Source of the DNA: a virus
IMG/VR virus record: IMGVR_UViG_3300027898_000014
Coordinates: 1 to 51,498 of that record
DNA: 51,498 nucleotides
Strand: one strand, 5' to 3'
Shown: positions 1 through 51,498 of the stretch, one piece after another
Layout: each line of letters opens with the position of its first letter
Numbering within the stretch: the stretch's first letter is position 1
Program-made: the position numbers and the translations under genes
Notes under the pieces: model-generated
Database searches by the model: none
Seen by the model: only the letters and a program-made list of their open reading frames with translations
What the model was told of the DNA's origin: nothing

Positions 1-55
1 TGAGCGCGAAGCCCCCGGTCGTTAAAACTGCCCAAGCGATGCGTAAGGCTTTCAT
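1..55 (-). CDS. N-terminal fragment of a small exported or membrane protein (cut by window edge)
   Basis: Only the first 18 codons are inside the window. They read MKALRIAWAVLTTGGFAL: a positively charged start followed by an uninterrupted hydrophobic stretch, as in a signal peptide or a membrane anchor. A ribosome binding site GGAG sits 6 nt before the ATG, inside the end of the preceding gene, so translation of the two is probably coupled. Nothing can be said of function. The cluster holds several other short exported or membrane proteins. Confidence 0.5.
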   Translation of the reverse strand, partial: MKALRIAWAVLTTGGFAL

Positions 56-58
56 GTC

Positions 59-394
59 TCACTCCTTTGGCGGTGGGGGAAGGGGGCGGGCAGGAGGCGA
101 TTTTGATCTGGCCCAAAACTGCACCCCGACAAGCCTCCCGTCGAACGCGCGCAGTTTATCAATGTAATGATGGACGCCGGGGAACAGCGGCTTTGCGACG
201 ATAGGGCAATCCTCGGTCTGGAATGATATGACCCCGATTTCGTCATTGACCAGCAACGTCGGCTCCGCTTCATGGGCGCGGAGTGCGGCGAGGATGTCGA
301 TGAAATGACTTTGAACAAGGCCTATGATAGCTTTCTCAGCATCGCTGCGTGTCAACTTCAATGCAACCTCAAACCTATCGCTAAGCTTTTTCAT
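59..394 (-). CDS. Hypothetical protein, 111 aa
   Basis: Unrecognised small phage protein. The ATG at 394 is preceded by AAGGAG in the 3' end of the upstream gene, and the two reading frames overlap by 14 nt, the usual tight packing of this operon. The N-terminal half (KKLSDRFEVALKLTRSDAEKAI) looks helical and amphipathic. The C-terminus is proline-rich (PPARPLPPPPKE). No cysteine pairs, membrane segment or known motif are seen. Function unknown. Confidence 0.6.
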   Translation of the reverse strand: MKKLSDRFEVALKLTRSDAEKAIIGLVQSHFIDILAALRAHEAEPTLLVNDEIGVISFQTEDCPIVAKPLFPGVHHYIDKLRAFDGRLVGVQFWARSKSPPARPLPPPPKE

Positions 395-632
395 GGTCGG
401 GCTCCTTCACATTCACGCGCCCTCTGAAGATCGTCACCGCTCCTGCGAGAGCAAGCGCCACCCATGTCGAACGCTGAAATTTATCCTTAGGGTCATCATC
501 GCCGGGATCGTCACCCGCGCGAAGCACTTCCCCGCCAGCGAGGACGCACCCGTTTTTGAGCATGACGCCGGTGCCTCCGTGTTGCACAAGCTTGGTGAGC
601 GCCAACGATTGCGCCTTAGTCAGCTTCTTCAT
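381..632 (-). CDS. Hypothetical protein with acidic linker and hydrophobic segment, 83 aa
   Basis: Reads from ATG at 632 (a GTG at 641 is an alternative start in the same frame). The ATG lies 5 nt past the stop of the gene upstream. The N-terminal KKLTKAQ..ALTKLV looks helical. A middle acidic stretch GDDPGDDDPKD is followed by STWVALALAGAVTIF, a possible short membrane-associated helix. The ribosome binding site is weak, so expression probably depends on coupling to upstream translation. Function unknown. Confidence 0.5.
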   Translation of the reverse strand: MKKLTKAQSLALTKLVQHGGTGVMLKNGCVLAGGEVLRAGDDPGDDDPKDKFQRSTWVALALAGAVTIFRGRVNVKEPDHEKA

Positions 633-637
633 GCCTA

Positions 638-853
638 TCACCCAATTTCGTCAGGGGCGACGCTTGCCCATCGTGCCGCAGCTTTGTTTTGTTCAGACAC
701 AGGATCATGCTTCCCTTCCGCGCTCACAATCGCCTCGCATTCGCGGAGGGCTTCGAGGCGCCATACACGACCGGCCAGCCGCTTTTTCCTTTGCGTTGCC
801 TGCGCCTCCACAATCAGCGCCTTGATTTAGGCGAGGGATGATTTGTCAGTCAT
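638..853 (-). pseudogene. Small gene interrupted by an in-frame TAA at codon 9
   Basis: An ATG at 853 overlaps the stop of the preceding gene (ATGACTGA), the coupling style used throughout this operon, but the frame meets TAA at 829-827 after MTDKSSLA. It then stays open for 62 further codons to a TGA at 640-638. The sequence straight after the stop, IKALIVEAQ, matches IKALITEAN in the 30-aa gene at 1799-1891, where the corresponding region reads ALSKIKALI. This shows that the frame was once continuous. A GTG at 811 could restart translation for a 57-aa product. Either a nonsense mutation, a sequencing error or a reinitiating gene. Confidence 0.5.
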
Positions 854-1043
854 CGTCGCCGTCCTCGCGTGTAAGGTCCAACGCCTCTTTTTGGGCAAAC
901 TGGCGTTCTTCTAGAAGCGCGATAATGAGCAAAAGCGATTTGCCTGGTTCGCTCGAAATCGACAACCGGCTAACCATGTCGTGCAAGACTGAAAGCGCGA
1001 TATCTGTCTCTTTGGCGATAGTTTTCAGTGTCTCTCGTTTCAT
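846..1043 (-). CDS. Hypothetical helical protein, 65 aa
   Basis: Short protein that looks wholly helical (MKRETLKTIAKETDIALS...), ending in the acidic tail EDGDDD. The ATG at 1043 is preceded by GGGAGG about 10 nt upstream, inside the junction repeat that also carries the end of the upstream gene. The stop overlaps the ATG of the interrupted gene downstream. No recognisable family. Confidence 0.6.
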   Translation of the reverse strand: MKRETLKTIAKETDIALSVLHDMVSRLSISSEPGKSLLLIIALLEERQFAQKEALDLTREDGDDD

Positions 1044-1076
1044 CCCTCATCCCTCCCCTAGCGCAACGCGGGCGCG
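1044..1076 (+). repeat. Gene-junction repeat, copy 1
   Basis: About 33 bp of the type CCCTCATCCCTCCCC followed by TAGCGC and GCGGGCGCG. Read on the coding (minus) strand it encodes the C-terminus RARxALGEG of one gene, its stop codon and the ribosome binding site of the next. Sister copies lie at 1483-1515, 1797-1826 and 2206-2238. Confidence 0.85.
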
Positions 1077-1409
1077 CATCGGCGTAGCTTTCCCGTCCGC
1101 GTAGACGATTGGACGAACGGCGTCTGCAAAGCGCACAAGCGCCTTGTCGTTGTCGCTCTTTTCGAGGGGCACTGCATAGGAATGGAACAACGCATCACAC
1201 GCTACAATCAGCCGCGCATTTTCCTCGCGGAGAGCGGTGATGGTGGCGCCCTGCTCGCTCGGCGGGTCATCCCACGTCGTATGCTCCAACTGCCCGTTAG
1301 GCCCTTTGCGAAAGCCTACGTTCGTGGCGCATTTGCAAGGCTTTTTATTCCCTTCGGCGGGTGCGTCACAACCCGAGCAATGCCAGACGAGGAATGAGGG
1401 GATTGTCAA
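1047..1409 (-). CDS. Modular protein: Cys-rich N-terminus plus shared coiled-coil segment, 120 aa
   Basis: I place the start at TTG 1409 because GGGAGG lies 5 nt upstream and the TTG overlaps the stop of the small gene before it (TTGA). The N-terminus holds four cysteines (HCSGCDAP...PCKC), a likely small zinc site. It is followed by LREENARL, a coiled-coil phrase that recurs in three neighbouring proteins. The last half, from CDALFHSYAVPLEKSDNDK to RARVALGEG, is nearly the same as part of the protein at 2209-2670. The mix of a private head with a shared tail points to segment exchange between neighbours. Function unknown; the coiled-coil organisation is loosely reminiscent of lambda Ea22-type accessory proteins. 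Confidence 0.6.
   Translation of the reverse strand: MTIPSFLVWHCSGCDAPAEGNKKPCKCATNVGFRKGPNGQLEHTTWDDPPSEQGATITALREENARLIVACDALFHSYAVPLEKSDNDKALVRFADAVRPIVYADGKATPMRARVALGEG
1075..1225 (+). repeat. Long direct repeat, copy A (pairs with 2440-2592)
   Basis: About 150 bp that recurs at 2440-2592 at roughly 80 percent identity by eye, including a perfectly matching run of more than 30 bases around 1170-1203. It encodes the CDALFHSYAVPLEKSDNDK segment and the preceding LREENARL in both copies. Nucleotide conservation beyond what the protein requires suggests recent duplication or recombination. Confidence 0.8.
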
Positions 1410-1480
1410 AAATACCTCCCGTAATTGCCGATCACAAACACGCAGATGATAGCGAACACGAACCAAAGAGCGCAGACCAT
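1406..1480 (-). CDS. Single-span membrane microprotein, 24 aa
   Basis: ATG at 1480 with GAGGGG about 8 nt upstream, stop TGA at 1408-1406. The product begins MVCALWFVFAIICVFVIG and ends NYGRYF, essentially one transmembrane helix with an aromatic, basic tail. Its stop overlaps the TTG start of the next gene (TTGA), and its last codons carry that gene's GGGAGG. Such tiny membrane proteins in phage early operons may act on host membrane complexes or lysis timing, but nothing in the sequence says which. It could also serve only to couple translation. Confidence 0.5.
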   Translation of the reverse strand: MVCALWFVFAIICVFVIGNYGRYF

Positions 1481-1482
1481 AT

Positions 1483-1515
1483 CCCTCACCCCTCCCCTAG
1501 CGCAGCGCGGGCGCG
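1483..1515 (+). repeat. Gene-junction repeat, copy 2
   Basis: Same 33-bp unit as at 1044-1076 (CCCTCACCCCTCCCC, TAGCGCAGCGCGGGCGCG), at the junction between the gene at 1486-1794 and the membrane microprotein gene at 1406-1480. Confidence 0.85.
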
Positions 1516-1794
1516 GGCCATTGGCGGCGCAACGTCATTCAATGCCTTGAAAAGCTCATGCCATGCTGCGTTTTTGTTGCTCGATGCAACAGCAGGAGGA
1601 ACAATGTCTTGGTTCGCATAACTAAGCATTGTCTGTGCCACACGCATTGCGTCGATGCACTTGTCTAAATCTGCCCGCAGCCGCGCATTTTCCTCGCGGA
1701 GGGCGGCAAGTTCAATTTCCGGCGCGCTGGCCGCTTCGCAGTTGGTGAATTTGTTGACTTCCGGTTTTTCTGTCGGCGTCATGTCGGGTGCCAT
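1486..1794 (-). CDS. Modular coiled-coil protein, 102 aa
   Basis: Start ATG 1794 with a GAGGAG-type site in the junction repeat. After a private N-terminus comes ELAALREENARLRADLD, the shared coiled-coil phrase with heptad-like leucines. A private middle follows, then the shared C-terminus ARARAALGEG. It resembles its neighbours only in these shared parts. No catalytic motif. Probably an accessory early protein; function unknown. Confidence 0.6.
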   Translation of the reverse strand: MAPDMTPTEKPEVNKFTNCEAASAPEIELAALREENARLRADLDKCIDAMRVAQTMLSYANQDIVPPAVASSNKNAAWHELFKALNDVAPPMARARAALGEG

Positions 1795-1796
1795 AT

Positions 1797-1826
1797 CCTC
1801 ACTCCTCTAGCGCAGCGCGGGCGCGA
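1797..1826 (+). repeat. Gene-junction repeat, copy 3
   Basis: Shorter variant of the junction unit (CCTCACTCCTCTAGCGC, then GCGGGCGCG), encoding RARAALEE, the stop, and the ribosome binding site for the gene at 1486-1794. Confidence 0.8.
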
Positions 1827-1891
1827 CGAAGGTCGGAAGCCGCTTCGTTCGCCTCCGTGATCAGCGCCTTGATTTTGGAGAGTGCGATCAT
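1799..1891 (-). CDS. Microprotein sharing the array C-terminus, 30 aa
   Basis: ATG at 1891 overlaps the stop of the upstream gene (ATGA). Product begins MIALSKIKALITEANEAA and ends DLRRARAALEE. A longer frame reaching up to 2035 overlaps the well-supported upstream gene and is less likely to be used. The N-terminal half matches the interrupted gene at 638-853 and the C-terminal half matches the shared RARAALGEG tail, so it looks like a minimal member of the modular family. Function unknown. Confidence 0.5.
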   Translation of the reverse strand: MIALSKIKALITEANEAASDLRRARAALEE

Positions 1892-2205
1892 GTTACATCC
1901 CCGCCTTGAATGAAGCCGTGCCAATGACCACTCGCGCTTACGTCTATTGATGGGGTGAGTGTGATTGTGTCGAAGGTTTCTCCCGTCCGCGTCCAAATCG
2001 GACGCCCCTTGAATTGATTGTCCCACCCGGCCCAAAGCCAGAGAATACCTTCATCAATAGGAGGGGCGAAGGGAACCGCTAGGCGCACTTCGCGGCAATG
2101 CGGACACAGGAACGATAAGCCAACGTCCCCGCGCTTTCCTTTTGCTTCCAGCGCGTCGCTGCGTTTGCCCGTAATCCATCTTGGTTCAAGGTCGGACAAT
2201 CTCAT
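1888..2205 (-). CDS. Small phage protein resembling DUF6527, 105 aa
   Basis: ATG 2205, ribosome binding site in the junction repeat. It has a CPHC zinc-knuckle-like pair near residue 35, a middle tryptophan-rich part (LWLWAGWDNQF), and a C-terminal signature WTRTGETFDTITLTPSID followed by GHWHGFIQGGDV. That ending is typical of small conserved phage proteins grouped as DUF6527, whose biochemical role is not established. Ends with ATGA overlap into the 30-aa gene. Family assignment is from memory of the motif. Confidence 0.6.
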   Translation of the reverse strand: MRLSDLEPRWITGKRSDALEAKGKRGDVGLSFLCPHCREVRLAVPFAPPIDEGILWLWAGWDNQFKGRPIWTRTGETFDTITLTPSIDVSASGHWHGFIQGGDVT

Positions 2206-2238
2206 CCCTCATCCCTCCCCTAGCGCTGCGCGGGCGCG
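2206..2238 (+). repeat. Gene-junction repeat, copy 4
   Basis: Same unit as the first copy (CCCTCATCCCTCCCC then TAGCGC and GCGGGCGCG), at the junction between the gene at 2209-2670 and the DUF6527-like gene. Confidence 0.85.
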
Positions 2239-2670
2239 ACGAATTTCCTGCGCTTCGTGGTTCAGCGCTAGGATAAACGGCGGCATCCCATGTTCGGCAA
2301 ATTGGGGTCGGTTCGCTTTGCCCCATTCGGTTTCAAAACGGACTTGATAATCGTTGGTCATAGCGATTGATCGGTCGAGCAGCCGCTTAAGTTCCCTTTC
2401 TCGCTTCGCCAGCCGCGCGTTTTCCTCGAATTGGCGGCGGGCGCGGATTAACGTTGCCTTTCCATCGGCATAAACGATTGGCCTAACGGCGTCAGCAAAG
2501 CGCAGAAGTGCTTTGTCGTTGTCGCTCTTTTCAAGCGGCACTGCATAGGAATGGAACAACGCATCACACGCTGCGATCAGTCTCGCATTTTCCTCGCGGA
2601 GGGAGGTGTTGGCGGCTCGCAATTGATCTATTTCAAACCGGCCAAAATCAGTCGCAGCGGTTTGCGTCAT
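2209..2670 (-). CDS. Modular coiled-coil protein, 153 aa
   Basis: Start placed at ATG 2670 (MTQTAATDFG), which has GGAG 6 nt upstream; a frame extending to 2748 overlaps the neighbouring gene. Order of segments: ANTSLREENARL coiled coil, then the CDALFHSYAVPLEKSDNDK segment shared with the gene at 1047-1409, a second helical segment EENARLAKRERELKRLLDR, a private part with HGMPPFIL, and the array C-terminus RRARAALGEG. This mosaic is the clearest case of segment sharing in the cluster. No enzyme motif; function unknown. Confidence 0.6.
   Translation of the reverse strand: MTQTAATDFGRFEIDQLRAANTSLREENARLIAACDALFHSYAVPLEKSDNDKALLRFADAVRPIVYADGKATLIRARRQFEENARLAKRERELKRLLDRSIAMTNDYQVRFETEWGKANRPQFAEHGMPPFILALNHEAQEIRRARAALGEG
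2440..2592 (+). repeat. Long direct repeat, copy B (pairs with 1075-1225)
   Basis: Second copy of the roughly 150-bp element, inside the gene at 2209-2670. In copy A the element abuts the junction repeat; in copy B it is separated from it by about 200 bp of unrelated coding sequence, so a segment has been inserted or lost between them. Confidence 0.8.
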
Positions 2671-2675
2671 ATCTC

Positions 2676-2951
2676 TCACTCCTTCATGTTTCGGATTGCG
2701 GCGGCGATTTTGATAGGCCCTTCGCCCCACAGAGCTATCTTCGCGCACCGCTCTTTCGTCTCGGCGGCGATGCGGGCGCGGTCAAAAATCCGTTCGGTCT
2801 TTTCGTTCTGCAATTCGACGGCTGATCGCCGGTAACCCTCGGCAACTTCCGCCAGCCGCGCGTTTTCCTCGCGGAGGGTGGCGATGGTGGCGTTCATTTC
2901 GGTGACAATGGCATCAAGCCTTTTGTCGGCCTCGGTCGGAACTAACGTCAT
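2676..2951 (-). CDS. Modular coiled-coil protein, 91 aa
   Basis: ATG 2951 with GGGAG upstream, just past the stop of the previous gene (a GTG 9 nt further up is less likely). It contains ATIATLREENARLAEVAEG, the common coiled-coil phrase, then ARIAAETKERCAKI, which is repeated almost exactly in the next protein (2957-3631), and ends IAAAIRNMKE versus LAAAIRAMGE there. Function unknown. Confidence 0.6.
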   Translation of the reverse strand: MTLVPTEADKRLDAIVTEMNATIATLREENARLAEVAEGYRRSAVELQNEKTERIFDRARIAAETKERCAKIALWGEGPIKIAAAIRNMKE

Positions 2952-2956
2952 ACCCC

Positions 2957-3631
2957 TCACTCCCCCATCGCGCGAATTGCGGCGGCGAGACTTTCCGCTT
3001 CCTCAAACCGCTCTTGACAGAGACAGTCTTGCCCACGAGCCGCTAGGCTGCACTCACCAACGCCCGTTTCTGGATCAGTCATGCCCATGTGGTCACAGTT
3101 TGAAAAAGCGTAAGCGGCGCGACGATCCAACACCTTCGCGCACCGCTCTTTCGTTTCGGCGGCGATGCGGGCAATGCGCGCGAGAGCTTCATCGCGTTCG
3201 GTGATTAGCTTCGTTCGTTCGGAAAGCTCCTCACGCCAGCCGGGCACGAACATATCCAGTTCAGTGCAACCAAAACCTCCACGGCAGTTGCGGCCTTCAA
3301 GGTCGATCAACGCATCTTGTCTGCCGTATTTCTTGCTGTAGGCGTCATATGCGCGAAGGTGCATTTCCCACGGGATGCCGGGAGAGTAGCCTTGCACAGG
3401 CGCGCGCTTGTCGTTGATCTTCACCAACTCCCCCGCCAGCCTGTCACGTTCGGCGCTGAGCGCGGTCAGTTCCTCGTAAACGACCTCTTGCCCGGTGCGA
3501 AAATTGTCGCGGCTTTCCGTCAGTTCCTCCACCCGCTCCAACAGCCAAAACAAATCGGCTCTCTCTTGCGATGCTTTCGGCGTCGCCGCCTCAAGCCGGG
3601 CGCGGATTTCTTCGATGCGATCTTTGCTCAT
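2957..3631 (-). CDS. Large modular coiled-coil protein with Cys-rich inserts, 224 aa
   Basis: ATG 3631 overlaps the stop of the upstream gene (ATGA); a GTG at 3640 is possible but not needed. The N-terminal third is helical (RIEEIRARLEAAT...LFWLLERVEELTESRD...LSAERDRLAGEL). The middle has GRNCRGGFGCTELD. The C-terminal part holds ARIAAETKERCAKV, shared with the preceding gene product, and a cysteine-rich stretch (SNCDHMGMTD, GECSLAARGQDCLCQ). The arrangement suggests a scaffold-like protein with metal-binding loops. No known family recognised. Confidence 0.6.
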   Translation of the reverse strand: MSKDRIEEIRARLEAATPKASQERADLFWLLERVEELTESRDNFRTGQEVVYEELTALSAERDRLAGELVKINDKRAPVQGYSPGIPWEMHLRAYDAYSKKYGRQDALIDLEGRNCRGGFGCTELDMFVPGWREELSERTKLITERDEALARIARIAAETKERCAKVLDRRAAYAFSNCDHMGMTDPETGVGECSLAARGQDCLCQERFEEAESLAAAIRAMGE

Positions 3632-3918
3632 GGCTGACACTCACAGGTCCAGTTAGTCGAACCGTCGATGCTCTGACATTGATTCGGAACCCAACAACGA
3701 TAGGCGCTCGTCAGGTCTTTCGCGCACATGAACATCGTCGTCGTCCCAGGTATAGTGACGAGCGCTCGATCCTTCGGACAAATGGGAAGTACGAGGTTCG
3801 TCGCGATGCCTTGCGAAGTGCTGTTGGGCGACAAAACTACGCCCTGCCCCAACGCCGCCCCGGAGAGCAGCAAGCCGAGGGCCATGGCTCCGGCGCGGAT
3901 TTTTTCTTTTCTCGCCAT
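3628..3918 (-). CDS. Secreted cysteine-rich protein, 96 aa
   Basis: Starts at ATG 3918 with GGAG upstream. Residues 1-25 form a classical signal peptide: basic MARKEKIR, hydrophobic AGAMALGLLLSGAALG, with a likely cut after the AxxLG region. The mature part has six cysteines, including CWVPNQCQS and WTCECQP at the end, consistent with disulfides in the periplasm. Function unknown; periplasmic phage proteins of this kind may act in exclusion or lysis. Confidence 0.6.
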   Translation of the reverse strand: MARKEKIRAGAMALGLLLSGAALGQGVVLSPNSTSQGIATNLVLPICPKDRALVTIPGTTTMFMCAKDLTSAYRCWVPNQCQSIDGSTNWTCECQP

Positions 3919-3987
3919 CGTCGTCTCCTAAAAGTCCCCGGCTATGCAGATCGTCTTCGTCGCCATCACGCGCCTCCTGTTGCTGGC

Positions 3988-4164
3988 TCATTTCTTCACG
4001 CAGACAGAAAATGAGTCTTCTCCAATTTTCTCGGCGATCGCCGCGCGGGCAGCTTCGCAATCTTCTCTCAGTATGAAGTCCACTGACCCGATTGCGTTTC
4101 CGTTCGAGCCGGTCCCCGCGCCCCAACCATGAATGATGATTATCAAGACCCAATATGTGTTCAT
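3988..4164 (-). CDS. Small exported or membrane-anchored protein, 58 aa
   Basis: The start at ATG 4164 is chosen because AGGAAAAGGGA lies just upstream and the ATG overlaps the stop of the previous gene (ATGA). The N-terminus MNTYWVLIIIIHGWG is hydrophobic, and the rest (DFILREDCEAARAAIAEKIGED..SVCVKK) resembles a small periplasmic domain with two cysteines. No family recognised. The following 70 bp to 3918 hold no convincing gene. Confidence 0.55.
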   Translation of the reverse strand: MNTYWVLIIIIHGWGAGTGSNGNAIGSVDFILREDCEAARAAIAEKIGEDSFSVCVKK

Positions 4165-4334
4165 GGTCCCTTTTCCTCTCTCAAGACGAGTATCAGCGCC
4201 CAAATTACGAAGACGAAACCGCCGACGATTAGGACTTTACGCGTGAAATCGTCCTCCCGCGCCGCGCCGATCCAAAGGCCTAACGCGAACAGCCGATACG
4301 TCGTCGCGGTTTCGTAGCGCGGGAGTGGTTTCAT
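4161..4334 (-). CDS. Single-span membrane protein, 57 aa
   Basis: Short gene from ATG 4334, directly after the TAA of the DUF4406 gene, to a TGA that overlaps the next start. The first 33 residues (KPLPRYETATTYRLFALGLWIG...) are basic to neutral, and LIVGGFVFVIWALILVL forms a clear transmembrane helix, followed by a charged tail REEKGP. It belongs to the run of membrane or exported microproteins between 1.4 and 4.3 kb. Function unknown. Confidence 0.6.
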   Translation of the reverse strand: MKPLPRYETATTYRLFALGLWIGAAREDDFTRKVLIVGGFVFVIWALILVLREEKGP

Positions 4335-4335
4335 T

Positions 4336-4683
4336 TTATTTTTCGCCTACGAAATGATGAGCGGCTTCAGTTTCGTCAAGCGTCAATAGGAGAAACATTT
4401 CATACCAAATGTCAAGCCCCAACGCCACGGCCAACGCATGTTCTGCTCTCGCGCCAGGGCTTTTTTCCCAGCCGGCAAGCATGAAAATCGCCTGAGCTTC
4501 ACCGCATATCCAAGATAAGTCGATTTGGAGGTTCGCTCTATAGGATCCTTGGTCGTGCTCCGCCGGGTTGAAGACAAAATGTCCCCACCGGCGGAGCTTT
4601 TCTGCTGCTTGGTGGAACGCGGGAAAATTCAAATCAGGCAAACCGCCCATCGGACCGGCGATGTAGATCTTTTGCGGGGCCAT
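4336..4683 (-). CDS. DUF4406 protein (deoxyribosyltransferase-like fold), 115 aa
   Basis: ATG 4683 with GGAGG upstream. Reads KIYIAGPMGGLPDLNFPAFH near the N-terminus, then FNPAEHD, and MLAGWEKSPGARAEHALA in the C-terminal half. This is the conserved pattern of DUF4406, distantly related to nucleoside 2-deoxyribosyltransferases, with the AGPM turn and the ExS-GA-xE nucleotide-side motif. In phages it usually lies among nucleotide metabolism genes, as here. Substrate not established; enzymatic role is inferred from the fold. Confidence 0.8.
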   Translation of the reverse strand: MAPQKIYIAGPMGGLPDLNFPAFHQAAEKLRRWGHFVFNPAEHDQGSYRANLQIDLSWICGEAQAIFMLAGWEKSPGARAEHALAVALGLDIWYEMFLLLTLDETEAAHHFVGEK

Positions 4684-4684
4684 C

Positions 4685-5266
4685 TCAATTCCTCCTAGCG
4701 ATCGCTGCATGGTCTGCGCAATAACGCGATTTTCCGTCGGAAGGAGCTCCGCAGAATTTGTGTTCTTTCGCGTGGAAAGGGCTGACAGGAAAACGGCAGG
4801 CCTTATCGGGAAGGCTGGCGAAATCGACGCCGCCGTCGAAGGAGACCTCGTCGACAGCGATCGCTAGCTTCGCAGCGCGCTTGATCGGGACATTGCGTTC
4901 TTTCGCTTTATGGAACCGCAGGCCGAGTCGGTGGCTCCGGCCCACAAGAGCGTTCCTGGACAAGCTGGAGTGTCCTTTTTCATAAAAAAGGACAAGAGCC
5001 TCGGCGGCCGACTTGCCGTCCTCGACGACTTTCCTTAAAAAGGCGTCCATTTCGGCTGTCCAGAAGAATTTATCTAATCGAAGTCCCATGCGGTGGCTCC
5101 GTCCTAAGATAGAATACCGCGTGATGTTTTGATAGCCCATTTTATTGAAAATGGAAGCGATTTCTTGGGCGGTTTTTTTCCCGACCGCGAGGTTCCGAAG
5201 TATAGTGTCCATTTCCCGTGTCCAGCGAAATTGAAGAAGCTCGCTAGGATCTAACCTTTTCGTCAT
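4685..5266 (-). CDS. GcrA-like transcription regulator with tandem DNA-binding domains, 193 aa
   Basis: GcrA is the alphaproteobacterial cell-cycle regulator that works with sigma70 holoenzyme at promoters carrying methylated GANTC. The N-terminal GcrA signature (W-T-x-E-M-D...GRSHRxGLR) occurs twice, at residues 15-63 and 69-117. The C-terminal GcrA pattern is present once: CRFPV (157-161), then FCG (171-173) and YCADH (182-186), with cysteines and histidine probably organising the sigma-binding part. Host GcrA has a single N-terminal unit. Start ATG 5266 follows AAGGAAA. A motif-type promoter lies at 5291-5320, so this gene begins its own transcription unit and may drive the downstream small genes. 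Expected role: redirecting host RNA polymerase. Confidence 0.8.
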   Translation of the reverse strand: MTKRLDPSELLQFRWTREMDTILRNLAVGKKTAQEIASIFNKMGYQNITRYSILGRSHRMGLRLDKFFWTAEMDAFLRKVVEDGKSAAEALVLFYEKGHSSLSRNALVGRSHRLGLRFHKAKERNVPIKRAAKLAIAVDEVSFDGGVDFASLPDKACRFPVSPFHAKEHKFCGAPSDGKSRYCADHAAIARRN

Positions 5267-5290
5267 TTGGATTTCCTTAGACCGAAGGCG

Positions 5291-5320
5291 AACATATCCT
5301 GTCCGCCCTCATTTTGTAAA
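5291..5320 (-). promoter_or_regulatory. Leftward promoter of the GcrA-like operon
   Basis: On the minus strand GGCTAAAGGGTTTACA places TTTACA (5320-5315) as a -35, with TATGTT (5296-5291) 18 bp downstream as a -10. The expected start lies about 18 nt before the ATG at 5266. The GGGTTTACA core belongs to a motif repeated upstream of several leftward genes. Confidence 0.5.
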
Positions 5321-5324
5321 CCCT

Positions 5325-6818
5325 TTAGCCTTTCGGAGAGGCAGGAAGGTCGACGAGGATGAGCTCGGACTTCGACCTCGTGTAAGCGACATAGATGAGG
5401 TTGTTTTCTTGCTGCTTTTGCCACTCTTGCCGGGCGTAGCGGGACGGCATCAAGGTGTCATGTCCTAGCAGGAAAACCCGGTTCCATTCCCGCCCTTTCG
5501 ACCGATGGACCGTCGAAAGCGTGAGGGTCGGTTTAGCCTCGAATTCAGCGTCGAGGAAAAGGTTTTGGATCTTCGACTTCAACTGGAAAATGTCGGACGA
5601 ACCGGCGGCGATCGTCCGGATGGTCTCGATCTTGTCGAGAAGCGCTTCAGCCTGGGTCTCCTTCCCCTTCGCGATCAATTTCTCCGACTCGCGTTCGGCG
5701 AAGTCTTCCAACTTTCCGATGAGGTTCGGGAGGGAATTAGCCTTGAACCGATCGACCAGCTTGAGGAGGCCGGCGCCGATGTCCCGGCCTTCCACGTGGC
5801 AGGCGACGCCCTTGCGGATCAACGTATAGGCCATTTCCACTAGGGGCTTCGTGTTGCGGCAGAGGACGGCGTCGGCGGCAGTCAAAGATTCGGTAGGCAA
5901 ATCGTTGGCGTGGATCGTCCGGACCACGCCTTCTGGGGCGCTATCCGCAGCGACGATGTGCGAGACGAAAGCCTGGGCGGCAGAGACCACCGCCTTCGGA
6001 CAACGGTAGGTCGTCGTCATCGGGAGGATTTTGCAGGAAAAATCTTTGACGATGAGGTCGATCGCGTTCGAGTCCGCGCCGCTGAAACCGTAGATGGACT
6101 GATGCCGGTCGCCGACGAAGACCCCCCGGCCGCCTTGGCGGAGCATTTTACGGGCCAACGCCCGGCGGGCCGGGTTTGTGTCCTGGGCCTCGTCGACCAG
6201 GACCCAGTCGTTTTCCCACATCTTGCAGCCGCTGACGAGCGGCATATAGATCATATCGTCGAAGTCAATGAGCTTATCCGCCCATTGGACGTGGAGCTCG
6301 AGGACGCGGATGGCGAGGTTGACGCCCCGCTCGATTTGGGCTTCGTCTTCGATCTCGAAGGCGAGGTCGAAATGGTCGACGATCTCGAACCACTTAGAAA
6401 GGTCCGCCGTCGATCCGAAGACGCCAAGGGCTCGTTGCTTGGCGAGAGAAGCCAATTTCCTCACGAACCCGTCAAGGTTCGCCGCGTTGGATTGACGGAG
6501 GAACTCCGTAGTCCTTTTTTCCTTTTCCCGGGCGTCCACCTTCACGTCGGGGTGGATTTTCCGCCAGGCGTTGAAGCCGAAAGAATGGAACGTCCCGACG
6601 TTCACCCGCGGGCCAAGGCCGAGTTTAGCGACCTTTTCCTTGATTTCCGTGGCGATCGCCTTGTTGTAGGCGGCGAAGGCGACCGGACCCTTCGTAGCCG
6701 AGAGGAGCTCGAGGAGGGTCGTGGTCTTCCCGGCGCCGGCGACGGCTTCGACGAAGGCCGAACCTTTTCCGTTCTTGGTCCAGTCGACGATGGCCTGTTG
6801 TTGGATCGAGAGGTTCAT
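5325..6818 (-). CDS. SF1 (UvrD/Rep-like) DNA helicase, 497 aa
   Basis: ATP-dependent 3'-5' DNA unwinding enzyme by family. Walker A AVAGAGKTTT is at residues 25-34; Walker B with VDEAQD near 210; GDRHQSIYGFSGAD (motif III) near 240; TTYRCP (motif IV); STVHRSKGREW (motif V) and YVAYTRSKSEL (motif VI) near the C-terminus. Shorter than cellular UvrD (about 720 aa), with reduced 1B/2B domains, as in phage helicases of the Dda type. I place the start at ATG 6818 because GGAG lies upstream and the sequence then begins LSIQQQAIVDW, the Q-motif; an open frame continues to 6869. Probably acts at replication forks or in recombination with the nuclease and polymerase encoded downstream. Confidence 0.9.
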   Translation of the reverse strand: MNLSIQQQAIVDWTKNGKGSAFVEAVAGAGKTTTLLELLSATKGPVAFAAYNKAIATEIKEKVAKLGLGPRVNVGTFHSFGFNAWRKIHPDVKVDAREKEKRTTEFLRQSNAANLDGFVRKLASLAKQRALGVFGSTADLSKWFEIVDHFDLAFEIEDEAQIERGVNLAIRVLELHVQWADKLIDFDDMIYMPLVSGCKMWENDWVLVDEAQDTNPARRALARKMLRQGGRGVFVGDRHQSIYGFSGADSNAIDLIVKDFSCKILPMTTTYRCPKAVVSAAQAFVSHIVAADSAPEGVVRTIHANDLPTESLTAADAVLCRNTKPLVEMAYTLIRKGVACHVEGRDIGAGLLKLVDRFKANSLPNLIGKLEDFAERESEKLIAKGKETQAEALLDKIETIRTIAAGSSDIFQLKSKIQNLFLDAEFEAKPTLTLSTVHRSKGREWNRVFLLGHDTLMPSRYARQEWQKQQENNLIYVAYTRSKSELILVDLPASPKG

Positions 6819-6859
6819 AACGAGCTCCAAAAAGAAAGGGAAGAATTTTCCTCCCCTTC

Positions 6860-6888
6860 TTATTGTCATATCTTTATTTTGAAGTAAA
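6860..6888 (-). promoter_or_regulatory. Leftward promoter candidate upstream of the SF1 helicase
   Basis: Minus strand CCTAAGGGGGTTTACT carries TTTACT (6888-6883). CAATAA lies at a 17-bp spacing (6865-6860) as a poor -10. The start codon at 6818 is about 40 nt downstream. Confidence 0.4.
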
Positions 6889-6900
6889 CCCCCTTAGGGA

Positions 6901-7044
6901 TTAAAGGAGGGAAATTTCTTTCCCCCCGGGAGTGATCAAGTGGGTCTTCATGACCCGGAATTGTTGGGCGCGGATAAGCGCCTTTTTAAGGGAAGTAGAT
7001 TTGAAAGAATGAACGAGAATGATGCCGTAATAGATCTTGAACAT
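6901..7044 (-). CDS. Basic microprotein, 47 aa
   Basis: ATG 7044 with AAGGAG 8 nt upstream; stop TAA at 6903-6901. The product begins MFKIYYGIILVHSFKS, continues with a basic helix LKKALIRAQQFRVMKTH and ends GGKEISLL. It follows the 77-aa gene at 7059-7292 in the same short operon. Not recognised. Its 3' end contains an inverted GGGAAA/TTTCCC with a four-base loop, too short to call a terminator. Confidence 0.6.
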   Translation of the reverse strand: MFKIYYGIILVHSFKSTSLKKALIRAQQFRVMKTHLITPGGKEISLL

Positions 7045-7058
7045 CTGTTTTCTCCTTG

Positions 7059-7292
7059 TTAAAAACGGACCCCCAAAGCAACGAAGAAGTCATGCTCTTT
7101 TTTATCGAGCGTCCCTTCGGCCAAATAGCCTTCCAGCGAGGCGAGGGCGATTTTGTCGAAATCTTCCGGGGCGGCGGCTTTGTCGACGTAGATAGTGTCG
7201 CTGGCGTTTTCTTCAGCGCCCATAACACCGTGGAAAAAACCAGCCTCATTGGAAGCTCGGTAAATTTCTTTCCAGGTTAAGGTATGGGCCAT
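7059..7292 (-). CDS. Hypothetical acidic protein, 77 aa
   Basis: ATG 7292 preceded by AGGAG. The sequence (LTWKEIYRASNEAGFFHGVMG...DTIYVDKAAAPEDFDKIALASLEGYL) looks like a compact, acidic, mostly helical protein. No motif recognised. It is the first gene after the promoter at 7317-7345 and may form a two-gene unit with the 47-aa gene. Confidence 0.6.
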   Translation of the reverse strand: MAHTLTWKEIYRASNEAGFFHGVMGAEENASDTIYVDKAAAPEDFDKIALASLEGYLAEGTLDKKEHDFFVALGVRF

Positions 7293-7316
7293 TTGATTTC
7301 TCCTGAGCGTTCTTTT

Positions 7317-7345
7317 CCATTATTACGCCATGAAGAGAAAGTAAA
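7317..7345 (-). promoter_or_regulatory. Leftward promoter upstream of the 77-aa gene
   Basis: Minus strand AAGGGGTTTACT gives TTTACT (7345-7340), with TAATGG (7322-7317) 17 bp away as -10. The motif starts within the last codons of the SNF2-like gene, so the intergenic space is only 57 bp. About 20 nt separate the expected start from the ATG at 7292. Confidence 0.5.
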
Positions 7346-7349
7346 CCCC

Positions 7350-8933
7350 TTAAAGCCACTTTTTCCATTCTTTTCCGACAATCAGATTCGCCATGTCCTG
7401 CTTCGCTCGAAGCGCCTCGATCATCGGTTCTTCGACGGTCCCAGGGCACCGAAGGTCGACGATGGCGAGCTGCCGGGTCTTGTCCAGCGACCTGATCCGT
7501 TCCTCCGATTGCAAACGGTGGTCAAGGTTATTGCGGCAAGAATGGTAGATCGCCAGGTCAGCCACGTCCCACGTCCGGCCTTTTCCGCCAGCGTCAGGCG
7601 TCGCGACAAGGAAACGCACAGCAGGATCCGTTCGGAAAGAAAGCTCTTCAGCTTCGCGTGTCTTAAGGTTCCCGCCCCAAAAACGGGCGAGGCTTTTCTC
7701 GCCAAAGCGCTGGACCACTGCTTTCGACACGCGCTGGACGACGTAGTCGTAAGCGCACCAAATGAGGGCTTTCCCTTCGTAATCTTCCAGGATTGACAAG
7801 ATTTCGTCCGTCCGATCCTCGACGATCGGAAAAATATCCCCGTCGTCTGTAGTCATAAATCCGCAGAGGATTTGATGAAGGCGGAGGATTTGGACGATGA
7901 CCTGCGTCGCAGTCACGCTGCTTCCTAAGCTTTCGAGCTCCGCGTAAGCTTCTTTTTTCATTTTTTGATAGTAGAATTTTTGGTCTTTCGTCATCGCCAC
8001 GTCGCGGAAAGAATAATCGATCGCCGGCAAGTCGGCGCAGTCCTCTAAAGCGACGCGGAAAGAATGCGGAGCGATCCGTTTATGCAATTCGTCGAGGTTC
8101 TGGAAGCCTTCCGTGACGGGGACATTTGGCATCCACCCGCCAAGCCTGAAGACATGCCCGATTTTCTCATCTCGGGTCATCCACGACATCGCCTCTTTCA
8201 CCGTCGGCGCTTTCGTCCCGAGGAGCTTAAGGACGGCAGCCTCGTTTTTCTTGTTCGCGAACATCCGCCTGAAATACATATCAACTAAAGGATCGGCGAT
8301 CCGGACGATATGCTTCATCTTGCAATAACGGTGTTGGAACATCCCGAAAGGCTCAGGAAAGATCTTGCGGTCGAGGAATTTGAATTGGTTATAGACGTCG
8401 ACCGGCGAACGGGGAGACAGAAGGCCCGTCAAAATCCGTTTATAAGACGCGAAAGGTTCGACCTTTTCGACCATAAATTTCCCGACGACTGAGTCTTTAT
8501 TCTTGATAATGACGGACTCGTCCACAGCGACCATGTTATAGCCGACGTCAGCGCGGAGGAACGACAGGACGTATTCACGGGCTTTTTTCGTCATGCTGAT
8601 GGCTTCGCTGTTCATCAGGAGGACGCGCGGGCCGCGTTTGAATTCAGGAGGTTCTTTTCCGCTCACCCAGAGGCCGATCGTGGCGTTCTTGAGGAAATCT
8701 GGCGGGGCGTCGTCCCGGATCGCTTTCTCCCAAGTTTTATAGACGCCGGCCGGCGCGATGACAAGGAGAGACCGGACTAATCCCTGATCGACGAGGCGGC
8801 CCCAATCGTCTACGACGACTTTCGTTTTTCCCGTCCGCATCGCCATAAGCAACGCGCCAGCCCGGCGCCCCTTGAGCCATTCGAGGGCTTCACGCTGCTT
8901 GACGCGGGGCGGCCGAAGGGAGAGGTAGGGCAT
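7350..8933 (-). CDS. SNF2-like superfamily 2 ATPase/helicase, 527 aa
   Basis: Double-stranded DNA translocase family. Motif I is MAMRTGKTK at residues 30-38; motif II is VDESVIIKNKD (DEAH-box variant DES) in the first third; the link LTGLLSPRSPVDVYNQF is typical of the phage SNF2 group. The helicase C-terminal domain ends LVATPDAGGKGRTWDVADLAI, then LQSEERIRSLDKTRQL (motif VI, with R finger). ATG 8933 has GGGAGG 9 nt upstream, half of it buried in a hairpin. Phage proteins of this type often accompany VRR-NUC nucleases, and one is present at 19.8 kb. Likely role in replication restart, recombination or remodelling protein-DNA complexes. Confidence 0.85.
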   Translation of the reverse strand: MPYLSLRPPRVKQREALEWLKGRRAGALLMAMRTGKTKVVVDDWGRLVDQGLVRSLLVIAPAGVYKTWEKAIRDDAPPDFLKNATIGLWVSGKEPPEFKRGPRVLLMNSEAISMTKKAREYVLSFLRADVGYNMVAVDESVIIKNKDSVVGKFMVEKVEPFASYKRILTGLLSPRSPVDVYNQFKFLDRKIFPEPFGMFQHRYCKMKHIVRIADPLVDMYFRRMFANKKNEAAVLKLLGTKAPTVKEAMSWMTRDEKIGHVFRLGGWMPNVPVTEGFQNLDELHKRIAPHSFRVALEDCADLPAIDYSFRDVAMTKDQKFYYQKMKKEAYAELESLGSSVTATQVIVQILRLHQILCGFMTTDDGDIFPIVEDRTDEILSILEDYEGKALIWCAYDYVVQRVSKAVVQRFGEKSLARFWGGNLKTREAEELSFRTDPAVRFLVATPDAGGKGRTWDVADLAIYHSCRNNLDHRLQSEERIRSLDKTRQLAIVDLRCPGTVEEPMIEALRAKQDMANLIVGKEWKKWL

Positions 8934-8941
8934 ATTGGCCT

Positions 8942-8969
8942 CCCGCTGGCGATTTTGGCCGCCAGCGGG
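8942..8969 (-). promoter_or_regulatory. Perfect 9-bp hairpin overlapping the SNF2-like gene ribosome binding site
   Basis: Arms CCCGCTGGC (8942-8950) and GCCAGCGGG (8961-8969) with a 10-nt loop. In the minus-strand transcript the 3' arm ends in GGG, the first half of the GGGAGG that serves the start at 8933. The hairpin is not followed by a U-run, so translational control is more likely than termination. Confidence 0.55.
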
Positions 8970-8983
8970 TCGGTTCCGTAGTT

Positions 8984-9709
8984 CTAGCGCCGTTTAGCGG
9001 GCGCCGGGGCCTTCTTCGCCGGCGGAGCCAATTGCTTTTTCGCCGGTTCGGCCTTCTTCACTGGGGCGGACACTTTCTTCGTCGTCACTTCGCTTTCCTT
9101 CGGCTCCCAATCGACCACTTTCAGCGTCGGCGTCTTGATCCGACCATAGGCTTTGTTCGGATGCATATACGAGTCGCTGCCGACCTCGACGATCGGGTTG
9201 ACAGAAGGATCCTGGCGGACTTTAGCCGCGTAGATCTTCGACAATTCGCCGACTGCCTTCAGGAGGCCTTTGGAATTCGCCGGGAGGGTGTAGAGCGTAG
9301 CTTCTTCACCGTAATCGCCGACGTTCTTGAGGAACACCAACGACGTCGCCGACCACGGATCGCGCGGCTTGCCGTCGTCGCCGATCTCCCATTCCGACTC
9401 GTCTTGAGCGTCAAGGTCCTTCCGGGAGACATGCTGGAAGGACGGGTCAGTGATCTTTTGGAACCTCTGCTCAGTCGGCTTGCTGTCCATCCATTTTTGC
9501 CAGCCGACTTGCATATCGTCCATGAGGACGACGAATTTCGTCCCTTCCTCGACTTCTTCCTGGTCGCGGCCGAGGAGCCAGTCGCCCTTGTTGAATTTGA
9601 GGAGGGTGCCGACGATGTTCGACGAAGCTGTCGTGTCGCCGAAGGCGTCGAAAGCGTTCGCCACTTGGTTGATATATTCTTGGTCGCTTGCTTTGACAAG
9701 ATTAGCCAT
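8984..9709 (-). CDS. Conserved phage replication-associated protein with K/P/A-rich tail, 241 aa
   Basis: Start at ATG 9709 (MANLVKASDQEY), with AGGAAA upstream; the frame runs on to 9871 but that part overlaps the nuclease gene. The folded part includes LLKFNKGDWLLGRDQEEV, then WQKWMDSKP, and ends YGRIKTPTLKVVDWEP. The tail (KKAEPAKKQLAPPAKKAPAP, then KRR) is positively charged and probably disordered, so binding to nucleic acid is plausible. Proteins of this look commonly lie beside phage polymerase and Cas4-like nuclease genes. I cannot name a biochemical activity; a single-strand DNA-binding or recombination accessory role is a guess from position. Confidence 0.55.
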   Translation of the reverse strand: MANLVKASDQEYINQVANAFDAFGDTTASSNIVGTLLKFNKGDWLLGRDQEEVEEGTKFVVLMDDMQVGWQKWMDSKPTEQRFQKITDPSFQHVSRKDLDAQDESEWEIGDDGKPRDPWSATSLVFLKNVGDYGEEATLYTLPANSKGLLKAVGELSKIYAAKVRQDPSVNPIVEVGSDSYMHPNKAYGRIKTPTLKVVDWEPKESEVTTKKVSAPVKKAEPAKKQLAPPAKKAPAPAKRR

Positions 9710-9738
9710 TTTCTGTTTTCCTTTTTCCTGTTTCCTGC

Positions 9739-10776
9739 TTAGAGTCTGATTGTTAACTGGTCTGATATTTCTCCTACGGTCTGGAAGCTTTCGACGTCGA
9801 CGCCGGCTTCTGCCGCCGCTTCTCGAAGTCCTTTCATATCGTAAGAGGTTCGTCCTTTCACGAAGCTCCAAGTGACGACGCCAGGGACTTTGCGGATTTT
9901 CTGGCTACGGAGCAAGTCCTTGATTTCTTCTTGAAGCGTCCGGTATTTGACCATATCTGTTTCTGATGTCTCTTTCAACTGCTTAGCTTCTTTGCATAGC
10001 TTCTCCACTTTCTCCACGAACGCCGCAGGCAAATCGGTAGGCTCGGCGTAAGCGAGGTCCTCCTTTTTGACCGCTTTGCATCTTGTAGTAAACCCGCAAT
10101 ATGCGCATTCCCCGCCGCCAGCTATGAGGCCTTCGGGGGGAATGTCTTTTGGATCCTTCGCGGTCATGATCGTTTCCGCCCGTTTGTGGGCGTTCGCGTA
10201 GATCTTAGGATCGAACGCGACGACGAATTCTGAAATTTCATGCAAGAAAGACGCGTCGACATAGCTGATGAGGGCGTGGTTCGGTTTGTGCTTAGTCTTC
10301 TCCCGCATTAGGCCCATTTGGACTTGGACTTGGTAAATATGCTGCTCCTTCGCCTTGGCGATCGGGCTCCGCGGATCGATCGACTTAGCTTCCGCGATGA
10401 AGCACCCGCCCGCGATCTTCGGGACGCCATATTCCTTCAAGGCGCTCGGCTTTTGGTTCACGACTAGAGCGTCAGGCGTCGCGGAGAGGTAACCGCGCAT
10501 CAGCGTGTTTTGGCCGACGTCCCCAGCGTAAAGGAGGTCGTCCCCATATTTCGCCCGAAGGGCCGGCACCCAGAAATAATTCTCGATCAACACGCCGCGG
10601 AGTTTCGCGCCATAACGCTCGGTAGAGTCAGCGTCCGGCAAATGGGCTTGCTTCACGAACGCCGTTTTCCTCGCGCACTGGCCGACTTCTGACGCGCCGA
10701 CGGTCTTCGTCCGATCCGAAAAAAACGGCCGGTCGATCGACTTGGCGTAAGCGTCTAAAGCTTCTTTGATGATCAT
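9739..10776 (-). CDS. Cas4/RecB-like PD-(D/E)XK nuclease with probable Fe-S cluster, 345 aa
   Basis: Predicted DNA exonuclease. SATPDALVV supplies the metal-binding aspartate and FIAEAKSID the ExK pair. One cysteine stands near the N-terminus (VGQCARK, Cys34) and three lie close together after the core (ECAYCGFTTRC, about residues 222-231). This 1+3 spacing is that of the 4Fe-4S cluster in Cas4 and AddB. A helical region (KVEKLCKEAKQLKETSE) and a C-terminal segment TWSFVKGRTSYDMKGL follow. ATG 10776 overlaps the stop of the polymerase gene (ATGA), so the two are coupled. Likely role: end processing in replication or recombination, or degradation of host DNA. Confidence 0.8.
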   Translation of the reverse strand: MIIKEALDAYAKSIDRPFFSDRTKTVGASEVGQCARKTAFVKQAHLPDADSTERYGAKLRGVLIENYFWVPALRAKYGDDLLYAGDVGQNTLMRGYLSATPDALVVNQKPSALKEYGVPKIAGGCFIAEAKSIDPRSPIAKAKEQHIYQVQVQMGLMREKTKHKPNHALISYVDASFLHEISEFVVAFDPKIYANAHKRAETIMTAKDPKDIPPEGLIAGGGECAYCGFTTRCKAVKKEDLAYAEPTDLPAAFVEKVEKLCKEAKQLKETSETDMVKYRTLQEEIKDLLRSQKIRKVPGVVTWSFVKGRTSYDMKGLREAAAEAGVDVESFQTVGEISDQLTIRL

Positions 10777-12611
10777 GCTACTTTCCCCCAATTGGGGCCG
10801 ACGCCGCTGTCGACCTTCAAAGGCAAATTCAATTCGACGCACGTCTCCATAAGATGTTTCGCTTCCGCGAAAGCCTCGCGGCCTTCCTTCGTCCGGGGGA
10901 TCGAATAGTCGAGCTCGTCATGCACGGTGAGGTGCGGAACGCCGAGGACTTTCGTCACGCCAGATTTATAGACTGCAAGCATCGACAATTTCATCACGTC
11001 TGCCGCGCTTCCCTGGATCCGCGCGTTGAGGGCTTTGTGGACGAAAGCCCGCCTTGCGCCGATCGTCCCTTCTGGGACAATCTGGAAACCATCTTTCCCT
11101 CCCACAGAAAATTTTTCAAACCGGCGGCGCCGGCCGTAAAGGGTGACGACGTAACCCTGCTTTTTGGCGATGCTAGAAAATCGCTCGGAAAGAGGCTTAG
11201 CGAACGGGACTCGCAGATGATATTTCCTCAACAGCTTTCGACCGCCTTGTTCATCTAAGCCAAGCTGCGAAGAAAGCTTCGCGGCGCCTTCTCCGTAAAG
11301 GATGCCGAAATTGATCGTCTTAGCTTGCGTCCGAGTGACGCCGCACATATCGGCGACGACTTGATGATAGTCGAGGTTTGGATCCCTCTGGTAAGCTTCT
11401 GCGATTGCGTGGGCTTTTCCTAGCTTACAATCTATGGCGTCATTCACAGCCAGCCGAAATTCGACTTGGCTAAAATCTAATTTCCCCCAATCGCACCCCT
11501 TATCGGGGACAAAAAGCGAGCGGATACGCTTGCCGTCTTCTGTCCTGGACGGAATGAATTGGAGGTTCGGAAGGGATGAGCTAAACCGGCCAGAGACCGC
11601 GCCAGTGTCGTCGCTCCGGAGTTGGTTGAAAGACGTGTGGATCGATCCTTCGTAAAGCATGTCGAAAATCACGCCTTCTAGGAAAGTCCCGCGGAGTTTG
11701 TCCAGCTGCCGCACCTCAAGGATGCTTTTCGCCAATGGGTGCGGGCACGCCTTAAGAAAGTCCGCCGTGATCGACGGAGCTTTAGTCTTCGGAGTGCGGG
11801 GATATTCCATGCCGTGCCTGTCGAATAACAGCGCGATTTCTGCAGCCGCCCAGACAGACGCATCGCCGATTTTCTTCTGGAGCTTTTCTTGCCTTTCCGT
11901 AAGTTCAGCATGCATCTTCTTCGCGGCGGGGACGTCGATATGGACGCCGCGGACCCGCATGTCGAGGAGCATCGGGATGAGGCTGCATTCCATCTCGAAC
12001 AAATCCCACAAGGCTTCCGCTTTAAGGATCGGAATTTGCTTTCGGAACACGTAAAGAGTTTGCTCGACGTCGCCGACCGCGTAAGGTTTGACGATATGCG
12101 AAGGCGCGCGCCAGATGTTCGATTTCGGATTTTTCCGCCCGTATTTCGCGATAAGGTAAGCGTTAAGCTCTTCGTCGAATTTTCCCGCACCAAGGTATTT
12201 TTGCGACAAGGCCTCAAGGCTATAAGAAAGGCGGTTTTCGTCGATCAACGGTTCAGCGACTTGAATGTCGTAAAAAGGACCTTTTGGCTCAACACCCATG
12301 AAACGGAGGAACCCGAGGTCGTAAATGATATTCGCCCCGACCTTCGGGACGTCTGTGCTAAGCTCCCGCCGGAGCCATTCAGCAACCTGCCCTTTAGGCA
12401 AATTTGGGCCTTCTTCGTGGCCGATAGGGTAATACTCCCTAAACCCCGCCTCCGTCCCTACAGCGACACCGGCGACATAAGAGCCCTCGCGGAAATATCC
12501 TGGCCCCAATTTCTTGAGGTCAGGATCCTTCGTCTCAAGGTCTATCCCGATATAGCCTTGGCCTTGAAGCGAGGGGAAGGCGGGGCTGTGGAGCCTTGCC
12601 TTTTTTTTCAC
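10773..12611 (-). CDS. Family A DNA polymerase with 3'-5' exonuclease, 612 aa
   Basis: Replicative phage polymerase related to Pol I. Proofreading motifs: GIDLETKDP (Exo I, Asp24 and Glu26), GANIIYDLGF (Exo II), YAVGDVEQTL (Exo III). Polymerase motifs: KLDFSQVEFRLAV (motif A; canonical DYSQIELR, here F for Y), RTQAKTINFGILYGEG (motif B, O-helix with Phe) and LTVHDELDYS (motif C). The 5'-nuclease domain of Pol I is absent, giving the usual phage size. Start is GTG 12611, overlapping the stop of the upstream gene (GTGA); the ribosome binding site is weak, suggesting coupling. Confidence 0.95.
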   Translation of the reverse strand: MKKKARLHSPAFPSLQGQGYIGIDLETKDPDLKKLGPGYFREGSYVAGVAVGTEAGFREYYPIGHEEGPNLPKGQVAEWLRRELSTDVPKVGANIIYDLGFLRFMGVEPKGPFYDIQVAEPLIDENRLSYSLEALSQKYLGAGKFDEELNAYLIAKYGRKNPKSNIWRAPSHIVKPYAVGDVEQTLYVFRKQIPILKAEALWDLFEMECSLIPMLLDMRVRGVHIDVPAAKKMHAELTERQEKLQKKIGDASVWAAAEIALLFDRHGMEYPRTPKTKAPSITADFLKACPHPLAKSILEVRQLDKLRGTFLEGVIFDMLYEGSIHTSFNQLRSDDTGAVSGRFSSSLPNLQFIPSRTEDGKRIRSLFVPDKGCDWGKLDFSQVEFRLAVNDAIDCKLGKAHAIAEAYQRDPNLDYHQVVADMCGVTRTQAKTINFGILYGEGAAKLSSQLGLDEQGGRKLLRKYHLRVPFAKPLSERFSSIAKKQGYVVTLYGRRRRFEKFSVGGKDGFQIVPEGTIGARRAFVHKALNARIQGSAADVMKLSMLAVYKSGVTKVLGVPHLTVHDELDYSIPRTKEGREAFAEAKHLMETCVELNLPLKVDSGVGPNWGKVA

Positions 12612-13270
12612 TTCGCCGACTCAGCCGGCGGCTCGCCGTATTTGATCGTGATGTGGCCTTCCGCGATCGAATTCGAGAGCCACTGCGAAGCGTTGCGGCG
12701 TTCCGAGTCGTCGAACTGGTCGAGGTATTCGCCGACGGTGCGGCCGTCGACCATTTCCTCGAAGAAGTCGTGCGACAGGGAACCCTCTCGGCGGGGATTG
12801 ACCTTCGCCTTGCGCTGGATGATGTCGTAGCTCCGGCGATTGCGGCCCTGGAGCGACTCCGGCTTCCGACGCTCGGGGCGGTCCTTCTGCTTTTCCGCCT
12901 TCGCCTTGGCCTTGTTCGAGGCCGGTGCAGTCTTGGGCTTGGAAGGAGCCTTCGCAGCCGTCTTCTTGGTTTCCGTCTTCGGGGCGGCCTTAGCCGCGGC
13001 AGTCGCAGTCTTCGCCATGTTTTTGTCCTCCACTTTGGGTCCGACCGGGGCCGACGCGGCCGGGGTCGTAGTCGTCGTAAGCGCCAAGCTCTTGGCGCGG
13101 TCTGGGTGGTTCGGGTTGGCCTTGTCCCATTTCACCCATTCGGCCTCGCAACGAGCGACGCCTTCCTGTTTATCCTGGAACTTCGCCGACCGAGACTTCG
13201 GAGCGTACATATTGTACGTGTCCAAAAGCTGCTGTCCGTTCATCTTTGAAAAGTCTGGCTTCGGATGCAT
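12608..13270 (-). CDS. Basic, histone H1-like DNA-associated protein with possible internal start, 220 aa
   Basis: ATG 13270 with AGGAG upstream. Residues 1-60 form a small domain (FSKMNGQQLLDTYNMYAPKS). Residues about 85-140 are Lys/Ala/Pro-rich like histone H1 tails (AKTATAAAKAAPKTETKK). The C-terminal 75 residues form a second domain (RRSYDIIQRKAKVNP... DQFDDSERRNASQWL). A strong internal site GGAGG stands 8 nt before an in-frame ATG at 13018, so a shorter product of 136 aa may also be made. It precedes the polymerase in the same transcription unit and probably binds DNA; no named family recognised. Confidence 0.6.
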   Translation of the reverse strand: MHPKPDFSKMNGQQLLDTYNMYAPKSRSAKFQDKQEGVARCEAEWVKWDKANPNHPDRAKSLALTTTTTPAASAPVGPKVEDKNMAKTATAAAKAAPKTETKKTAAKAPSKPKTAPASNKAKAKAEKQKDRPERRKPESLQGRNRRSYDIIQRKAKVNPRREGSLSHDFFEEMVDGRTVGEYLDQFDDSERRNASQWLSNSIAEGHITIKYGEPPAESAK

Positions 13271-13326
13271 GATGTTCTCCTGCTTAATGTTTTCTGGTTT
13301 TCCGTTTTTCTGTCTTGTTACACAGG

Positions 13327-13358
13327 ATCCTATGCCATACTTCCTAGGGAGCTGTAAA
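13327..13358 (-). promoter_or_regulatory. Leftward motif-type promoter of the polymerase operon
   Basis: Minus strand AAATAAGGGGTTTACA at 13370-13353 matches the shared motif. The best -10 (TAGGAT, 13332-13327) stands 20 bp from TTTACA, longer than usual; GCATAG lies at 17 bp. The first gene starts at 13270. Confidence 0.4.
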
Positions 13359-13362
13359 CCCC

Positions 13363-13791
13363 TTATTTTGAAAAAATTAGCAATTCGACGCCGGCCTCAT
13401 CGAAAAGTTCTGAAGATAGGGCGAAGCTCTCCAGCCACTTCGGATCCTGGCTGCTAGGAGGGCAGATCACGCGGGCGACGCCTTTGGCGATGATCGACTT
13501 CGCGCATTCATGGCAAGGAGCGAAAGTCACGACAAGCGTTCCGCCTTTCGCGTCGAAGCGGGCGTTGTCGAGGACGTTCCTCTCTGCATGTTGCGTGAGG
13601 GCGTTCTTCACCGACCTATTGTTCAAGCGTTCTTCAGTGTCTTCGACACCGCGGGGGAACCCATTGAACCCAACGGCGATCTCCCGTCGGTCAGCGCCGA
13701 CGAGGACTGCGCCGACTTTCGTCCTAGGATCTTTGCTCCAGGTCGAAATGTGCTCAGCCAGCTCGAACCATCGGACAATCCAATCAGTCAT
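13363..13791 (-). CDS. dCMP deaminase, 142 aa
   Basis: Zinc-dependent deamination of dCMP to dUMP, feeding thymidylate synthesis. The zinc site is complete: HAE at residues 68-70 (ligand His and catalytic Glu) and PCHEC at 92-96. The N-terminal segment SKDPRTKVGAVLV and GFNGFPRGVED are typical of the family. ATG 13791 follows AGGAG. It lies next to the MazG-like and thymidylate-synthase-fold genes, a deoxynucleotide supply cluster. Confidence 0.92.
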   Translation of the reverse strand: MTDWIVRWFELAEHISTWSKDPRTKVGAVLVGADRREIAVGFNGFPRGVEDTEERLNNRSVKNALTQHAERNVLDNARFDAKGGTLVVTFAPCHECAKSIIAKGVARVICPPSSQDPKWLESFALSSELFDEAGVELLIFSK

Positions 13792-13792
13792 G

Positions 13793-14164
13793 TCATTCTC
13801 CTACAAGGTCGGAATGATCTGGAGGCGTCCAGCCCGGCGGCTTCACGACGTCGAGGGTCGACCCTCTCTTGCTTTGGCTAGCGGACGATACACGGACTTT
13901 CTTCATGTTCGCTTCGTGGACCCGCCGCCAAGCTTCATCGAAGTCGAAGCCTTGCATCACGGCAGTCCCGATCGCGACATAGCAAAGGTCCACGAGGGCG
14001 TCAAGCTGGTCGGCTTTCGTGTCGGCTTCTTTGTATTCTTTGAGTTCTTCTTCCATGAATTTTTCGCGGAAAATCCGCTCGACGTCGTCGAGCCGGCGCG
14101 CCGGCCCGTCGGAAGGAAGGCCGAATTTTCGATGGAAATCTCGGACATCAAGAAAATAGCTCAT
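13793..14164 (-). CDS. MazG-like nucleotide pyrophosphohydrolase, 123 aa
   Basis: Predicted all-alpha NTP pyrophosphatase (MazG / phosphoribosyl-ATP pyrophosphohydrolase superfamily). The metal-binding pattern is EELKEYKEA followed by DQLDALVDLCYVAIG; the C-terminal half (GFDFDEAWRRVHEANMKKV, then KRGS and a GWTPPD ending) matches the phage subgroup. ATG 14164 overlaps the preceding stop (ATGA), with AAGGA upstream. It may remove a competing or unmodified nucleotide, or regulate pools; the substrate cannot be read from sequence. Confidence 0.8.
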   Translation of the reverse strand: MSYFLDVRDFHRKFGLPSDGPARRLDDVERIFREKFMEEELKEYKEADTKADQLDALVDLCYVAIGTAVMQGFDFDEAWRRVHEANMKKVRVSSASQSKRGSTLDVVKPPGWTPPDHSDLVGE

Positions 14165-14946
14165 AGGGGGTCCTTTTCAAAAACGTGGAGGCTTCCGATC
14201 CACATGGAAAAATCGCCAGGAACGACGCCGAGCCAAAACGAGTCCCTTATCCGGAGCTGGTCGAGCACCCAGAGAAGAAGACGGATAGTGAGGTAGCAGT
14301 CGTCGCGGAAATGCCTTGTGAAATCGCAACTCCTCATTAGGTAGAAAACATTGAACTTCCCATCCCGTTGGAGGAAATGATAGCCGAGTGTGCAAGGCTT
14401 CCGCGGCAAGCCGCCGAGATCTTCTGGGTAGAAGATCGGCAAGTAAGCTTGCCGGGTGAAGGGCTGGTCGTCAAGGAGGTTCACAAGATCCTCAAGGTCG
14501 CCGTATGGCCCGCGGGCTCCCCACCGAGGCCGGGGATCTTTCGCCGGGTAACGTCGGATGCGTTCAGGATAGGAAACCGGCAATTTCCCTCCTTCGCTTC
14601 GGTTCGCGAATTTAGGCCAATAACGCTCTGCGTAGGAATGGTCGAACACTGAGGGCTTGAATTTTTCCGCCGATCGGGACCACGGCCAACTAAGCCACGC
14701 GGTCCCAGGGTTCAAAGGCTCCCCGCCGACGCGCTCTTCAAAAGCTTTATCCGCGAACGGAAGGTTCGGCTTGATGTCGTCAGCATAGGCATTGAGTCGT
14801 TCCTCACCCTTAAGATCGACGATAAAGAACTGGTTTGTCATCTCCTTCGTCGAAAGGTTCGCTTCGACGCCCTGCCATTTTTCTGTCTTAACGATTGGGG
14901 CTTCGAGGAGAGCTCCGCGGAAAGCTGTGATTTGGTTCTTGAACAT
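14161..14946 (-). CDS. Thymidylate synthase-fold enzyme, possibly dCMP-specific, 261 aa
   Basis: The C-terminal two thirds carry the ThyA fold: catalytic Cys185 in KPCTLGYHF, the phosphate-binding RSCD at 205-208, and LHVFEKD near the end. Counting eight residues past RSCD, as in ThyA where the pyrimidine-reading Asn stands (RSCD-x7-N), places Asp216 there. Asn to Asp at this site is the known hallmark of dCMP-directed relatives such as T4 dCMP hydroxymethylase. The alignment is ungapped but by eye. The N-terminal 160 residues (KGEERLNAYADDI) are unlike ThyA. ATG 14946 with AAGGA is preferred over TTG 14952. Either a divergent thymidylate synthase or a maker of modified dCMP. Confidence 0.75.
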   Translation of the reverse strand: MFKNQITAFRGALLEAPIVKTEKWQGVEANLSTKEMTNQFFIVDLKGEERLNAYADDIKPNLPFADKAFEERVGGEPLNPGTAWLSWPWSRSAEKFKPSVFDHSYAERYWPKFANRSEGGKLPVSYPERIRRYPAKDPRPRWGARGPYGDLEDLVNLLDDQPFTRQAYLPIFYPEDLGGLPRKPCTLGYHFLQRDGKFNVFYLMRSCDFTRHFRDDCYLTIRLLLWVLDQLRIRDSFWLGVVPGDFSMWIGSLHVFEKDPL

Positions 14947-14948
14947 CG

Positions 14949-15449
14949 TCAATCCTTCTTCAATAATTTTTCTAACCGCACGAGGAGCTGGAGGAAATCG
15001 TCAAGGATCGACGACGGTGTGTCTTCAAGAATGACAGGCGGAACCACGGTAACTTCTTGCTTAGGAAGCTCGTTTATCCTCGAGGAGCCGAATTCTCCGA
15101 TGAGGACATTCGGAGCGTCTGAATGCTTATGGTAACCGCCGAGCCTTGGACGGACAACTACATGCTCCGGCCGGCGGTTAAGCTTAAAGACGACGGAAGG
15201 ATCCTCCATGACGTAAACTAGGCGTTTGCGGTTGTTGGACGAATGGCCGATGCATCGGAACATTTTCTTGCCGCGCCATCGGTAAAGCGCTGCAGATATA
15301 TGGCTTACGTCGAGGGACCATCCGCCGTCCGCGGCGATGTCTTTGATGGTCGTGCTTGTGAAGACGCTTCCCGACGGAAGAGTCTTAATTATTTCGATCG
15401 TCCGCGCCGTGGCGCTTTCCGCTAAAGGCAATTTTTTAAGCTCAACCAT
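14949..15449 (-). CDS. Possible winged-helix protein, 166 aa
   Basis: ATG 15449 follows GGAGG closely. The N-terminal 75 residues (TIKDIAADGGWSLDVSHISAALYRW, KKMFRCIGHSSNNRKRLVY) read as a helix-turn-helix with a wing, as in small phage regulators. A variable linker and a C-terminal helix (ILDDFLQLLVRLEKLLKKD) that could dimerise follow. First gene after the tandem motif at 15470-15497. No family named; DNA binding is an inference. Confidence 0.5.
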   Translation of the reverse strand: MVELKKLPLAESATARTIEIIKTLPSGSVFTSTTIKDIAADGGWSLDVSHISAALYRWRGKKMFRCIGHSSNNRKRLVYVMEDPSVVFKLNRRPEHVVVRPRLGGYHKHSDAPNVLIGEFGSSRINELPKQEVTVVPPVILEDTPSSILDDFLQLLVRLEKLLKKD

Positions 15450-15469
15450 TTTTCCTCCAGGAATATCTT

Positions 15470-15497
15470 TGTAAACCCTTTAATCTCTTAAAGTAAA
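15470..15497 (-). promoter_or_regulatory. Tandem copies of the GGGTTTAC motif
   Basis: Two leftward copies 22 bp apart: TTTACT at 15497-15492 (in CCGGGGTTTACT) and TTTACA at 15475-15470 (in TTAAAGGGTTTACA). The first can pair with TACAAA/TTACAA about 17-18 bp on. The second lies only 20 nt before the start codon at 15449, too close for a -35, so one copy may be a protein-binding site rather than a promoter element. Confidence 0.45.
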
Positions 15498-15510
15498 CCC
15501 CGGAGGAAAC

Positions 15511-15532
15511 AAGCGGCGGACTAACGCCGCTT
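15511..15532 (-). terminator. Probable leftward terminator after the methyltransferase operon
   Basis: Perfect 8-bp stem AAGCGGCG / CGCCGCTT with a 6-nt loop, 13 nt past the stop of the amino-methyltransferase. On the minus strand it is followed by only GTTTCC, a weak U-tract. It separates this operon from the next motif-type promoter region. Confidence 0.5.
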
Positions 15533-15544
15533 ACTGCTGTATTT

Positions 15545-16441
15545 TCAGGAAAGTTTTTTCGCCGCCCGGCCGCCAGGTTTTTTGAACACGACGATCGTCT
15601 GGTAATAAGGCGGGTGGACGCCGCGGGCCGTGAAATATGTGTTCAGGAACAATGTGCCCGGATAATGCTTCAAGAAAGCGGCGCCGACATATTCCATCCC
15701 TAGGTCTTCGAGGATCCTGCAATAGATTTGGTGAAGGAGGAAGGGTTCGCGTTTCCGCATCATGTCTTTAACGCCGACGACGAAATGCCCGCCTGGCTGG
15801 AGGGCTGAAACGCAAGCTTTGTAGATGTCCGTCATCGTTTCGATATAGACGGGACCTTCATTTAGGAAAGCCAGGTTCGGGAGCTTTTTGTCGTAAGCGT
15901 AGAGGATTTGCGGCGGTCCTCCCTTGATGAGCGTGCCGACCGATTTGTCGCCGCTATAGGGGGGATTGTTGACGACCAGCTTGAACTTCTGGTCGACCTT
16001 TTTCAAGAAATCGCCGATGTTCCTCGCGTCGCCTTGGGCGACTTTCGCTTCTGCCGATCCTTTCGGGATCGTGGAGAGAGCTTTCTTGATATTATCGGAA
16101 AGGATTTGCCCGAATTCAAGCTCCATCCCCGCGACGCTTCGCCCTTGAGTCAACGACTCGACGGCCGTCGTCCCGGCGCCGATCGTCGGATCCAGGACCC
16201 AGTCTCCTTTCTTCGAATAAGCTTGGATCGCCCAACGGGCGATATGCAACGGCGTTTTCGCGATGTGCCCGCCTTTGCCTTTTTCCGTCGGGGAATAATA
16301 AGCCCGCCGCTCAAGTCGACTGTAGTATGAGCCGTCCAAAGGACGGAGCTCTCCGATGGCTTTCGAGCACCATGCGCATGCGCAATGATAATCGCCCGGT
16401 ATGTCGCCGTCCCTAACCTCAACTTTATCGCCCATAGACAT
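15545..16441 (-). CDS. DNA N6-adenine or N4-cytosine methyltransferase, 298 aa
   Basis: SAM-dependent amino-methyltransferase. Motif I is VLDPTIGAGTT (residues 82-92), preceded by the motif X region KTPLHIARWAIQAY. Motif IV is NNPPY (158-162), which with I-before-IV order suits the N6-adenine classes. The N-terminus has a CACAWC cluster (Cys20, 22, 25), perhaps a metal knuckle. A long insert after NPPY (GGPPQILYAYDKKLPN) may serve target recognition. ATG 16441 follows GGGAG. No restriction enzyme is adjacent, so it is probably protective or regulatory. Target not predictable. Confidence 0.8.
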   Translation of the reverse strand: MSMGDKVEVRDGDIPGDYHCACAWCSKAIGELRPLDGSYYSRLERRAYYSPTEKGKGGHIAKTPLHIARWAIQAYSKKGDWVLDPTIGAGTTAVESLTQGRSVAGMELEFGQILSDNIKKALSTIPKGSAEAKVAQGDARNIGDFLKKVDQKFKLVVNNPPYSGDKSVGTLIKGGPPQILYAYDKKLPNLAFLNEGPVYIETMTDIYKACVSALQPGGHFVVGVKDMMRKREPFLLHQIYCRILEDLGMEYVGAAFLKHYPGTLFLNTYFTARGVHPPYYQTIVVFKKPGGRAAKKLS

Positions 16442-16455
16442 ATTTTCTTCTCCCT

Positions 16456-17871
16456 TCAGTCAAATTTCAACATCGTAGTAGCCGTCGCGCCGGCAGGCGC
16501 GATCGTTTCTTTAGGCGCCTTTACGGCGCGGGGCGCTTTTGGCGCTTTTGGCGCGTTCGGAACCTTTTCGGCTTTCACGGCAGGGGCCTTAGGAACCTTG
16601 CGGACGGCCGCTTCAGGAGGAGGGGTATAACCGAACCGCCTCCGCCTGACTTCGCACTCCTCAGCCAACCAGCACGCTCCGCAGGCCGCTTCCTGCTTCG
16701 AATAACCCACGTTGTCGCAAAACCAAGTCTTGGCTTCATCGATGAACGGGTCGTTTTTGAGGAGCCGCGTCCCTGCCGCTTTGAAAGGCTGCCGAAGGAC
16801 ATGGGCAGCGACCTGCCGGGCGAAGTATTCATTGAACTGGATCGGCATCGCCTTTCCCGTCATCTTCACCATGTGCATATTGTTTTCGTGGACCCACTGC
16901 CCTTTCTCGTCGAGCTTAGTCCCGTAGAAAACGAAATCGTCGTCGAAACCTTGGATGCGGGCGCGTTCGCGGATCGTGAAGGGGACATTGCGGATCGGGT
17001 GGATCGTCGCGTTGCCGCCGGTGAGGACGTTGCACGGGCCGTCCCATTTAGCTTTGAGGAAACCGATGCGCTTTTTCAGCTCTCCATCTTTATTCAGATA
17101 TTCCATTATCGTCCCTGGAGGCCGGGCGGCGAACCAATCGCGGACGACGCGCCAATTCTCCGATTTTCCTAAGCGCAATATGTTCGTCGAGCGGGGAGAA
17201 ATGACGTCAAGAGCGTGGGGATCATGGTTAGGGTAATTAGATTTCCCTGGCTCGCCTAAACCTTCGAGGACTGACCGAACAGTGCCAGAATGGGCGTGCT
17301 CGTCAGGCCGGAAGGTGAAGCCCTCTTCTTTCTTCGCGCCAAGAACGAACATCCGATCGCGTTTTTTCTGCACATTCCCGTAACCCCAATTCGAAACCGC
17401 TTCAGGAAAAATATCGTAATCCGGCAGGGCGTCGACGTAATCCCGCATCGAGAACGCTTGGAAAGAAGGAGCAAGATTGTCCGCAGCGAAGAACCTCGGT
17501 TGGAGCTTCGCCACGACCTCGAACGTGATCGGAATGTCGCCAGGATCAGTCAAGTCCTCCAGGCGGTCGGCGTTCGCGCCGTTCAATTTCGAAAAATTCC
17601 CGCATTCGCAATGCATGAGGGCAAGCGTCGGGTTCATCAGCCGTTCGACCTCTTCCGGCGTAAGGTCAGACCATTTGTGCTTGAAGACGGCGCCGGGAAA
17701 ATTCTCCGTGAACGTGTTGCGGCCGCGTTCGTCGCGGGCGTGGTAATACTTCCGCCATTCGATGTTCCCGAGCGTCTTGAACCCAGCCTTCGCCGCCCCA
17801 TGGAGCATCGACCCTATGCCAGACGTCACACCGACGGCGGTGAGCTGCGGGACTTCAACTTTCTTTTTCAT
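16456..17871 (-). CDS. Divergent cytosine-C5 methyltransferase family protein, 471 aa
   Basis: SAM-binding start VTSGIGSMLHGAAKAGFKTLGNIEW is the Dcm motif I/II region. Motif IV, usually PCQxFS, reads HCECGNFS (87-94): Cys90 could be the catalytic cysteine in ECGNFS, but the preceding Pro and following Gln are lost. Motif VI, usually ENV, reads DNL (131-133). QKKRDRMFVLG (168-178) fits motif VIII (QxRxR). RIQGFDDDF and KMTGKAMPIQF fit IX-X. A four-cysteine segment AACGACWLAEEC and a Lys/Ala/Pro tail follow. ATG 17871 overlaps the upstream stop. Either an atypical methyltransferase or a related enzyme with changed chemistry. Confidence 0.75.
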   Translation of the reverse strand: MKKKVEVPQLTAVGVTSGIGSMLHGAAKAGFKTLGNIEWRKYYHARDERGRNTFTENFPGAVFKHKWSDLTPEEVERLMNPTLALMHCECGNFSKLNGANADRLEDLTDPGDIPITFEVVAKLQPRFFAADNLAPSFQAFSMRDYVDALPDYDIFPEAVSNWGYGNVQKKRDRMFVLGAKKEEGFTFRPDEHAHSGTVRSVLEGLGEPGKSNYPNHDPHALDVISPRSTNILRLGKSENWRVVRDWFAARPPGTIMEYLNKDGELKKRIGFLKAKWDGPCNVLTGGNATIHPIRNVPFTIRERARIQGFDDDFVFYGTKLDEKGQWVHENNMHMVKMTGKAMPIQFNEYFARQVAAHVLRQPFKAAGTRLLKNDPFIDEAKTWFCDNVGYSKQEAACGACWLAEECEVRRRRFGYTPPPEAAVRKVPKAPAVKAEKVPNAPKAPKAPRAVKAPKETIAPAGATATTMLKFD

Positions 17872-18104
17872 TCCTGCACCTCAATTAAATGCCAAGCGGC
17901 GTCTCCAAATGAAACGCTGATTAAATGGCGCCCTTTATAAGTTTCCCCCGTGCCGACGATCTTCACTTGGCGCCGTGGCCTATATGGGACAAACCATATG
18001 GCGAAATGATCGCCGTGGAACGAGAAATGGACGACTTCACCGTCGATCGTCGAAGGTTTATCTATAGACGAAATCGAGATATTCATCCGATTAATGACGC
18101 TCAT
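17868..18104 (-). CDS. Hypothetical beta-rich protein, 78 aa
   Basis: Sandwiched by ATGA overlaps between the asparagine synthetase-like and C5-methyltransferase genes, so the three are certainly one translation-coupled unit. GGAG lies upstream of ATG 18104. The sequence alternates strands (VVHFSFHGDHFAIWFV, QVKIVGTGETYKGRHLISVSFG), suggesting a small beta barrel. Unrecognised; perhaps an accessory subunit of one of its neighbours. Confidence 0.55.
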   Translation of the reverse strand: MSVINRMNISISSIDKPSTIDGEVVHFSFHGDHFAIWFVPYRPRRQVKIVGTGETYKGRHLISVSFGDAAWHLIEVQE

Positions 18105-19351
18105 AGCCAGATCTCCCGGAAAAGCTTGACCAGCCGGATGCTATGGGCCTCGCGGTCGAAGCCAGCCGGGCGCAAGGGCTTCTTCTCGACGTCGTTGGGC
18201 CATATATCCCTAAGGATCTTTTTGTTAGGCGCGTAAGGGGCGGCTAAAGCCAGCTGGGCCATCCTTCGGCTAAGGAAGGGAGACCGGTATTCGACGGCCT
18301 TCCGCATCATCACCCGATCGAGCCGCGGAAGGTGGTAACAGACAAGCTCGTGGAACACGTCCGAATAACGGCTGTCATATCGTGCAGCCCGTCCGTAGCC
18401 GCCGAAGAATTCATCGGCGCCGTCGCCGCCGAGGCAGACGTTTTCTTTCACGGCTTCCGCCATGAGGATTTGGGCTTCCACCGATCCAAGGTCGACAGGT
18501 TCTTGCATCCAGAGGAGGATCTCAAGATCCGTCGGCGGGGCGGCCGTCGGCACGACGCGGAGAGACGGACCTGCGATAGATTGGGCGACGCCAAGCTCTC
18601 CGGTGAGGCCGATGTGGTAAGGGACGATGTCGCCGTATTCCCGCGCAGTCCGATAGACCAAAGACGAGTCATATCCGCCGGAAAGGAGGCAGGCGACGGG
18701 GACGTCTGACGATTGGACGCGGAGGCGGACAGCTTCTTCAAAAGCGTATTTGAGGGCTTCGGGAGAATAGTCGTCGGCGATGAAAACTGGATCCGCATGC
18801 TCCATCTGGCGTTCGGGCAACGACACGGAATGGCCCGGAAGGACTTTCTTAATCCTCGTGAACGGCGTGCGGCTTTGGTCCGGGCAATAGCCCCATTTCA
18901 TCACGTCAGAAAGAAAAACCTCGTCGAAATCTTCTCCTTCTTCGACCAAAGGCCATAGCTCGCTGCACGCCCGAGAATGCGTGTAGAAGATCGGCTTCTG
19001 GGCGAGGTAGTCGGCGATCAGCGTGATGCGGCCGTGCCGGTGGTAGGCGACTGACCAAAATCCGTCGAACCCTTGGAACCCGCGGACGCCGAAGTCGCGG
19101 AGGGTCCTAAACGCGAGCATCGTGTCGCCGAGCTCATCCGTGAAATCTCTAAAATTAAGCAATTCGCCGACGAAACAGAATTCCTCGTCGAAGATCGTGA
19201 TCGGTTGCTCGAAGCTCCCGACGATCGGCAACCTCGCGAACGCTGAATGCCGAGTGACACGGGGCGGGAGAGTCCCGCGGTGGGAGATCGCCGCGGCAGC
19301 CTTCATAAGCCACGGATCGTCGGGGAGGAGGGACATCGCGAAGCCGCACAT
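18101..19351 (-). CDS. Asparagine synthetase (AsnB)-like glutamine amidotransferase, 416 aa
   Basis: Two-domain enzyme. Start MCGF gives Cys2, the N-terminal nucleophile of class II glutaminases. The glutamine-site pattern ARLPIVG (Arg40) and VGE (Glu63) is present, but the Asn of the usual NGE is Val here, and the domain is short. The C-terminal synthetase domain has the PP-loop LLSGGYDSS (222-230) and CLGGDGADEFFGGYG (306-320), with EYRSPFL further on. At 416 aa it is well below the roughly 550 of bacterial AsnB. GGGAG precedes ATG 19351. In a phage, coupled to DNA methyltransferases, it may amidate a nucleotide or base rather than make asparagine; that is inference. Confidence 0.8.
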   Translation of the reverse strand: MCGFAMSLLPDDPWLMKAAAAISHRGTLPPRVTRHSAFARLPIVGSFEQPITIFDEEFCFVGELLNFRDFTDELGDTMLAFRTLRDFGVRGFQGFDGFWSVAYHRHGRITLIADYLAQKPIFYTHSRACSELWPLVEEGEDFDEVFLSDVMKWGYCPDQSRTPFTRIKKVLPGHSVSLPERQMEHADPVFIADDYSPEALKYAFEEAVRLRVQSSDVPVACLLSGGYDSSLVYRTAREYGDIVPYHIGLTGELGVAQSIAGPSLRVVPTAAPPTDLEILLWMQEPVDLGSVEAQILMAEAVKENVCLGGDGADEFFGGYGRAARYDSRYSDVFHELVCYHLPRLDRVMMRKAVEYRSPFLSRRMAQLALAAPYAPNKKILRDIWPNDVEKKPLRPAGFDREAHSIRLVKLFREIWL

Positions 19352-19503
19352 TATTTCGCTCCCCGATGGGTCTTCACGGGCTTCACCGCGCTCTTTTTTT
19401 GTTCCTTGATTTTTCTTTTCCGCTCCCACGCGGCCTTCATCGCTGAAGACATATTCTTGCGGTGCTCGTCAGACCACCCGTCGCTACGCTTATCTTTTAG
19501 CAT
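19351..19503 (-). CDS. Basic microprotein with NUMOD-like pattern, 50 aa
   Basis: ATG 19503 with GGAGGG; the stop overlaps the next ATG (TAATG). The sequence SDEHRKNMSSAMKAAWERK resembles NUMOD3-type DNA-contact segments found in homing nucleases, and the remainder is Lys-rich. Probably a small nucleic-acid-binding peptide; it may also be a relic of a homing endonuclease. Overlaps the gene upstream by 14 nt. Confidence 0.5.
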   Translation of the reverse strand: MLKDKRSDGWSDEHRKNMSSAMKAAWERKRKIKEQKKSAVKPVKTHRGAK

Positions 19504-19765
19504 TAAACCCTCCTGCGATATACTTGCGGACCAACCCCGCATAACCCATAATGTCTGCCCAGTGGTCGTCGAACGACCAATTCCCGCTGACGACTCGGGC
19601 GATTTTGTGGAGGATCATCTTGATGGCGATTTTGGCGACGGGTGGCAATTTGTCCCAATTTACGCCAGAATAGGCGGCGCGCTCTAACGCTATGTTCACT
19701 TCCGCCACATCGGGGAAGTCTCCATGGGTCGTCTGGCGTTCTTTGAGTATTTGATCCGTGTCCAT
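19490..19765 (-). CDS. DUF6378-like protein, 91 aa
   Basis: ATG 19765 with AAGGAG. The pattern KERQTTHGDFPDVAEVN, MILHKIARVVSGN and DHWADIMGYAGL is that of a small phage protein family (DUF6378) common beside nucleotide metabolism genes; the two helices with conserved His/Asp recall MazG-like pyrophosphatases. Function is not established. Family name given from memory of the motif. Confidence 0.7.
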   Translation of the reverse strand: MDTDQILKERQTTHGDFPDVAEVNIALERAAYSGVNWDKLPPVAKIAIKMILHKIARVVSGNWSFDDHWADIMGYAGLVRKYIAGGFNAKR

Positions 19766-19772
19766 ATCCGCT

Positions 19773-19801
19773 CCTTTAAGCTAAACTAACCTGAAAGTAA
19801 A
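19773..19801 (-). promoter_or_regulatory. Leftward GGGTTTACT motif overlapping the start of a rightward gene
   Basis: Minus strand CATAGGGTTTACT: TTTACT at 19801-19796, TAAAGG 17 bp on (19778-19773). That -10 would overlap the ribosome binding site of the gene at 19765, leaving almost no leader, so a different use of the motif is possible. The motif abuts the ATG at 19806 of the opposite-strand nuclease gene, so binding here could affect both genes. Confidence 0.4.
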
Positions 19802-19805
19802 CCCT

Positions 19806-20153
19806 ATGGGGAAAGCCGACGCCGGCCTTCGAGCTAAGTTCCAGAAAAACTTGAAGCGGCGCCAATTCACGCCGATCGAGTCATATGTGTCTTGGGGCGT
19901 CCCAGATTGCCATGTCCTCTTCCACGGCGGGATCGACGTATGGATCGAATTCAAGCGCAAAGGGAAACCGCTCCGCCCAGGCCAAAAGGGCTGGCTCCAA
20001 CGACGGTCCTCTTTAGGAGGCCGATGCTTCATCGTCGAGGGCGACCAATTTGCCACGGCGATATACGAAGGCAGAGACATTGAAATGGAAGTTCCTATCT
20101 ACGCCGGTCCATACGATTGGCCGACGATCCAGAAAATTTTGTCAGGGCCGTAA
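19806..20153 (+). CDS. VRR-NUC family nuclease, 115 aa
   Basis: Single rightward gene within a leftward region. VRR-NUC is the minimal PD-(D/E)XK fold found in FAN1 and phage Holliday-junction-type nucleases. The metal site is GVPDCHV (Pro33-Asp34) and WIEFKRKG (Glu48, Lys50), then Gln60 in LRPGQKGWL. FQKNLKRRQFTPIES is the usual N-terminus, supporting the ATG at 19806 despite a poor ribosome binding site (GAAAG). Phage VRR-NUC proteins are often partnered with SNF2-like ATPases; one is encoded at 7.3-8.9 kb here. Its 3' end overlaps the opposing gene by 12 bp. Confidence 0.8.
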   Translation: MGKADAGLRAKFQKNLKRRQFTPIESYVSWGVPDCHVLFHGGIDVWIEFKRKGKPLRPGQKGWLQRRSSLGGRCFIVEGDQFATAIYEGRDIEMEVPIYAGPYDWPTIQKILSGP

Positions 20154-20450
20154 CGCGGAACTCGGCATGATGAAGAACGTCGGTTTCCAACTGACGGATA
20201 TTTCATAGGCGTCAGCGAACGCTTCTGGCTCGAGGATGACGATCTTTCCTCCGTCGCGGAACGCGTCCTCGTTTTTATCCCGAGCTGATTGAACGATGAA
20301 TTCCACGATTTGCCTCCCGCCGTATTTAGTGCTAGCAAGATAAGAAGCGATATGGTCGACAACTTCGAATTCTTCCGTCGGGAGCGTCCCCGCAGCCTTC
20401 ATCGCCGCGATTTCTTTCGGCCTGCGCCAATGGGTCCAAACGATCTTCAT
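20142..20450 (-). CDS. Hypothetical protein, 102 aa
   Basis: ATG 20450 overlaps the stop of the 20-aa gene upstream (ATGA); AGGA lies 9 nt before. Helical and charged: TEEFEVVDHIASYLAST, IVEFIVQSARDKNEDAF, ILEPEAFADAYEI. No family recognised. Convergent overlap with the VRR-NUC gene at the 3' end. Confidence 0.55.
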   Translation of the reverse strand: MKIVWTHWRRPKEIAAMKAAGTLPTEEFEVVDHIASYLASTKYGGRQIVEFIVQSARDKNEDAFRDGGKIVILEPEAFADAYEISVSWKPTFFIMPSSALRP

Positions 20451-20509
20451 GGTTTAAATCCTGGCTGAAGTTTGTAGCCTAATTTCTCGATTGCCGCTTC
20501 TGCGTTCAT
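20447..20509 (-). CDS. Coupled microprotein, 20 aa
   Basis: Short frame from ATG 20509, with AGGGAG and AAGGA upstream, to a TGA inside the next ATG. Product MNAEAAIEKLGYKLQPGF-KP. Too short to classify; the strong ribosome binding site and ATGA junction suggest real translation, possibly only to load ribosomes onto the following gene. Confidence 0.4.
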   Translation of the reverse strand: MNAEAAIEKLGYKLQPGFKP

Positions 20510-20520
20510 TCCTTTTCTCC

Positions 20521-20874
20521 CTATTGAAATTCCCCCCGGAGAAATCCACAAGGCGGCGATCGGCAGCGCGGCCTTGCGGCTTGCTTCGCGGGCCGGATGA
20601 AGGCCGCGTAAGCGTTCGGGCGGAACGGCGGTGGCTTGCCCCAAAGGAACCAAGCGACCCGCGCAGGGAAATCTGAACGCCAGTCTAGATCATTGAATGC
20701 TTGCGAGACAGCTCCTGAAAATGCCGGATATTCGTAAGGGTGATTCGACAGCGAATAGCCGCAATGCGGGCAATGATTACCAGTCCCGGTTAAGGTAATA
20801 GTGGTTCCTGAGTCAGCACTCATATAATTTATGTAGAGGCTTGTCCCACACGAAGCGTAGGTGAACGAGACCAT
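20521..20874 (-). CDS. Hypothetical protein with zinc-knuckle-like CPHC, 117 aa
   Basis: ATG 20874 (MVSFTYASCG) sits in a TGATG junction; a TTG three bases earlier is possible. A CPHCGYS pair at residues 35-41 may form half a zinc site with the earlier Cys. The C-terminal part is basic and proline-rich. Unrecognised. Confidence 0.5.
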   Translation of the reverse strand: MVSFTYASCGTSLYINYMSADSGTTITLTGTGNHCPHCGYSLSNHPYEYPAFSGAVSQAFNDLDWRSDFPARVAWFLWGKPPPFRPNAYAAFIRPAKQAARPRCRSPPCGFLRGEFQ

Positions 20875-21305
20875 CAATCGATGGTCCTCATTTGCCTGAG
20901 CGCTTCTTGGGCAGCTTGTTTCCTGATTTCGTAAATAGGGTCGTTCCCTACGACTTTTAACCGCCTGAAGAAAGCTTGTTCGAATATCTCTTCCTTGAAA
21001 GGATCGTAGCGTTTAGTCGGCAGGATTTTAGGGAGCCAAACGACGCCTTTCTTCCAAAATCGGTCGGCGACGATCTTCGTCAACTTTTTTCCAGCAGAAG
21101 GAAGCGTATAAAACTCATCTTCAAATTCCTGCAAATGATCGAGGCTAGTGACGCCGCTATGGATGCAGACGCTACGGAGTTGCGTCTCACCTTTCACCCC
21201 TTCCATAAACGGAGCTATCCACGGTGTCGCTTCCCGCCGCGCCTTCTCGTAGACAGAGGGCCTAGCGCGCCAATACGCTCCATAATCGATAAGAGGCTGC
21301 GGCAT
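20874..21305 (-). CDS. Hypothetical protein, 143 aa
   Basis: ATG 21305 preceded by AAAGGA. The sequence begins MPQPLIDYGAYWRARPSVYEK and ends with a basic helix (IYEIRKQAAQEALRQM). Four tryptophans and a central WKKGVVWLPKILPTKR are notable. No known family. Confidence 0.55.
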   Translation of the reverse strand: MPQPLIDYGAYWRARPSVYEKARREATPWIAPFMEGVKGETQLRSVCIHSGVTSLDHLQEFEDEFYTLPSAGKKLTKIVADRFWKKGVVWLPKILPTKRYDPFKEEIFEQAFFRRLKVVGNDPIYEIRKQAAQEALRQMRTID

Positions 21306-21319
21306 ATTTCAATCCTTTT

Positions 21320-22018
21320 TCAATACTCCAGGACATCAGAAATGAATTTCCCCTTCGCCACGTCGCCGAGCTGCTTCCACATATCGGCAAGGTCCATGTT
21401 CCAGATGTCCACGATCTCCGCCAAGACCTTCTTGTCGTCCTTTGTCATAATCGTCTTGAGCGGCTGGACCGGCGGGCTCACCGCCTTTTTCGCAGCCGCG
21501 TCTTTGTCTTTAGAACGGGCGACTTTTTCTTGGACTTCCGCCGGCTTGTCCGCGAGCTTCGCCGCGTCGAAGAGCGTGATGTCGCCTTTCTCCGCTGCTT
21601 CTTGGATAGCGGGAATGGCTTTATCGATGATCTTCTCCGCGCGGCGGGCGGACGACGACGAGACCTTAAGGTGCTCGGCTTCATCTTGGGCTTTCGTTCC
21701 GCGGAGGTCGGATAGACGGGCGGCGGCGAAAGCTTTTTCGGCCGTGCTTAAGTGCCGGCGGGCGAGGTTCTCGGAGACAACGAAGTCAAGCGCTTTTGTC
21801 CGCGGTCCTTGGAATTCTTCGAATTCCGGTTCGACGCCATGGATCTTGCACGCGAGGTAACGGTTCCGCCCGTCAAGGATCTTGTCTTCAAAGAGGATGA
21901 TCGGATGGCGAAGGCCGTTGGCGTAGATGTCGTCGGCGAGGTCTTGCAAATCTTTCGCTTCGAGCTCGGGGAAGGCGGCGCAGAATTCGTGGAGTTCGTA
22001 ATCTTTCGGCTTAGTCAT
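21320..22018 (-). CDS. ParB-like N-terminal domain protein, 232 aa
   Basis: ParB/Srx-fold domain at the N-terminus: LADDIYANGLRHPIILFE, then ILDGRNRYLAC (nucleotide-binding box) and DFVVSENLARRHLSTAEKA. An HTH-like helical region SSSSARRAEKIIDKAIPAI follows, then a basic linker and a C-terminal helical part. Phage proteins of this kind act as DNA-binding regulators or nucleases rather than segregation factors. ATG 22018 is coupled by ATGA to the preceding HTH gene, with GGAG upstream. Early position next to the divergent promoter suggests regulation of early transcription or replication. Confidence 0.8.
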   Translation of the reverse strand: MTKPKDYELHEFCAAFPELEAKDLQDLADDIYANGLRHPIILFEDKILDGRNRYLACKIHGVEPEFEEFQGPRTKALDFVVSENLARRHLSTAEKAFAAARLSDLRGTKAQDEAEHLKVSSSSARRAEKIIDKAIPAIQEAAEKGDITLFDAAKLADKPAEVQEKVARSKDKDAAAKKAVSPPVQPLKTIMTKDDKKVLAEIVDIWNMDLADMWKQLGDVAKGKFISDVLEY

Positions 22019-22182
22019 TGCACGCTCCGGTATGTAAGTCCACGGCGGACTTTGCTCACGGTCATCTTCGAGACGCTGAATTTCTCTGCGAAATGCGCCA
22101 CGCTTACGTCTTCCCGTCGGCGGATCTCGCGGACCTGCGCCGGCGTCAATTTGTAAAAAGAGGGGAGTTCTTCTTTTTTCAT
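22015..22182 (-). CDS. Small helix-turn-helix protein, 55 aa
   Basis: Start taken at ATG 22182 (MKKEELPSFYKL), with AGGA upstream. LTPAQVREIRRREDVSVAHFAEKFSVSKMTVSKVRRG is a clear HTH: the second helix AHFAEKF, a turn, and recognition helix KMTVSKVRR. A small DNA-binding regulator, coupled to the ParB-like gene by ATGA. Confidence 0.75.
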   Translation of the reverse strand: MKKEELPSFYKLTPAQVREIRRREDVSVAHFAEKFSVSKMTVSKVRRGLTYRSVQ

Positions 22183-22183
22183 C

Positions 22184-22447
22184 TCAGTCCATTCCTGTTT
22201 CAGCTTTCGCCGACCGCGTAAGCGCAGCCATTTCTTCGAAGGCCTTGGCGATTTCTTCCCGCCGCGCAACTGTCTTAGGAAGCCAGAACGTCACGGCCGA
22301 GCGGTCGTCGTCGAAAGGATAATCATGCAGGAATTCAGAACTCCTAAGCATAAGCCGGACGCCGGAATAGACCACGCCTGTGTCAGACTTCTTTTCGACG
22401 ATGGAAGTTTCGTCCGTAAGCTCCTGAGAATAAACGTTGATGCGCAT
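22184..22447 (-). CDS. Hypothetical early protein, 87 aa
   Basis: First leftward gene after the divergent control region. The ATG at 22447 has only a weak ribosome binding site. Alternating strands (DTGVVYSGVRLMLRSSEFL, AVTFWLPKTVARR) and a C-terminal helix. Unrecognised. Its transcript must pass the leader terminator at 22558-22595 if it starts from the promoter at 22638-22666. Confidence 0.55.
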   Translation of the reverse strand: MRINVYSQELTDETSIVEKKSDTGVVYSGVRLMLRSSEFLHDYPFDDDRSAVTFWLPKTVARREEIAKAFEEMAALTRSAKAETGMD

Positions 22448-22478
22448 GGCGGCCTGACCCCTTTTTTGGAGCTTCCAT

Positions 22479-22541
22479 CGCTAGGCCTGCAGGGCTCATG
22501 TAGTAAATAGGGGGATACCAAAAATTTTTTAGTGGATTATA
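22479..22541 (-). promoter_or_regulatory. Additional leftward promoter candidates
   Basis: A perfect TATAAT stands at 22541-22536 on the minus strand, just past the leader terminator, but without a good -35. TTTACT at 22507-22502 pairs with TAGCGA at 18 bp. Either could start transcripts of the gene at 22447 that bypass the terminator. Confidence 0.3.
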
Positions 22542-22557
22542 AGCGGCGTTCTAGCGC

Positions 22558-22595
22558 AAAAAGAAAGCCCGGCTGCGGGGCGGCGGCCGGGCTTT
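22558..22595 (-). terminator. Intrinsic terminator inside the leftward leader
   Basis: Perfect 10-bp inverted repeat AAAGCCCGGC / GCCGGGCTTT (22564-22573 and 22586-22595) with a 12-nt loop. On the minus strand it is followed by CTTTTT, a proper U-run; rightward it is followed by CAGGT. It therefore stops leftward RNA, yet no leftward gene lies to its right. It must attenuate transcripts from the promoter at 22638-22666. Confidence 0.75.
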
Positions 22596-22637
22596 CAGGT
22601 AATAGCGCCAATACTCGGAAAGATTGGGCCAATGTTT

Positions 22638-22666
22638 TATTTATCCCTTTTAGGCCATGGCGTAAA
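22638..22666 (-). promoter_or_regulatory. Leftward early promoter
   Basis: TTTACG (22666-22661), 17-bp spacer, TAAATA (22643-22638) on the minus strand. Expected start near 22631, giving a leader RNA of about 74 nt up to the terminator's U-run. Confidence 0.5.
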
Positions 22667-22668
22667 TA
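22640..22668 (+). promoter_or_regulatory. Rightward early promoter, face-to-face with the leftward one
   Basis: TTTATC (22640-22645), 17-bp spacer, TAAATA (22663-22668). The -35 of each promoter overlaps the -10 of the other, so the two cannot be used at the same time. Serves the primase-helicase gene. AAGGAGG at 22679-22685 lies 23 nt before the ATG, too far for that start. Confidence 0.5.
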
Positions 22669-22708
22669 GAAAAACAACAAGGAGGCAGCAAGCTCAGGAT
22701 CGAACGCA

Positions 22709-24859
22709 ATGAGCAAAGATCCTATCCCGTTCGTCCCTGCAGCAGGAAAGCGAAGCGCAGCCCTCGCCAGGTCTCTCGGCCTTAAACCTATTCCAGTGGA
22801 AAAAGGCAAACGTGGTCCGACGTCTAAGGAATGGACCGAAAAAGAATACGCTGACATCACGTTCGAAAACAAGAACGTCGCCGTGCAAATGGGCGTGGGA
22901 GGCGCGACCGACATAGACCTTGATTGCGAAGAGGTCAAGCCGTTCGCTTCTATTTTCCTCCCGAAGACGACGTTCATCTGGGGACGTTCAGAAAATCCTG
23001 CTTCGCATTTTCTTTACCGAACGAAGCTCTCCGCGCGGGACGACGAAACGGTCATTAAAATAGTCGATAAGGAAATCGAAAAGGACAATGTTCTTCTTGA
23101 AGTGCGCATCCAAAATTGCTGCTCTGCTTTTCCCGAAAGCGGCCATCCGTCGGGGGACATTTATAAGTTTTCTCCAGCCTGGGACAAAGGCCCGCCGCCT
23201 GAAGTGGACGGATCGGCGTTGGTCGAAGGAGCTCGGCTCACTGCGTTGATGGCTTTCTTTTCTAGGCATTGGGCGCCCGCAGGCGTGCGCAACGACGCGA
23301 CGCTCGCCCTCGCAGGCGCGTTGACGCGTAGGGGCGTCGAATTAGAAACAGCCGTGGAAGCCATCGAAGCGTTGGCGGGCGTAGTCGGCGATAATGTGAA
23401 GAAAGTCCGCCGGACGGTCGAGACGACATATGAAAGGATCGAGGACGAAGAAAAAGCCGTCGGCCTCCCAAGGCTCATCGAGCTTACGGGCGTAAACCCC
23501 GATAGCGTCTACGACATACTTGGAGAAAGCGTCGCCGAGGTCAATAAGGGCGTCGAAGACGAAGGGCTCCTTTTCCTTGATCTTTCTAAAGACGGAACGC
23601 CACGGCCGACTTTCCCGAACGCCGTCGTGGCGGCGAGGCGGTCAAGCTACAACCTCCGTTTCGACGAATTCGCGGGGCTTATCATTTACGACGAAGGAGG
23701 GATGGCGAAGAACAACGTGAAAGAATTGACGCTTAGCTTCAGGCTTTGGTGCCATTCCACGTTCGGCTTCGATCCCGGCCGGCAGCACGCCTTAGACGGA
23801 TTAGTCCGGGCGGCGAAATGGAACACGTTCCACCCGGTGAAAGATTATTTGAACGCTTTGAAGTGGGATAGGAAGAAAAGGCTTAAGGATTGGTTCGTCG
23901 ACCATTGCAATGTCGAGGACACGCCGCTCAATCGGGAGACAGGCCGCCTTGTCCTCCTCGCGATGGTCCGCCGCATCTTCCGCCCCGGATGCAAATGGGA
24001 TTATGTGCCAATATCGGAAGGAGGGGAAGGATTGCGCAAATCTTCCCTCCTTAACGTCCTCACAAGCGGGAACTTCAACGACGCTAGATACGTCAGCCGG
24101 GAGCCGGTCCATAAATTGATGAAAGAGGGAGGGAAGCTTATCAAAGAAGCCCTCCAAGGGAAGTGGGTGCTTGAAATCGCCGAATTGGCCGGGTTCCACG
24201 CTTCGGACGTCGAGGACGTCAAATCGTTCATCACCCGTGAAGAGGACGGAGGGCGGGACGCTTTCGGCGAAATGGGCACTTATAATATGAACAAACCCCG
24301 TAGCTTCGTCGTGTGGGGAACGACGAATAACGTCGGGGATTATCTCCAGGGGTCGACTGGCAACCGGCGCTTTTGGCCCCACGAAATACAGGAAGAAATC
24401 GACACAGATTCGATCCTCGAAATTAGGGACCAATTATTCGCCGAAGCGATGGAAGAAGAAAAGGCCGACCCGGATCTTTATTTACCGAGGGACCTCGAAT
24501 CGTTAGCCCGGGAGAAGCAGGAGTCTAAGCGGCAATCGGATCCGTGGGAAGAGCAAATCGGCGGGTTCTCCCCTCCTTTAGAAGGAGCGCCGTTCGGGAA
24601 GATCGGTGTTATCCAGGAAGAAAGAGGCCGGTGGTTCATTTCGACGGAAGATCTTCGGCTAACCTTAGAGATCGACGCGTCCCACTGGCGGCCGGGCGTC
24701 GCTTACCGGTGCAACCGGGCGATGCAAACAAACGGGTGGAAACCGTTAGTCTTCAATAATAGGCGCGGTTTCGCCCGTCCTTGGCCGTTACAAAAAGGGG
24801 ATAAATACCGGGCCAATCTTCCAGGTGAAAAAGGGCCTAAAAAGGGGAAGGCCGAATAG
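22709..24859 (+). CDS. Primase-helicase: prim-pol domain plus VirE/D5-like ATPase, 716 aa
   Basis: Replication initiator protein. The N-terminal 200 residues resemble archaeo-eukaryotic primase (prim-pol) domains: GVGGATDIDLDCEEV gives the DxD metal pair (Asp68, Asp70). The C-terminal half is a VirE/DUF5906-like superfamily 3-type ATPase: WDYVPISEGGEGLRKSSLL (Walker A variant, about 437-445), VLEIAELAG (Walker B-like), VVWGTTN (sensor) and GNRRFWP (arginine finger region). The start at ATG 22709 has AGGA 10 nt upstream. It is the only rightward replication gene and is transcribed divergently from the polymerase block; it probably loads at an origin nearby. Confidence 0.85.
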   Translation: MSKDPIPFVPAAGKRSAALARSLGLKPIPVEKGKRGPTSKEWTEKEYADITFENKNVAVQMGVGGATDIDLDCEEVKPFASIFLPKTTFIWGRSENPASHFLYRTKLSARDDETVIKIVDKEIEKDNVLLEVRIQNCCSAFPESGHPSGDIYKFSPAWDKGPPPEVDGSALVEGARLTALMAFFSRHWAPAGVRNDATLALAGALTRRGVELETAVEAIEALAGVVGDNVKKVRRTVETTYERIEDEEKAVGLPRLIELTGVNPDSVYDILGESVAEVNKGVEDEGLLFLDLSKDGTPRPTFPNAVVAARRSSYNLRFDEFAGLIIYDEGGMAKNNVKELTLSFRLWCHSTFGFDPGRQHALDGLVRAAKWNTFHPVKDYLNALKWDRKKRLKDWFVDHCNVEDTPLNRETGRLVLLAMVRRIFRPGCKWDYVPISEGGEGLRKSSLLNVLTSGNFNDARYVSREPVHKLMKEGGKLIKEALQGKWVLEIAELAGFHASDVEDVKSFITREEDGGRDAFGEMGTYNMNKPRSFVVWGTTNNVGDYLQGSTGNRRFWPHEIQEEIDTDSILEIRDQLFAEAMEEEKADPDLYLPRDLESLAREKQESKRQSDPWEEQIGGFSPPLEGAPFGKIGVIQEERGRWFISTEDLRLTLEIDASHWRPGVAYRCNRAMQTNGWKPLVFNNRRGFARPWPLQKGDKYRANLPGEKGPKKGKAE

Positions 24860-25215
24860 TGAAAAGGGCCAAAAGCCCGTATTGTAAGAGAAAAATTTAA
24901 TTATACCAAAATGGTAGACTACTTTTAATGAACGGAAAAAGACCGAATAGCGGCGGAGAAGGCCGTAAAGGTCGGATAGGGAGGGCCATTGTAATCGTTA
25001 GGAAAAATACGGACTATACAAACTATACAACCTTTTTATATAGTGTATTATTTTATAAAAAGCCGTCCTTACATTATATATATATTACACACTATGCACG
25101 ACTCTCTCGAAGTATCGAATAGTTCGTATAGCATGAGGTGAAAAAGGCCCTCTTGGCCTGCTGGAAAAGGCTTTTACGTTTACAATATGATTTTACCGTG
25201 GTATACGCGGATGCT
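24860..25215 (+). other. AT-rich non-coding region, candidate origin or control region
   Basis: About 355 bp without a convincing gene and much richer in A and T than its surroundings, especially 24890-24930 and 25010-25130. It contains a direct repeat of ACTATACAA (around 25013-25031), an alternating TATATATATATA run near 25076, and imperfectly inverted TATAGTGTA / TTACACACTAT flanking it. A 4-bp GGGC/GCCC hairpin follows the primase stop but has no U-run. The easy melting and repeats, next to the primase gene, fit an origin; a regulatory role for the NusG-like gene is the alternative. Confidence 0.4.
25179..25207 (+). promoter_or_regulatory. Possible rightward promoter before the NusG-like gene
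   Basis: TTTACA (25179-25184), 17-bp spacer, TATACG (25202-25207). The predicted transcript would start only a few bases before the ATG at 25216, so it would be almost leaderless; low certainty. Confidence 0.25.
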
Positions 25216-25728
25216 ATGACGTGGTTCGCCGCTTATGTCACATCGACAAGGCAAGAGCTTGCTTTACGCGAGCTTAAGCGGTTTTCCGTGCCAGTTTTCT
25301 TCCCCCAAACTGAAGCGATGCGCCGTGTGCGGGTGAGGGGGAATAAGTTCGAACTCTGCAAAGAGGTCCGGGCGTTGTTCCCAGGATATCTCTTCGCCGA
25401 CATCCCGGATCGGCTTTACCATCCTGTAAGCGATTTCATCACCCCTGTGTCGTTCGACGGCGAGCCCGTGGCCATCTCCGAAAAGGTCATGGCGTTTGTG
25501 CGTTCGCTCGTCGGCGCAGATGGGGTGAGGCCTTTGCCGCCTAGCGTAGGTCCCCGCGTGGGGGATAAAGGTGTCCTTCATATCGAAGGATCTTTCCTCG
25601 ATGGTATGGGCGCGGTGGTTTCCCGCGTCAAAAAGAATGAGTTGTATGTCCTCGCTCAGGTCTTCGGATCGACGAGGGAAATGCGTATCAAGTCAAGCGC
25701 GTTTTCGGGCGTCCCGGCAGTCCATTAG
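25216..25728 (+). CDS. NusG/RfaH-like transcription elongation factor, 170 aa
   Basis: The N-terminal NGN domain reads MTWFAAYVTSTRQELALREL, then FSVPVFFPQTEAMRRVR and ALFPGYLFADI, the classical NusG layout. A C-terminal KOW domain follows (VGDKGVLHIEGSFLDGMGAVVSRVKKNELYVL). The start at ATG 25216 fits the family; the frame is open upstream to a GTG at 25138. NusG paralogues bind RNA polymerase and promote processive transcription or anti-termination. It is placed just before the terminase and all late genes, so it is likely to act on the long late transcript or on the attenuated early leader. Confidence 0.85.
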   Translation: MTWFAAYVTSTRQELALRELKRFSVPVFFPQTEAMRRVRVRGNKFELCKEVRALFPGYLFADIPDRLYHPVSDFITPVSFDGEPVAISEKVMAFVRSLVGADGVRPLPPSVGPRVGDKGVLHIEGSFLDGMGAVVSRVKKNELYVLAQVFGSTREMRIKSSAFSGVPAVH

Positions 25729-25814
25729 CCGCGGCTCCGTCCTGCCCATGGGGGGGCTGGACCCATCCAAAATTGGTGGGAGGCGTGAAACGTTTTTGCT
25801 GATGGAGATGCACT

Positions 25815-26393
25815 ATGGCTCGGAAGGAAGTTAAAGGGCTTCCTGGGCGGCCATCTTCTTTTTCAAAAAAGATTGCTAAAGAAGTTTGCGATCGCTTAGC
25901 TGCGGGAGAATCTTTGCGGCAGATTTGCCGTGATGAGCGACTTCCTGGCCATCATACGATCCGACGCTGGGCGATCGAAGACCGTGAAGGTTTTTACGCT
26001 CAATATGCGCGGGCAAGAGAAATTCAAGCCGAAACGTTCGCTGACGAAATCGTCGATATTTCAGACGATGGAACGAATGATTATATGGCGAAGCGCGATG
26101 AATCAGGCGCTATCGTCGGTTGGCGGGAAAACGGAGAATATTTAGCGCGGTCTCGTTTGCGCGTAGACACTCGTAAATGGATCATGTCCCGGATCCTCCC
26201 GAAGAAGTACGGCGACAAAGCGCCAGCTGCGCCAGAAACTGGGACTAGCGGCAACGCGTTCGAATTCACGATGACGATCGACGGCGCGAATAAGCAGCAG
26301 ATCGAACTGAAGGCGACGCAAAACGCCACCCCCGCCGACAAGATGATCGAAGGCGAAGTCTTAGATTTTAGCCCGATGGGCGACGACGAGTGA
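25815..26393 (+). CDS. terS: Terminase small subunit, 192 aa
   Basis: DNA-recognition subunit for packaging. The N-terminal HTH (FSKKIAKEVCDRLAAGESLRQICRDERLPGHHTIRRW) and the middle AREIQAETFADEIVDISDDG match the Sf6 gp1-like TerS family. A segment RSRLRVDTRKWIMSRILPKKYGDK follows, and the C-terminal 50 residues are acidic. ATG 25815 follows GGAG. Its last codons overlap the large subunit start (GTGA). Confidence 0.9.
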   Translation: MARKEVKGLPGRPSSFSKKIAKEVCDRLAAGESLRQICRDERLPGHHTIRRWAIEDREGFYAQYARAREIQAETFADEIVDISDDGTNDYMAKRDESGAIVGWRENGEYLARSRLRVDTRKWIMSRILPKKYGDKAPAAPETGTSGNAFEFTMTIDGANKQQIELKATQNATPADKMIEGEVLDFSPMGDDE

Positions 26394-27667
26394 CGCAAGA
26401 GTATAAGTATACGCGTCCTTGGATGTATCCGAAGCAGCTTGAGGCCATCTTCAACCCGTTCGACTGCGACGGGAAACCAGCGCGCATGTCGTTCGTCGAG
26501 GCGAGCACAAAGACCGGGAAGACAGTTTCCTGCATCACTTGGTTGTTCGAACAAGCTTACCAAGCGTCGGTGAAAGGCCGAAACTATTGGTGGGTGGCCC
26601 CGGTTTACCCTCAAGCGCGGATCGCCTATTCCCGCATGAAGCGCGGCATGCCGCAGCGCATTTATTCGTCGCACGACGGCGACCAACGCCTGACGCTGAT
26701 CAATGGCTCGTCGATCTGGTTCAAGTCTGGCGAGAAGCCGGACAACCTTTATGGTGAAGACGTTTGGGCGGCTGTGATGGACGAGGCCAGCCGCGCGAGG
26801 GCGGAAGCCTGGCACGCCGTGCGCTCGACCTTGACCGCGACCCAAGGCCCGTTGCGGGCGATCGGGAACGTGAAGGGCCGTAAGAATTGGTTCTATGATC
26901 TTTGCCGCCGTGCAGAGAAAGGTTCGCCGGGATTGAGCTACCACCGCATGGTGGCATACGACGCCGTCAAGGCAGGCGTCCTGACGAAGGACGAAGTCGA
27001 AAGCGCCCAGCGCGATTTGCCTGCTGGGGTGTTCAAAGAGCTCTACCTCGCCGAACCGAACGACGACGGCGGCAATCCGTTCGGCACCGATGCGCAAATT
27101 GCTGCATGCGTCAAGCCGATGTCGCGCAAGCCGCCGAAAGCTTGGGGCTGGGACTTGGCGAAGGCGGTCGATTGGACTGTTGGCGTCGGCCTCGATGAGA
27201 ACGGCGATGTCTGCGAGTTCCAGCGCTTTCAGAAGCCTTGGGACGAGACAATCCGCATCATCAAGTCCATGACAGGCCGTGTTCCGGCTCTGGTCGATTC
27301 CACCGGCGTGGGTGACCCTGTCGTTGAGCTCCTGCAGAAGGAGCTGGGCTCCAATTTCGAGGGCTTCAAGTACAGCTCTCAATCCAAGCAACAGATCATG
27401 GAGGGCCTTGCGGTCTCCATCCAGAACCGAAAGGTCGGCTATCCCGACGGACCGATCGTGATCGAGCTGAAGCAGTTTGAATATGAGTACACCCGCACTG
27501 GCGCGCGGTACTCAGCGCCGGAGGGCGCTCACGACGATTGCGTTTGCGCGTTGGCGCAGGCCAATCACCATTTGACCCGAGCGAAGAAACCCATGCTCAT
27601 CAATCGAGAGGCGGCGGCTGTGTTCATCAATGGCGGCTCGCGTCTTCGTCGGGAGATGTTTCAGTGA
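26390..27667 (+). CDS. terL: Terminase large subunit, 425 aa
   Basis: Packaging ATPase and nuclease. ATPase: Walker A EASTKTGKTVS (38-47), Walker B AAVMDEASR (about 126-134). Nuclease domain: GWDLAKAVDWTVGV (first Asp pair), LVDSTGVGDP (about residue 301), HDDCVCALA (final Asp pair). GTG 26390 overlaps the TerS stop. Size is normal for this Terminase_6-like group. Downstream, the portal starts inside its stop. Confidence 0.95.
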   Translation: MTQEYKYTRPWMYPKQLEAIFNPFDCDGKPARMSFVEASTKTGKTVSCITWLFEQAYQASVKGRNYWWVAPVYPQARIAYSRMKRGMPQRIYSSHDGDQRLTLINGSSIWFKSGEKPDNLYGEDVWAAVMDEASRARAEAWHAVRSTLTATQGPLRAIGNVKGRKNWFYDLCRRAEKGSPGLSYHRMVAYDAVKAGVLTKDEVESAQRDLPAGVFKELYLAEPNDDGGNPFGTDAQIAACVKPMSRKPPKAWGWDLAKAVDWTVGVGLDENGDVCEFQRFQKPWDETIRIIKSMTGRVPALVDSTGVGDPVVELLQKELGSNFEGFKYSSQSKQQIMEGLAVSIQNRKVGYPDGPIVIELKQFEYEYTRTGARYSAPEGAHDDCVCALAQANHHLTRAKKPMLINREAAAVFINGGSRLRREMFQ

Positions 27668-29280
27668 GCTCATGGCTCACGCGTGGGCTAGAGTGGCTGG
27701 CGCTCTTCAACGGCACCGTTTCCCCGGCCCGCGCGCCGGAGCCAGCGGGTGTGGCCCCTAAGCGCCTCGGCATGGACATCCGTGAGAGTGCAGCCGCCGC
27801 TTTGGGCGGTAAGGCGAGCAACGCAGCCCAGGTGTTCAAGCCCTACACTCCGCCGCCCGGCGTGCTGCCTGAAGGGGTGAAGCCAAAGTTCGCCATGGAC
27901 GATATGTCCTGGGCATCGAGCCAGTTCGCCTCGTGGGGCGTCGCTGGAACGCAGTTCCTGGGCTACCCTTACCTTTCCGAGCTTGCGCAGCGTCCAGAAT
28001 ACCGAATGATCTACGAGACCATCGCGGAAGAGATGACCCGCAAGTGGATCGAGATCAAGTCCAATTCAAAAGACGACGAAGCGGTCGCCGAAAAGATCAA
28101 GAAGATCGAGTTGGAGTTCGATCGGCTGAAGGTGCAGAAGGCTTTCTATCAAAGCGCTATCCACGACGGCCAGTTCGGTTGCGGCCACATCTTCGTCTGT
28201 TTGGGCGATGAAGACAAGGTCAGTGACGACGAGCTTATGAAGCCGATCGGCGACGGACGCGACGACACTTCAAAGGTCAAGATCGGAAAGACCAATCCGC
28301 TGACGGCTTTGCGCAACGTCGAGCCGATCTGGTGCTATCCGTCGGACTATGACAGCTCCAATCCGCTGTCCAAGCATTGGTACAAACCGCGCCTGTGGTA
28401 TGTGATGGGCAAGCCGGTCTCGGCGACGCGCCTGCTGACGGTGGTCGGGCGGGAGGTGCCGGACTTGTTGAAGCCGGTCTACAACTTCGGCGGCTTATCG
28501 CTCTCGCAGCTCGCCAAGAGCTACGTCGACATCTGGCTCAAGACCAAGCAGTCTGTCGCTGACCTGATCTTCAACTTCTCTGTGTCGGTGGTAAAGACGG
28601 ATATGCAAGCGGCCCTGCAGGGCGGCGACTTCTCGTCTTACAACTCGTTGTCCTCGCGCGCTGACATGATGAACAATGTCCGGTCCAATCGTGGACTGTT
28701 GATGTTGGACATGGCTAGCGAAGACTTCGTCAATGTCTCGACGCCATTGGGCGGGCTCCACGAGCTGCAGGCCCAATCGCAAGAGCACATGTCGAGCGTC
28801 TCCAAGATCCCGCTCGTGAAGCTGACGGGCATTTCGCCGTCCGGATTGAACGCTTCGTCCGAGGGCGAGATCCAAGTCTTTTATGATTTCATCCACGCCC
28901 GCCAAGAGCATTTGTTCCGCGATCCGCTGCACCGCGTTTTGTGCATGGTCCAGCTCTCGTTGTTCAATGAGATCGACGAGTCCATCACATTCGAGTTCCG
29001 CCCGCTCGAAGAGGAAAGCGAATTGGAGCGCGCCGAACGCCGCAACAAGGAGGCGAACACAGACGTCATCCTGATCGACGCTGGCGTGCTCTCTCCTGAA
29101 GATTCGCGCAAGCGGCTGGCGAGCGATCCCAACTCGATCTACGACGGCCTTGATCCTGAGGACGTACCCGATCTCTCCGAAGAGGAAGATGAGGGGCTTG
29201 TGGTCCATGGCACGAGCGCGAAGGCTGGCGGGGCGGATAACTCGATTGACAAACTGTTTGCTGAGCGCAAAGCTTCATGA
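27664..29280 (+). CDS. Portal protein (DUF1073/Phage_portal_3 type), 538 aa
   Basis: Ring protein at the DNA entry vertex. Start chosen as GTG 27664, in the GTGA overlap with the terL stop; the longer frame from 27538 duplicates terL coding space. Recognised by KFAMDDMSWASSQF, FLGYPYLSELAQRPEYRMI and ETIAEEMTRKWIEIKS near the N-terminus, and KIPLVKLTGISPSGLNASSEGE, the portal wing and clip region. The C-terminal part is acidic and disordered. Confidence 0.9.
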   Translation: MSSWLTRGLEWLALFNGTVSPARAPEPAGVAPKRLGMDIRESAAAALGGKASNAAQVFKPYTPPPGVLPEGVKPKFAMDDMSWASSQFASWGVAGTQFLGYPYLSELAQRPEYRMIYETIAEEMTRKWIEIKSNSKDDEAVAEKIKKIELEFDRLKVQKAFYQSAIHDGQFGCGHIFVCLGDEDKVSDDELMKPIGDGRDDTSKVKIGKTNPLTALRNVEPIWCYPSDYDSSNPLSKHWYKPRLWYVMGKPVSATRLLTVVGREVPDLLKPVYNFGGLSLSQLAKSYVDIWLKTKQSVADLIFNFSVSVVKTDMQAALQGGDFSSYNSLSSRADMMNNVRSNRGLLMLDMASEDFVNVSTPLGGLHELQAQSQEHMSSVSKIPLVKLTGISPSGLNASSEGEIQVFYDFIHARQEHLFRDPLHRVLCMVQLSLFNEIDESITFEFRPLEEESELERAERRNKEANTDVILIDAGVLSPEDSRKRLASDPNSIYDGLDPEDVPDLSEEEDEGLVVHGTSAKAGGADNSIDKLFAERKAS

Positions 29281-29516
29281 TCTCCCTCTCCCTCTTCGAC
29301 ATCCCGCTCGAAGACCACCTCAGCGTCCAGGAACAATTCGTCTTCGCGAGGAGCGCGCATGGAGCCCCGCAAAACAAAGTCCGAGCTGCGCAAGGCGAGA
29401 GTCTTGCGCCCGGTGAACCCGAACGCGGGGATAGCGGCGGAGTATCAACGGCGGGTGCTCCGCTTGCTCAACGAGATGCATGCCTCGGTGCTCTATTGGG
29501 TGAGGGCGGCGAATAA
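29277..29516 (+). CDS. Doubtful overlapping frame, 79 aa
   Basis: ATG 29277 overlaps the portal stop (ATGA), and the first 27 codons occupy otherwise non-coding DNA (MISLSLFDIPLEDHLSVQEQF). The remaining two thirds lie inside the MuF gene in another frame and look like a shadow (GESLAPGEPERGDSGG). It may be a short coupling peptide or not expressed. Confidence 0.2.
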   Translation: MISLSLFDIPLEDHLSVQEQFVFARSAHGAPQNKVRAAQGESLAPGEPERGDSGGVSTAGAPLAQRDACLGALLGEGGE

Positions 29517-30177
29517 CCAGAATCCATCCCTATTGGCCCAAGACGAGACGCCTGCGGCCTTCTTGAGGCGCACGATGAAGAAGCTCCAGGACAGATGGTT
29601 CGGACGCTTCGATGACTTGTCCGAGAATTTGGGCAAGTGGTTCGCCCAATCGGTGGACCGGCGATCGACGGACGCGCTGAAGAAGATCTTGCGCGATGGA
29701 GGCTTCACCGTCGAATTCAAGGTCTCGCCGTTTGTGCGGGACGTGGTGACCGCGACGCGTGGCGAGAGCGTTGGACTCATCAAGTCCATTCCGCAGCGTT
29801 ACCTCCAAGCGGTCGAAGGCGCGGTGATGCGCGCGGTCATGCGGGGCGGAGACCTCGGGCCATTGGCCAAGGAGCTCCAACACACCTACGGCGTGACCAA
29901 GAAGCGTGCGGCGTTGATCGCTCGTGACCAGAACAACAAGGCCACAGCGGCGATCACGCGGGCGCGCCAGATTGAAGCAGGAATCAAAGAAGCCCAGTGG
30001 ATGCACTCCAGCGCCGGTAAAGTTCCGCGCCCTTCTCACCTCAAGGCAGGACGAGACAAGGTCCGCTACGACGTCAAGAAGGGCTGGTTCGATCCAGATG
30101 AAGGACGCAACATTTACCCCGGCGAATTGATCAATTGCCGTTGCCGGGCGAAGCCGATTATTCCAGGATTTGAGTGA
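29359..30177 (+). CDS. MuF-like minor head protein, 272 aa
   Basis: Head morphogenesis protein homologous to Mu gpF / SPP1 gp7. ATG 29359 follows GAGGAG. Family marks: long helical N-terminus, then LAKELQHTYGVTKKRAALIARDQNNKATAAITRARQ and the C-terminal WMHSSAGKVPRPSHLKAGRD, ending with YPGELINCRCRAKP (the NCRC ending typical of MuF). No toxin domain is attached. Standard location after the portal. Confidence 0.88.
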   Translation: MEPRKTKSELRKARVLRPVNPNAGIAAEYQRRVLRLLNEMHASVLYWVRAANNQNPSLLAQDETPAAFLRRTMKKLQDRWFGRFDDLSENLGKWFAQSVDRRSTDALKKILRDGGFTVEFKVSPFVRDVVTATRGESVGLIKSIPQRYLQAVEGAVMRAVMRGGDLGPLAKELQHTYGVTKKRAALIARDQNNKATAAITRARQIEAGIKEAQWMHSSAGKVPRPSHLKAGRDKVRYDVKKGWFDPDEGRNIYPGELINCRCRAKPIIPGFE

Positions 30178-30407
30178 TGGTCGTTATCCTCAAGGGCCGT
30201 TGGTTCGATCACCGCCGCCTGACGCGGGAGCAGAAGGCAGGCCTAGCGCTCTATTGCGCGCAGGTCGACATGCAGATGCACGGCGTCATCGAGGAAGTCT
30301 CCGCCCGATTGGCAGACGAGAACGGCTTCATCGACGACGTCGATTTGTACAAAATTGAAATCGAGAAGGCCGCGATGGCGGTCCTTGCGCCGAATGGACC
30401 GAGCTGA
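30177..30407 (+). CDS. Hypothetical protein, 76 aa
   Basis: ATG 30177 lies in a TGATG junction with the MuF stop; GTG 30174 is an alternative. Helical and mildly acidic (VILKGRWFDHRRLTREQKAGLALYCAQ, IEEVSARLADENGFIDDVD). Unrecognised. Coupled to both neighbours. Confidence 0.55.
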   Translation: MVVILKGRWFDHRRLTREQKAGLALYCAQVDMQMHGVIEEVSARLADENGFIDDVDLYKIEIEKAAMAVLAPNGPS

Positions 30408-30757
30408 TGTTCAGAAAGTCAGAACGCGAAGGCTATCTGATGATCGACCATCGGGAAAGCCCTGGCTTGACCGGTGCTGACCTCATCAAGGCTGGCCGCA
30501 CAAAGCTGGCCGGGCACATCGGTCCGGGTCAATTGTTCGAGGGCGCGACATACACCTGTTCGCATTGCCAGAAGGTCGTGGTGAAGAATCCCGACCGCTT
30601 GAGGGCGCGGGCGTATTGCTCGAATTGCGATCACGACATCTGCGATGGATGCGGCGCAGAGATGAAGATGACCGGGACCTGCGTTCCGTTCGCGAAATTG
30701 CAGGACCAGTTTTTGGCAACGGGCGTAGTGCCCGATCAACTCCTCAGGAGAAAATGA
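30407..30757 (+). CDS. Zinc-ribbon-like protein, 116 aa
   Basis: ATG 30407 in a TGATG junction. Contains three CxxC-type pairs: TCSHCQK, YCSNCDHDIC and DGCGAEM, at least one zinc ribbon. The N-terminus (SEREGYLMIDHRESPGLTGADLI) is found in small phage proteins near the portal. Function unknown; perhaps nucleic-acid or capsid binding. Confidence 0.6.
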   Translation: MFRKSEREGYLMIDHRESPGLTGADLIKAGRTKLAGHIGPGQLFEGATYTCSHCQKVVVKNPDRLRARAYCSNCDHDICDGCGAEMKMTGTCVPFAKLQDQFLATGVVPDQLLRRK

Positions 30758-30758
30758 A

Positions 30759-31274
30759 ATGGCACGTCGCATTACTTCCGTCACCACGATGACCCCGACC
30801 GCCACGGCGGACACGACCAACTTGGTCGACGCGACCTATCCCTTCCTGTTGCAAGGCGGATCGGCCACGCAGTTGAACCGCATCTGGGAAATCTCGATCT
30901 CTGGCCAGGCCGCTTCGTCGTCCTCGCCGACGTTCATGATCCTTGCGCGCGATTCGACCGTCGCGTCGGGCACGAACACGCTCGGCGCGGGCCAGACGGA
31001 CGCCTCGAAAGACCCCGCGACCGTCGCGCTCGCCGCTCCGCCCGTCACCGGCAATTCCAACGCCACCACCAAGCCGCAGCGGTCCTCGACCTTGCACTTG
31101 GAGAATTGCTCGCTCAACGCCTTCGGCGGCGTCTACTTCTGGCGCGCCAACAGGGTCGAGGAGACGATCTCCGTCCTCGGCAACACCGCCTCGTTCGGCG
31201 AAATCTCGCTGTCCGCCTTCACGGGCGGCACGGTCGGCGCCATCGGTGCGCACATGGAATATGAGTCGCAATAA
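30759..31274 (+). CDS. Virion surface/decoration-type protein, 171 aa
   Basis: ATG 30759 with AGGAG. Small Ser/Thr/Ala/Gly-rich beta protein without cysteines apart from one. Sequence such as LNRIWEISISGQAASSSSPTF and ILARDSTVASGTNTLG suggests a beta-sandwich surface protein. Position between connector and fibre-like genes supports a structural role. No firm homology. Confidence 0.5.
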   Translation: MARRITSVTTMTPTATADTTNLVDATYPFLLQGGSATQLNRIWEISISGQAASSSSPTFMILARDSTVASGTNTLGAGQTDASKDPATVALAAPPVTGNSNATTKPQRSSTLHLENCSLNAFGGVYFWRANRVEETISVLGNTASFGEISLSAFTGGTVGAIGAHMEYESQ

Positions 31275-31303
31275 GGCGCTCGCAATCAAAGACGGAGGCG
31301 ACT

Positions 31304-31660
31304 TTGACCGAGCCCTTGAAGCCGTTCAGCAACGCGGACACGTTCTTTCGCAAGGAGCATGAAGCTCCCAAGGCGAGGTTCCGTTTTCCGCCGCAGATCA
31401 ACGATCCGAGCGACCGGCGCTTTTGCCGTTGGTGCCTGGAGCCGATCTTCGAAGAGACGCCGCGCTCGATCCATGAGCGCGGCCAAATCCGCACGCGCTT
31501 GATGATGGCCGACAATGGCTCGGAGATCGCGTGCTGCGACAATTGCTGGCACGGCGCGATCGGGGCGGGATATTACGTCAACGGTCAAGTCGTCCCCGCG
31601 CAAGACCCGAATGAGATCCCGAATCCGCTGCTGAGGAAGTTGGTCGAGGACGCGAAGTAA
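31304..31660 (+). CDS. Zinc-binding hypothetical protein, 118 aa
   Basis: TTG 31304 is chosen as start because GGAGG lies 6 nt upstream. Two CxxC pairs, RFCRWCLEPI and ACCDNCWHG, frame a middle with IRTRLMMADNG and look like a single zinc site. It resembles the other zinc-ribbon protein of this cluster only in having paired cysteines. Function unknown. Confidence 0.55.
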   Translation: MTEPLKPFSNADTFFRKEHEAPKARFRFPPQINDPSDRRFCRWCLEPIFEETPRSIHERGQIRTRLMMADNGSEIACCDNCWHGAIGAGYYVNGQVVPAQDPNEIPNPLLRKLVEDAK

Positions 31661-32371
31661 GTGGCGGCTTCTTCGAATTATTGCTCGGGAAGCCCGACGC
31701 TCCAATCATATGGCGGCGCGAACGGCGCGACATTGACGTTCGCGAACGTCAATGGCGGAGTGAATATTCCGGCCAACACGACGTTCGTTCTTTATCTTGG
31801 CAATGGCGACGGGATTTCCGACCCTTCACCGATCACGATTGGCGGCGTCACCCTCACAAAATTGTTCAGCGACTTTGGCGGTTACGGCCACATTTCCGAG
31901 GGCATGTATTATGCCGACATCGGCGGCGCTTCCGTCACCGACACGCTTGTCTTGCATGTCACGGCATCGACGATAAATTATATCGGCATCGAATGCTGGT
32001 ATTTGACGGGCGCGGCGACGGGCGGTCCGAGCGCGACGGGAAGTTTCGCAAGCGGCATCGGCGGCGCAGGGCCGACGGTCACGCTGTCAATTCCAACAAA
32101 CGGCGTCGCTGTCGCGGGATTTTATACCTTCGCAGGAACCGTTCCTTTAAGCCCTGCGGCGACGTTCAGCGGCAGCACGGCGCAGGATGGAAGCACGGCG
32201 TCCGGAGGCGTATGCCAGGTTTGGGCGGCCCACTCGACGACGACTGGATCGACGACGATCACCGGGACAAGTTCTTCGGCGAGTTGGCAATATAATTCGT
32301 CGAATGGCGCGGCGGCTTGGGCTGCCGTTTCGAGTCCGCTGCTCATGCCCAAGCGCATGGTGATGATGTAA
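31661..32371 (+). CDS. Fibre-like beta protein, 236 aa (paralogue of the end of the 462-aa protein)
   Basis: GTG 31661 directly after the preceding TAA. The protein is Gly/Ser/Thr/Ala-rich and all beta. Phrases such as PANTTFVLYLGNGDG, TIGGVTLTKLFS, ECWYLTGAATGGPSATGSF and VWAAHSTTTGSTTITG recur in order in the C-terminal half of the 462-aa protein at 34615-36003, so the two are paralogues. They flank the 746-aa propeller protein. Likely surface or fibre component. Confidence 0.6.
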   Translation: MAASSNYCSGSPTLQSYGGANGATLTFANVNGGVNIPANTTFVLYLGNGDGISDPSPITIGGVTLTKLFSDFGGYGHISEGMYYADIGGASVTDTLVLHVTASTINYIGIECWYLTGAATGGPSATGSFASGIGGAGPTVTLSIPTNGVAVAGFYTFAGTVPLSPAATFSGSTAQDGSTASGGVCQVWAAHSTTTGSTTITGTSSSASWQYNSSNGAAAWAAVSSPLLMPKRMVMM

Positions 32372-34611
32372 TGGGATTCATCACGCGAGCGCTGTATGGG
32401 TCAGGCGGCTCGTCCGGCTCGAATCCGATCGGCTGGTATCCGGTCAAGATCGGCGGCGGCGGCTATTGCACTGGCGGGGACATGCACCCCGATGGGACGA
32501 TGATCACCCGCGTCGACGTCAATTCGCTCTACATCGGCAACGTCACGCTTGGCGCGCCTTGGGTGAACGCATGGAATGCAGCCGGTCTGCCGTCGACGAT
32601 CACCGGCAATCCGTTCTATGGGTCGGGGTGTTGGGAAGCGCGCATCGCGCCGAGCAATTCGAGCATCATCTACGCGATTTTCGGCGGTCAATCTAACACC
32701 GCCTATCTGATCAAGACGACCGACAAGTGCAACACATGGGCGATCTGTCCGTGCTTGACGCTTTTTAACGCTGACCCCAACGGCCCGAACCGGACCGAAG
32801 GCCAGAAGATGGCGGTCGATCCGGCCAATGCGAACGTCGTCTATTTCTCCGATTCGGACGGCAACATCTACGTCACGACCGACGGCGGGACGACGTGCAC
32901 AAAGCTCAACCCCTCGACGATCCCGTCGAGCGCGAGCGCGCATGGCGCGCCGGGCATTGCATTTGACCAGACCAGCGGCACGACGGGCGGCAAGACCAAT
33001 CGCATCATCATCCCGGTTTTCAATGTCGGCGTCTATATCTCGACGAATGCGGGATCGACCTGGGCCGCGTCGAGCGGCGCGCCGACCGCCATCACAAAAG
33101 GCAAGATGGCGTCGGATGGCTATTATTACGCCATCGACGGTGGCCCGAATGTCTATCGCCTTTCGCCTGCGGGCGTGTGGACGACGATCCGCACCTCGGC
33201 GAACGGCAACGTCGGGCTCGCGGGCATCGCGTGCGATCCGAACAATGCCGGCCATATGGTTGTCGAGCTTGGCGGCACGTTGTTCGACGAATCCACGAAC
33301 GCGAATTCTGGCACGCCGACCTGGGGCGGCAACTACGGCTATTACGGGTCCACCACCGATTACAATTCAACCGGCGTGCCGTGGTACCACAACGTTTCCG
33401 TCGCCTACCATTTGGCGGGCGGCGCTTGGTATTATTCGCACGGAGACTCGTTCTTCGATCCCAACGTATCAGGCCGCGTCTGGATTTTCTGGGGCTGCGG
33501 CGTGATGTATACGAACAGCATCACAGCCGTGACGATCAATCAGCCGTTCTACGACCAGACAGGCGGCATCGAGAATCTCGTCGGCTCGCATGTGACATGG
33601 CCGCCAGGATATTATCCGCTGCTCTCGTGCGAAGATCGCGCGATCTGGTGCTTGAGCAGTCCGAACACTTATCCCCAAGGCTACGGGCCGAATTATCAGT
33701 ATGATCTGCGCCTGGGCATGGGCAACGACTATGCGAAGTCGTCGCCCAATTTCGTCGTCGCGCTCGCGGGCGGGACCGGCGACGGCGGCCCGCTCACGCT
33801 TTGGACAGCGACCGATGGCGGCGTGTCCAACACCTGGACGCTTGCGCCGGTGCAACCGTCGCCAAGCTCCGCGTTCTGCAATGGCTCAATCGCCGTCTCG
33901 ACGCCGCTCAATTGGGTGGTGATCAGCTACGCCGACCAAAAAGCGTATGTGACCCAGGACGGCGGAAATACCTGGTTCACGCCCGCGACGCTGCCGACGG
34001 GTAGCGCGTTCACTCCCGCCTATGCGCAATCGGTGCATGCGCGTTGGGCGACCGCCGATCACGTCAACACCGGCACGTTCTATCTTCTCAGCGGCAACGG
34101 AGTTTATCGCTCGACGGACGCCGGGTCGACATGGACGTTGATGCTCTCGGGCACCGGGCCATTCAACCCGAATTTCGGCTTCAACGACGTGATCAAGGCC
34201 GTGCCTGGGCACGCCGGAAACCTGTTCTATATCCCCGGCCCGATCTTGATGAACCCGACCACGCAGCCGTCGACGTCGGCGAAATTGCTGCGCTCGACCG
34301 ATGGCGGCGCGACGTGGAACGACGTCAGCAACGGCAGCTATACGATCCTTGGACCGAACGCCTATGGCTTCGGCAAGGCGGCTGTCGGGCAAAGCTATCC
34401 AGCGATCATCATGTTCGGATGGATCAACGGCGTCTACGGCATTTGGGAATCGGACGATTATTGCGCGACATGGTTCACTCTCGGAACATTCCCTGCCGGT
34501 CGGCTCGACCTCATGAATGATGCGACGGGAAACTTGAACGTCTATCAAGAATGGGTCGTCAGCTTCGGCGGATCGAGCTTGATCCGTTACGGCCAAGCGT
34601 CGGGGTATTGA
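32371..34611 (+). CDS. BNR/Asp-box beta-propeller protein, probable receptor-binding or glycan-binding virion protein, 746 aa
   Basis: ATG 32371 shares a base with the previous stop (TAATG). GGGGYCTGGDMHPDGTMITR at the N-terminus is like the start of GH74-type propellers. At least eight Asp-box (S-x-D-x-G-x-T-W) repeats follow, e.g. KTTDKCNTW, YVTTDGGTT, ISTNAGSTW, VTQDGGNTW, RSTDAGSTW, RSTDGGATW, ESDDYCATW. This is a sialidase or GH74/Vps10-like fold. No certain catalytic residues can be picked, so it may bind rather than cleave sugar. A fibre-type gene inside the head gene cluster is unusual. Confidence 0.7.
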   Translation: MGFITRALYGSGGSSGSNPIGWYPVKIGGGGYCTGGDMHPDGTMITRVDVNSLYIGNVTLGAPWVNAWNAAGLPSTITGNPFYGSGCWEARIAPSNSSIIYAIFGGQSNTAYLIKTTDKCNTWAICPCLTLFNADPNGPNRTEGQKMAVDPANANVVYFSDSDGNIYVTTDGGTTCTKLNPSTIPSSASAHGAPGIAFDQTSGTTGGKTNRIIIPVFNVGVYISTNAGSTWAASSGAPTAITKGKMASDGYYYAIDGGPNVYRLSPAGVWTTIRTSANGNVGLAGIACDPNNAGHMVVELGGTLFDESTNANSGTPTWGGNYGYYGSTTDYNSTGVPWYHNVSVAYHLAGGAWYYSHGDSFFDPNVSGRVWIFWGCGVMYTNSITAVTINQPFYDQTGGIENLVGSHVTWPPGYYPLLSCEDRAIWCLSSPNTYPQGYGPNYQYDLRLGMGNDYAKSSPNFVVALAGGTGDGGPLTLWTATDGGVSNTWTLAPVQPSPSSAFCNGSIAVSTPLNWVVISYADQKAYVTQDGGNTWFTPATLPTGSAFTPAYAQSVHARWATADHVNTGTFYLLSGNGVYRSTDAGSTWTLMLSGTGPFNPNFGFNDVIKAVPGHAGNLFYIPGPILMNPTTQPSTSAKLLRSTDGGATWNDVSNGSYTILGPNAYGFGKAAVGQSYPAIIMFGWINGVYGIWESDDYCATWFTLGTFPAGRLDLMNDATGNLNVYQEWVVSFGGSSLIRYGQASGY

Positions 34612-34614
34612 TCG

Positions 34615-36003
34615 ATGGCCTATTCGATGACGGCGCTCGGCGCGGTGAGCGCCTTCCCCCTCGCGTCGTCCATCACATTTTCAGCGTTCAATTTCGGAAC
34701 CGCTGATCCGTCGCGTTTGATCGTCGTTGGCATGAGCATGAGCGGCGGTGGTTCTGCTGGGGTTACTCAGGTCACCATCGGCGGCGTGCCGGCAACGCTG
34801 CGTTTTGGCACAATAATTGGCGGGACCGCCGTCAACGGATATAGTTGGTGGGAAGCCCTCGTCCCGACCGGCACAAGCGGCAACATCGTTGTTGGAAACG
34901 GATCGACCGATCTAGTCGGCGTTATCGTGCTTGTCGGTTATTCCGTCATTCAGGGCGCTTTTGCGACCGCGCATGGCGGTCAGATCATTCATTCACAACC
35001 GCTTGTAAAACCAATTCCGGTCCCGATCGGGGGGTCAGCCGCCGTGCTGGCGTCGGCGCAATACGCAACGACGTCCGCGAGTCAAACTGCGACGTGGACG
35101 GGCACCACGAACAGCTCCGGAGACCAACAAAGCGGCTACGTAGGTCAAATCTGGGGCGGCTCATCCCAAGTGACAACGTCGGGCGCAGTTTCAGCGTCCA
35201 TTTCTCCTGATGCTCTTGACTACGGCGTCATGGGTTATATCGCCTATTATCCGGCGACGGTCGCCGCTCAAGTGATCTCGACGTGGTGCCCTGGAAGCCC
35301 TGGCGCGCTCAACCCTGGCTATAGCGGCGCGACGAGCTACACATATACCAATCTGCTCGGCAGCGCCCTTGCGGGAAGCCCGAGCATTCCCGCCGGAACG
35401 ACGTTCGTGCTATTCATCGGCGCGGGTGTCGAAATCACCGCACCGCCGACCATCGGCGGTGTGACGATGACTAAGGCCACCGGCTCGCTCAACAGCGGTT
35501 CGGGCGTCCAGAGATCGGAATTGTGGTATGCCGATCTTGCGTCGGCGACGACGGACACACTGGTCGTCTATTGGGGATCATACAACATTCCAGATTGGGG
35601 CCTGGAGTGCTGGTTTCTGACCGGTGCGGCGACGGGAGGACCTGTCGTCACCGCCAGCACTCTCAATCAACAGGGCGTCAATCCGATCAGCATTTCGCTC
35701 GCCATCCCCGCCAACGGGCTGGCGTTGGCTGGCTTCTTTTCGGAAAACAATTCCGGCGCTTATCCTGTATCGTCTGCCGTCTCATGGACCAATCTGGCGG
35801 CGGACGGCCCGATCTCTTATAGCGCGGGCCAAAATCAAGCATGGGCGACGCACTCCACCGCCACCGGCTCGGTGAGCCTGAGCGGGTCAAGCACGAACGG
35901 CGCTGAATGGTCCTATCTTACGAACGTGAGCGTCGGTGCGTGGATCCCCCAAGCGGCGATCGTCCCGCAAATTCTCTCCGTGCAAACGCGCATCATGATG
36001 TGA
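34615..36003 (+). CDS. Two-domain fibre-like beta protein, 462 aa
   Basis: Ser/Gly/Thr-rich beta protein. Residues 1-220 (SRLIVVGMSMSGGGSAG, TIGGVPATLRF, WWEALVPTGTSGNIVV) look like one jelly-roll unit. Residues 225-450 form a second, homologous to the whole 236-aa protein at 31661-32371, including ECWFLTGAATGGP and WATHSTATGSVSL. Both units share the TIGGV phrase, so the protein probably arose by internal duplication as well. Start ATG 34615 has a weak site. Confidence 0.6.
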   Translation: MAYSMTALGAVSAFPLASSITFSAFNFGTADPSRLIVVGMSMSGGGSAGVTQVTIGGVPATLRFGTIIGGTAVNGYSWWEALVPTGTSGNIVVGNGSTDLVGVIVLVGYSVIQGAFATAHGGQIIHSQPLVKPIPVPIGGSAAVLASAQYATTSASQTATWTGTTNSSGDQQSGYVGQIWGGSSQVTTSGAVSASISPDALDYGVMGYIAYYPATVAAQVISTWCPGSPGALNPGYSGATSYTYTNLLGSALAGSPSIPAGTTFVLFIGAGVEITAPPTIGGVTMTKATGSLNSGSGVQRSELWYADLASATTDTLVVYWGSYNIPDWGLECWFLTGAATGGPVVTASTLNQQGVNPISISLAIPANGLALAGFFSENNSGAYPVSSAVSWTNLAADGPISYSAGQNQAWATHSTATGSVSLSGSSTNGAEWSYLTNVSVGAWIPQAAIVPQILSVQTRIMM

Positions 36004-36023
36004 TCGGAGCATAAGGAAGCATC

Positions 36024-37271
36024 ATGGCAGACAGCGGCGTACCGCTAAACGTAGGCTCAGGCGGAAAGGTCGTCGACACCGAGACGCTGTCGCCGCGCGG
36101 CTTCGACGTCCAGCGCGTGAAGATCGTCACCGGAAACGTCGATGTCGACGGCGGCGACACAAGCCCGACCAACCCGCTTTCGGTCGAGCTTTACGACGCC
36201 AACAACAACCCGTTCCCCGTCCCGCCGCCGCTGACCAACGACGCGCCCGGCGCGATGTCGATCGTCGGCGATCCGAGCGGGCCGTATGCTGGCGTAAACA
36301 TCCTCGAAGCGGTGATGGATTCGGGGACGGGCGAGGCGCTCAACGTCCGCATTTTCAATCCGGAAAAGCGTGACGCGCAAAACGCGACGATTCTGAGCGA
36401 CGCGCCCGCGCCGATCAATATCTATGGCGCTCTCAACCAATTCATCGTGATCGACACGACCGGATATGAGTCGATCAACATCACGACGCAGGCGCTAGCC
36501 GGCAATATCACTTGTTCGAATGACGGCGTGACGTGGTCGGCGCTGACGGGCGTTCCGCTCGTCTTGGGCGCGTATGTGACGGCGGTGGCCGCGAACTTGG
36601 GCTATTCGTTCCCCTGCCTCGCGCGCTATTTCCGCATCACGGTCACGGCGGCGGGGACGGCGGTCGCCTATCTCCGCGCGCAGCCTTGGCCGGGCACTTA
36701 CACGACGTCGGTGCCGACCGCGACCGCGACGAACAACGTCGCCTCCTGGAATGGCACGGCGATCGTCACGGCGGGCGTCGCTGGCACGCTCTCCGTCGGC
36801 GGCAACATTGCTGTCGGCTCCGCTCCGACGTTGAATCCCGTCCCGCTGGCATGGGACGGAACGAACACCCGCCGCATCCTGACGGATACGTCGAGCGGCG
36901 GCGTGGTTCTCGGATCGAACGCCACAACCAACGGCCAGACCATCGGCCAGACGATCATCACCGCCACAACGGCGGCGGTAACTCAAGTCAAGGCGTCGGC
37001 TGGCCGCTTGACGATGCTTTACGTTTCCAACGGCGCGGCGAACGTCGGCTATCTGCACATGCAGAACAATTCCGCCGCGACGACGTCGACTGCTTCGGTC
37101 CTGACAATCGCCATCCCGGCGACGGCGGGCGCGAGCATCCCGGTCTTCCTGCCAGAGGGCGGATTATATTTCAGCTCTGGCATCGCCTACACCGTTTCCG
37201 GCGCGATTGCGTCCGGCGACACGACCGCGCTGACGTCTCCGTCCATCGCGGTCAATTACGCTTACATTTAA
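36024..37271 (+). CDS. Virion structural protein, 415 aa
   Basis: ATG 36024 with AAGGAAG. N-terminal part has GGKVVDTETLSPRGFDVQRVKIV, common in phage proteins that decorate capsid or tail; the central and C-terminal parts are Ala/Thr/Gly-rich beta (NITTQALAGNITCSNDG, WPGTYTTSVPTATA, AGASIPVFLPEGGLYFSSG). Single cysteines only. Probably a fibre or surface protein; not assignable further. Confidence 0.55.
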   Translation: MADSGVPLNVGSGGKVVDTETLSPRGFDVQRVKIVTGNVDVDGGDTSPTNPLSVELYDANNNPFPVPPPLTNDAPGAMSIVGDPSGPYAGVNILEAVMDSGTGEALNVRIFNPEKRDAQNATILSDAPAPINIYGALNQFIVIDTTGYESINITTQALAGNITCSNDGVTWSALTGVPLVLGAYVTAVAANLGYSFPCLARYFRITVTAAGTAVAYLRAQPWPGTYTTSVPTATATNNVASWNGTAIVTAGVAGTLSVGGNIAVGSAPTLNPVPLAWDGTNTRRILTDTSSGGVVLGSNATTNGQTIGQTIITATTAAVTQVKASAGRLTMLYVSNGAANVGYLHMQNNSAATTSTASVLTIAIPATAGASIPVFLPEGGLYFSSGIAYTVSGAIASGDTTALTSPSIAVNYAYI

Positions 37272-37286
37272 GAAAGGCTCAACCCT

Positions 37287-37922
37287 ATGGCTACTGCGCA
37301 AAGTCAGGCCGTCGCAGCCGGTTCGTTCCCGCCTCGCGCGACAGCGGGCAATCCCAACGTGGCGGGCGGCCAATTTTCGGAGCAGCTTGTTTCGGAATTG
37401 CTCGGTCGCTACGCCCACATGGCGGAAGGCGGCGTCCTCATGTCGGCGTTCGCCACGATCACGTCGGGCGTGATTTACTCGACGGCGGCGGGCACTGGCG
37501 GGCCGCTTCTCTGGAACGGCACGTCCAACAAGAAAGCTCACTTGCTTTCCGTGATGGTCGGCGGCGTGACGACGGCGAACACCGTCGCGACGTCCATCGG
37601 CTTGACCGGCAACATCGGCCAGACCGCAGCGCCGACCTCGACGACCGCGATCACCGCTTCCGGCAACATGCTGATCGGCGGCCCCGCCCCTTCGATGAAC
37701 GTCTACAACGTCGGCACTGTGACCAACGCGGGCAACCGCTTCGCCCCGCTCGGGCCTTACGGCACCGGCGCGATCACCGTCGCGCAGGCTCTCGCGGGCT
37801 GGATCGACATCGGCGGCGCGATGGTCGTGCTTCCGAATTCCTGGGCCGCCGTATCGTTCGCGAACACCGCGACAACCGGCGTCATCCAGCTTGGCCTTCT
37901 GTGGGCTGAATTGCCGCTCTGA
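37287..37922 (+). CDS. Virion structural protein, 211 aa
   Basis: ATG 37287. A small helical N-terminus (GGQFSEQLVSELLGRYAHMAEGG) followed by a beta-rich body (VIYSTAAGTGGPLLWNGTSNKKAHLL, GVIQLGLLWAELPL). It follows the preceding structural gene at 15 bp. The AHLLSV...TSIGLTG region recalls decoration proteins nearby, but homology is not certain. Confidence 0.5.
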   Translation: MATAQSQAVAAGSFPPRATAGNPNVAGGQFSEQLVSELLGRYAHMAEGGVLMSAFATITSGVIYSTAAGTGGPLLWNGTSNKKAHLLSVMVGGVTTANTVATSIGLTGNIGQTAAPTSTTAITASGNMLIGGPAPSMNVYNVGTVTNAGNRFAPLGPYGTGAITVAQALAGWIDIGGAMVVLPNSWAAVSFANTATTGVIQLGLLWAELPL

Positions 37923-37946
37923 TGCTCATAACGAAGGGCTAGGGCG

Positions 37947-39749
37947 ATGCTTCTAGCCCTTCTGCAAAACGTCAATCTCCCCGGCACATACAGCACCGGG
38001 GCTCGCGCTCCGTTCTATGCGCCGCGCGGGACGGACGAAATCGGCTGGAATGGTTCGTCAATCGCGATGTCTGTCGCGTTGGGCGCGACCTTAACTCCGG
38101 CGAATCAACTGACGTCCAATTTTTATGCGCCACGCGGCGTAGAAGAAATCGCGTGGTCGAACACGGTCGCTGGCGCTCGGACGCTCGCGCTGCTCAGCGC
38201 TTCGCCGTTCGTTCCGAAATTCTGGCGCAACAATTACGCGCCTGACCCAGATTGGCAGGGCGCTCCGGTCAACGCCGGAACGTTGAGGCAGCTTGTGGTC
38301 GGCGGAAATCCCTTTACGCCGCGCAAATGGAGCATCGACGCTCAAGTCGATGCGACATGGTCCGGCGTCGCTTCGCGCAATTCCGCGTTGCTCGCGCCGG
38401 GAACGCAAGCGCCGTTCAAACCAGCATTCGCCTTTGTGCGCGCCGCCGACGATTCGGTTTGGACCGGCGCGCCCTCTGCGGCGATCATGTCCGCTCCGGC
38501 GCAATCGACGCCGCGCGCGCCATTCTACACGCCGCGAGGTTTTGACGTCGATCCTTGGTATGCCGCGCCGACCTCGTCGTTCAATGCGTTGCAATATGTT
38601 TCGGCTCTCTATGCGTATCAGGCTCCGAACTGGAACGCCCTAGCGGCGTTCAACGACGATCCGTATTGGCGCGGTCAGTCGAGCGCGTCGCTGGCGATTC
38701 TAAACAGTTCGCAAACGGCGCAAACGATCCCCGGCGCGACTTTCTATGCGCCGCGTGGCGTAGAGGCGGATTTCTGGTCTGGCGCTTCGTTTGCGTCTCC
38801 GGCGATGCTTCACGCCGCTGCGTCGGTCAATCCATTCTTCGCTCCGATGCGCCGTGTTGATTTTTCACCGGAGCCGGATTGGCACAGCGGGCCTTCGGCG
38901 GCGCGTTCGCTCGCGATGTTGTCGTTCTCGCCAACGTCGCGCATGCCGACATGGAAGCTCGATCATACGCCTGATCCGAATTGGTCTGGCTCTCCGCTTT
39001 CGGCCAACCTGATCCTCAAGCTGGCGACGGGCGGTCAGCCTAACCCGCGCTTCTGGCGCGGGGACGTCGTCCCTGATCCGGCCTGGTTCACCGCCTCGCC
39101 GGTCGTGAATCGGGCGCTCCTGGCCACGCTAGGCGTTCCTACGCCCTTCCAGCAAAACTGGATGCGCGCGGACCACACTCCTGACCCGGTTTGGTTGGGG
39201 ACGCCTTCGGGCTCGTTGGTCATTCCGATCTTGACGGGCGGCGGCAAGCCGCTGGCGACGCCGACATCGCGTTTCATCGTCACGCCGGATGACGCCGCGT
39301 TCTGGCGCCCGACGATTGGCGCAAACGCCCTTCTGGCGGCGATCTCGCCGGTCCCTGGGCGGTTGTGGCGGCAGGACGTCGCTGCCGATCCTACGTGGTC
39401 CCCCGCGTTCGGGACGAACCTTCCGCTGATTACGCGGACGCCGTTCGCCCCGAAGTTCTGGCTTTCGGGCCTGACGCCGGAGACGCTTTGGACCGGCGCG
39501 CCCGTCGGCCTCAACAAGCCGCTGGTCGCCTCGTTGGGCGCGCCGGTCCCGTTCGTCGCGCTGATCCGTAGGGACAACCCCGGCGATTACAGCGTGCAGA
39601 TTTGGACGCGCGCGACGCAAAGCGGATTGCTGCTGTTGCCGCTCTCGACGCCCACTCCGGGCTTCGCTCGGGCAGGGAACTCGGCGAACTTCATCGCCAT
39701 CGCCAATAACGTCTTGACCTGGACAGCCAAAGTGAGCAATGCGCAATGA
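37947..39749 (+). CDS. Tryptophan-anchored tandem repeat protein, 600 aa
   Basis: ATG 37947 follows AGGG. Nearly the whole protein is about 15 degenerate repeats of roughly 40 residues. Each carries a line such as RGTDEIGW, RGVEEIAW, PDPDWQGAP, VDATWSGVA, EADFWSGA, PEPDWHSGP, PDPNWSGSP, PDPAWFTASP or PDPVWLGTP, then a hydrophobic helix-like stretch, then PFxPxFWR or PFYAPRG. The conserved tryptophan after an acidic/proline turn is the anchor. The last 60 residues differ (DYSVQIWTRATQSGLLLL). The repeat is not one I can name. Position suggests a virion-surface or fibre protein. Confidence 0.6.
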   Translation: MLLALLQNVNLPGTYSTGARAPFYAPRGTDEIGWNGSSIAMSVALGATLTPANQLTSNFYAPRGVEEIAWSNTVAGARTLALLSASPFVPKFWRNNYAPDPDWQGAPVNAGTLRQLVVGGNPFTPRKWSIDAQVDATWSGVASRNSALLAPGTQAPFKPAFAFVRAADDSVWTGAPSAAIMSAPAQSTPRAPFYTPRGFDVDPWYAAPTSSFNALQYVSALYAYQAPNWNALAAFNDDPYWRGQSSASLAILNSSQTAQTIPGATFYAPRGVEADFWSGASFASPAMLHAAASVNPFFAPMRRVDFSPEPDWHSGPSAARSLAMLSFSPTSRMPTWKLDHTPDPNWSGSPLSANLILKLATGGQPNPRFWRGDVVPDPAWFTASPVVNRALLATLGVPTPFQQNWMRADHTPDPVWLGTPSGSLVIPILTGGGKPLATPTSRFIVTPDDAAFWRPTIGANALLAAISPVPGRLWRQDVAADPTWSPAFGTNLPLITRTPFAPKFWLSGLTPETLWTGAPVGLNKPLVASLGAPVPFVALIRRDNPGDYSVQIWTRATQSGLLLLPLSTPTPGFARAGNSANFIAIANNVLTWTAKVSNAQ

Positions 39750-40024
39750 ACACCTACACAGCGGGCGATCTCTTGACGCTCTCTGTGGCGTTCACGAATA
39801 ATGCGGGCGTCCCGATGGCTCCCACGACTGTCACCTTGCGCGTTCAAACGCCGGATTACGTCATCACTGATCTCTCAGGAACGATCGTTCCTGGAACGAC
39901 GGGAAACTACAGCGCCTTGTTTTCAGCAGTGCAAGTCGGGGTCCATCAATATGAGTGGATTGGGACGGGTGCCGTTCAAGTCACGGTCGTGGATTTATTT
40001 CTCGTGAACCAAGCTCAATTCTAG
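39746..40024 (+). CDS. Ig-like beta-sandwich protein, 92 aa
   Basis: ATG overlaps the preceding stop (ATGA). The pattern GDLLTLSVAFTNNAGVPMAPTTVTLRV..., VPGTTGNYSALF, HQYEWIGTGAVQV is a small immunoglobulin-like or bacterial Ig domain, often found in phage decoration proteins. Probably structural. Confidence 0.6.
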   Translation: MNTYTAGDLLTLSVAFTNNAGVPMAPTTVTLRVQTPDYVITDLSGTIVPGTTGNYSALFSAVQVGVHQYEWIGTGAVQVTVVDLFLVNQAQF

Positions 40025-40046
40025 CCATGCGAAGAGGTGACAGGCG

Positions 40047-41573
40047 ATGCCGATCAAAGAGTGCACCCTACCATCAGGCGGCCAAGGCTGGCAGTGGGGC
40101 GACTCCGGCAAGTGCTACGCCTCCCGCGCCGACGCCGAAAAGCAGGCCCAAGCCGCTTACGCCAACGGCTATGGCGGGGACGTTCTGGCCTTTGATCGTG
40201 GATCACTGCGAACGGTTGACTCAGATGGGCACATGCACATCGCGTCGTCAATCATCTCTGCAGCCCAAGTCAACGATTATCTAGGCCGGGAGATCCCCGA
40301 CTATGAAAGGCTCGGTCTCGCCCCGGAGCAGCGTTATGCATTGCTGCGCGATCCGGTCGAGCTGGAGAAGGCCGCCAAGACCTTCCACGGCAAGCCGCTG
40401 TTGATCGTCCATCGGCCACAGGTCGCGGGCGATCATGATAAGTCGATCGTCGTCGGATCGGTCAATAATCCCGAATGGGACAACCCGAACGTCAAGGCGG
40501 AGTTGACCATCTGGGACGCAAAGGCGATCGCAGCCATCGAGTCGGGCGAGCAGAAAGACCTTTCAGCAGGCTATCGCTATGTGCCTGTGATGGAAGCGGG
40601 AACCTACAACGGCGTGCGCTATGACGGGCGCATGACGGAAATTGAAGCCAACCACGTCGCCCTCGTGTCGCAAGGACGCGTCATCGGGGCGATGGTCGGA
40701 GATGAAGCATTGAAACCCACAAGTGTTCAAAAGGAGAAAAACCGAATGTCCAGCATCGTGCTGAGCCGCAAGGCCGCCGTTTCCAAGGGCGCGCTCTTGG
40801 CCTACCTGCGTCCTAAGATGGCCGCAGATGCCTCCATCGATCTCGATCCGATCGTCTCGAAGCTCGATTTCAAGAATTTCAAGGAATCGAAGGTCAGTGT
40901 CTTCGCCGAACTCCGCAAGGAGCTCGACGGCAAGCTGGCGAAAGACGCCAAGATTGATGATCTGACCAAGTCGCTCGACGCCATGGAAGATGACGACACG
41001 GCGGAAGACGACTGGGACGACGACAACGACAAAAAGAAGAAGGACGAAGACGACGCCGAAGACGCCGCTGAGGAAGACCTCGACGACGAGAAGGCCTCCG
41101 CTGGAGAAAAGGAAGCGGAAAAGAAGAAGCAATCAGCCGTCAAGGCCGACAAGCGCGCCAAAGACAAGGCAGCTAAGGACAAAGCCGCCAAGGACGCCGA
41201 AGAGGACGACAAAGACTCCAAGGGCGGTGGCGAGAAGGGCGAGAGCATCACGAAGGGCGCCATGGACGCGGCCATCGCGAACGTCCGCAAGGAGCAGCGC
41301 GAGCTGCGCGAGGCTGAACGATTCGTCGCTCCCTACGTCGGTGAGATCGCCATCGCTTGCGACAGCGCCGAACAGGTCCACCGCGCCGCGTTGAAGATCC
41401 TTGGCGTCAAGAACGCTGAAAAGGTCCATGCCAGCGCCCTCACGACGCTCATCTCGATGCACCCGACCATTTCCGCCCGCAAGCGCGACAACGCGACGCT
41501 GGCGGCTGACGCCGCTCCGTCGGATGACTTCCTGACGCGCTTCCCCGATGCCGCCCGCATCGGCGTCGCGTAA
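40047..41573 (+). CDS. Prohead protease (DUF2213) fused to scaffold, 508 aa
   Basis: Maturation protease and internal scaffold in one polypeptide. N-terminus carries the small 'CTLPSGGQGWQWGDSGKCY' segment. DUF2213 follows: KPLLIVHRPQ, VVGSVNNPEWD, ELTIWDAKAI, DLSAGYRYVPV and EIEANHVALVSQGR. From residue 234 the protein becomes scaffold-like: helical, then highly acidic/basic low complexity (MEDDDTAEDDWDDDNDKKKK) and an end domain with ERFVAPYVGEIAI. A strong internal ribosome binding site precedes the in-frame Met234. It comes before cement and capsid genes, the normal order. Confidence 0.85.
   Translation: MPIKECTLPSGGQGWQWGDSGKCYASRADAEKQAQAAYANGYGGDVLAFDRGSLRTVDSDGHMHIASSIISAAQVNDYLGREIPDYERLGLAPEQRYALLRDPVELEKAAKTFHGKPLLIVHRPQVAGDHDKSIVVGSVNNPEWDNPNVKAELTIWDAKAIAAIESGEQKDLSAGYRYVPVMEAGTYNGVRYDGRMTEIEANHVALVSQGRVIGAMVGDEALKPTSVQKEKNRMSSIVLSRKAAVSKGALLAYLRPKMAADASIDLDPIVSKLDFKNFKESKVSVFAELRKELDGKLAKDAKIDDLTKSLDAMEDDDTAEDDWDDDNDKKKKDEDDAEDAAEEDLDDEKASAGEKEAEKKKQSAVKADKRAKDKAAKDKAAKDAEEDDKDSKGGGEKGESITKGAMDAAIANVRKEQRELREAERFVAPYVGEIAIACDSAEQVHRAALKILGVKNAEKVHASALTTLISMHPTISARKRDNATLAADAAPSDDFLTRFPDAARIGVA
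40746..41573 (+). CDS. Nested scaffold protein from an internal start, 275 aa
   Basis: In-frame ATG at 40746 with AAAAGGAG ending 9 nt upstream. It yields MSSIVLSRKAAVSKGALLAYL and the whole scaffold part without protease. Nested scaffold genes are known (lambda C/Nu3), and the DNA here carries a textbook site, so separate expression is likely; not proven by sequence alone. Confidence 0.6.
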   Translation: MSSIVLSRKAAVSKGALLAYLRPKMAADASIDLDPIVSKLDFKNFKESKVSVFAELRKELDGKLAKDAKIDDLTKSLDAMEDDDTAEDDWDDDNDKKKKDEDDAEDAAEEDLDDEKASAGEKEAEKKKQSAVKADKRAKDKAAKDKAAKDAEEDDKDSKGGGEKGESITKGAMDAAIANVRKEQRELREAERFVAPYVGEIAIACDSAEQVHRAALKILGVKNAEKVHASALTTLISMHPTISARKRDNATLAADAAPSDDFLTRFPDAARIGVA

Positions 41574-41597
41574 CATCTCACAAAAGGACACTTCATC

Positions 41598-42548
41598 ATG
41601 CCTTTCCAGACTTTGGTCAACACGCTTCCGGGCGTCGCCGTCGCGGGCGACTTCGCGAGCCACAATCCCCGCGTCACGGTCAATGCTGGCCCTGGCGGAC
41701 TCATCGCCGGTTCGGCAGGCGTGACGGTTGGCCGTTTCGGCTGGTTGCTTTCGTCGCTGATCGATCCGGACAATGCTCCGATCATCGTCAACTCGTTCGG
41801 CGCTGGCGCGGTCGGCGGCTTTGTTGGCCGCGCGCTCCAGGGATTGAACACGACGTTTCTTTCGGACTCAACGCAGCTCATTCCTTCGGGCTTCATGGTT
41901 CCGCTATTCTCGGAAGGCGACTTCTGGGTGAAGAACGAGGGCGCGACCTATTGCCAAGCTGGGCAATATGCCTACGCCGCTTTGGCTTCGGGCGCGGCGA
42001 GCTTCGCCACCGGCCTGTCGGCTGCAGGCACCGTCACCGCCGCTACGTCGGCTGTGGCCGCCTCGACCTTCTCGGTCACCGCGACGGTCATCGGCAACGT
42101 TATGACGGTCACTGCCGTCGGCTCGGGCTCGGTCTATCCCGGCGCGACGATCTCTGGCACCGGCATCTCGACCGGCAACCAGGTCGTCTCGCAGCTGTCC
42201 GGCACGGCGAACGGCATCGGCACCTATTCGGTCTCGATCGCTGAACAGAACGCCGCTTCCACGACGGTCTCCGGCACCTATGGCACGCTCACCCTTGGCG
42301 CGACGCCTTCGGGCCAGTTCCTCCTCGGCGCAGTCATTTCGGGCACCTCTGTGGTGGCTGGCACGACCATCACCGCCTATATCGCTGGCTCCGGCACCGC
42401 GAACGGCAACACGCTCGTCGTGAACAACAACACCGTTGTCTCTTCGACGACGATCACCGCGACCACGAACGTCGCCACCAAGTTCCTCGCGATGTCGTCT
42501 GGCGGCGTCGGCGAACTGGTGAAAATTTCCTCATGGCCGCTCGGCTGA
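41598..42548 (+). CDS. Capsid cement/decoration protein (gp24-like) with inserted Ig-type modules, 316 aa
   Basis: N-terminal half begins MPFQTLVNTLPGVAVAGDFAS, then NPRVTVNAGPGGLIAGSAGVTVGRFGW, matching structural cement proteins encoded before DUF2184 capsids. From about residue 150 it holds repeats absent from typical cement proteins: STFSVTATVIGNVMTVTAV, GSVYPGATISGTGISTGN and GTANGIGTYSVSIAEQN. The same module is in the products of 46900-47610 and 47641-49587. The C-terminal KFLAMSSGGVGELVKISSW returns to the cement family. ATG 41598. Confidence 0.8.
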   Translation: MPFQTLVNTLPGVAVAGDFASHNPRVTVNAGPGGLIAGSAGVTVGRFGWLLSSLIDPDNAPIIVNSFGAGAVGGFVGRALQGLNTTFLSDSTQLIPSGFMVPLFSEGDFWVKNEGATYCQAGQYAYAALASGAASFATGLSAAGTVTAATSAVAASTFSVTATVIGNVMTVTAVGSGSVYPGATISGTGISTGNQVVSQLSGTANGIGTYSVSIAEQNAASTTVSGTYGTLTLGATPSGQFLLGAVISGTSVVAGTTITAYIAGSGTANGNTLVVNNNTVVSSTTITATTNVATKFLAMSSGGVGELVKISSWPLG

Positions 42549-42564
42549 TCGGAGTAATTGAATC

Positions 42565-43656
42565 ATGAACACGTTTGAAGCACAATCGCAGTGGGCCGCT
42601 GACCGCGCCCACCTCGCTTCTCGCGGCATCGTCTTCCCTGATGTCACGAGCTACGTCACGCCTGAGATGAAGCGTGACTACAGGATCGCGATGGACGCCG
42701 TGCCGGCCATCGGCTCTTCGCCCAATTCGGCGCTGCCGATGATCTTCACGACCTTCGTCGATCCGGAAGTCGTGCGCTTCGCCTTCGCGCCCGTCGCCGC
42801 CGCCAAGATCTTCGGCGAGCGCAAGATGGGCGACTGGCTGATGGACACCGCGATGTTCTCCGTCGTGGAAGCCACCGGCGAGACGTCGGCTTACGGCGAC
42901 TTCGTCGAGAATGGCCGCGCGGGCGTCAACCAGAACTTCCCGCAGCGCCAATCGTTCCATTTCCAGGTCATCGAAGAATACGGTGAACGCGAATTGGAGC
43001 GCGCTGGCCTGACCAAGATCAACTACGTGTCCGAAGTCAATCGCGCTTCGGCGGAGAACTTGGCCCGCTTCGGCAACTACTCCTACTTCTTCGGGCTCCA
43101 GGGCCTGCAGAACTACGGAGCGTTGAACGACCCGAGCCTCCCCGCTTCGCTCACGCCTTCGACCAAGGCGGCGGGCGGCGTCCGCTGGATCCTTTCGACT
43201 GGGGCCATCAACGCGACCGCGAACGAGATCTACGCGGACATCCAGGCGATGTTCTATCAGCTCGTCCTCCAGAGCGGCGGCGTTGTGCAGGAGGAGGATG
43301 AATTGATCCTCGCCCTCGCGCCCATCGTTAAGGTGGCGCTGACCGCGACCAACTCGTTCGGCGTCGATGTCTACAAGCTGTTGATGCAGAACTTTCCAAA
43401 GCTGAAGGTCGAGACGGCTGTGCAGTATGGCGCTTCGAGCGCGCAGAACCCGCAGGGCCTCGCCGCTGGCAACTTGGTGCAGTTGATCGCGAAGAAGATC
43501 GACGGCAACGACACTGTGTTCTGCTCGTTCACCGAGAAGATGCGCGGCCACAAGATGGAGGTGAAGACTTCCAGCTACAAGCGCAAGATCACGAGCGGCA
43601 CCTGGGGCGCGATCATTCGCTATCCCATGGCGATCGCCTCGATGCTCGGCGTCTGA
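42565..43656 (+). CDS. Major capsid protein (DUF2184), 363 aa
   Basis: HK97-fold capsid subunit of the DUF2184 type. Marks are the N-terminal FEAQSQWAADRAHLASRGI, TTFVDPEVVRFAFAPVAAAKI, MGDWLMDTAMFSVVEATGE and SFHFQVIEEYGERELERAGL, and the C-terminal MRGHKMEVKTSSYKRKITSG. ATG 42565 follows GGAG at a slightly long 12 nt. Normal length. Confidence 0.93.
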   Translation: MNTFEAQSQWAADRAHLASRGIVFPDVTSYVTPEMKRDYRIAMDAVPAIGSSPNSALPMIFTTFVDPEVVRFAFAPVAAAKIFGERKMGDWLMDTAMFSVVEATGETSAYGDFVENGRAGVNQNFPQRQSFHFQVIEEYGERELERAGLTKINYVSEVNRASAENLARFGNYSYFFGLQGLQNYGALNDPSLPASLTPSTKAAGGVRWILSTGAINATANEIYADIQAMFYQLVLQSGGVVQEEDELILALAPIVKVALTATNSFGVDVYKLLMQNFPKLKVETAVQYGASSAQNPQGLAAGNLVQLIAKKIDGNDTVFCSFTEKMRGHKMEVKTSSYKRKITSGTWGAIIRYPMAIASMLGV

Positions 43657-43686
43657 TCCAAGTACTCAAAAGAGGAGCGCAAAACT

Positions 43687-44124
43687 ATGGCTGCAACAGT
43701 GACGGTCGCCTGCAAATATCCGCCAGGCATCATCATGCGAGCGGGCCAATTCGTCACGCGTCAAGTCCCTGTCTTGGGCGGCGGGATGCGTGACGAAAAA
43801 GTCTGGCAAGCGTCGAACAAGCGTGTGGAGATCAAGGGGCCTCGCCGGGGCGTCACGGGCGGCGACGATCCTGCTTCTCCGAACAACGACGGTTACGCCT
43901 TGACCTTCGGAGTGGACGCCGACATCGTCGCGCAATGGATGAAGGACAACGCTGATTCAGACCTCGTTCTGAATGGCCTCGTCATCGTCCACGGCGACAT
44001 GAAGGAGATCAAGGCTCAAACTAAGGCGGGCCGCGATCAGAAGACAGGCCTTGAGCCGCTCTCGCCCTCAGGCGACACGCGCGTGCCCAAGAACGTCTCC
44101 CGCGTGACCGAAAAGGCGGCTTGA
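43687..44124 (+). CDS. Hypothetical head-associated protein, 145 aa
   Basis: ATG 43687 with GAGGAG upstream. Pattern ACKYPPGIIMRAGQF, NKRVEIKGPRRG and DADIVAQWMKDNADSDLVLNGLVIVHGD. The family is seen after capsid genes in related phages; function not known. The C-terminal 40 residues are basic and likely disordered. Confidence 0.6.
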   Translation: MAATVTVACKYPPGIIMRAGQFVTRQVPVLGGGMRDEKVWQASNKRVEIKGPRRGVTGGDDPASPNNDGYALTFGVDADIVAQWMKDNADSDLVLNGLVIVHGDMKEIKAQTKAGRDQKTGLEPLSPSGDTRVPKNVSRVTEKAA

Positions 44125-44125
44125 T

Positions 44126-44557
44126 ATGGGGGCGATCGCCGCTTTCTCCAGCCAGGCTTTCTTGGCGCGCTATCCGGAGTTCTCGACGGTCGCCTCCCTC
44201 TCGCTCCAATTGTGCTTCAATGAAGCGACGCTGTTCCATGCGAACGATGGGACTGGCCCGATCAATGATCCGGGCGTCCAGCTCCAGCTGCTCAATATGG
44301 CGACAGCGCACATCGTCGCGCTCAATTTCGGCGTCAATGGGCAGGCCCCGACGCAAGTTGTCGGCCGTCTTGCTTCAGGGGCTGAGGGCTCTGTGAATGG
44401 CTCATTTGAGATGAAAGTCCCCGACGGGACAGCGCAGTACTGGAACCAAACCAAGTACGGCGCGGCCTACTGGGCGGCGACGAACCTTTATCGGCGCTTC
44501 AGTTACCGCGCCAATCCATCTCCCGTGGTCCAGGGTGGGCGCTTCGGAGTCTATTGA
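44126..44557 (+). CDS. Head-tail connector (DUF4054), 143 aa
   Basis: ATG 44126. DUF4054 signature: FLARYPEFSTV near the start, a helical middle QLQLLNMATAHIVALN, VGRLASGAEGSVNGSFEMKV and WNQTKYGAAYWAATNLYRRF. This family has the fold of head completion proteins (gp6/gp15 type). It overlaps the next gene at TGATG. Confidence 0.85.
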   Translation: MGAIAAFSSQAFLARYPEFSTVASLSLQLCFNEATLFHANDGTGPINDPGVQLQLLNMATAHIVALNFGVNGQAPTQVVGRLASGAEGSVNGSFEMKVPDGTAQYWNQTKYGAAYWAATNLYRRFSYRANPSPVVQGGRFGVY

Positions 44558-45006
44558 TGGCTTCCTCAGTCTCGGGCGGCGGCAAGTTCGGGCGGGCCTT
44601 AGACGCGATCTCTGGCAAGCTCGGCAATGCCAGCGAAGTCCAAGTCGGCTTCCTCGAAGGGCAAACCTATCCGGACGGCACTTCCGTCCCGATGGTCGCG
44701 GCGATCAATGAGTTCGGCGCGCCTTCGCGCAATCAGCCGCCGCGCCCGTTCTTCCGGCGCATGATCGCGGAGAAGAGCTCATCTTGGCCGAAAGCGATAG
44801 CCGATCGCTTGAAGGCGAATGAATTCGACGCACGCGCCACGCTTGAAGAAGTTGGGCAGGGCGTCGCAAGTCAATTGCAAGACTCGATCGACAAGTTGGT
44901 CTCTCCTCCGCTCGCGCCCTCGACCATCGCAAGGAAGGGCTTCGATAAGCCCCTCATCGACACCGGACAGATGCGCAATTCTGTCAGCCACATTGTCAAA
45001 GAATAA
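44557..45006 (+). CDS. Tail completion/neck protein, 149 aa
   Basis: ATG 44557 in a TGATG junction. VQVGFLEGQTYPDGTSVPMVAAINEFGA, then RPFFRRMIAEKS and LIDTGQMRNSVSHIV, are typical of the HK97 gp10-like / tail completion family. Expected at the head-tail joint. Confidence 0.8.
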   Translation: MASSVSGGGKFGRALDAISGKLGNASEVQVGFLEGQTYPDGTSVPMVAAINEFGAPSRNQPPRPFFRRMIAEKSSSWPKAIADRLKANEFDARATLEEVGQGVASQLQDSIDKLVSPPLAPSTIARKGFDKPLIDTGQMRNSVSHIVKE

Positions 45007-45021
45007 GAAGGACAATCCTCT

Positions 45022-45633
45022 ATGGGAACGTATCTTTTCAGCCAGCTCGGCGATCTCAATAGCACGGCGTTGCCGTCAGATACCGCGACAGTCTTCGGCG
45101 GAGCTCCCGTCGCCAGCGCCGCGACGATCCGTAATGACGGAACGATCTATGGAGAAATTGTCGCCTCACGCAATCCTGGCGGCACGGCAGGCGATTACGT
45201 CGTCGGCGTCTATACGCTTCCCGCCCTCAGCTTCGACATCGCCCGGCGCGGTGTCAACATCGTCGCGCAAGGCAGCGTGGCCAACAACACTAATTCTAAG
45301 CGCATCAAGATGTTTTGGGGCTGCACCTCGGCTGTGGTCGGCTCCGTTGTCTCCGGCGGAACGCTCATCAACGACACTGGCGCCTACACCACCACTGGCG
45401 CAGCGGGATGGGCGCTCGAGACCAACGTGCTCAAATATGGCGCTGCAGGATCGAACACGCAGCTAGCCGCCGTAGTCAATTGCCAGATTGGAGCGGCGGC
45501 TTCTTCCCTGATCGTCCCTGTGGCCTTGACTGCTCCTGAAAACGCTCCGATCATTATCGCCATCACTGCCAATGCGGCGACGGCAGCGACAGATATCATA
45601 TATAATATATTGCTGATCAACGGGGCCAATTGA
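45022..45633 (+). CDS. Decoration-type protein, first of a tandem pair, 203 aa
   Basis: ATG 45022 with AAGGA upstream. Beta-rich protein with FSQLGDLNSTALPSDTATVFGGAPV and RRGVNIVAQGSVANNTNSKRIKMFWG. About half of its residues in these regions recur in the following gene product, in the same order. Probably a virion surface component. Confidence 0.65.
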   Translation: MGTYLFSQLGDLNSTALPSDTATVFGGAPVASAATIRNDGTIYGEIVASRNPGGTAGDYVVGVYTLPALSFDIARRGVNIVAQGSVANNTNSKRIKMFWGCTSAVVGSVVSGGTLINDTGAYTTTGAAGWALETNVLKYGAAGSNTQLAAVVNCQIGAAASSLIVPVALTAPENAPIIIAITANAATAATDIIYNILLINGAN

Positions 45634-45634
45634 C

Positions 45635-46243
45635 ATGGCAGTTTACTTTTTCACCAATCTCGGCGATGTTGCCAGCAATGCTCTGCCTCCGGACACCGCT
45701 ACGCGCTTCGGCGGCGCTCCGATCGCCACTGCCGCTGTAGCCCGCGACGCGGGGAACATCTACCGCAATTCGCCAAACCCCGGCGTCAGCCCGAGCACGA
45801 TCAACGGCGACTACGTGGTTGATGTCTTCAAGATCCCTGGCGGATCGCTCGATCAAGTTGGGCGCGGCCTGAACATCGTCGCCGCTGGAAACGTCGCCGC
45901 TAACACCAACTCCAAGCGCATCAAGATTTGGTGGAACGCTACTACTCCAGTCGTCGGCTCGCTTGTTTCAGGCGGAACATTGCTCGCTGACACTGGCGCT
46001 TATACGACCAATTTAGCGACGGCCTATCAGCTGTCTGGAAACGTCTTTAAGACTGGCGTCCTCAACCAGCAATCATTGATTCACGAGACTGCGCAAGTTG
46101 GCTTGCAGATCGGGGCTCTTGTGCCTTGCTCTGTGGTGACTGTCACGGAAGCGAGCGATATCTGGATCGCCATTACGGCCAACGCCGTCACGACGACGAC
46201 CGACATCGTCCACTTCTTGACTGAAGTCTATGGAATGAACTGA
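45635..46243 (+). CDS. Decoration-type protein, second of a tandem pair, 202 aa
   Basis: Paralogue of the preceding gene: FTNLGDVASNALPPDTATRFGGAPI, GRGLNIVAAGNVAANTNSKRIKIWW, VVGSLVSGGTLLADTGAYTT, and an ITANAVTTTTDIVH ending. The pair is separated by a single base. Divergence is moderate, so the duplication is not very recent. Confidence 0.65.
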   Translation: MAVYFFTNLGDVASNALPPDTATRFGGAPIATAAVARDAGNIYRNSPNPGVSPSTINGDYVVDVFKIPGGSLDQVGRGLNIVAAGNVAANTNSKRIKIWWNATTPVVGSLVSGGTLLADTGAYTTNLATAYQLSGNVFKTGVLNQQSLIHETAQVGLQIGALVPCSVVTVTEASDIWIAITANAVTTTTDIVHFLTEVYGMN

Positions 46244-46244
46244 C

Positions 46245-46619
46245 GTGAACCTTCACGGCGTTGTCTCGGGCGCGATCGCGGCCATCAATCCATTCATCAG
46301 CGTTTCCATTCAAGTCAGCAATGGATACACGACGAACGGAGACGGCTCGCGTTCGCCCGCCTACCTCGCCGCGCAGGTCGTCTCAGCGCAAGTCCAGGCG
46401 CTGCAATATACCGATATTATGCAAGCGGATGCCATGAACATTCAAGGCACTCGCCGCAAGCTCTACATCAACGGCGCGATCAATGGGCTCGTCCGCCAGA
46501 CCGACAAGGGCGGGGACTTGGTCACGCTCCCTGACGGGACGGTTTGGAAGGTCGCCTTCGTCGCAGAGCAATGGCCGGATTGGTGTTCGGCGGTCATCAC
46601 CCAACAAAACGGAAGCTGA
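46245..46619 (+). CDS. Small tail or head completion protein, 124 aa
   Basis: GTG 46245 just after the previous stop. Pattern INPFISVSIQVSNGYTTNGDGSRSPAY, LQYTDIMQADAMNIQGTRRKLYINGAI and VWKVAFVAEQWPDWCSAVI is conserved in phage genes of this position. Probably structural or assembly; no fold named. Confidence 0.65.
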   Translation: MNLHGVVSGAIAAINPFISVSIQVSNGYTTNGDGSRSPAYLAAQVVSAQVQALQYTDIMQADAMNIQGTRRKLYINGAINGLVRQTDKGGDLVTLPDGTVWKVAFVAEQWPDWCSAVITQQNGS

Positions 46620-46622
46620 TCA

Positions 46623-46898
46623 ATGATCGACCCTCGCTGGATTCCGCTCGGTTATCAGCAATTGACGAGCATGTCCTCCGCCACGCCGCTAACGGTCCCG
46701 GCAGGCACGACGCTCGCAATTTTCAAGGCTGAAGCACAGAGCGTCCGTTGGCGGGATGATGGAACTGCCCCGACAGCGACTGTCGGAATGTTGCTAGCGA
46801 CCACTGACACGCCGATCTTCTATTACGGCACCATTGTCAATTTGCAGTTCATTCAGGCGACGGCTGGCGCAATTCTGAACGTCACCTACTACAAGTAA
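46623..46898 (+). CDS. Small beta structural protein, 91 aa
   Basis: ATG 46623. VPAGTTLAIFKAEAQSVRWRDDGTAPT, VGMLLATTDTPIFYYGTIVNLQFIQAT is a short beta-sandwich seen in many phages, probably a decoration or fibre-associated protein. Confidence 0.6.
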   Translation: MIDPRWIPLGYQQLTSMSSATPLTVPAGTTLAIFKAEAQSVRWRDDGTAPTATVGMLLATTDTPIFYYGTIVNLQFIQATAGAILNVTYYK

Positions 46899-46899
46899 G

Positions 46900-47610
46900 A
46901 TGGCTGTCCCGGTCCCGAACAATTCCAGCCTGCAGACGGCGCTCCGCTCGTTCTTGCTGTCGGTCGTCCCTGCTGGCGTCGAGGTGATCGAAGGTCAGGA
47001 TTCACGTGTAAGCGAGCCTTCGTCCACTGACTTCATCATCATGACGCCGATCTTGCGATCACGCCTTGAGACAAATTTCGTCGCTTGGGCTGACGTCGCC
47101 TTCACCGGCTCGATCTCCGGCACGACGTTGACTGTCAGCTCGATGCAGTTCGGGACGATCCTCCCCGGTTCGACGCTTTGGGGCATCAATGTCGCCGCTG
47201 GGACGACGATCATCAGCGGGCCTGGCGGAGTGGGCTCCTATGTTGTTTCCGTGGCGCAGAGCTTGGCTCCCCAGACACTTGCAGCCGGGAACATCACCTT
47301 GGCGCAACCTGTCCAGGTGACCATGCAATTGGACATCCACAGCGCCAACGTCGCCGACGCCGCTGACATGGCCGCGACGATCAGCACTTTGTTCCGCTCG
47401 GAGATCGGGACGAACGCCCTTGAGGCAGTCTCGCTGAACTTCGATCCGCTCTACGCCGACGAACCCAGGCAAGTGCCTTTCCAGAATGCTGAACAGCAAT
47501 GGGAGAGCCGTTGGGTGGTCGACGCCGTCATGCAAACGACGCAAGTCGTAACTTGGCCCATGCAGTTTATGGGCGCTGCTTCCGTCACCATTTACCCGCC
47601 GCCCGTTTAG
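46900..47610 (+). CDS. Neck/tail terminator-like protein with inserted module, 236 aa
   Basis: ATG 46900. Outer parts fit tail terminator proteins of the LIC_12616 type: RSFLLSVVPAGVEVIEGQ, RVSEPSSTDFIIMTPI, QVTMQLDIHSANVADAADM and YADEPRQVPFQNAEQQW. Between them (residues about 65-125) lies the shared module: FTGSISGTTLTVSSM, GTILPGSTLWGINVAAGTT, GPGGVGSYVVSVAQ. Removing it would leave a protein of normal family length. Confidence 0.75.
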   Translation: MAVPVPNNSSLQTALRSFLLSVVPAGVEVIEGQDSRVSEPSSTDFIIMTPILRSRLETNFVAWADVAFTGSISGTTLTVSSMQFGTILPGSTLWGINVAAGTTIISGPGGVGSYVVSVAQSLAPQTLAAGNITLAQPVQVTMQLDIHSANVADAADMAATISTLFRSEIGTNALEAVSLNFDPLYADEPRQVPFQNAEQQWESRWVVDAVMQTTQVVTWPMQFMGAASVTIYPPPV

Positions 47611-47640
47611 CGGTCCGCCCTCTCACCCTGGAGTCATCCT

Positions 47641-49587
47641 GTGGCCACAATTCCTGCCTCAGCAATCGTTCAAGTCCTTCCGAACGTCATTTCGGCGGGC
47701 GGCAGCGCTCTCGTTCTCAATGGCATCATGCTCACCCAGAGCTACCGCGTGCCGATCGGCACAGTGCAGTCATTCGCCACTGCTGCGTCTGTCGGCGCGT
47801 TTTTCGGGCTGACTTCGCAAGAATACCTCAAGGCGCAGATCTATTTCGGTGGCTTCACCGGATCGACGCAGCTCCCCGGCTCGTTGTTGATCGCCCAGTA
47901 CCCACAAACGTCTGTCGCTGCTTGGCTGCGCTCTGGCCCGATCTCGGGCTTGTCGATTGCGCAGATCCAAGCGCTGACGGGCTCGATCAACATCACTGTT
48001 GATGGCTATCCTCGCACCGCTGCTTCTGTCAATCTTTCTTCGGCCACGAGCTACACCGCCGCCGCGACGCTGATCCAAACTGCGCTCAACACCACTGAGC
48101 CCACGGAAGCTGTGATGACGGGCGCGATCGCCCCGGTCACGTCGAGCTTCACGGCGTCGATCGCGGAAGACGTCATGACTGTCACGGGCACGGTCACGGG
48201 CACGCTCGCCATCGGGACGATCATCACCGGCACAGGCGTGACTGCAGGCACGCAGGTGCTGGCGCAGCTTTCGGGCGTCGCTGGCGCAGCGGGAACTTAC
48301 GCCGTTTCGATCATCCAGGCAGTCGTCTCCACGGCAATTTCCGGGAGCTGCGGCATCTTGACGGTCTCGGCGGTCACTTCCGGAACTGTCTCTGTCGGAC
48401 AGACCGTGACCGGAACCGGCGTCACCGCTGGCACCGTCGTAACTCAGCTCGGCACTGGCGTCGGCCTGACAGGCACTTATTACGTCTCGCCGACACAGAC
48501 TGCTTCTTCTACGACGCTGACCTTCACCGCGACGAACATCACAGTTACTTATGATTCCGTGAGCGGCTCGCTGTTCTTCACGTCGGGCATCACCGGCGCA
48601 GCTTCGACGATCGCTTATGCGACCGGCACTCTTTCGGCGTCGCTCAACTTGACGTCTGCGACCGGCGCAGTCCTCAGCCAAGGCTCGATCGCGCAATCGC
48701 CCTCGACCTTCATGACGGGCCTGATCGCCGTCACGCAGAACTGGGCGAGCTTCTTCACAGTGTTCGATCCGGACGACGGCAACGGCAACGTCCAAAAGCA
48801 GGCGTTCGCCGCTTGGACGAGCTTGCAAAACAACCGCTATGTCTACATCGCTTGGGACTCCGACGTCACGCCGACAGCCTCCAACGCCGCGACGGCGAGC
48901 TTGGGCTACATCTGCGGGCCGAATGGCCTCAACTATTATGGCGTGTGCCCGATCTATGATCCGAGCAATGTCGGCATCGCGGCCTTCGTCGCCGGTTCGA
49001 TCGCCTCGGTCAACTTTTCGGCTGTCAATGGGCGCATCACCTTCGCCTTCCGATCGCAAGCGGGCCTCCCGGCGACGGTCACCAATCAGCAAGTCGCCGC
49101 GAACCTCATCGCGAACAACTACAACTTCTATGGCGCCTACGCAACGGCGAATCAAAGCTGGATCTTCTTCTACAACGGCCAAGCGACCGGAAATTTCCTG
49201 TGGTTGGACTCGCTGATCAATCAAATCTGGCTCAACAACCAGTTCCAGCTCGCATTGATCTTGATGTTGCAGAACATCAACTCAATCCCCTACAACGCGG
49301 CGGGTTATGCGATCATGCAGGCAGCGCTTCTAACGACGATCAATCAGGCGCTCACCTTCGGTGCGATCCGTGCAGGCGTGCCGCTCTCTTCGTCTCAGGC
49401 GATCCAAGTCAACACGGCGGCGGGTTACCGCATTGACGATGTGCTCTCGCAGCGCGGGTGGTATGTTCAGGTGCTCGCAGCCACGCCGCAAGTGCGCCAA
49501 GCGCGCGGAACTCCTCCGTTCAACTTCTGGTATGTTGACGGCCAGTCCGTCCAGCAGATCACGCTCAATTCCATCGAACTCGTCTGA
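47641..49587 (+). CDS. Tail sheath protein (DUF3383-like) with inserted modules, 648 aa
   Basis: Contractile tail sheath. Start GTG 47641 with GGAG. N-terminal IVQVLPNVISAGGSALVLNG, GAFFGLTSQEYLKAQIYFGGF and the C-terminal YGAYATANQSWIFFYNGQATG, VLSQRGWYVQV and RQARGTPPFNFWYVDG match DUF3383. Residues about 165-300 are an insertion of two or more repeats: AEDVMTVTGTVTGTL, TGTGVTAGTQVLAQLSG, GTYAVSI, TGTGVTAGTVVTQLG. The length exceeds a usual sheath of this kind by about this much. Confidence 0.85.
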   Translation: MATIPASAIVQVLPNVISAGGSALVLNGIMLTQSYRVPIGTVQSFATAASVGAFFGLTSQEYLKAQIYFGGFTGSTQLPGSLLIAQYPQTSVAAWLRSGPISGLSIAQIQALTGSINITVDGYPRTAASVNLSSATSYTAAATLIQTALNTTEPTEAVMTGAIAPVTSSFTASIAEDVMTVTGTVTGTLAIGTIITGTGVTAGTQVLAQLSGVAGAAGTYAVSIIQAVVSTAISGSCGILTVSAVTSGTVSVGQTVTGTGVTAGTVVTQLGTGVGLTGTYYVSPTQTASSTTLTFTATNITVTYDSVSGSLFFTSGITGAASTIAYATGTLSASLNLTSATGAVLSQGSIAQSPSTFMTGLIAVTQNWASFFTVFDPDDGNGNVQKQAFAAWTSLQNNRYVYIAWDSDVTPTASNAATASLGYICGPNGLNYYGVCPIYDPSNVGIAAFVAGSIASVNFSAVNGRITFAFRSQAGLPATVTNQQVAANLIANNYNFYGAYATANQSWIFFYNGQATGNFLWLDSLINQIWLNNQFQLALILMLQNINSIPYNAAGYAIMQAALLTTINQALTFGAIRAGVPLSSSQAIQVNTAAGYRIDDVLSQRGWYVQVLAATPQVRQARGTPPFNFWYVDGQSVQQITLNSIELV

Positions 49588-49614
49588 TAGCCAGACAACA
49601 ACGAGGTTCCTCAA

Positions 49615-50061
49615 ATGGCTTCGATCACTTCAGCCAATGCCGTTCTCATGCTGGGGGTCAACTCGATCTTCCCTGTCCCTCAGCAGCTTCAGGGCTTCGC
49701 CGCCGACGACATCTTCGACATCGATCCGCTGGAGGCGGCGGAGGTGATGATGGGCGTGGACGGAACGCTTTCGGGCGGCTTCATCTACGTTCCTGTCAAG
49801 ATGAAGATCGCGCTTCAGGCAGACTCGCCCAGCAACTTCATTTTTGAAACGTGGTGGAAGTCGCAAAAACAAATTGTCGACGTCTACTTCGCCACGGCCA
49901 CGGTCACGCTTCCTTCCGTCAACAAGACCTATTCGCTGAACAACGGATTGTTGACCACCTACCCTTCGACGTCGAACGCGAAGCGCGTCTTGCAACCCCG
50001 AATCTATGAAATCACATGGGAGAGCATCGTCCCCTCGCCGATCTCATCGACCGGCCACTAA
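49615..50061 (+). CDS. Tail tube protein, 148 aa
   Basis: ATG 49615. ADDIFDIDPLEAAEVMMGVDGTLSGGFIYVPVKMKIALQADSPS is the usual start of phage tube proteins following DUF3383 sheaths; TFETWWKSQK-like FIFETWWKSQKQ and the beta end YEITWESIVPSP also fit. Polymerises inside the sheath. Confidence 0.85.
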   Translation: MASITSANAVLMLGVNSIFPVPQQLQGFAADDIFDIDPLEAAEVMMGVDGTLSGGFIYVPVKMKIALQADSPSNFIFETWWKSQKQIVDVYFATATVTLPSVNKTYSLNNGLLTTYPSTSNAKRVLQPRIYEITWESIVPSPISSTGH

Positions 50062-50091
50062 GTTTTCTTCTCACACTCATGGAGGCATTGA

Positions 50092-50601
50092 GTGGGCAGC
50101 AGGCGCGAGATTGATTTCACGGTCACAGACGAAGGCCGTGATCAGGGTAAGGTCTTCCACATCACCGAGATGTCGGCGCTCCAAGCGGAGCGTTGGGCCG
50201 TCAAGGCGTTGCAAGCGGCGGCGCGCGGCGGCGTAGATATCGACGACAGCGCCATCAGTTCCGGGATGCAAGCTGTGGCGGTCCTTGGCATCAAGGCTCT
50301 GATGTCGGCCAACTACTCAGACATCGAGCCGTTGATGGCGGAGATGTTGCGATGCGTGACGGTCAAGCCGGACCCTCGCAATCCCTCGCTCACGCGCCCG
50401 TTGATTGAAGACGACATCGAGGAAGTGCGCACTCTTTTGACCCTCCGCATGGAGGTGATAAACATCCACCTAAATTTTTCTACGCCCGTCGGCTCATCGA
50501 ATTCGACGTCAGCGACGTCGCCCCGACCGACGGACTCCTCGAATACCCCAATGTCCCGCGCTCCATCGGAACAGCAATTTCGTGTGGCAAGGCCACGATG
50601 A
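50092..50601 (+). CDS. Tail assembly chaperone, short form (gpG-like), 169 aa
   Basis: GTG 50092. The helical body (MSALQAERWAVKALQAAARG, AVLGIKALMSANYSDIEPLM) is typical of chaperones encoded between tube and tape measure. From about residue 130 onward, past the slippery site, it turns into a Ser/Thr/Pro-rich tail (SSNSTSATSPRPTDSS) that is probably just the unshifted reading of the overlapping frame. Confidence 0.85.
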   Translation: MGSRREIDFTVTDEGRDQGKVFHITEMSALQAERWAVKALQAAARGGVDIDDSAISSGMQAVAVLGIKALMSANYSDIEPLMAEMLRCVTVKPDPRNPSLTRPLIEDDIEEVRTLLTLRMEVINIHLNFSTPVGSSNSTSATSPRPTDSSNTPMSRAPSEQQFRVARPR

Positions 50602-50714
50602 GCGAGCTGGGCACAACCCTCTCAATCGTTGATCTGTACGACATCCTGGAGGTGATCTCCGTGGACGCCCACAACGCGCGCGTGCTCCGTCGCCGCAATC
50701 AGCGGAAGCGCTGA
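50092..50714 (+). CDS. Tail assembly chaperone, -1 frameshift product (gpGT-like), 207 aa
   Basis: If ribosomes slip back one base at 50472-50478, translation continues as FFYARRLIEFDVSDVAPTDG, then VPRSIGTAISCGKATMSELGTTLS, and ends VDLYDILEVISVDAHNARVL plus a basic tail, stopping at 50714. That ending resembles the T part of phage G/GT chaperones. The downstream frame (50409-50714) has no start codon before position 50598, so a fused product is the natural reading. The tape measure gene begins 4 nt after. Confidence 0.8.
50472..50478 (+). other. -1 ribosomal frameshift site A AAT TTT
   Basis: The heptamer AAATTTT fits X XXY YYZ in the frame of the gene at 50092: codons CTA AAT TTT become AAA TTT after slipping. 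It lies at the point where the two chaperone frames meet. Downstream structure was not computed. Confidence 0.8.
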
Positions 50715-50717
50715 TCC

Positions 50718-51498
50718 ATGAACATCATCGACTCACTCGTTGTCACGCTCAAGCTGGACGACAGCCAGTTCAACAAGGGTAAAGCTGCTGCGATCAGCGC
50801 CTTCGACAAAACGAAGCAGGCGGCAGTCAAGGCGACGAAAGACGTCGACGAAAGCACCAAGAAGCTCGCCGACAGCTTCACCAAGCTGCGCAACGAGGCT
50901 CTGGGCTTCTTCGCCATTCTATTGGGCGCTCGCGGCATCAAGGAGTTTGTCGCAGGCATCACTGGCGCCAATGCGGAGCTCGGGCGCTTCGCCGACAACA
51001 TGGGTGAGTCGTCGCAGACGATCGCCGCTTGGGGCATGGCAGTCGAGCGCGTCGGCGGATCGAGCAAAGACGCTGAAGCATCATTCAAGACAATCGCCAA
51101 GGCGCTCTACGATCTTCACCAGAACGGCAAGGCCCTTCCGGACGAATTCTATCGCCTGCAAGCGGCCACGAATTTCAAGATTGACACAGAGCACGGCGCG
51201 GCGAAGTTTTTGAGCGACACGGCGGCGGCGCTGAAGGCGCTCTATGACGTCGATCCGACGAGGGCCTACTTCATCGCCCAAGGCATGGGCATTGATGAAT
51301 CGACTGCCAACTTGATGTTCAAGTATGGCGCAGGCATCGGGAAGGTCGTCGAGGAGACCAAAAAGCTCGCGCAATCGAACGGCGCGATCAAGGCCGCGCA
51401 GGACCTTTCTGCTGCTTGGGTCACTCTTCAGCAGAACGCGATCTCGCTCGGGAACGCGATCGTCTCGAACCTTTCTCCGGTCATTGTCCCGCTTCTTG
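50718..51498 (+). CDS. Tape measure protein, N-terminal part (runs off the window)
   Basis: ATG 50718, 4 nt past the chaperone frameshift stop. MNIIDSLVVTLKLDDSQFNKGKAAA, then DESTKKLADSFTKLRNEALGFF and GANAELGRFADNMGESSQTIAAWGMAVERVGG are typical of tape measure N-termini. Helical throughout the 260 codons visible; an LNAIVSNLSP-like hydrophobic region is reached at the edge. Sets tail length and takes part in DNA ejection. Confidence 0.9.
   Translation, partial: MNIIDSLVVTLKLDDSQFNKGKAAAISAFDKTKQAAVKATKDVDESTKKLADSFTKLRNEALGFFAILLGARGIKEFVAGITGANAELGRFADNMGESSQTIAAWGMAVERVGGSSKDAEASFKTIAKALYDLHQNGKALPDEFYRLQAATNFKIDTEHGAAKFLSDTAAALKALYDVDPTRAYFIAQGMGIDESTANLMFKYGAGIGKVVEETKKLAQSNGAIKAAQDLSAAWVTLQQNAISLGNAIVSNLSPVIVPLL

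Follow-up and report, generated by a model that had tools for sequence, protein, structure and literature searches.

A candidate cytosine hypermodification cassette with a rebuilt C5-methyltransferase-fold protein and an AsnB-like enzyme in a bacterial virus

Phage T4 makes 5-hydroxymethylcytosine (5hmC) with the dCMP hydroxymethylase gp42, a dCTPase, and a dCMP deaminase. A further relevant enzyme is the ThyA-fold protein MilA (PDB entry 5b6d), which we take to be a CMP 5-hydroxymethylase working on CMP in antibiotic synthesis. We know of no natural enzyme of the C5-methyltransferase fold that is dedicated to the derivatization of 5hmC. C5-methyltransferases are reported to derivatize 5hmC with thiols in vitro, for example with cysteamine and M.SssI (PMC7176277). 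The CmoX/CmoY system of Synechococcus phage S-B43 instead yields 5-carboxymethylcytosine and its glycine amide; CmoX in Escherichia coli can be fed by the host CmoA, and an engineered M.MpeI N374K gained the use of Cx-SAM (PMC12783734). A first-pass annotation of the DNA analyzed here had not recognized the coupling of an AsnB-like enzyme to a C5-methyltransferase from described pathways, but it was published as CmoX/CmoY in December 2025 (PMC12783734).

The cassette that we describe here is carried by a bacterial virus and about forty of its relatives and, judged on its genes, would be a branch distinct from CmoX/CmoY within the same recently found kind of DNA modification. It has in common with CmoX/CmoY a C5-methyltransferase-fold protein, a catalytic Cys, a basic residue in place of Asn304 (M.HhaI numbering), and a coupled AsnB-family ligase, and the second ligase cluster reported with that system (PMC12783734) also has a glutamine-hydrolyzing domain. 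S-B43 lacks the Asp-type ThyA enzyme that is present in our cassette. With T4-type synthesis it shares an Asp at the pyrimidine-reading site and a MazG-like phosphohydrolase and dCMP deaminase alongside, but it has the C5-methyltransferase relative (C5MT) and AsnB instead of a glucosyltransferase, none being found among the proteins scanned (on the plus strand, those up to position 24859). We found no paper on this C5MT family, or on the trio of AsnB, C5MT, and ThyA-like genes, in the open-access literature searched, and the main text of the MetaGPA study (PMC8670742) does not name an asparagine synthase.

Gene layout and recurrence in related viruses

The window, that is, the whole 51,498-nucleotide stretch of viral DNA that was analyzed, holds the cassette at positions 13363-19351 of its minus strand, between a polymerase gene and a small DUF6378 gene:

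10773-12611, minus strand: Family A DNA polymerase, downstream of the cassette (Pfam DNA_pol_A, 1.8e-66)
13363-13791, minus strand: dCMP deaminase (phrog_174, 3.6e-41)
13793-14164, minus strand: MazG-like all-alpha NTP pyrophosphohydrolase (Pfam PRA-PH, 5.9e-13)
14161-14952, minus strand, TTG start: ThyA-fold enzyme, predicted dCMP hydroxymethylase (Pfam Thymidylat_synt, 8.6e-6; phrog_160)
14949-15449, minus strand: 166-aa ORF in the operon, without a Pfam or PHROG match
15545-16441, minus strand: N6/N4-type amino-methyltransferase (Pfam N6_N4_Mtase, 1.3e-15; motifs DPTIGAGTT and NNPPY)
16456-17871, minus strand: C5MT, a C5-cytosine-methyltransferase relative of 471 aa (Pfam DNA_methylase, 4.9e-11)
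17868-18104, minus strand: 78-aa ORF between AsnB and C5MT (DUF7352, 0.0021, a weak match below cut-off)
18101-19351, minus strand, ATG start (MCGF): AsnB-like amidotransferase/ligase of 416 aa (Pfam Asn_synthase, 3e-22)
19490-19765, minus strand: DUF6378 gene, upstream of AsnB (Pfam DUF6378, 6e-7)

All of the genes that the annotation had placed here in nearly unbroken order are present, with 4-base overlaps at four junctions and gaps of +1, +14, and +95 bases at the remaining three, although it had passed over the 166-aa ORF that separates the ThyA and N-methyltransferase genes. The mechanical ORF of AsnB is longer than the 416-aa call, with a GTG at 19429.

Among 49 related viral loci that encode C5MT, AsnB lies nearby in 45 and a ThyA-like gene in 46. 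Clustering at 90% identity leaves 42 clusters, 39 with AsnB and 41 with the ThyA-like gene, and because the trio also occurs in five different linear orders, the association goes beyond chance. The AsnB-like gene and C5MT are a real unit. The coupling of these two genes that had been noticed at first pass holds, but the link through the 78-aa gene does not: neither this ORF (phmmer, E≤1) nor the 166-aa ORF has a homolog in 53 related loci. Both were ruled out on this ground as parts of the module; the 78-aa ORF lies within the operon yet is no conserved part of it. Four of the 49 loci show no AsnB, and in three of these the available stretch gives no evident explanation such as a nearby contig end.

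These counts bear on whether the locus is simply an assembly of ordinary parts, with methyltransferases that serve only against restriction, AsnB as a metabolic asparagine synthase, the ThyA-like enzyme, deaminase, and MazG as nucleotide supply, and nearness reflecting operon packing. Every gene does come from a common superfamily, and a MazG/ThyA-like/polymerase module is present in phages without AsnB or C5MT (7 records examined). However, AsnB accompanies C5MT in nearly all clusters in varied orders and was not found in any of the 7 phage records examined that have a ThyA-like gene without C5MT, it scores 112.2 bits against the asparagine synthase model TIGR01536, below the cut-off of 267.1, and the C5MT motifs are changed in all 50 sequences, so we consider this explanation highly improbable. 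The gene content indicates instead that this is very probably a dedicated cytosine hypermodification cassette, which preserves the cytosine-directed part of the earlier proposal of a modified or amidated cytosine; by analogy, the final base may be an amide.

The ThyA-fold enzyme and its predicted substrate

The ThyA-fold protein has Cys186, Asp209, and Asp217 at the positions of E. coli Cys146, Asp169, and Asn177. The Asp at the pyrimidine-reading Asn177 position, already proposed at first pass, was confirmed in relatives by an alignment anchored on the RSCD motif (40/40 and 49/49 rows, in both cases together with catalytic Cys146). Profile alignment confirmed it against MilA and the phage dCMP hydroxylase AfhB (9iqu), which share both the ThyA fold and this Asp. 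Since the residue is found in every aligned relative, the enzyme should act on dCMP. The His147 position is Thr or Ser in 49/49 rows, and the column of catalytic Glu58, where the alignment is unreliable, has Glu in only 20/49.

Asp169 of ThyA contacts folate. Alignments show that this residue, in the RSCD motif, is kept in 49/49 ThyA-like rows and in the folate-dependent MilA, whereas AfhB, a flavin enzyme with FAD bound in its solved entry, has Asn there. On these residues, the protein is most likely a dCMP hydroxymethylase. An AfhB-like enzyme would instead be a flavin-dependent dCMP hydroxylase, giving DNA with 5-hydroxycytosine as the substrate of C5MT and AsnB; AfhB-type enzymes are reported to supply 5-hydroxy-dCMP for arabinosylated phage DNA (PMC13390438). 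Among PDB entries, AfhB (9iqu, 9iqc) narrowly leads the profile matches (49.2 bits, against 47.5 for MilA and 28.9 for T4 gp42), whereas Foldseek ranked MilA first for the predicted model (pLDDT 82.6), with 17% identity in the structure alignment. The ranges from VIA-align left MilA-like, AfhB-like, and ordinary thymidylate synthases tied, and structure was dropped as a separator of hydroxymethylase, hydroxylase, and ThyA. With Asp169 invariant, we regard the hydroxylase alternative as improbable.

The rebuilt C5-methyltransferase relative and its AsnB-like partner

Judged from its residues, the rebuilt active site of C5MT is the most informative feature of the cassette, and one that the first-pass annotation had missed. 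The window protein keeps catalytic Cys90 and has Gly91, Asp131, Lys340, and Met342 at the positions of M.HhaI Gln82, Glu119, Asn304, and Val306. Each of these four changes (Gln82 to Gly, Glu119 to Asp, Asn304 to Lys, Val306 to Met) is found in 50/50 family members, as are the retained Cys81, Arg163, and Arg165, and none of the four occurs in 29 cellular C5-methyltransferases. The Pro before the catalytic Cys is replaced by Glu, Asp, or Lys (HCEC in the window), and the canonical PPC, ENV, and GN(A/S)V motifs are absent, with Glu119 or Asn304 in 0/50 members and both in 29/29 references. The predicted structure (pLDDT 84.5) matches 3g7u and CmoX (8yf3) with VIA-align Z scores of 26.9 and 25.4. 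In a tree, the 50 members fall together on a long stem (1.34) with a node support of 0.36 and phage G gp301 as sister, so we claim a signature rather than a well-supported clade. By this Gly/Asp/Lys/Met signature, members of the family can be recognized directly from sequence. When 50,697 phage records were searched with five C5MT queries, the matches listed were about 28% identical or less and revealed no isolated phage that carries the cassette; the three examined retain Glu119, lack a Lys in place of Asn304, and have neither AsnB nor a ThyA-like gene within the stretches examined around them.

We considered whether C5MT could work as CmoX does, carboxymethylating unmodified cytosine with Cx-SAM from the host CmoA, with AsnB then giving 5-carbamoylmethylcytosine and the ThyA-like enzyme otherwise used or modifying only part of the cytosines. 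Lys340 lies at the position of CmoX Arg350, which is also the N374K site at which M.MpeI gained Cx-SAM use, CmoX in E. coli can rely on the CmoA of the host (PMC12783734), and AsnB-type ligases are found in both branches. CmoX, however, has Arg350, an SPPC motif, and Glu119 where the C5MT family has Lys (50/50), an H-P-E-C-type motif, and Asp, and it keeps the Pro before Cys81 and Val306, both changed in our family. The Cx-SAM synthase CmoA was not found in 50 viral records, many of them fragments (TIGR00740, E≤10; the S-B43 CmoA was detected at 2.5e-34 as a control), nor by phmmer with SpCmoA in 53 loci, as against 63 of 80 loci of close CmoX relatives; an AsnB-type protein is present in 48 of those 80 loci. 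The genome collection gave one cassette locus, filed in a Myxococcaceae MAG in which TIGR00740 gave weak matches only (best E, 0.013). Conversely, the dCMP-directed ThyA-like enzyme of 41/42 clusters occurs in 0/80 near-CmoX loci (0/29 among those of at least 8 kb), and it would take away the free C5 that CmoX requires. The virus record also contains a GcrA-like gene that suggests an alphaproteobacterial host, a group not known, to our knowledge, for CmoA. C5MT was rejected as a true CmoX on its residues and because CmoA was not found, and we hold a CmoX-like reaction to be unlikely.

In the AsnB-like enzyme, a predicted class-II glutaminase domain, whose Cys directly follows the initiator Met, is succeeded by a PP-loop synthetase domain (SGGYDS, GDGADE). 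In aligned relatives, the N-terminal Cys is found in 43/43 covered rows and the Gly in 45/45. The oxyanion Asn is Val in 33/45 rows, and one AsnB (L063), which as a scan query matched only itself, seemingly lacks the glutaminase domain; the use of ammonia as the nitrogen source is uncertain for these reasons. Searches for alternative identities, including PADLOC on six cassette proteins, returned nothing closer.

A proposed route to the modified base

Whether the cassette follows a three-step logic ending with the amidation of a carboxylate by AsnB is, in our estimate, evenly balanced. In the first step, predicted from residues, the Asp-type ThyA enzyme would turn dCMP into 5-hydroxymethyl-dCMP, to be phosphorylated and incorporated into DNA, with MazG and the dCMP deaminase controlling the pools of dCTP, dCMP, and dUMP. 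In the second, C5MT would flip out the modified cytosine, attack C6 with Cys90, and install a carboxylate-bearing group in the pocket rebuilt to Gly91, Asp131, and Lys340, the Lys perhaps gripping the carboxylate as Arg350 does in CmoX. In the third, modeled on CmoY, the AsnB-like enzyme would use ATP to activate the carboxylate and then amidate it; glutamine-derived ammonia would be the simplest nitrogen source.

A more novel reading of the second step, which we advance tentatively as it is itself rather unlikely, is that C5MT has kept the fold and Cys chemistry but lost cytosine alkylation: it would open 5hmC in DNA, expel the hydroxyl via Lys340, and join a carboxylated nucleophile (an amino acid or other compound) to the methylene for amidation by AsnB. 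It is doubtful that the donor is specifically an amino acid, for instance glycine, that displaces the 5-hydroxyl. M.SssI is likewise a C5-methyltransferase, reported to modify 5hmC covalently with an added nucleophile (PMC7176277), but in an in vitro side reaction. The positions of the SAM-contacting M.HhaI Glu40 and Trp41 are mostly kept (Glu in 44/50, Trp in 46/50), as would be predicted for a protein that still binds a SAM-type cofactor, which counts against the three-step route. The SAM-stacking Phe18 position is Thr or Ile in 46/50 members; its loss was set aside as proof of SAM-free chemistry because 7/29 cellular references have Cys there and the Asp60 column is unreliably aligned. If hydroxyl displacement is correct, the product could be, for example, a glycinamide-methyl cytosine, which would parallel in DNA the cmnm5U family of tRNA. 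The three-step route, if correct, would unite in one pathway the hydroxyl-handle (5hmC) and carboxyl-handle (5cxmC) logics of phage cytosine hypermodification, and a small number of fixed substitutions in the active site would have redirected a methyltransferase to a different chemistry. A 5hmC-derivatizing enzyme would also be useful for mapping 5hmC.

The remaining genes recur to different extents. The Family A polymerase presumably copies the modified nucleotide, and partial matches below cut-off to thymidylate kinase (PF02223) were found in 5 of 12 cassette records and none in the other 7. The dCMP deaminase is present in 37/49 loci and the MazG-like (PRA-PH) family, for which we infer a dCTPase/dUTPase role, in 13/49, other loci having a different, dUTPase_2-type gene adjoining AsnB. 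The N6/N4-type methyltransferase is found in 19/49 loci and forms a single ORF with C5MT in two of them (L026 and L054). The DUF6378 gene is a recurrent neighbor, its BLAST cluster spanning 8 loci, including that of this record.

Gene content and conservation of the cassette

The genes listed in the first-pass annotation as a candidate base-modification cassette are all present on the minus strand at 13363-19351, although a 166-aa ORF was missing from that list. Four junctions have 4-base overlaps, a family A DNA polymerase gene follows the cassette, and the order from 19351 down to 13363 is as follows:

18101-19351, minus strand, AsnB-like amidotransferase/ligase (AsnB)
minus strand, 78-aa ORF
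16456-17871, minus strand, C5-methyltransferase relative, 471 aa (C5MT, a name also used for its viral family)
minus strand, N6/N4-type methyltransferase
minus strand, 166-aa ORF
14161-14952, minus strand, ThyA-fold enzyme (ThyA-like)
minus strand, MazG-like gene
minus strand, dCMP deaminase

The 67-kb IMG/VR contig IMGVR_UViG_3300006162_000012 matched the window genes at 100% in the three stretches compared. Viral contigs were scanned twice with C5MT as the query, yielding 49 non-self loci, the flanks of which were then searched with profiles. AsnB accompanied C5MT in 45 loci and ThyA-like in 46, along with dCMP deaminase (37), an N-methyltransferase (19), and the window-type MazG family (13). 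After clustering at 90% identity, AsnB was present in 39 and ThyA-like in 41 of 42 clusters, and the trio occurred in five linear orders. The loci without ThyA-like (L015, L018, and L028) each end near C5MT at a contig end. AsnB is missing from L064, whose contig is 4 kb long, and from L065, L068, and L069; searches of the complete records (4 to 51 kb) gave no match to the AsnB profile PF00733. We note that C5MT adjoins the ThyA-like gene in L065 (6554-9431), L068 (5291-7356), and L069 (2565-4631), and that the similar L070 has AsnB. Locus L041 was rejected as a case of AsnB without C5MT, which sits just past the end of the first stretch examined.

The N-methyltransferase is an optional companion in the cassette; it forms a single ORF with C5MT in L026 (7992-10256) and L054 (7962-10271). 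The earlier interpretation is borne out in part, but its proposal that the 78-aa gene couples AsnB to the C5-methyltransferase fails, because this gene has no homolog among 53 related loci. The AsnB N-terminal Cys is retained in all 43 covered rows; at the oxyanion position, 33 of 45 rows have Val in place of Asn. Tandem C5MT-family genes, perhaps with different sequence targets, lie within one cassette in L020 (6490-9266) and L021 (4389-6826). Locus L049 (RPRB01000006.1), on a contig equal in length to the L025 viral contig, is filed in a Myxococcaceae MAG and is either a prophage or a mis-binned phage.

Elsewhere in the window we observed the following features:

4336-4710, minus strand, DUF4406 gene with matches to nucleoside 2-deoxyribosyltransferase PHROGs
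4685-5266, minus strand, GcrA-like cell-cycle regulator gene (Pfam 9.8e-18; 52 bits, under the NCBIfam cut-off)
19806-20153, plus strand, small nuclease-like ORF that matches PHROGs of endonucleases and Holliday resolvases, within the minus-strand cluster

GcrA is typical of alphaproteobacteria, and the GcrA-like gene points to an alphaproteobacterial host; it may also have a role in methylation-linked host control.

Comparison with the 5-carboxymethylcytosine system

The first-pass annotation did not recognize the coupling of AsnB to a C5-methyltransferase through the 78-aa gene from any described pathway; pairing of AsnB with a C5-methyltransferase is already published for Synechococcus phage S-B43, in which CmoA is a Cx-SAM synthase, CmoX a cytosine carboxymethyltransferase, and CmoY an AsnB-like ligase adding glycine; the same study contains a second ligase cluster bearing a glutamine-hydrolysing domain (PMC12783734). 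The window cassette is probably a variant of this known kind of modification system. The published CmoX survey demanded SPPC and Arg350, whereas the window-type C5MT family has neither.

The partner gene also differs. Among the best 80 of 362 relatives of the S-B43 CmoX (at least 86% identity, one narrow group), 63 loci carry CmoA (26 of the 29 that are at least 8 kb) and none carries ThyA-like, while 48 encode a protein matching the window-type AsnB model, with a Met-Cys-Gly-type start in 39 of the 48. Conversely, a search of 53 window-type loci with S-B43 CmoA found nothing, and the CmoA profile TIGR00740 had no match in 50 viral records, with S-B43 CmoA recovered as a control at 2.5e-34; many of these records are fragments, such that one absence tells little and fifty combined tell more. 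The ThyA profile PF00303 had no match in phage S-B43. Locus L063 encodes a 339-aa AsnB-like protein (6049-7065) that has seemingly lost its glutaminase domain, as in the S-B43 CmoY; the neighboring genes are C5MT, a ThyA-like gene, and a kinase-like ORF.

The ThyA-fold enzyme

With E. coli ThyA as the reference, position 177 is Asp in all rows of two alignments (40/40, and 49/49 from cassette loci), in all of which Cys146 is kept and His147 is replaced by Thr or Ser. In the MetaGPA study of phage contigs, no positions had a stronger association with modified cytosine than 177 and 147 (PMC8670742). Among solved structures, the phage dCMP hydroxylase AfhB scored highest by profile (49.2 bits), followed by the CMP hydroxymethylase MilA (47.5), with thymidylate synthases next, led by an N229D mutant with dCMP in its entry (37.3); T4 dCMP hydroxymethylase scored 28.9 bits. 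MilA was the top Foldseek match of the model, while VIA-align tied thymidylate synthases and AfhB (Z 17 to 18). Asp169 is retained in 49/49 rows; MilA shares this residue and AfhB has Asn instead, a pattern that favors a folate enzyme and hence predicted hydroxymethylation. Counting against a hydroxymethylase, the Glu58 column, in a poorly aligning region, holds Glu in just 20/49 rows.

The ThyA-like family is common (115 phage records). In all seven phages examined, a DNA polymerase gene and a gene of the MazG/dUTPase type accompany ThyA-like; five had an annotated dCMP or cytidine deaminase, and neither AsnB nor C5MT was found in the stretch examined around the ThyA-like gene; PF00733 likewise had no match in 7 ThyA-like records without C5MT. 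A hypothetical gene lies directly upstream of ThyA-like in such phages (L003 5216-6004, L004 5102-5941, L006 5132-5941, L007 3910-4971, and L008 4087-4959) and may belong to a base pathway specific to them.

The C5MT active site and a proposed mechanism

The C5MT model (pLDDT 84.5) resembles C5-methyltransferases, best 3g7u (Z 26.9), and aligns to CmoX 8yf3 over 292 residues (Z 25.4, rmsd 3.6). Residues 82 and 304 (M.HhaI numbering) form part of the wall of the pocket that holds the transferred group. Across 50 distinct C5MT sequences (M.HhaI numbering; two L024 fragments omitted), Cys81, Arg163, and Arg165 are invariant, as are four substitutions: Gln82 to Gly, Glu119 to Asp, Asn304 to Lys (Lys340 in the window), and Val306 to Met. 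Glu119 and Asn304 are present in all 29 C5-methyltransferases used as references, which come from a single bacterial class; Gly82 and Met306 occur in none of them.

AsnB, common to both systems, would most simply amidate a carboxylate put on by its C5-methyltransferase-fold partner. This carboxylate comes from Cx-SAM in S-B43, whereas the window cassette has a dCMP hydroxymethylase-like enzyme in the place of CmoA, and the substrate of C5MT is therefore probably hydroxymethylcytosine (5hmC), with C5 already occupied. C5-methyltransferases are able to attach thiols covalently to 5hmC in vitro (PMC7176277). We hypothesize that a dedicated C5MT could derivatize 5hmC with a carboxylated nucleophile gripped by Lys340, which would explain all three genes; the evidence allows this bolder reading. 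Two points weigh most heavily against it: the SAM-contact residues Glu40 and Trp41 are mostly kept (44/50 and 46/50), so C5MT may use a SAM-type cofactor, and a host CmoA may supply its reaction.

Many C5MT relatives share a C-terminal Cys cluster (C-x11-C-x2-C-x5-C; residues 385-406 in the window) that is absent from the L027-L033 lineages and is possibly a zinc or iron-sulphur site. The tree sister of the C5MT family, Bacillus phage G gp301 (L115 5938-7218), is an unusual C5-methyltransferase relative in which ENA replaces ENV and the Asn304 position holds Gln.
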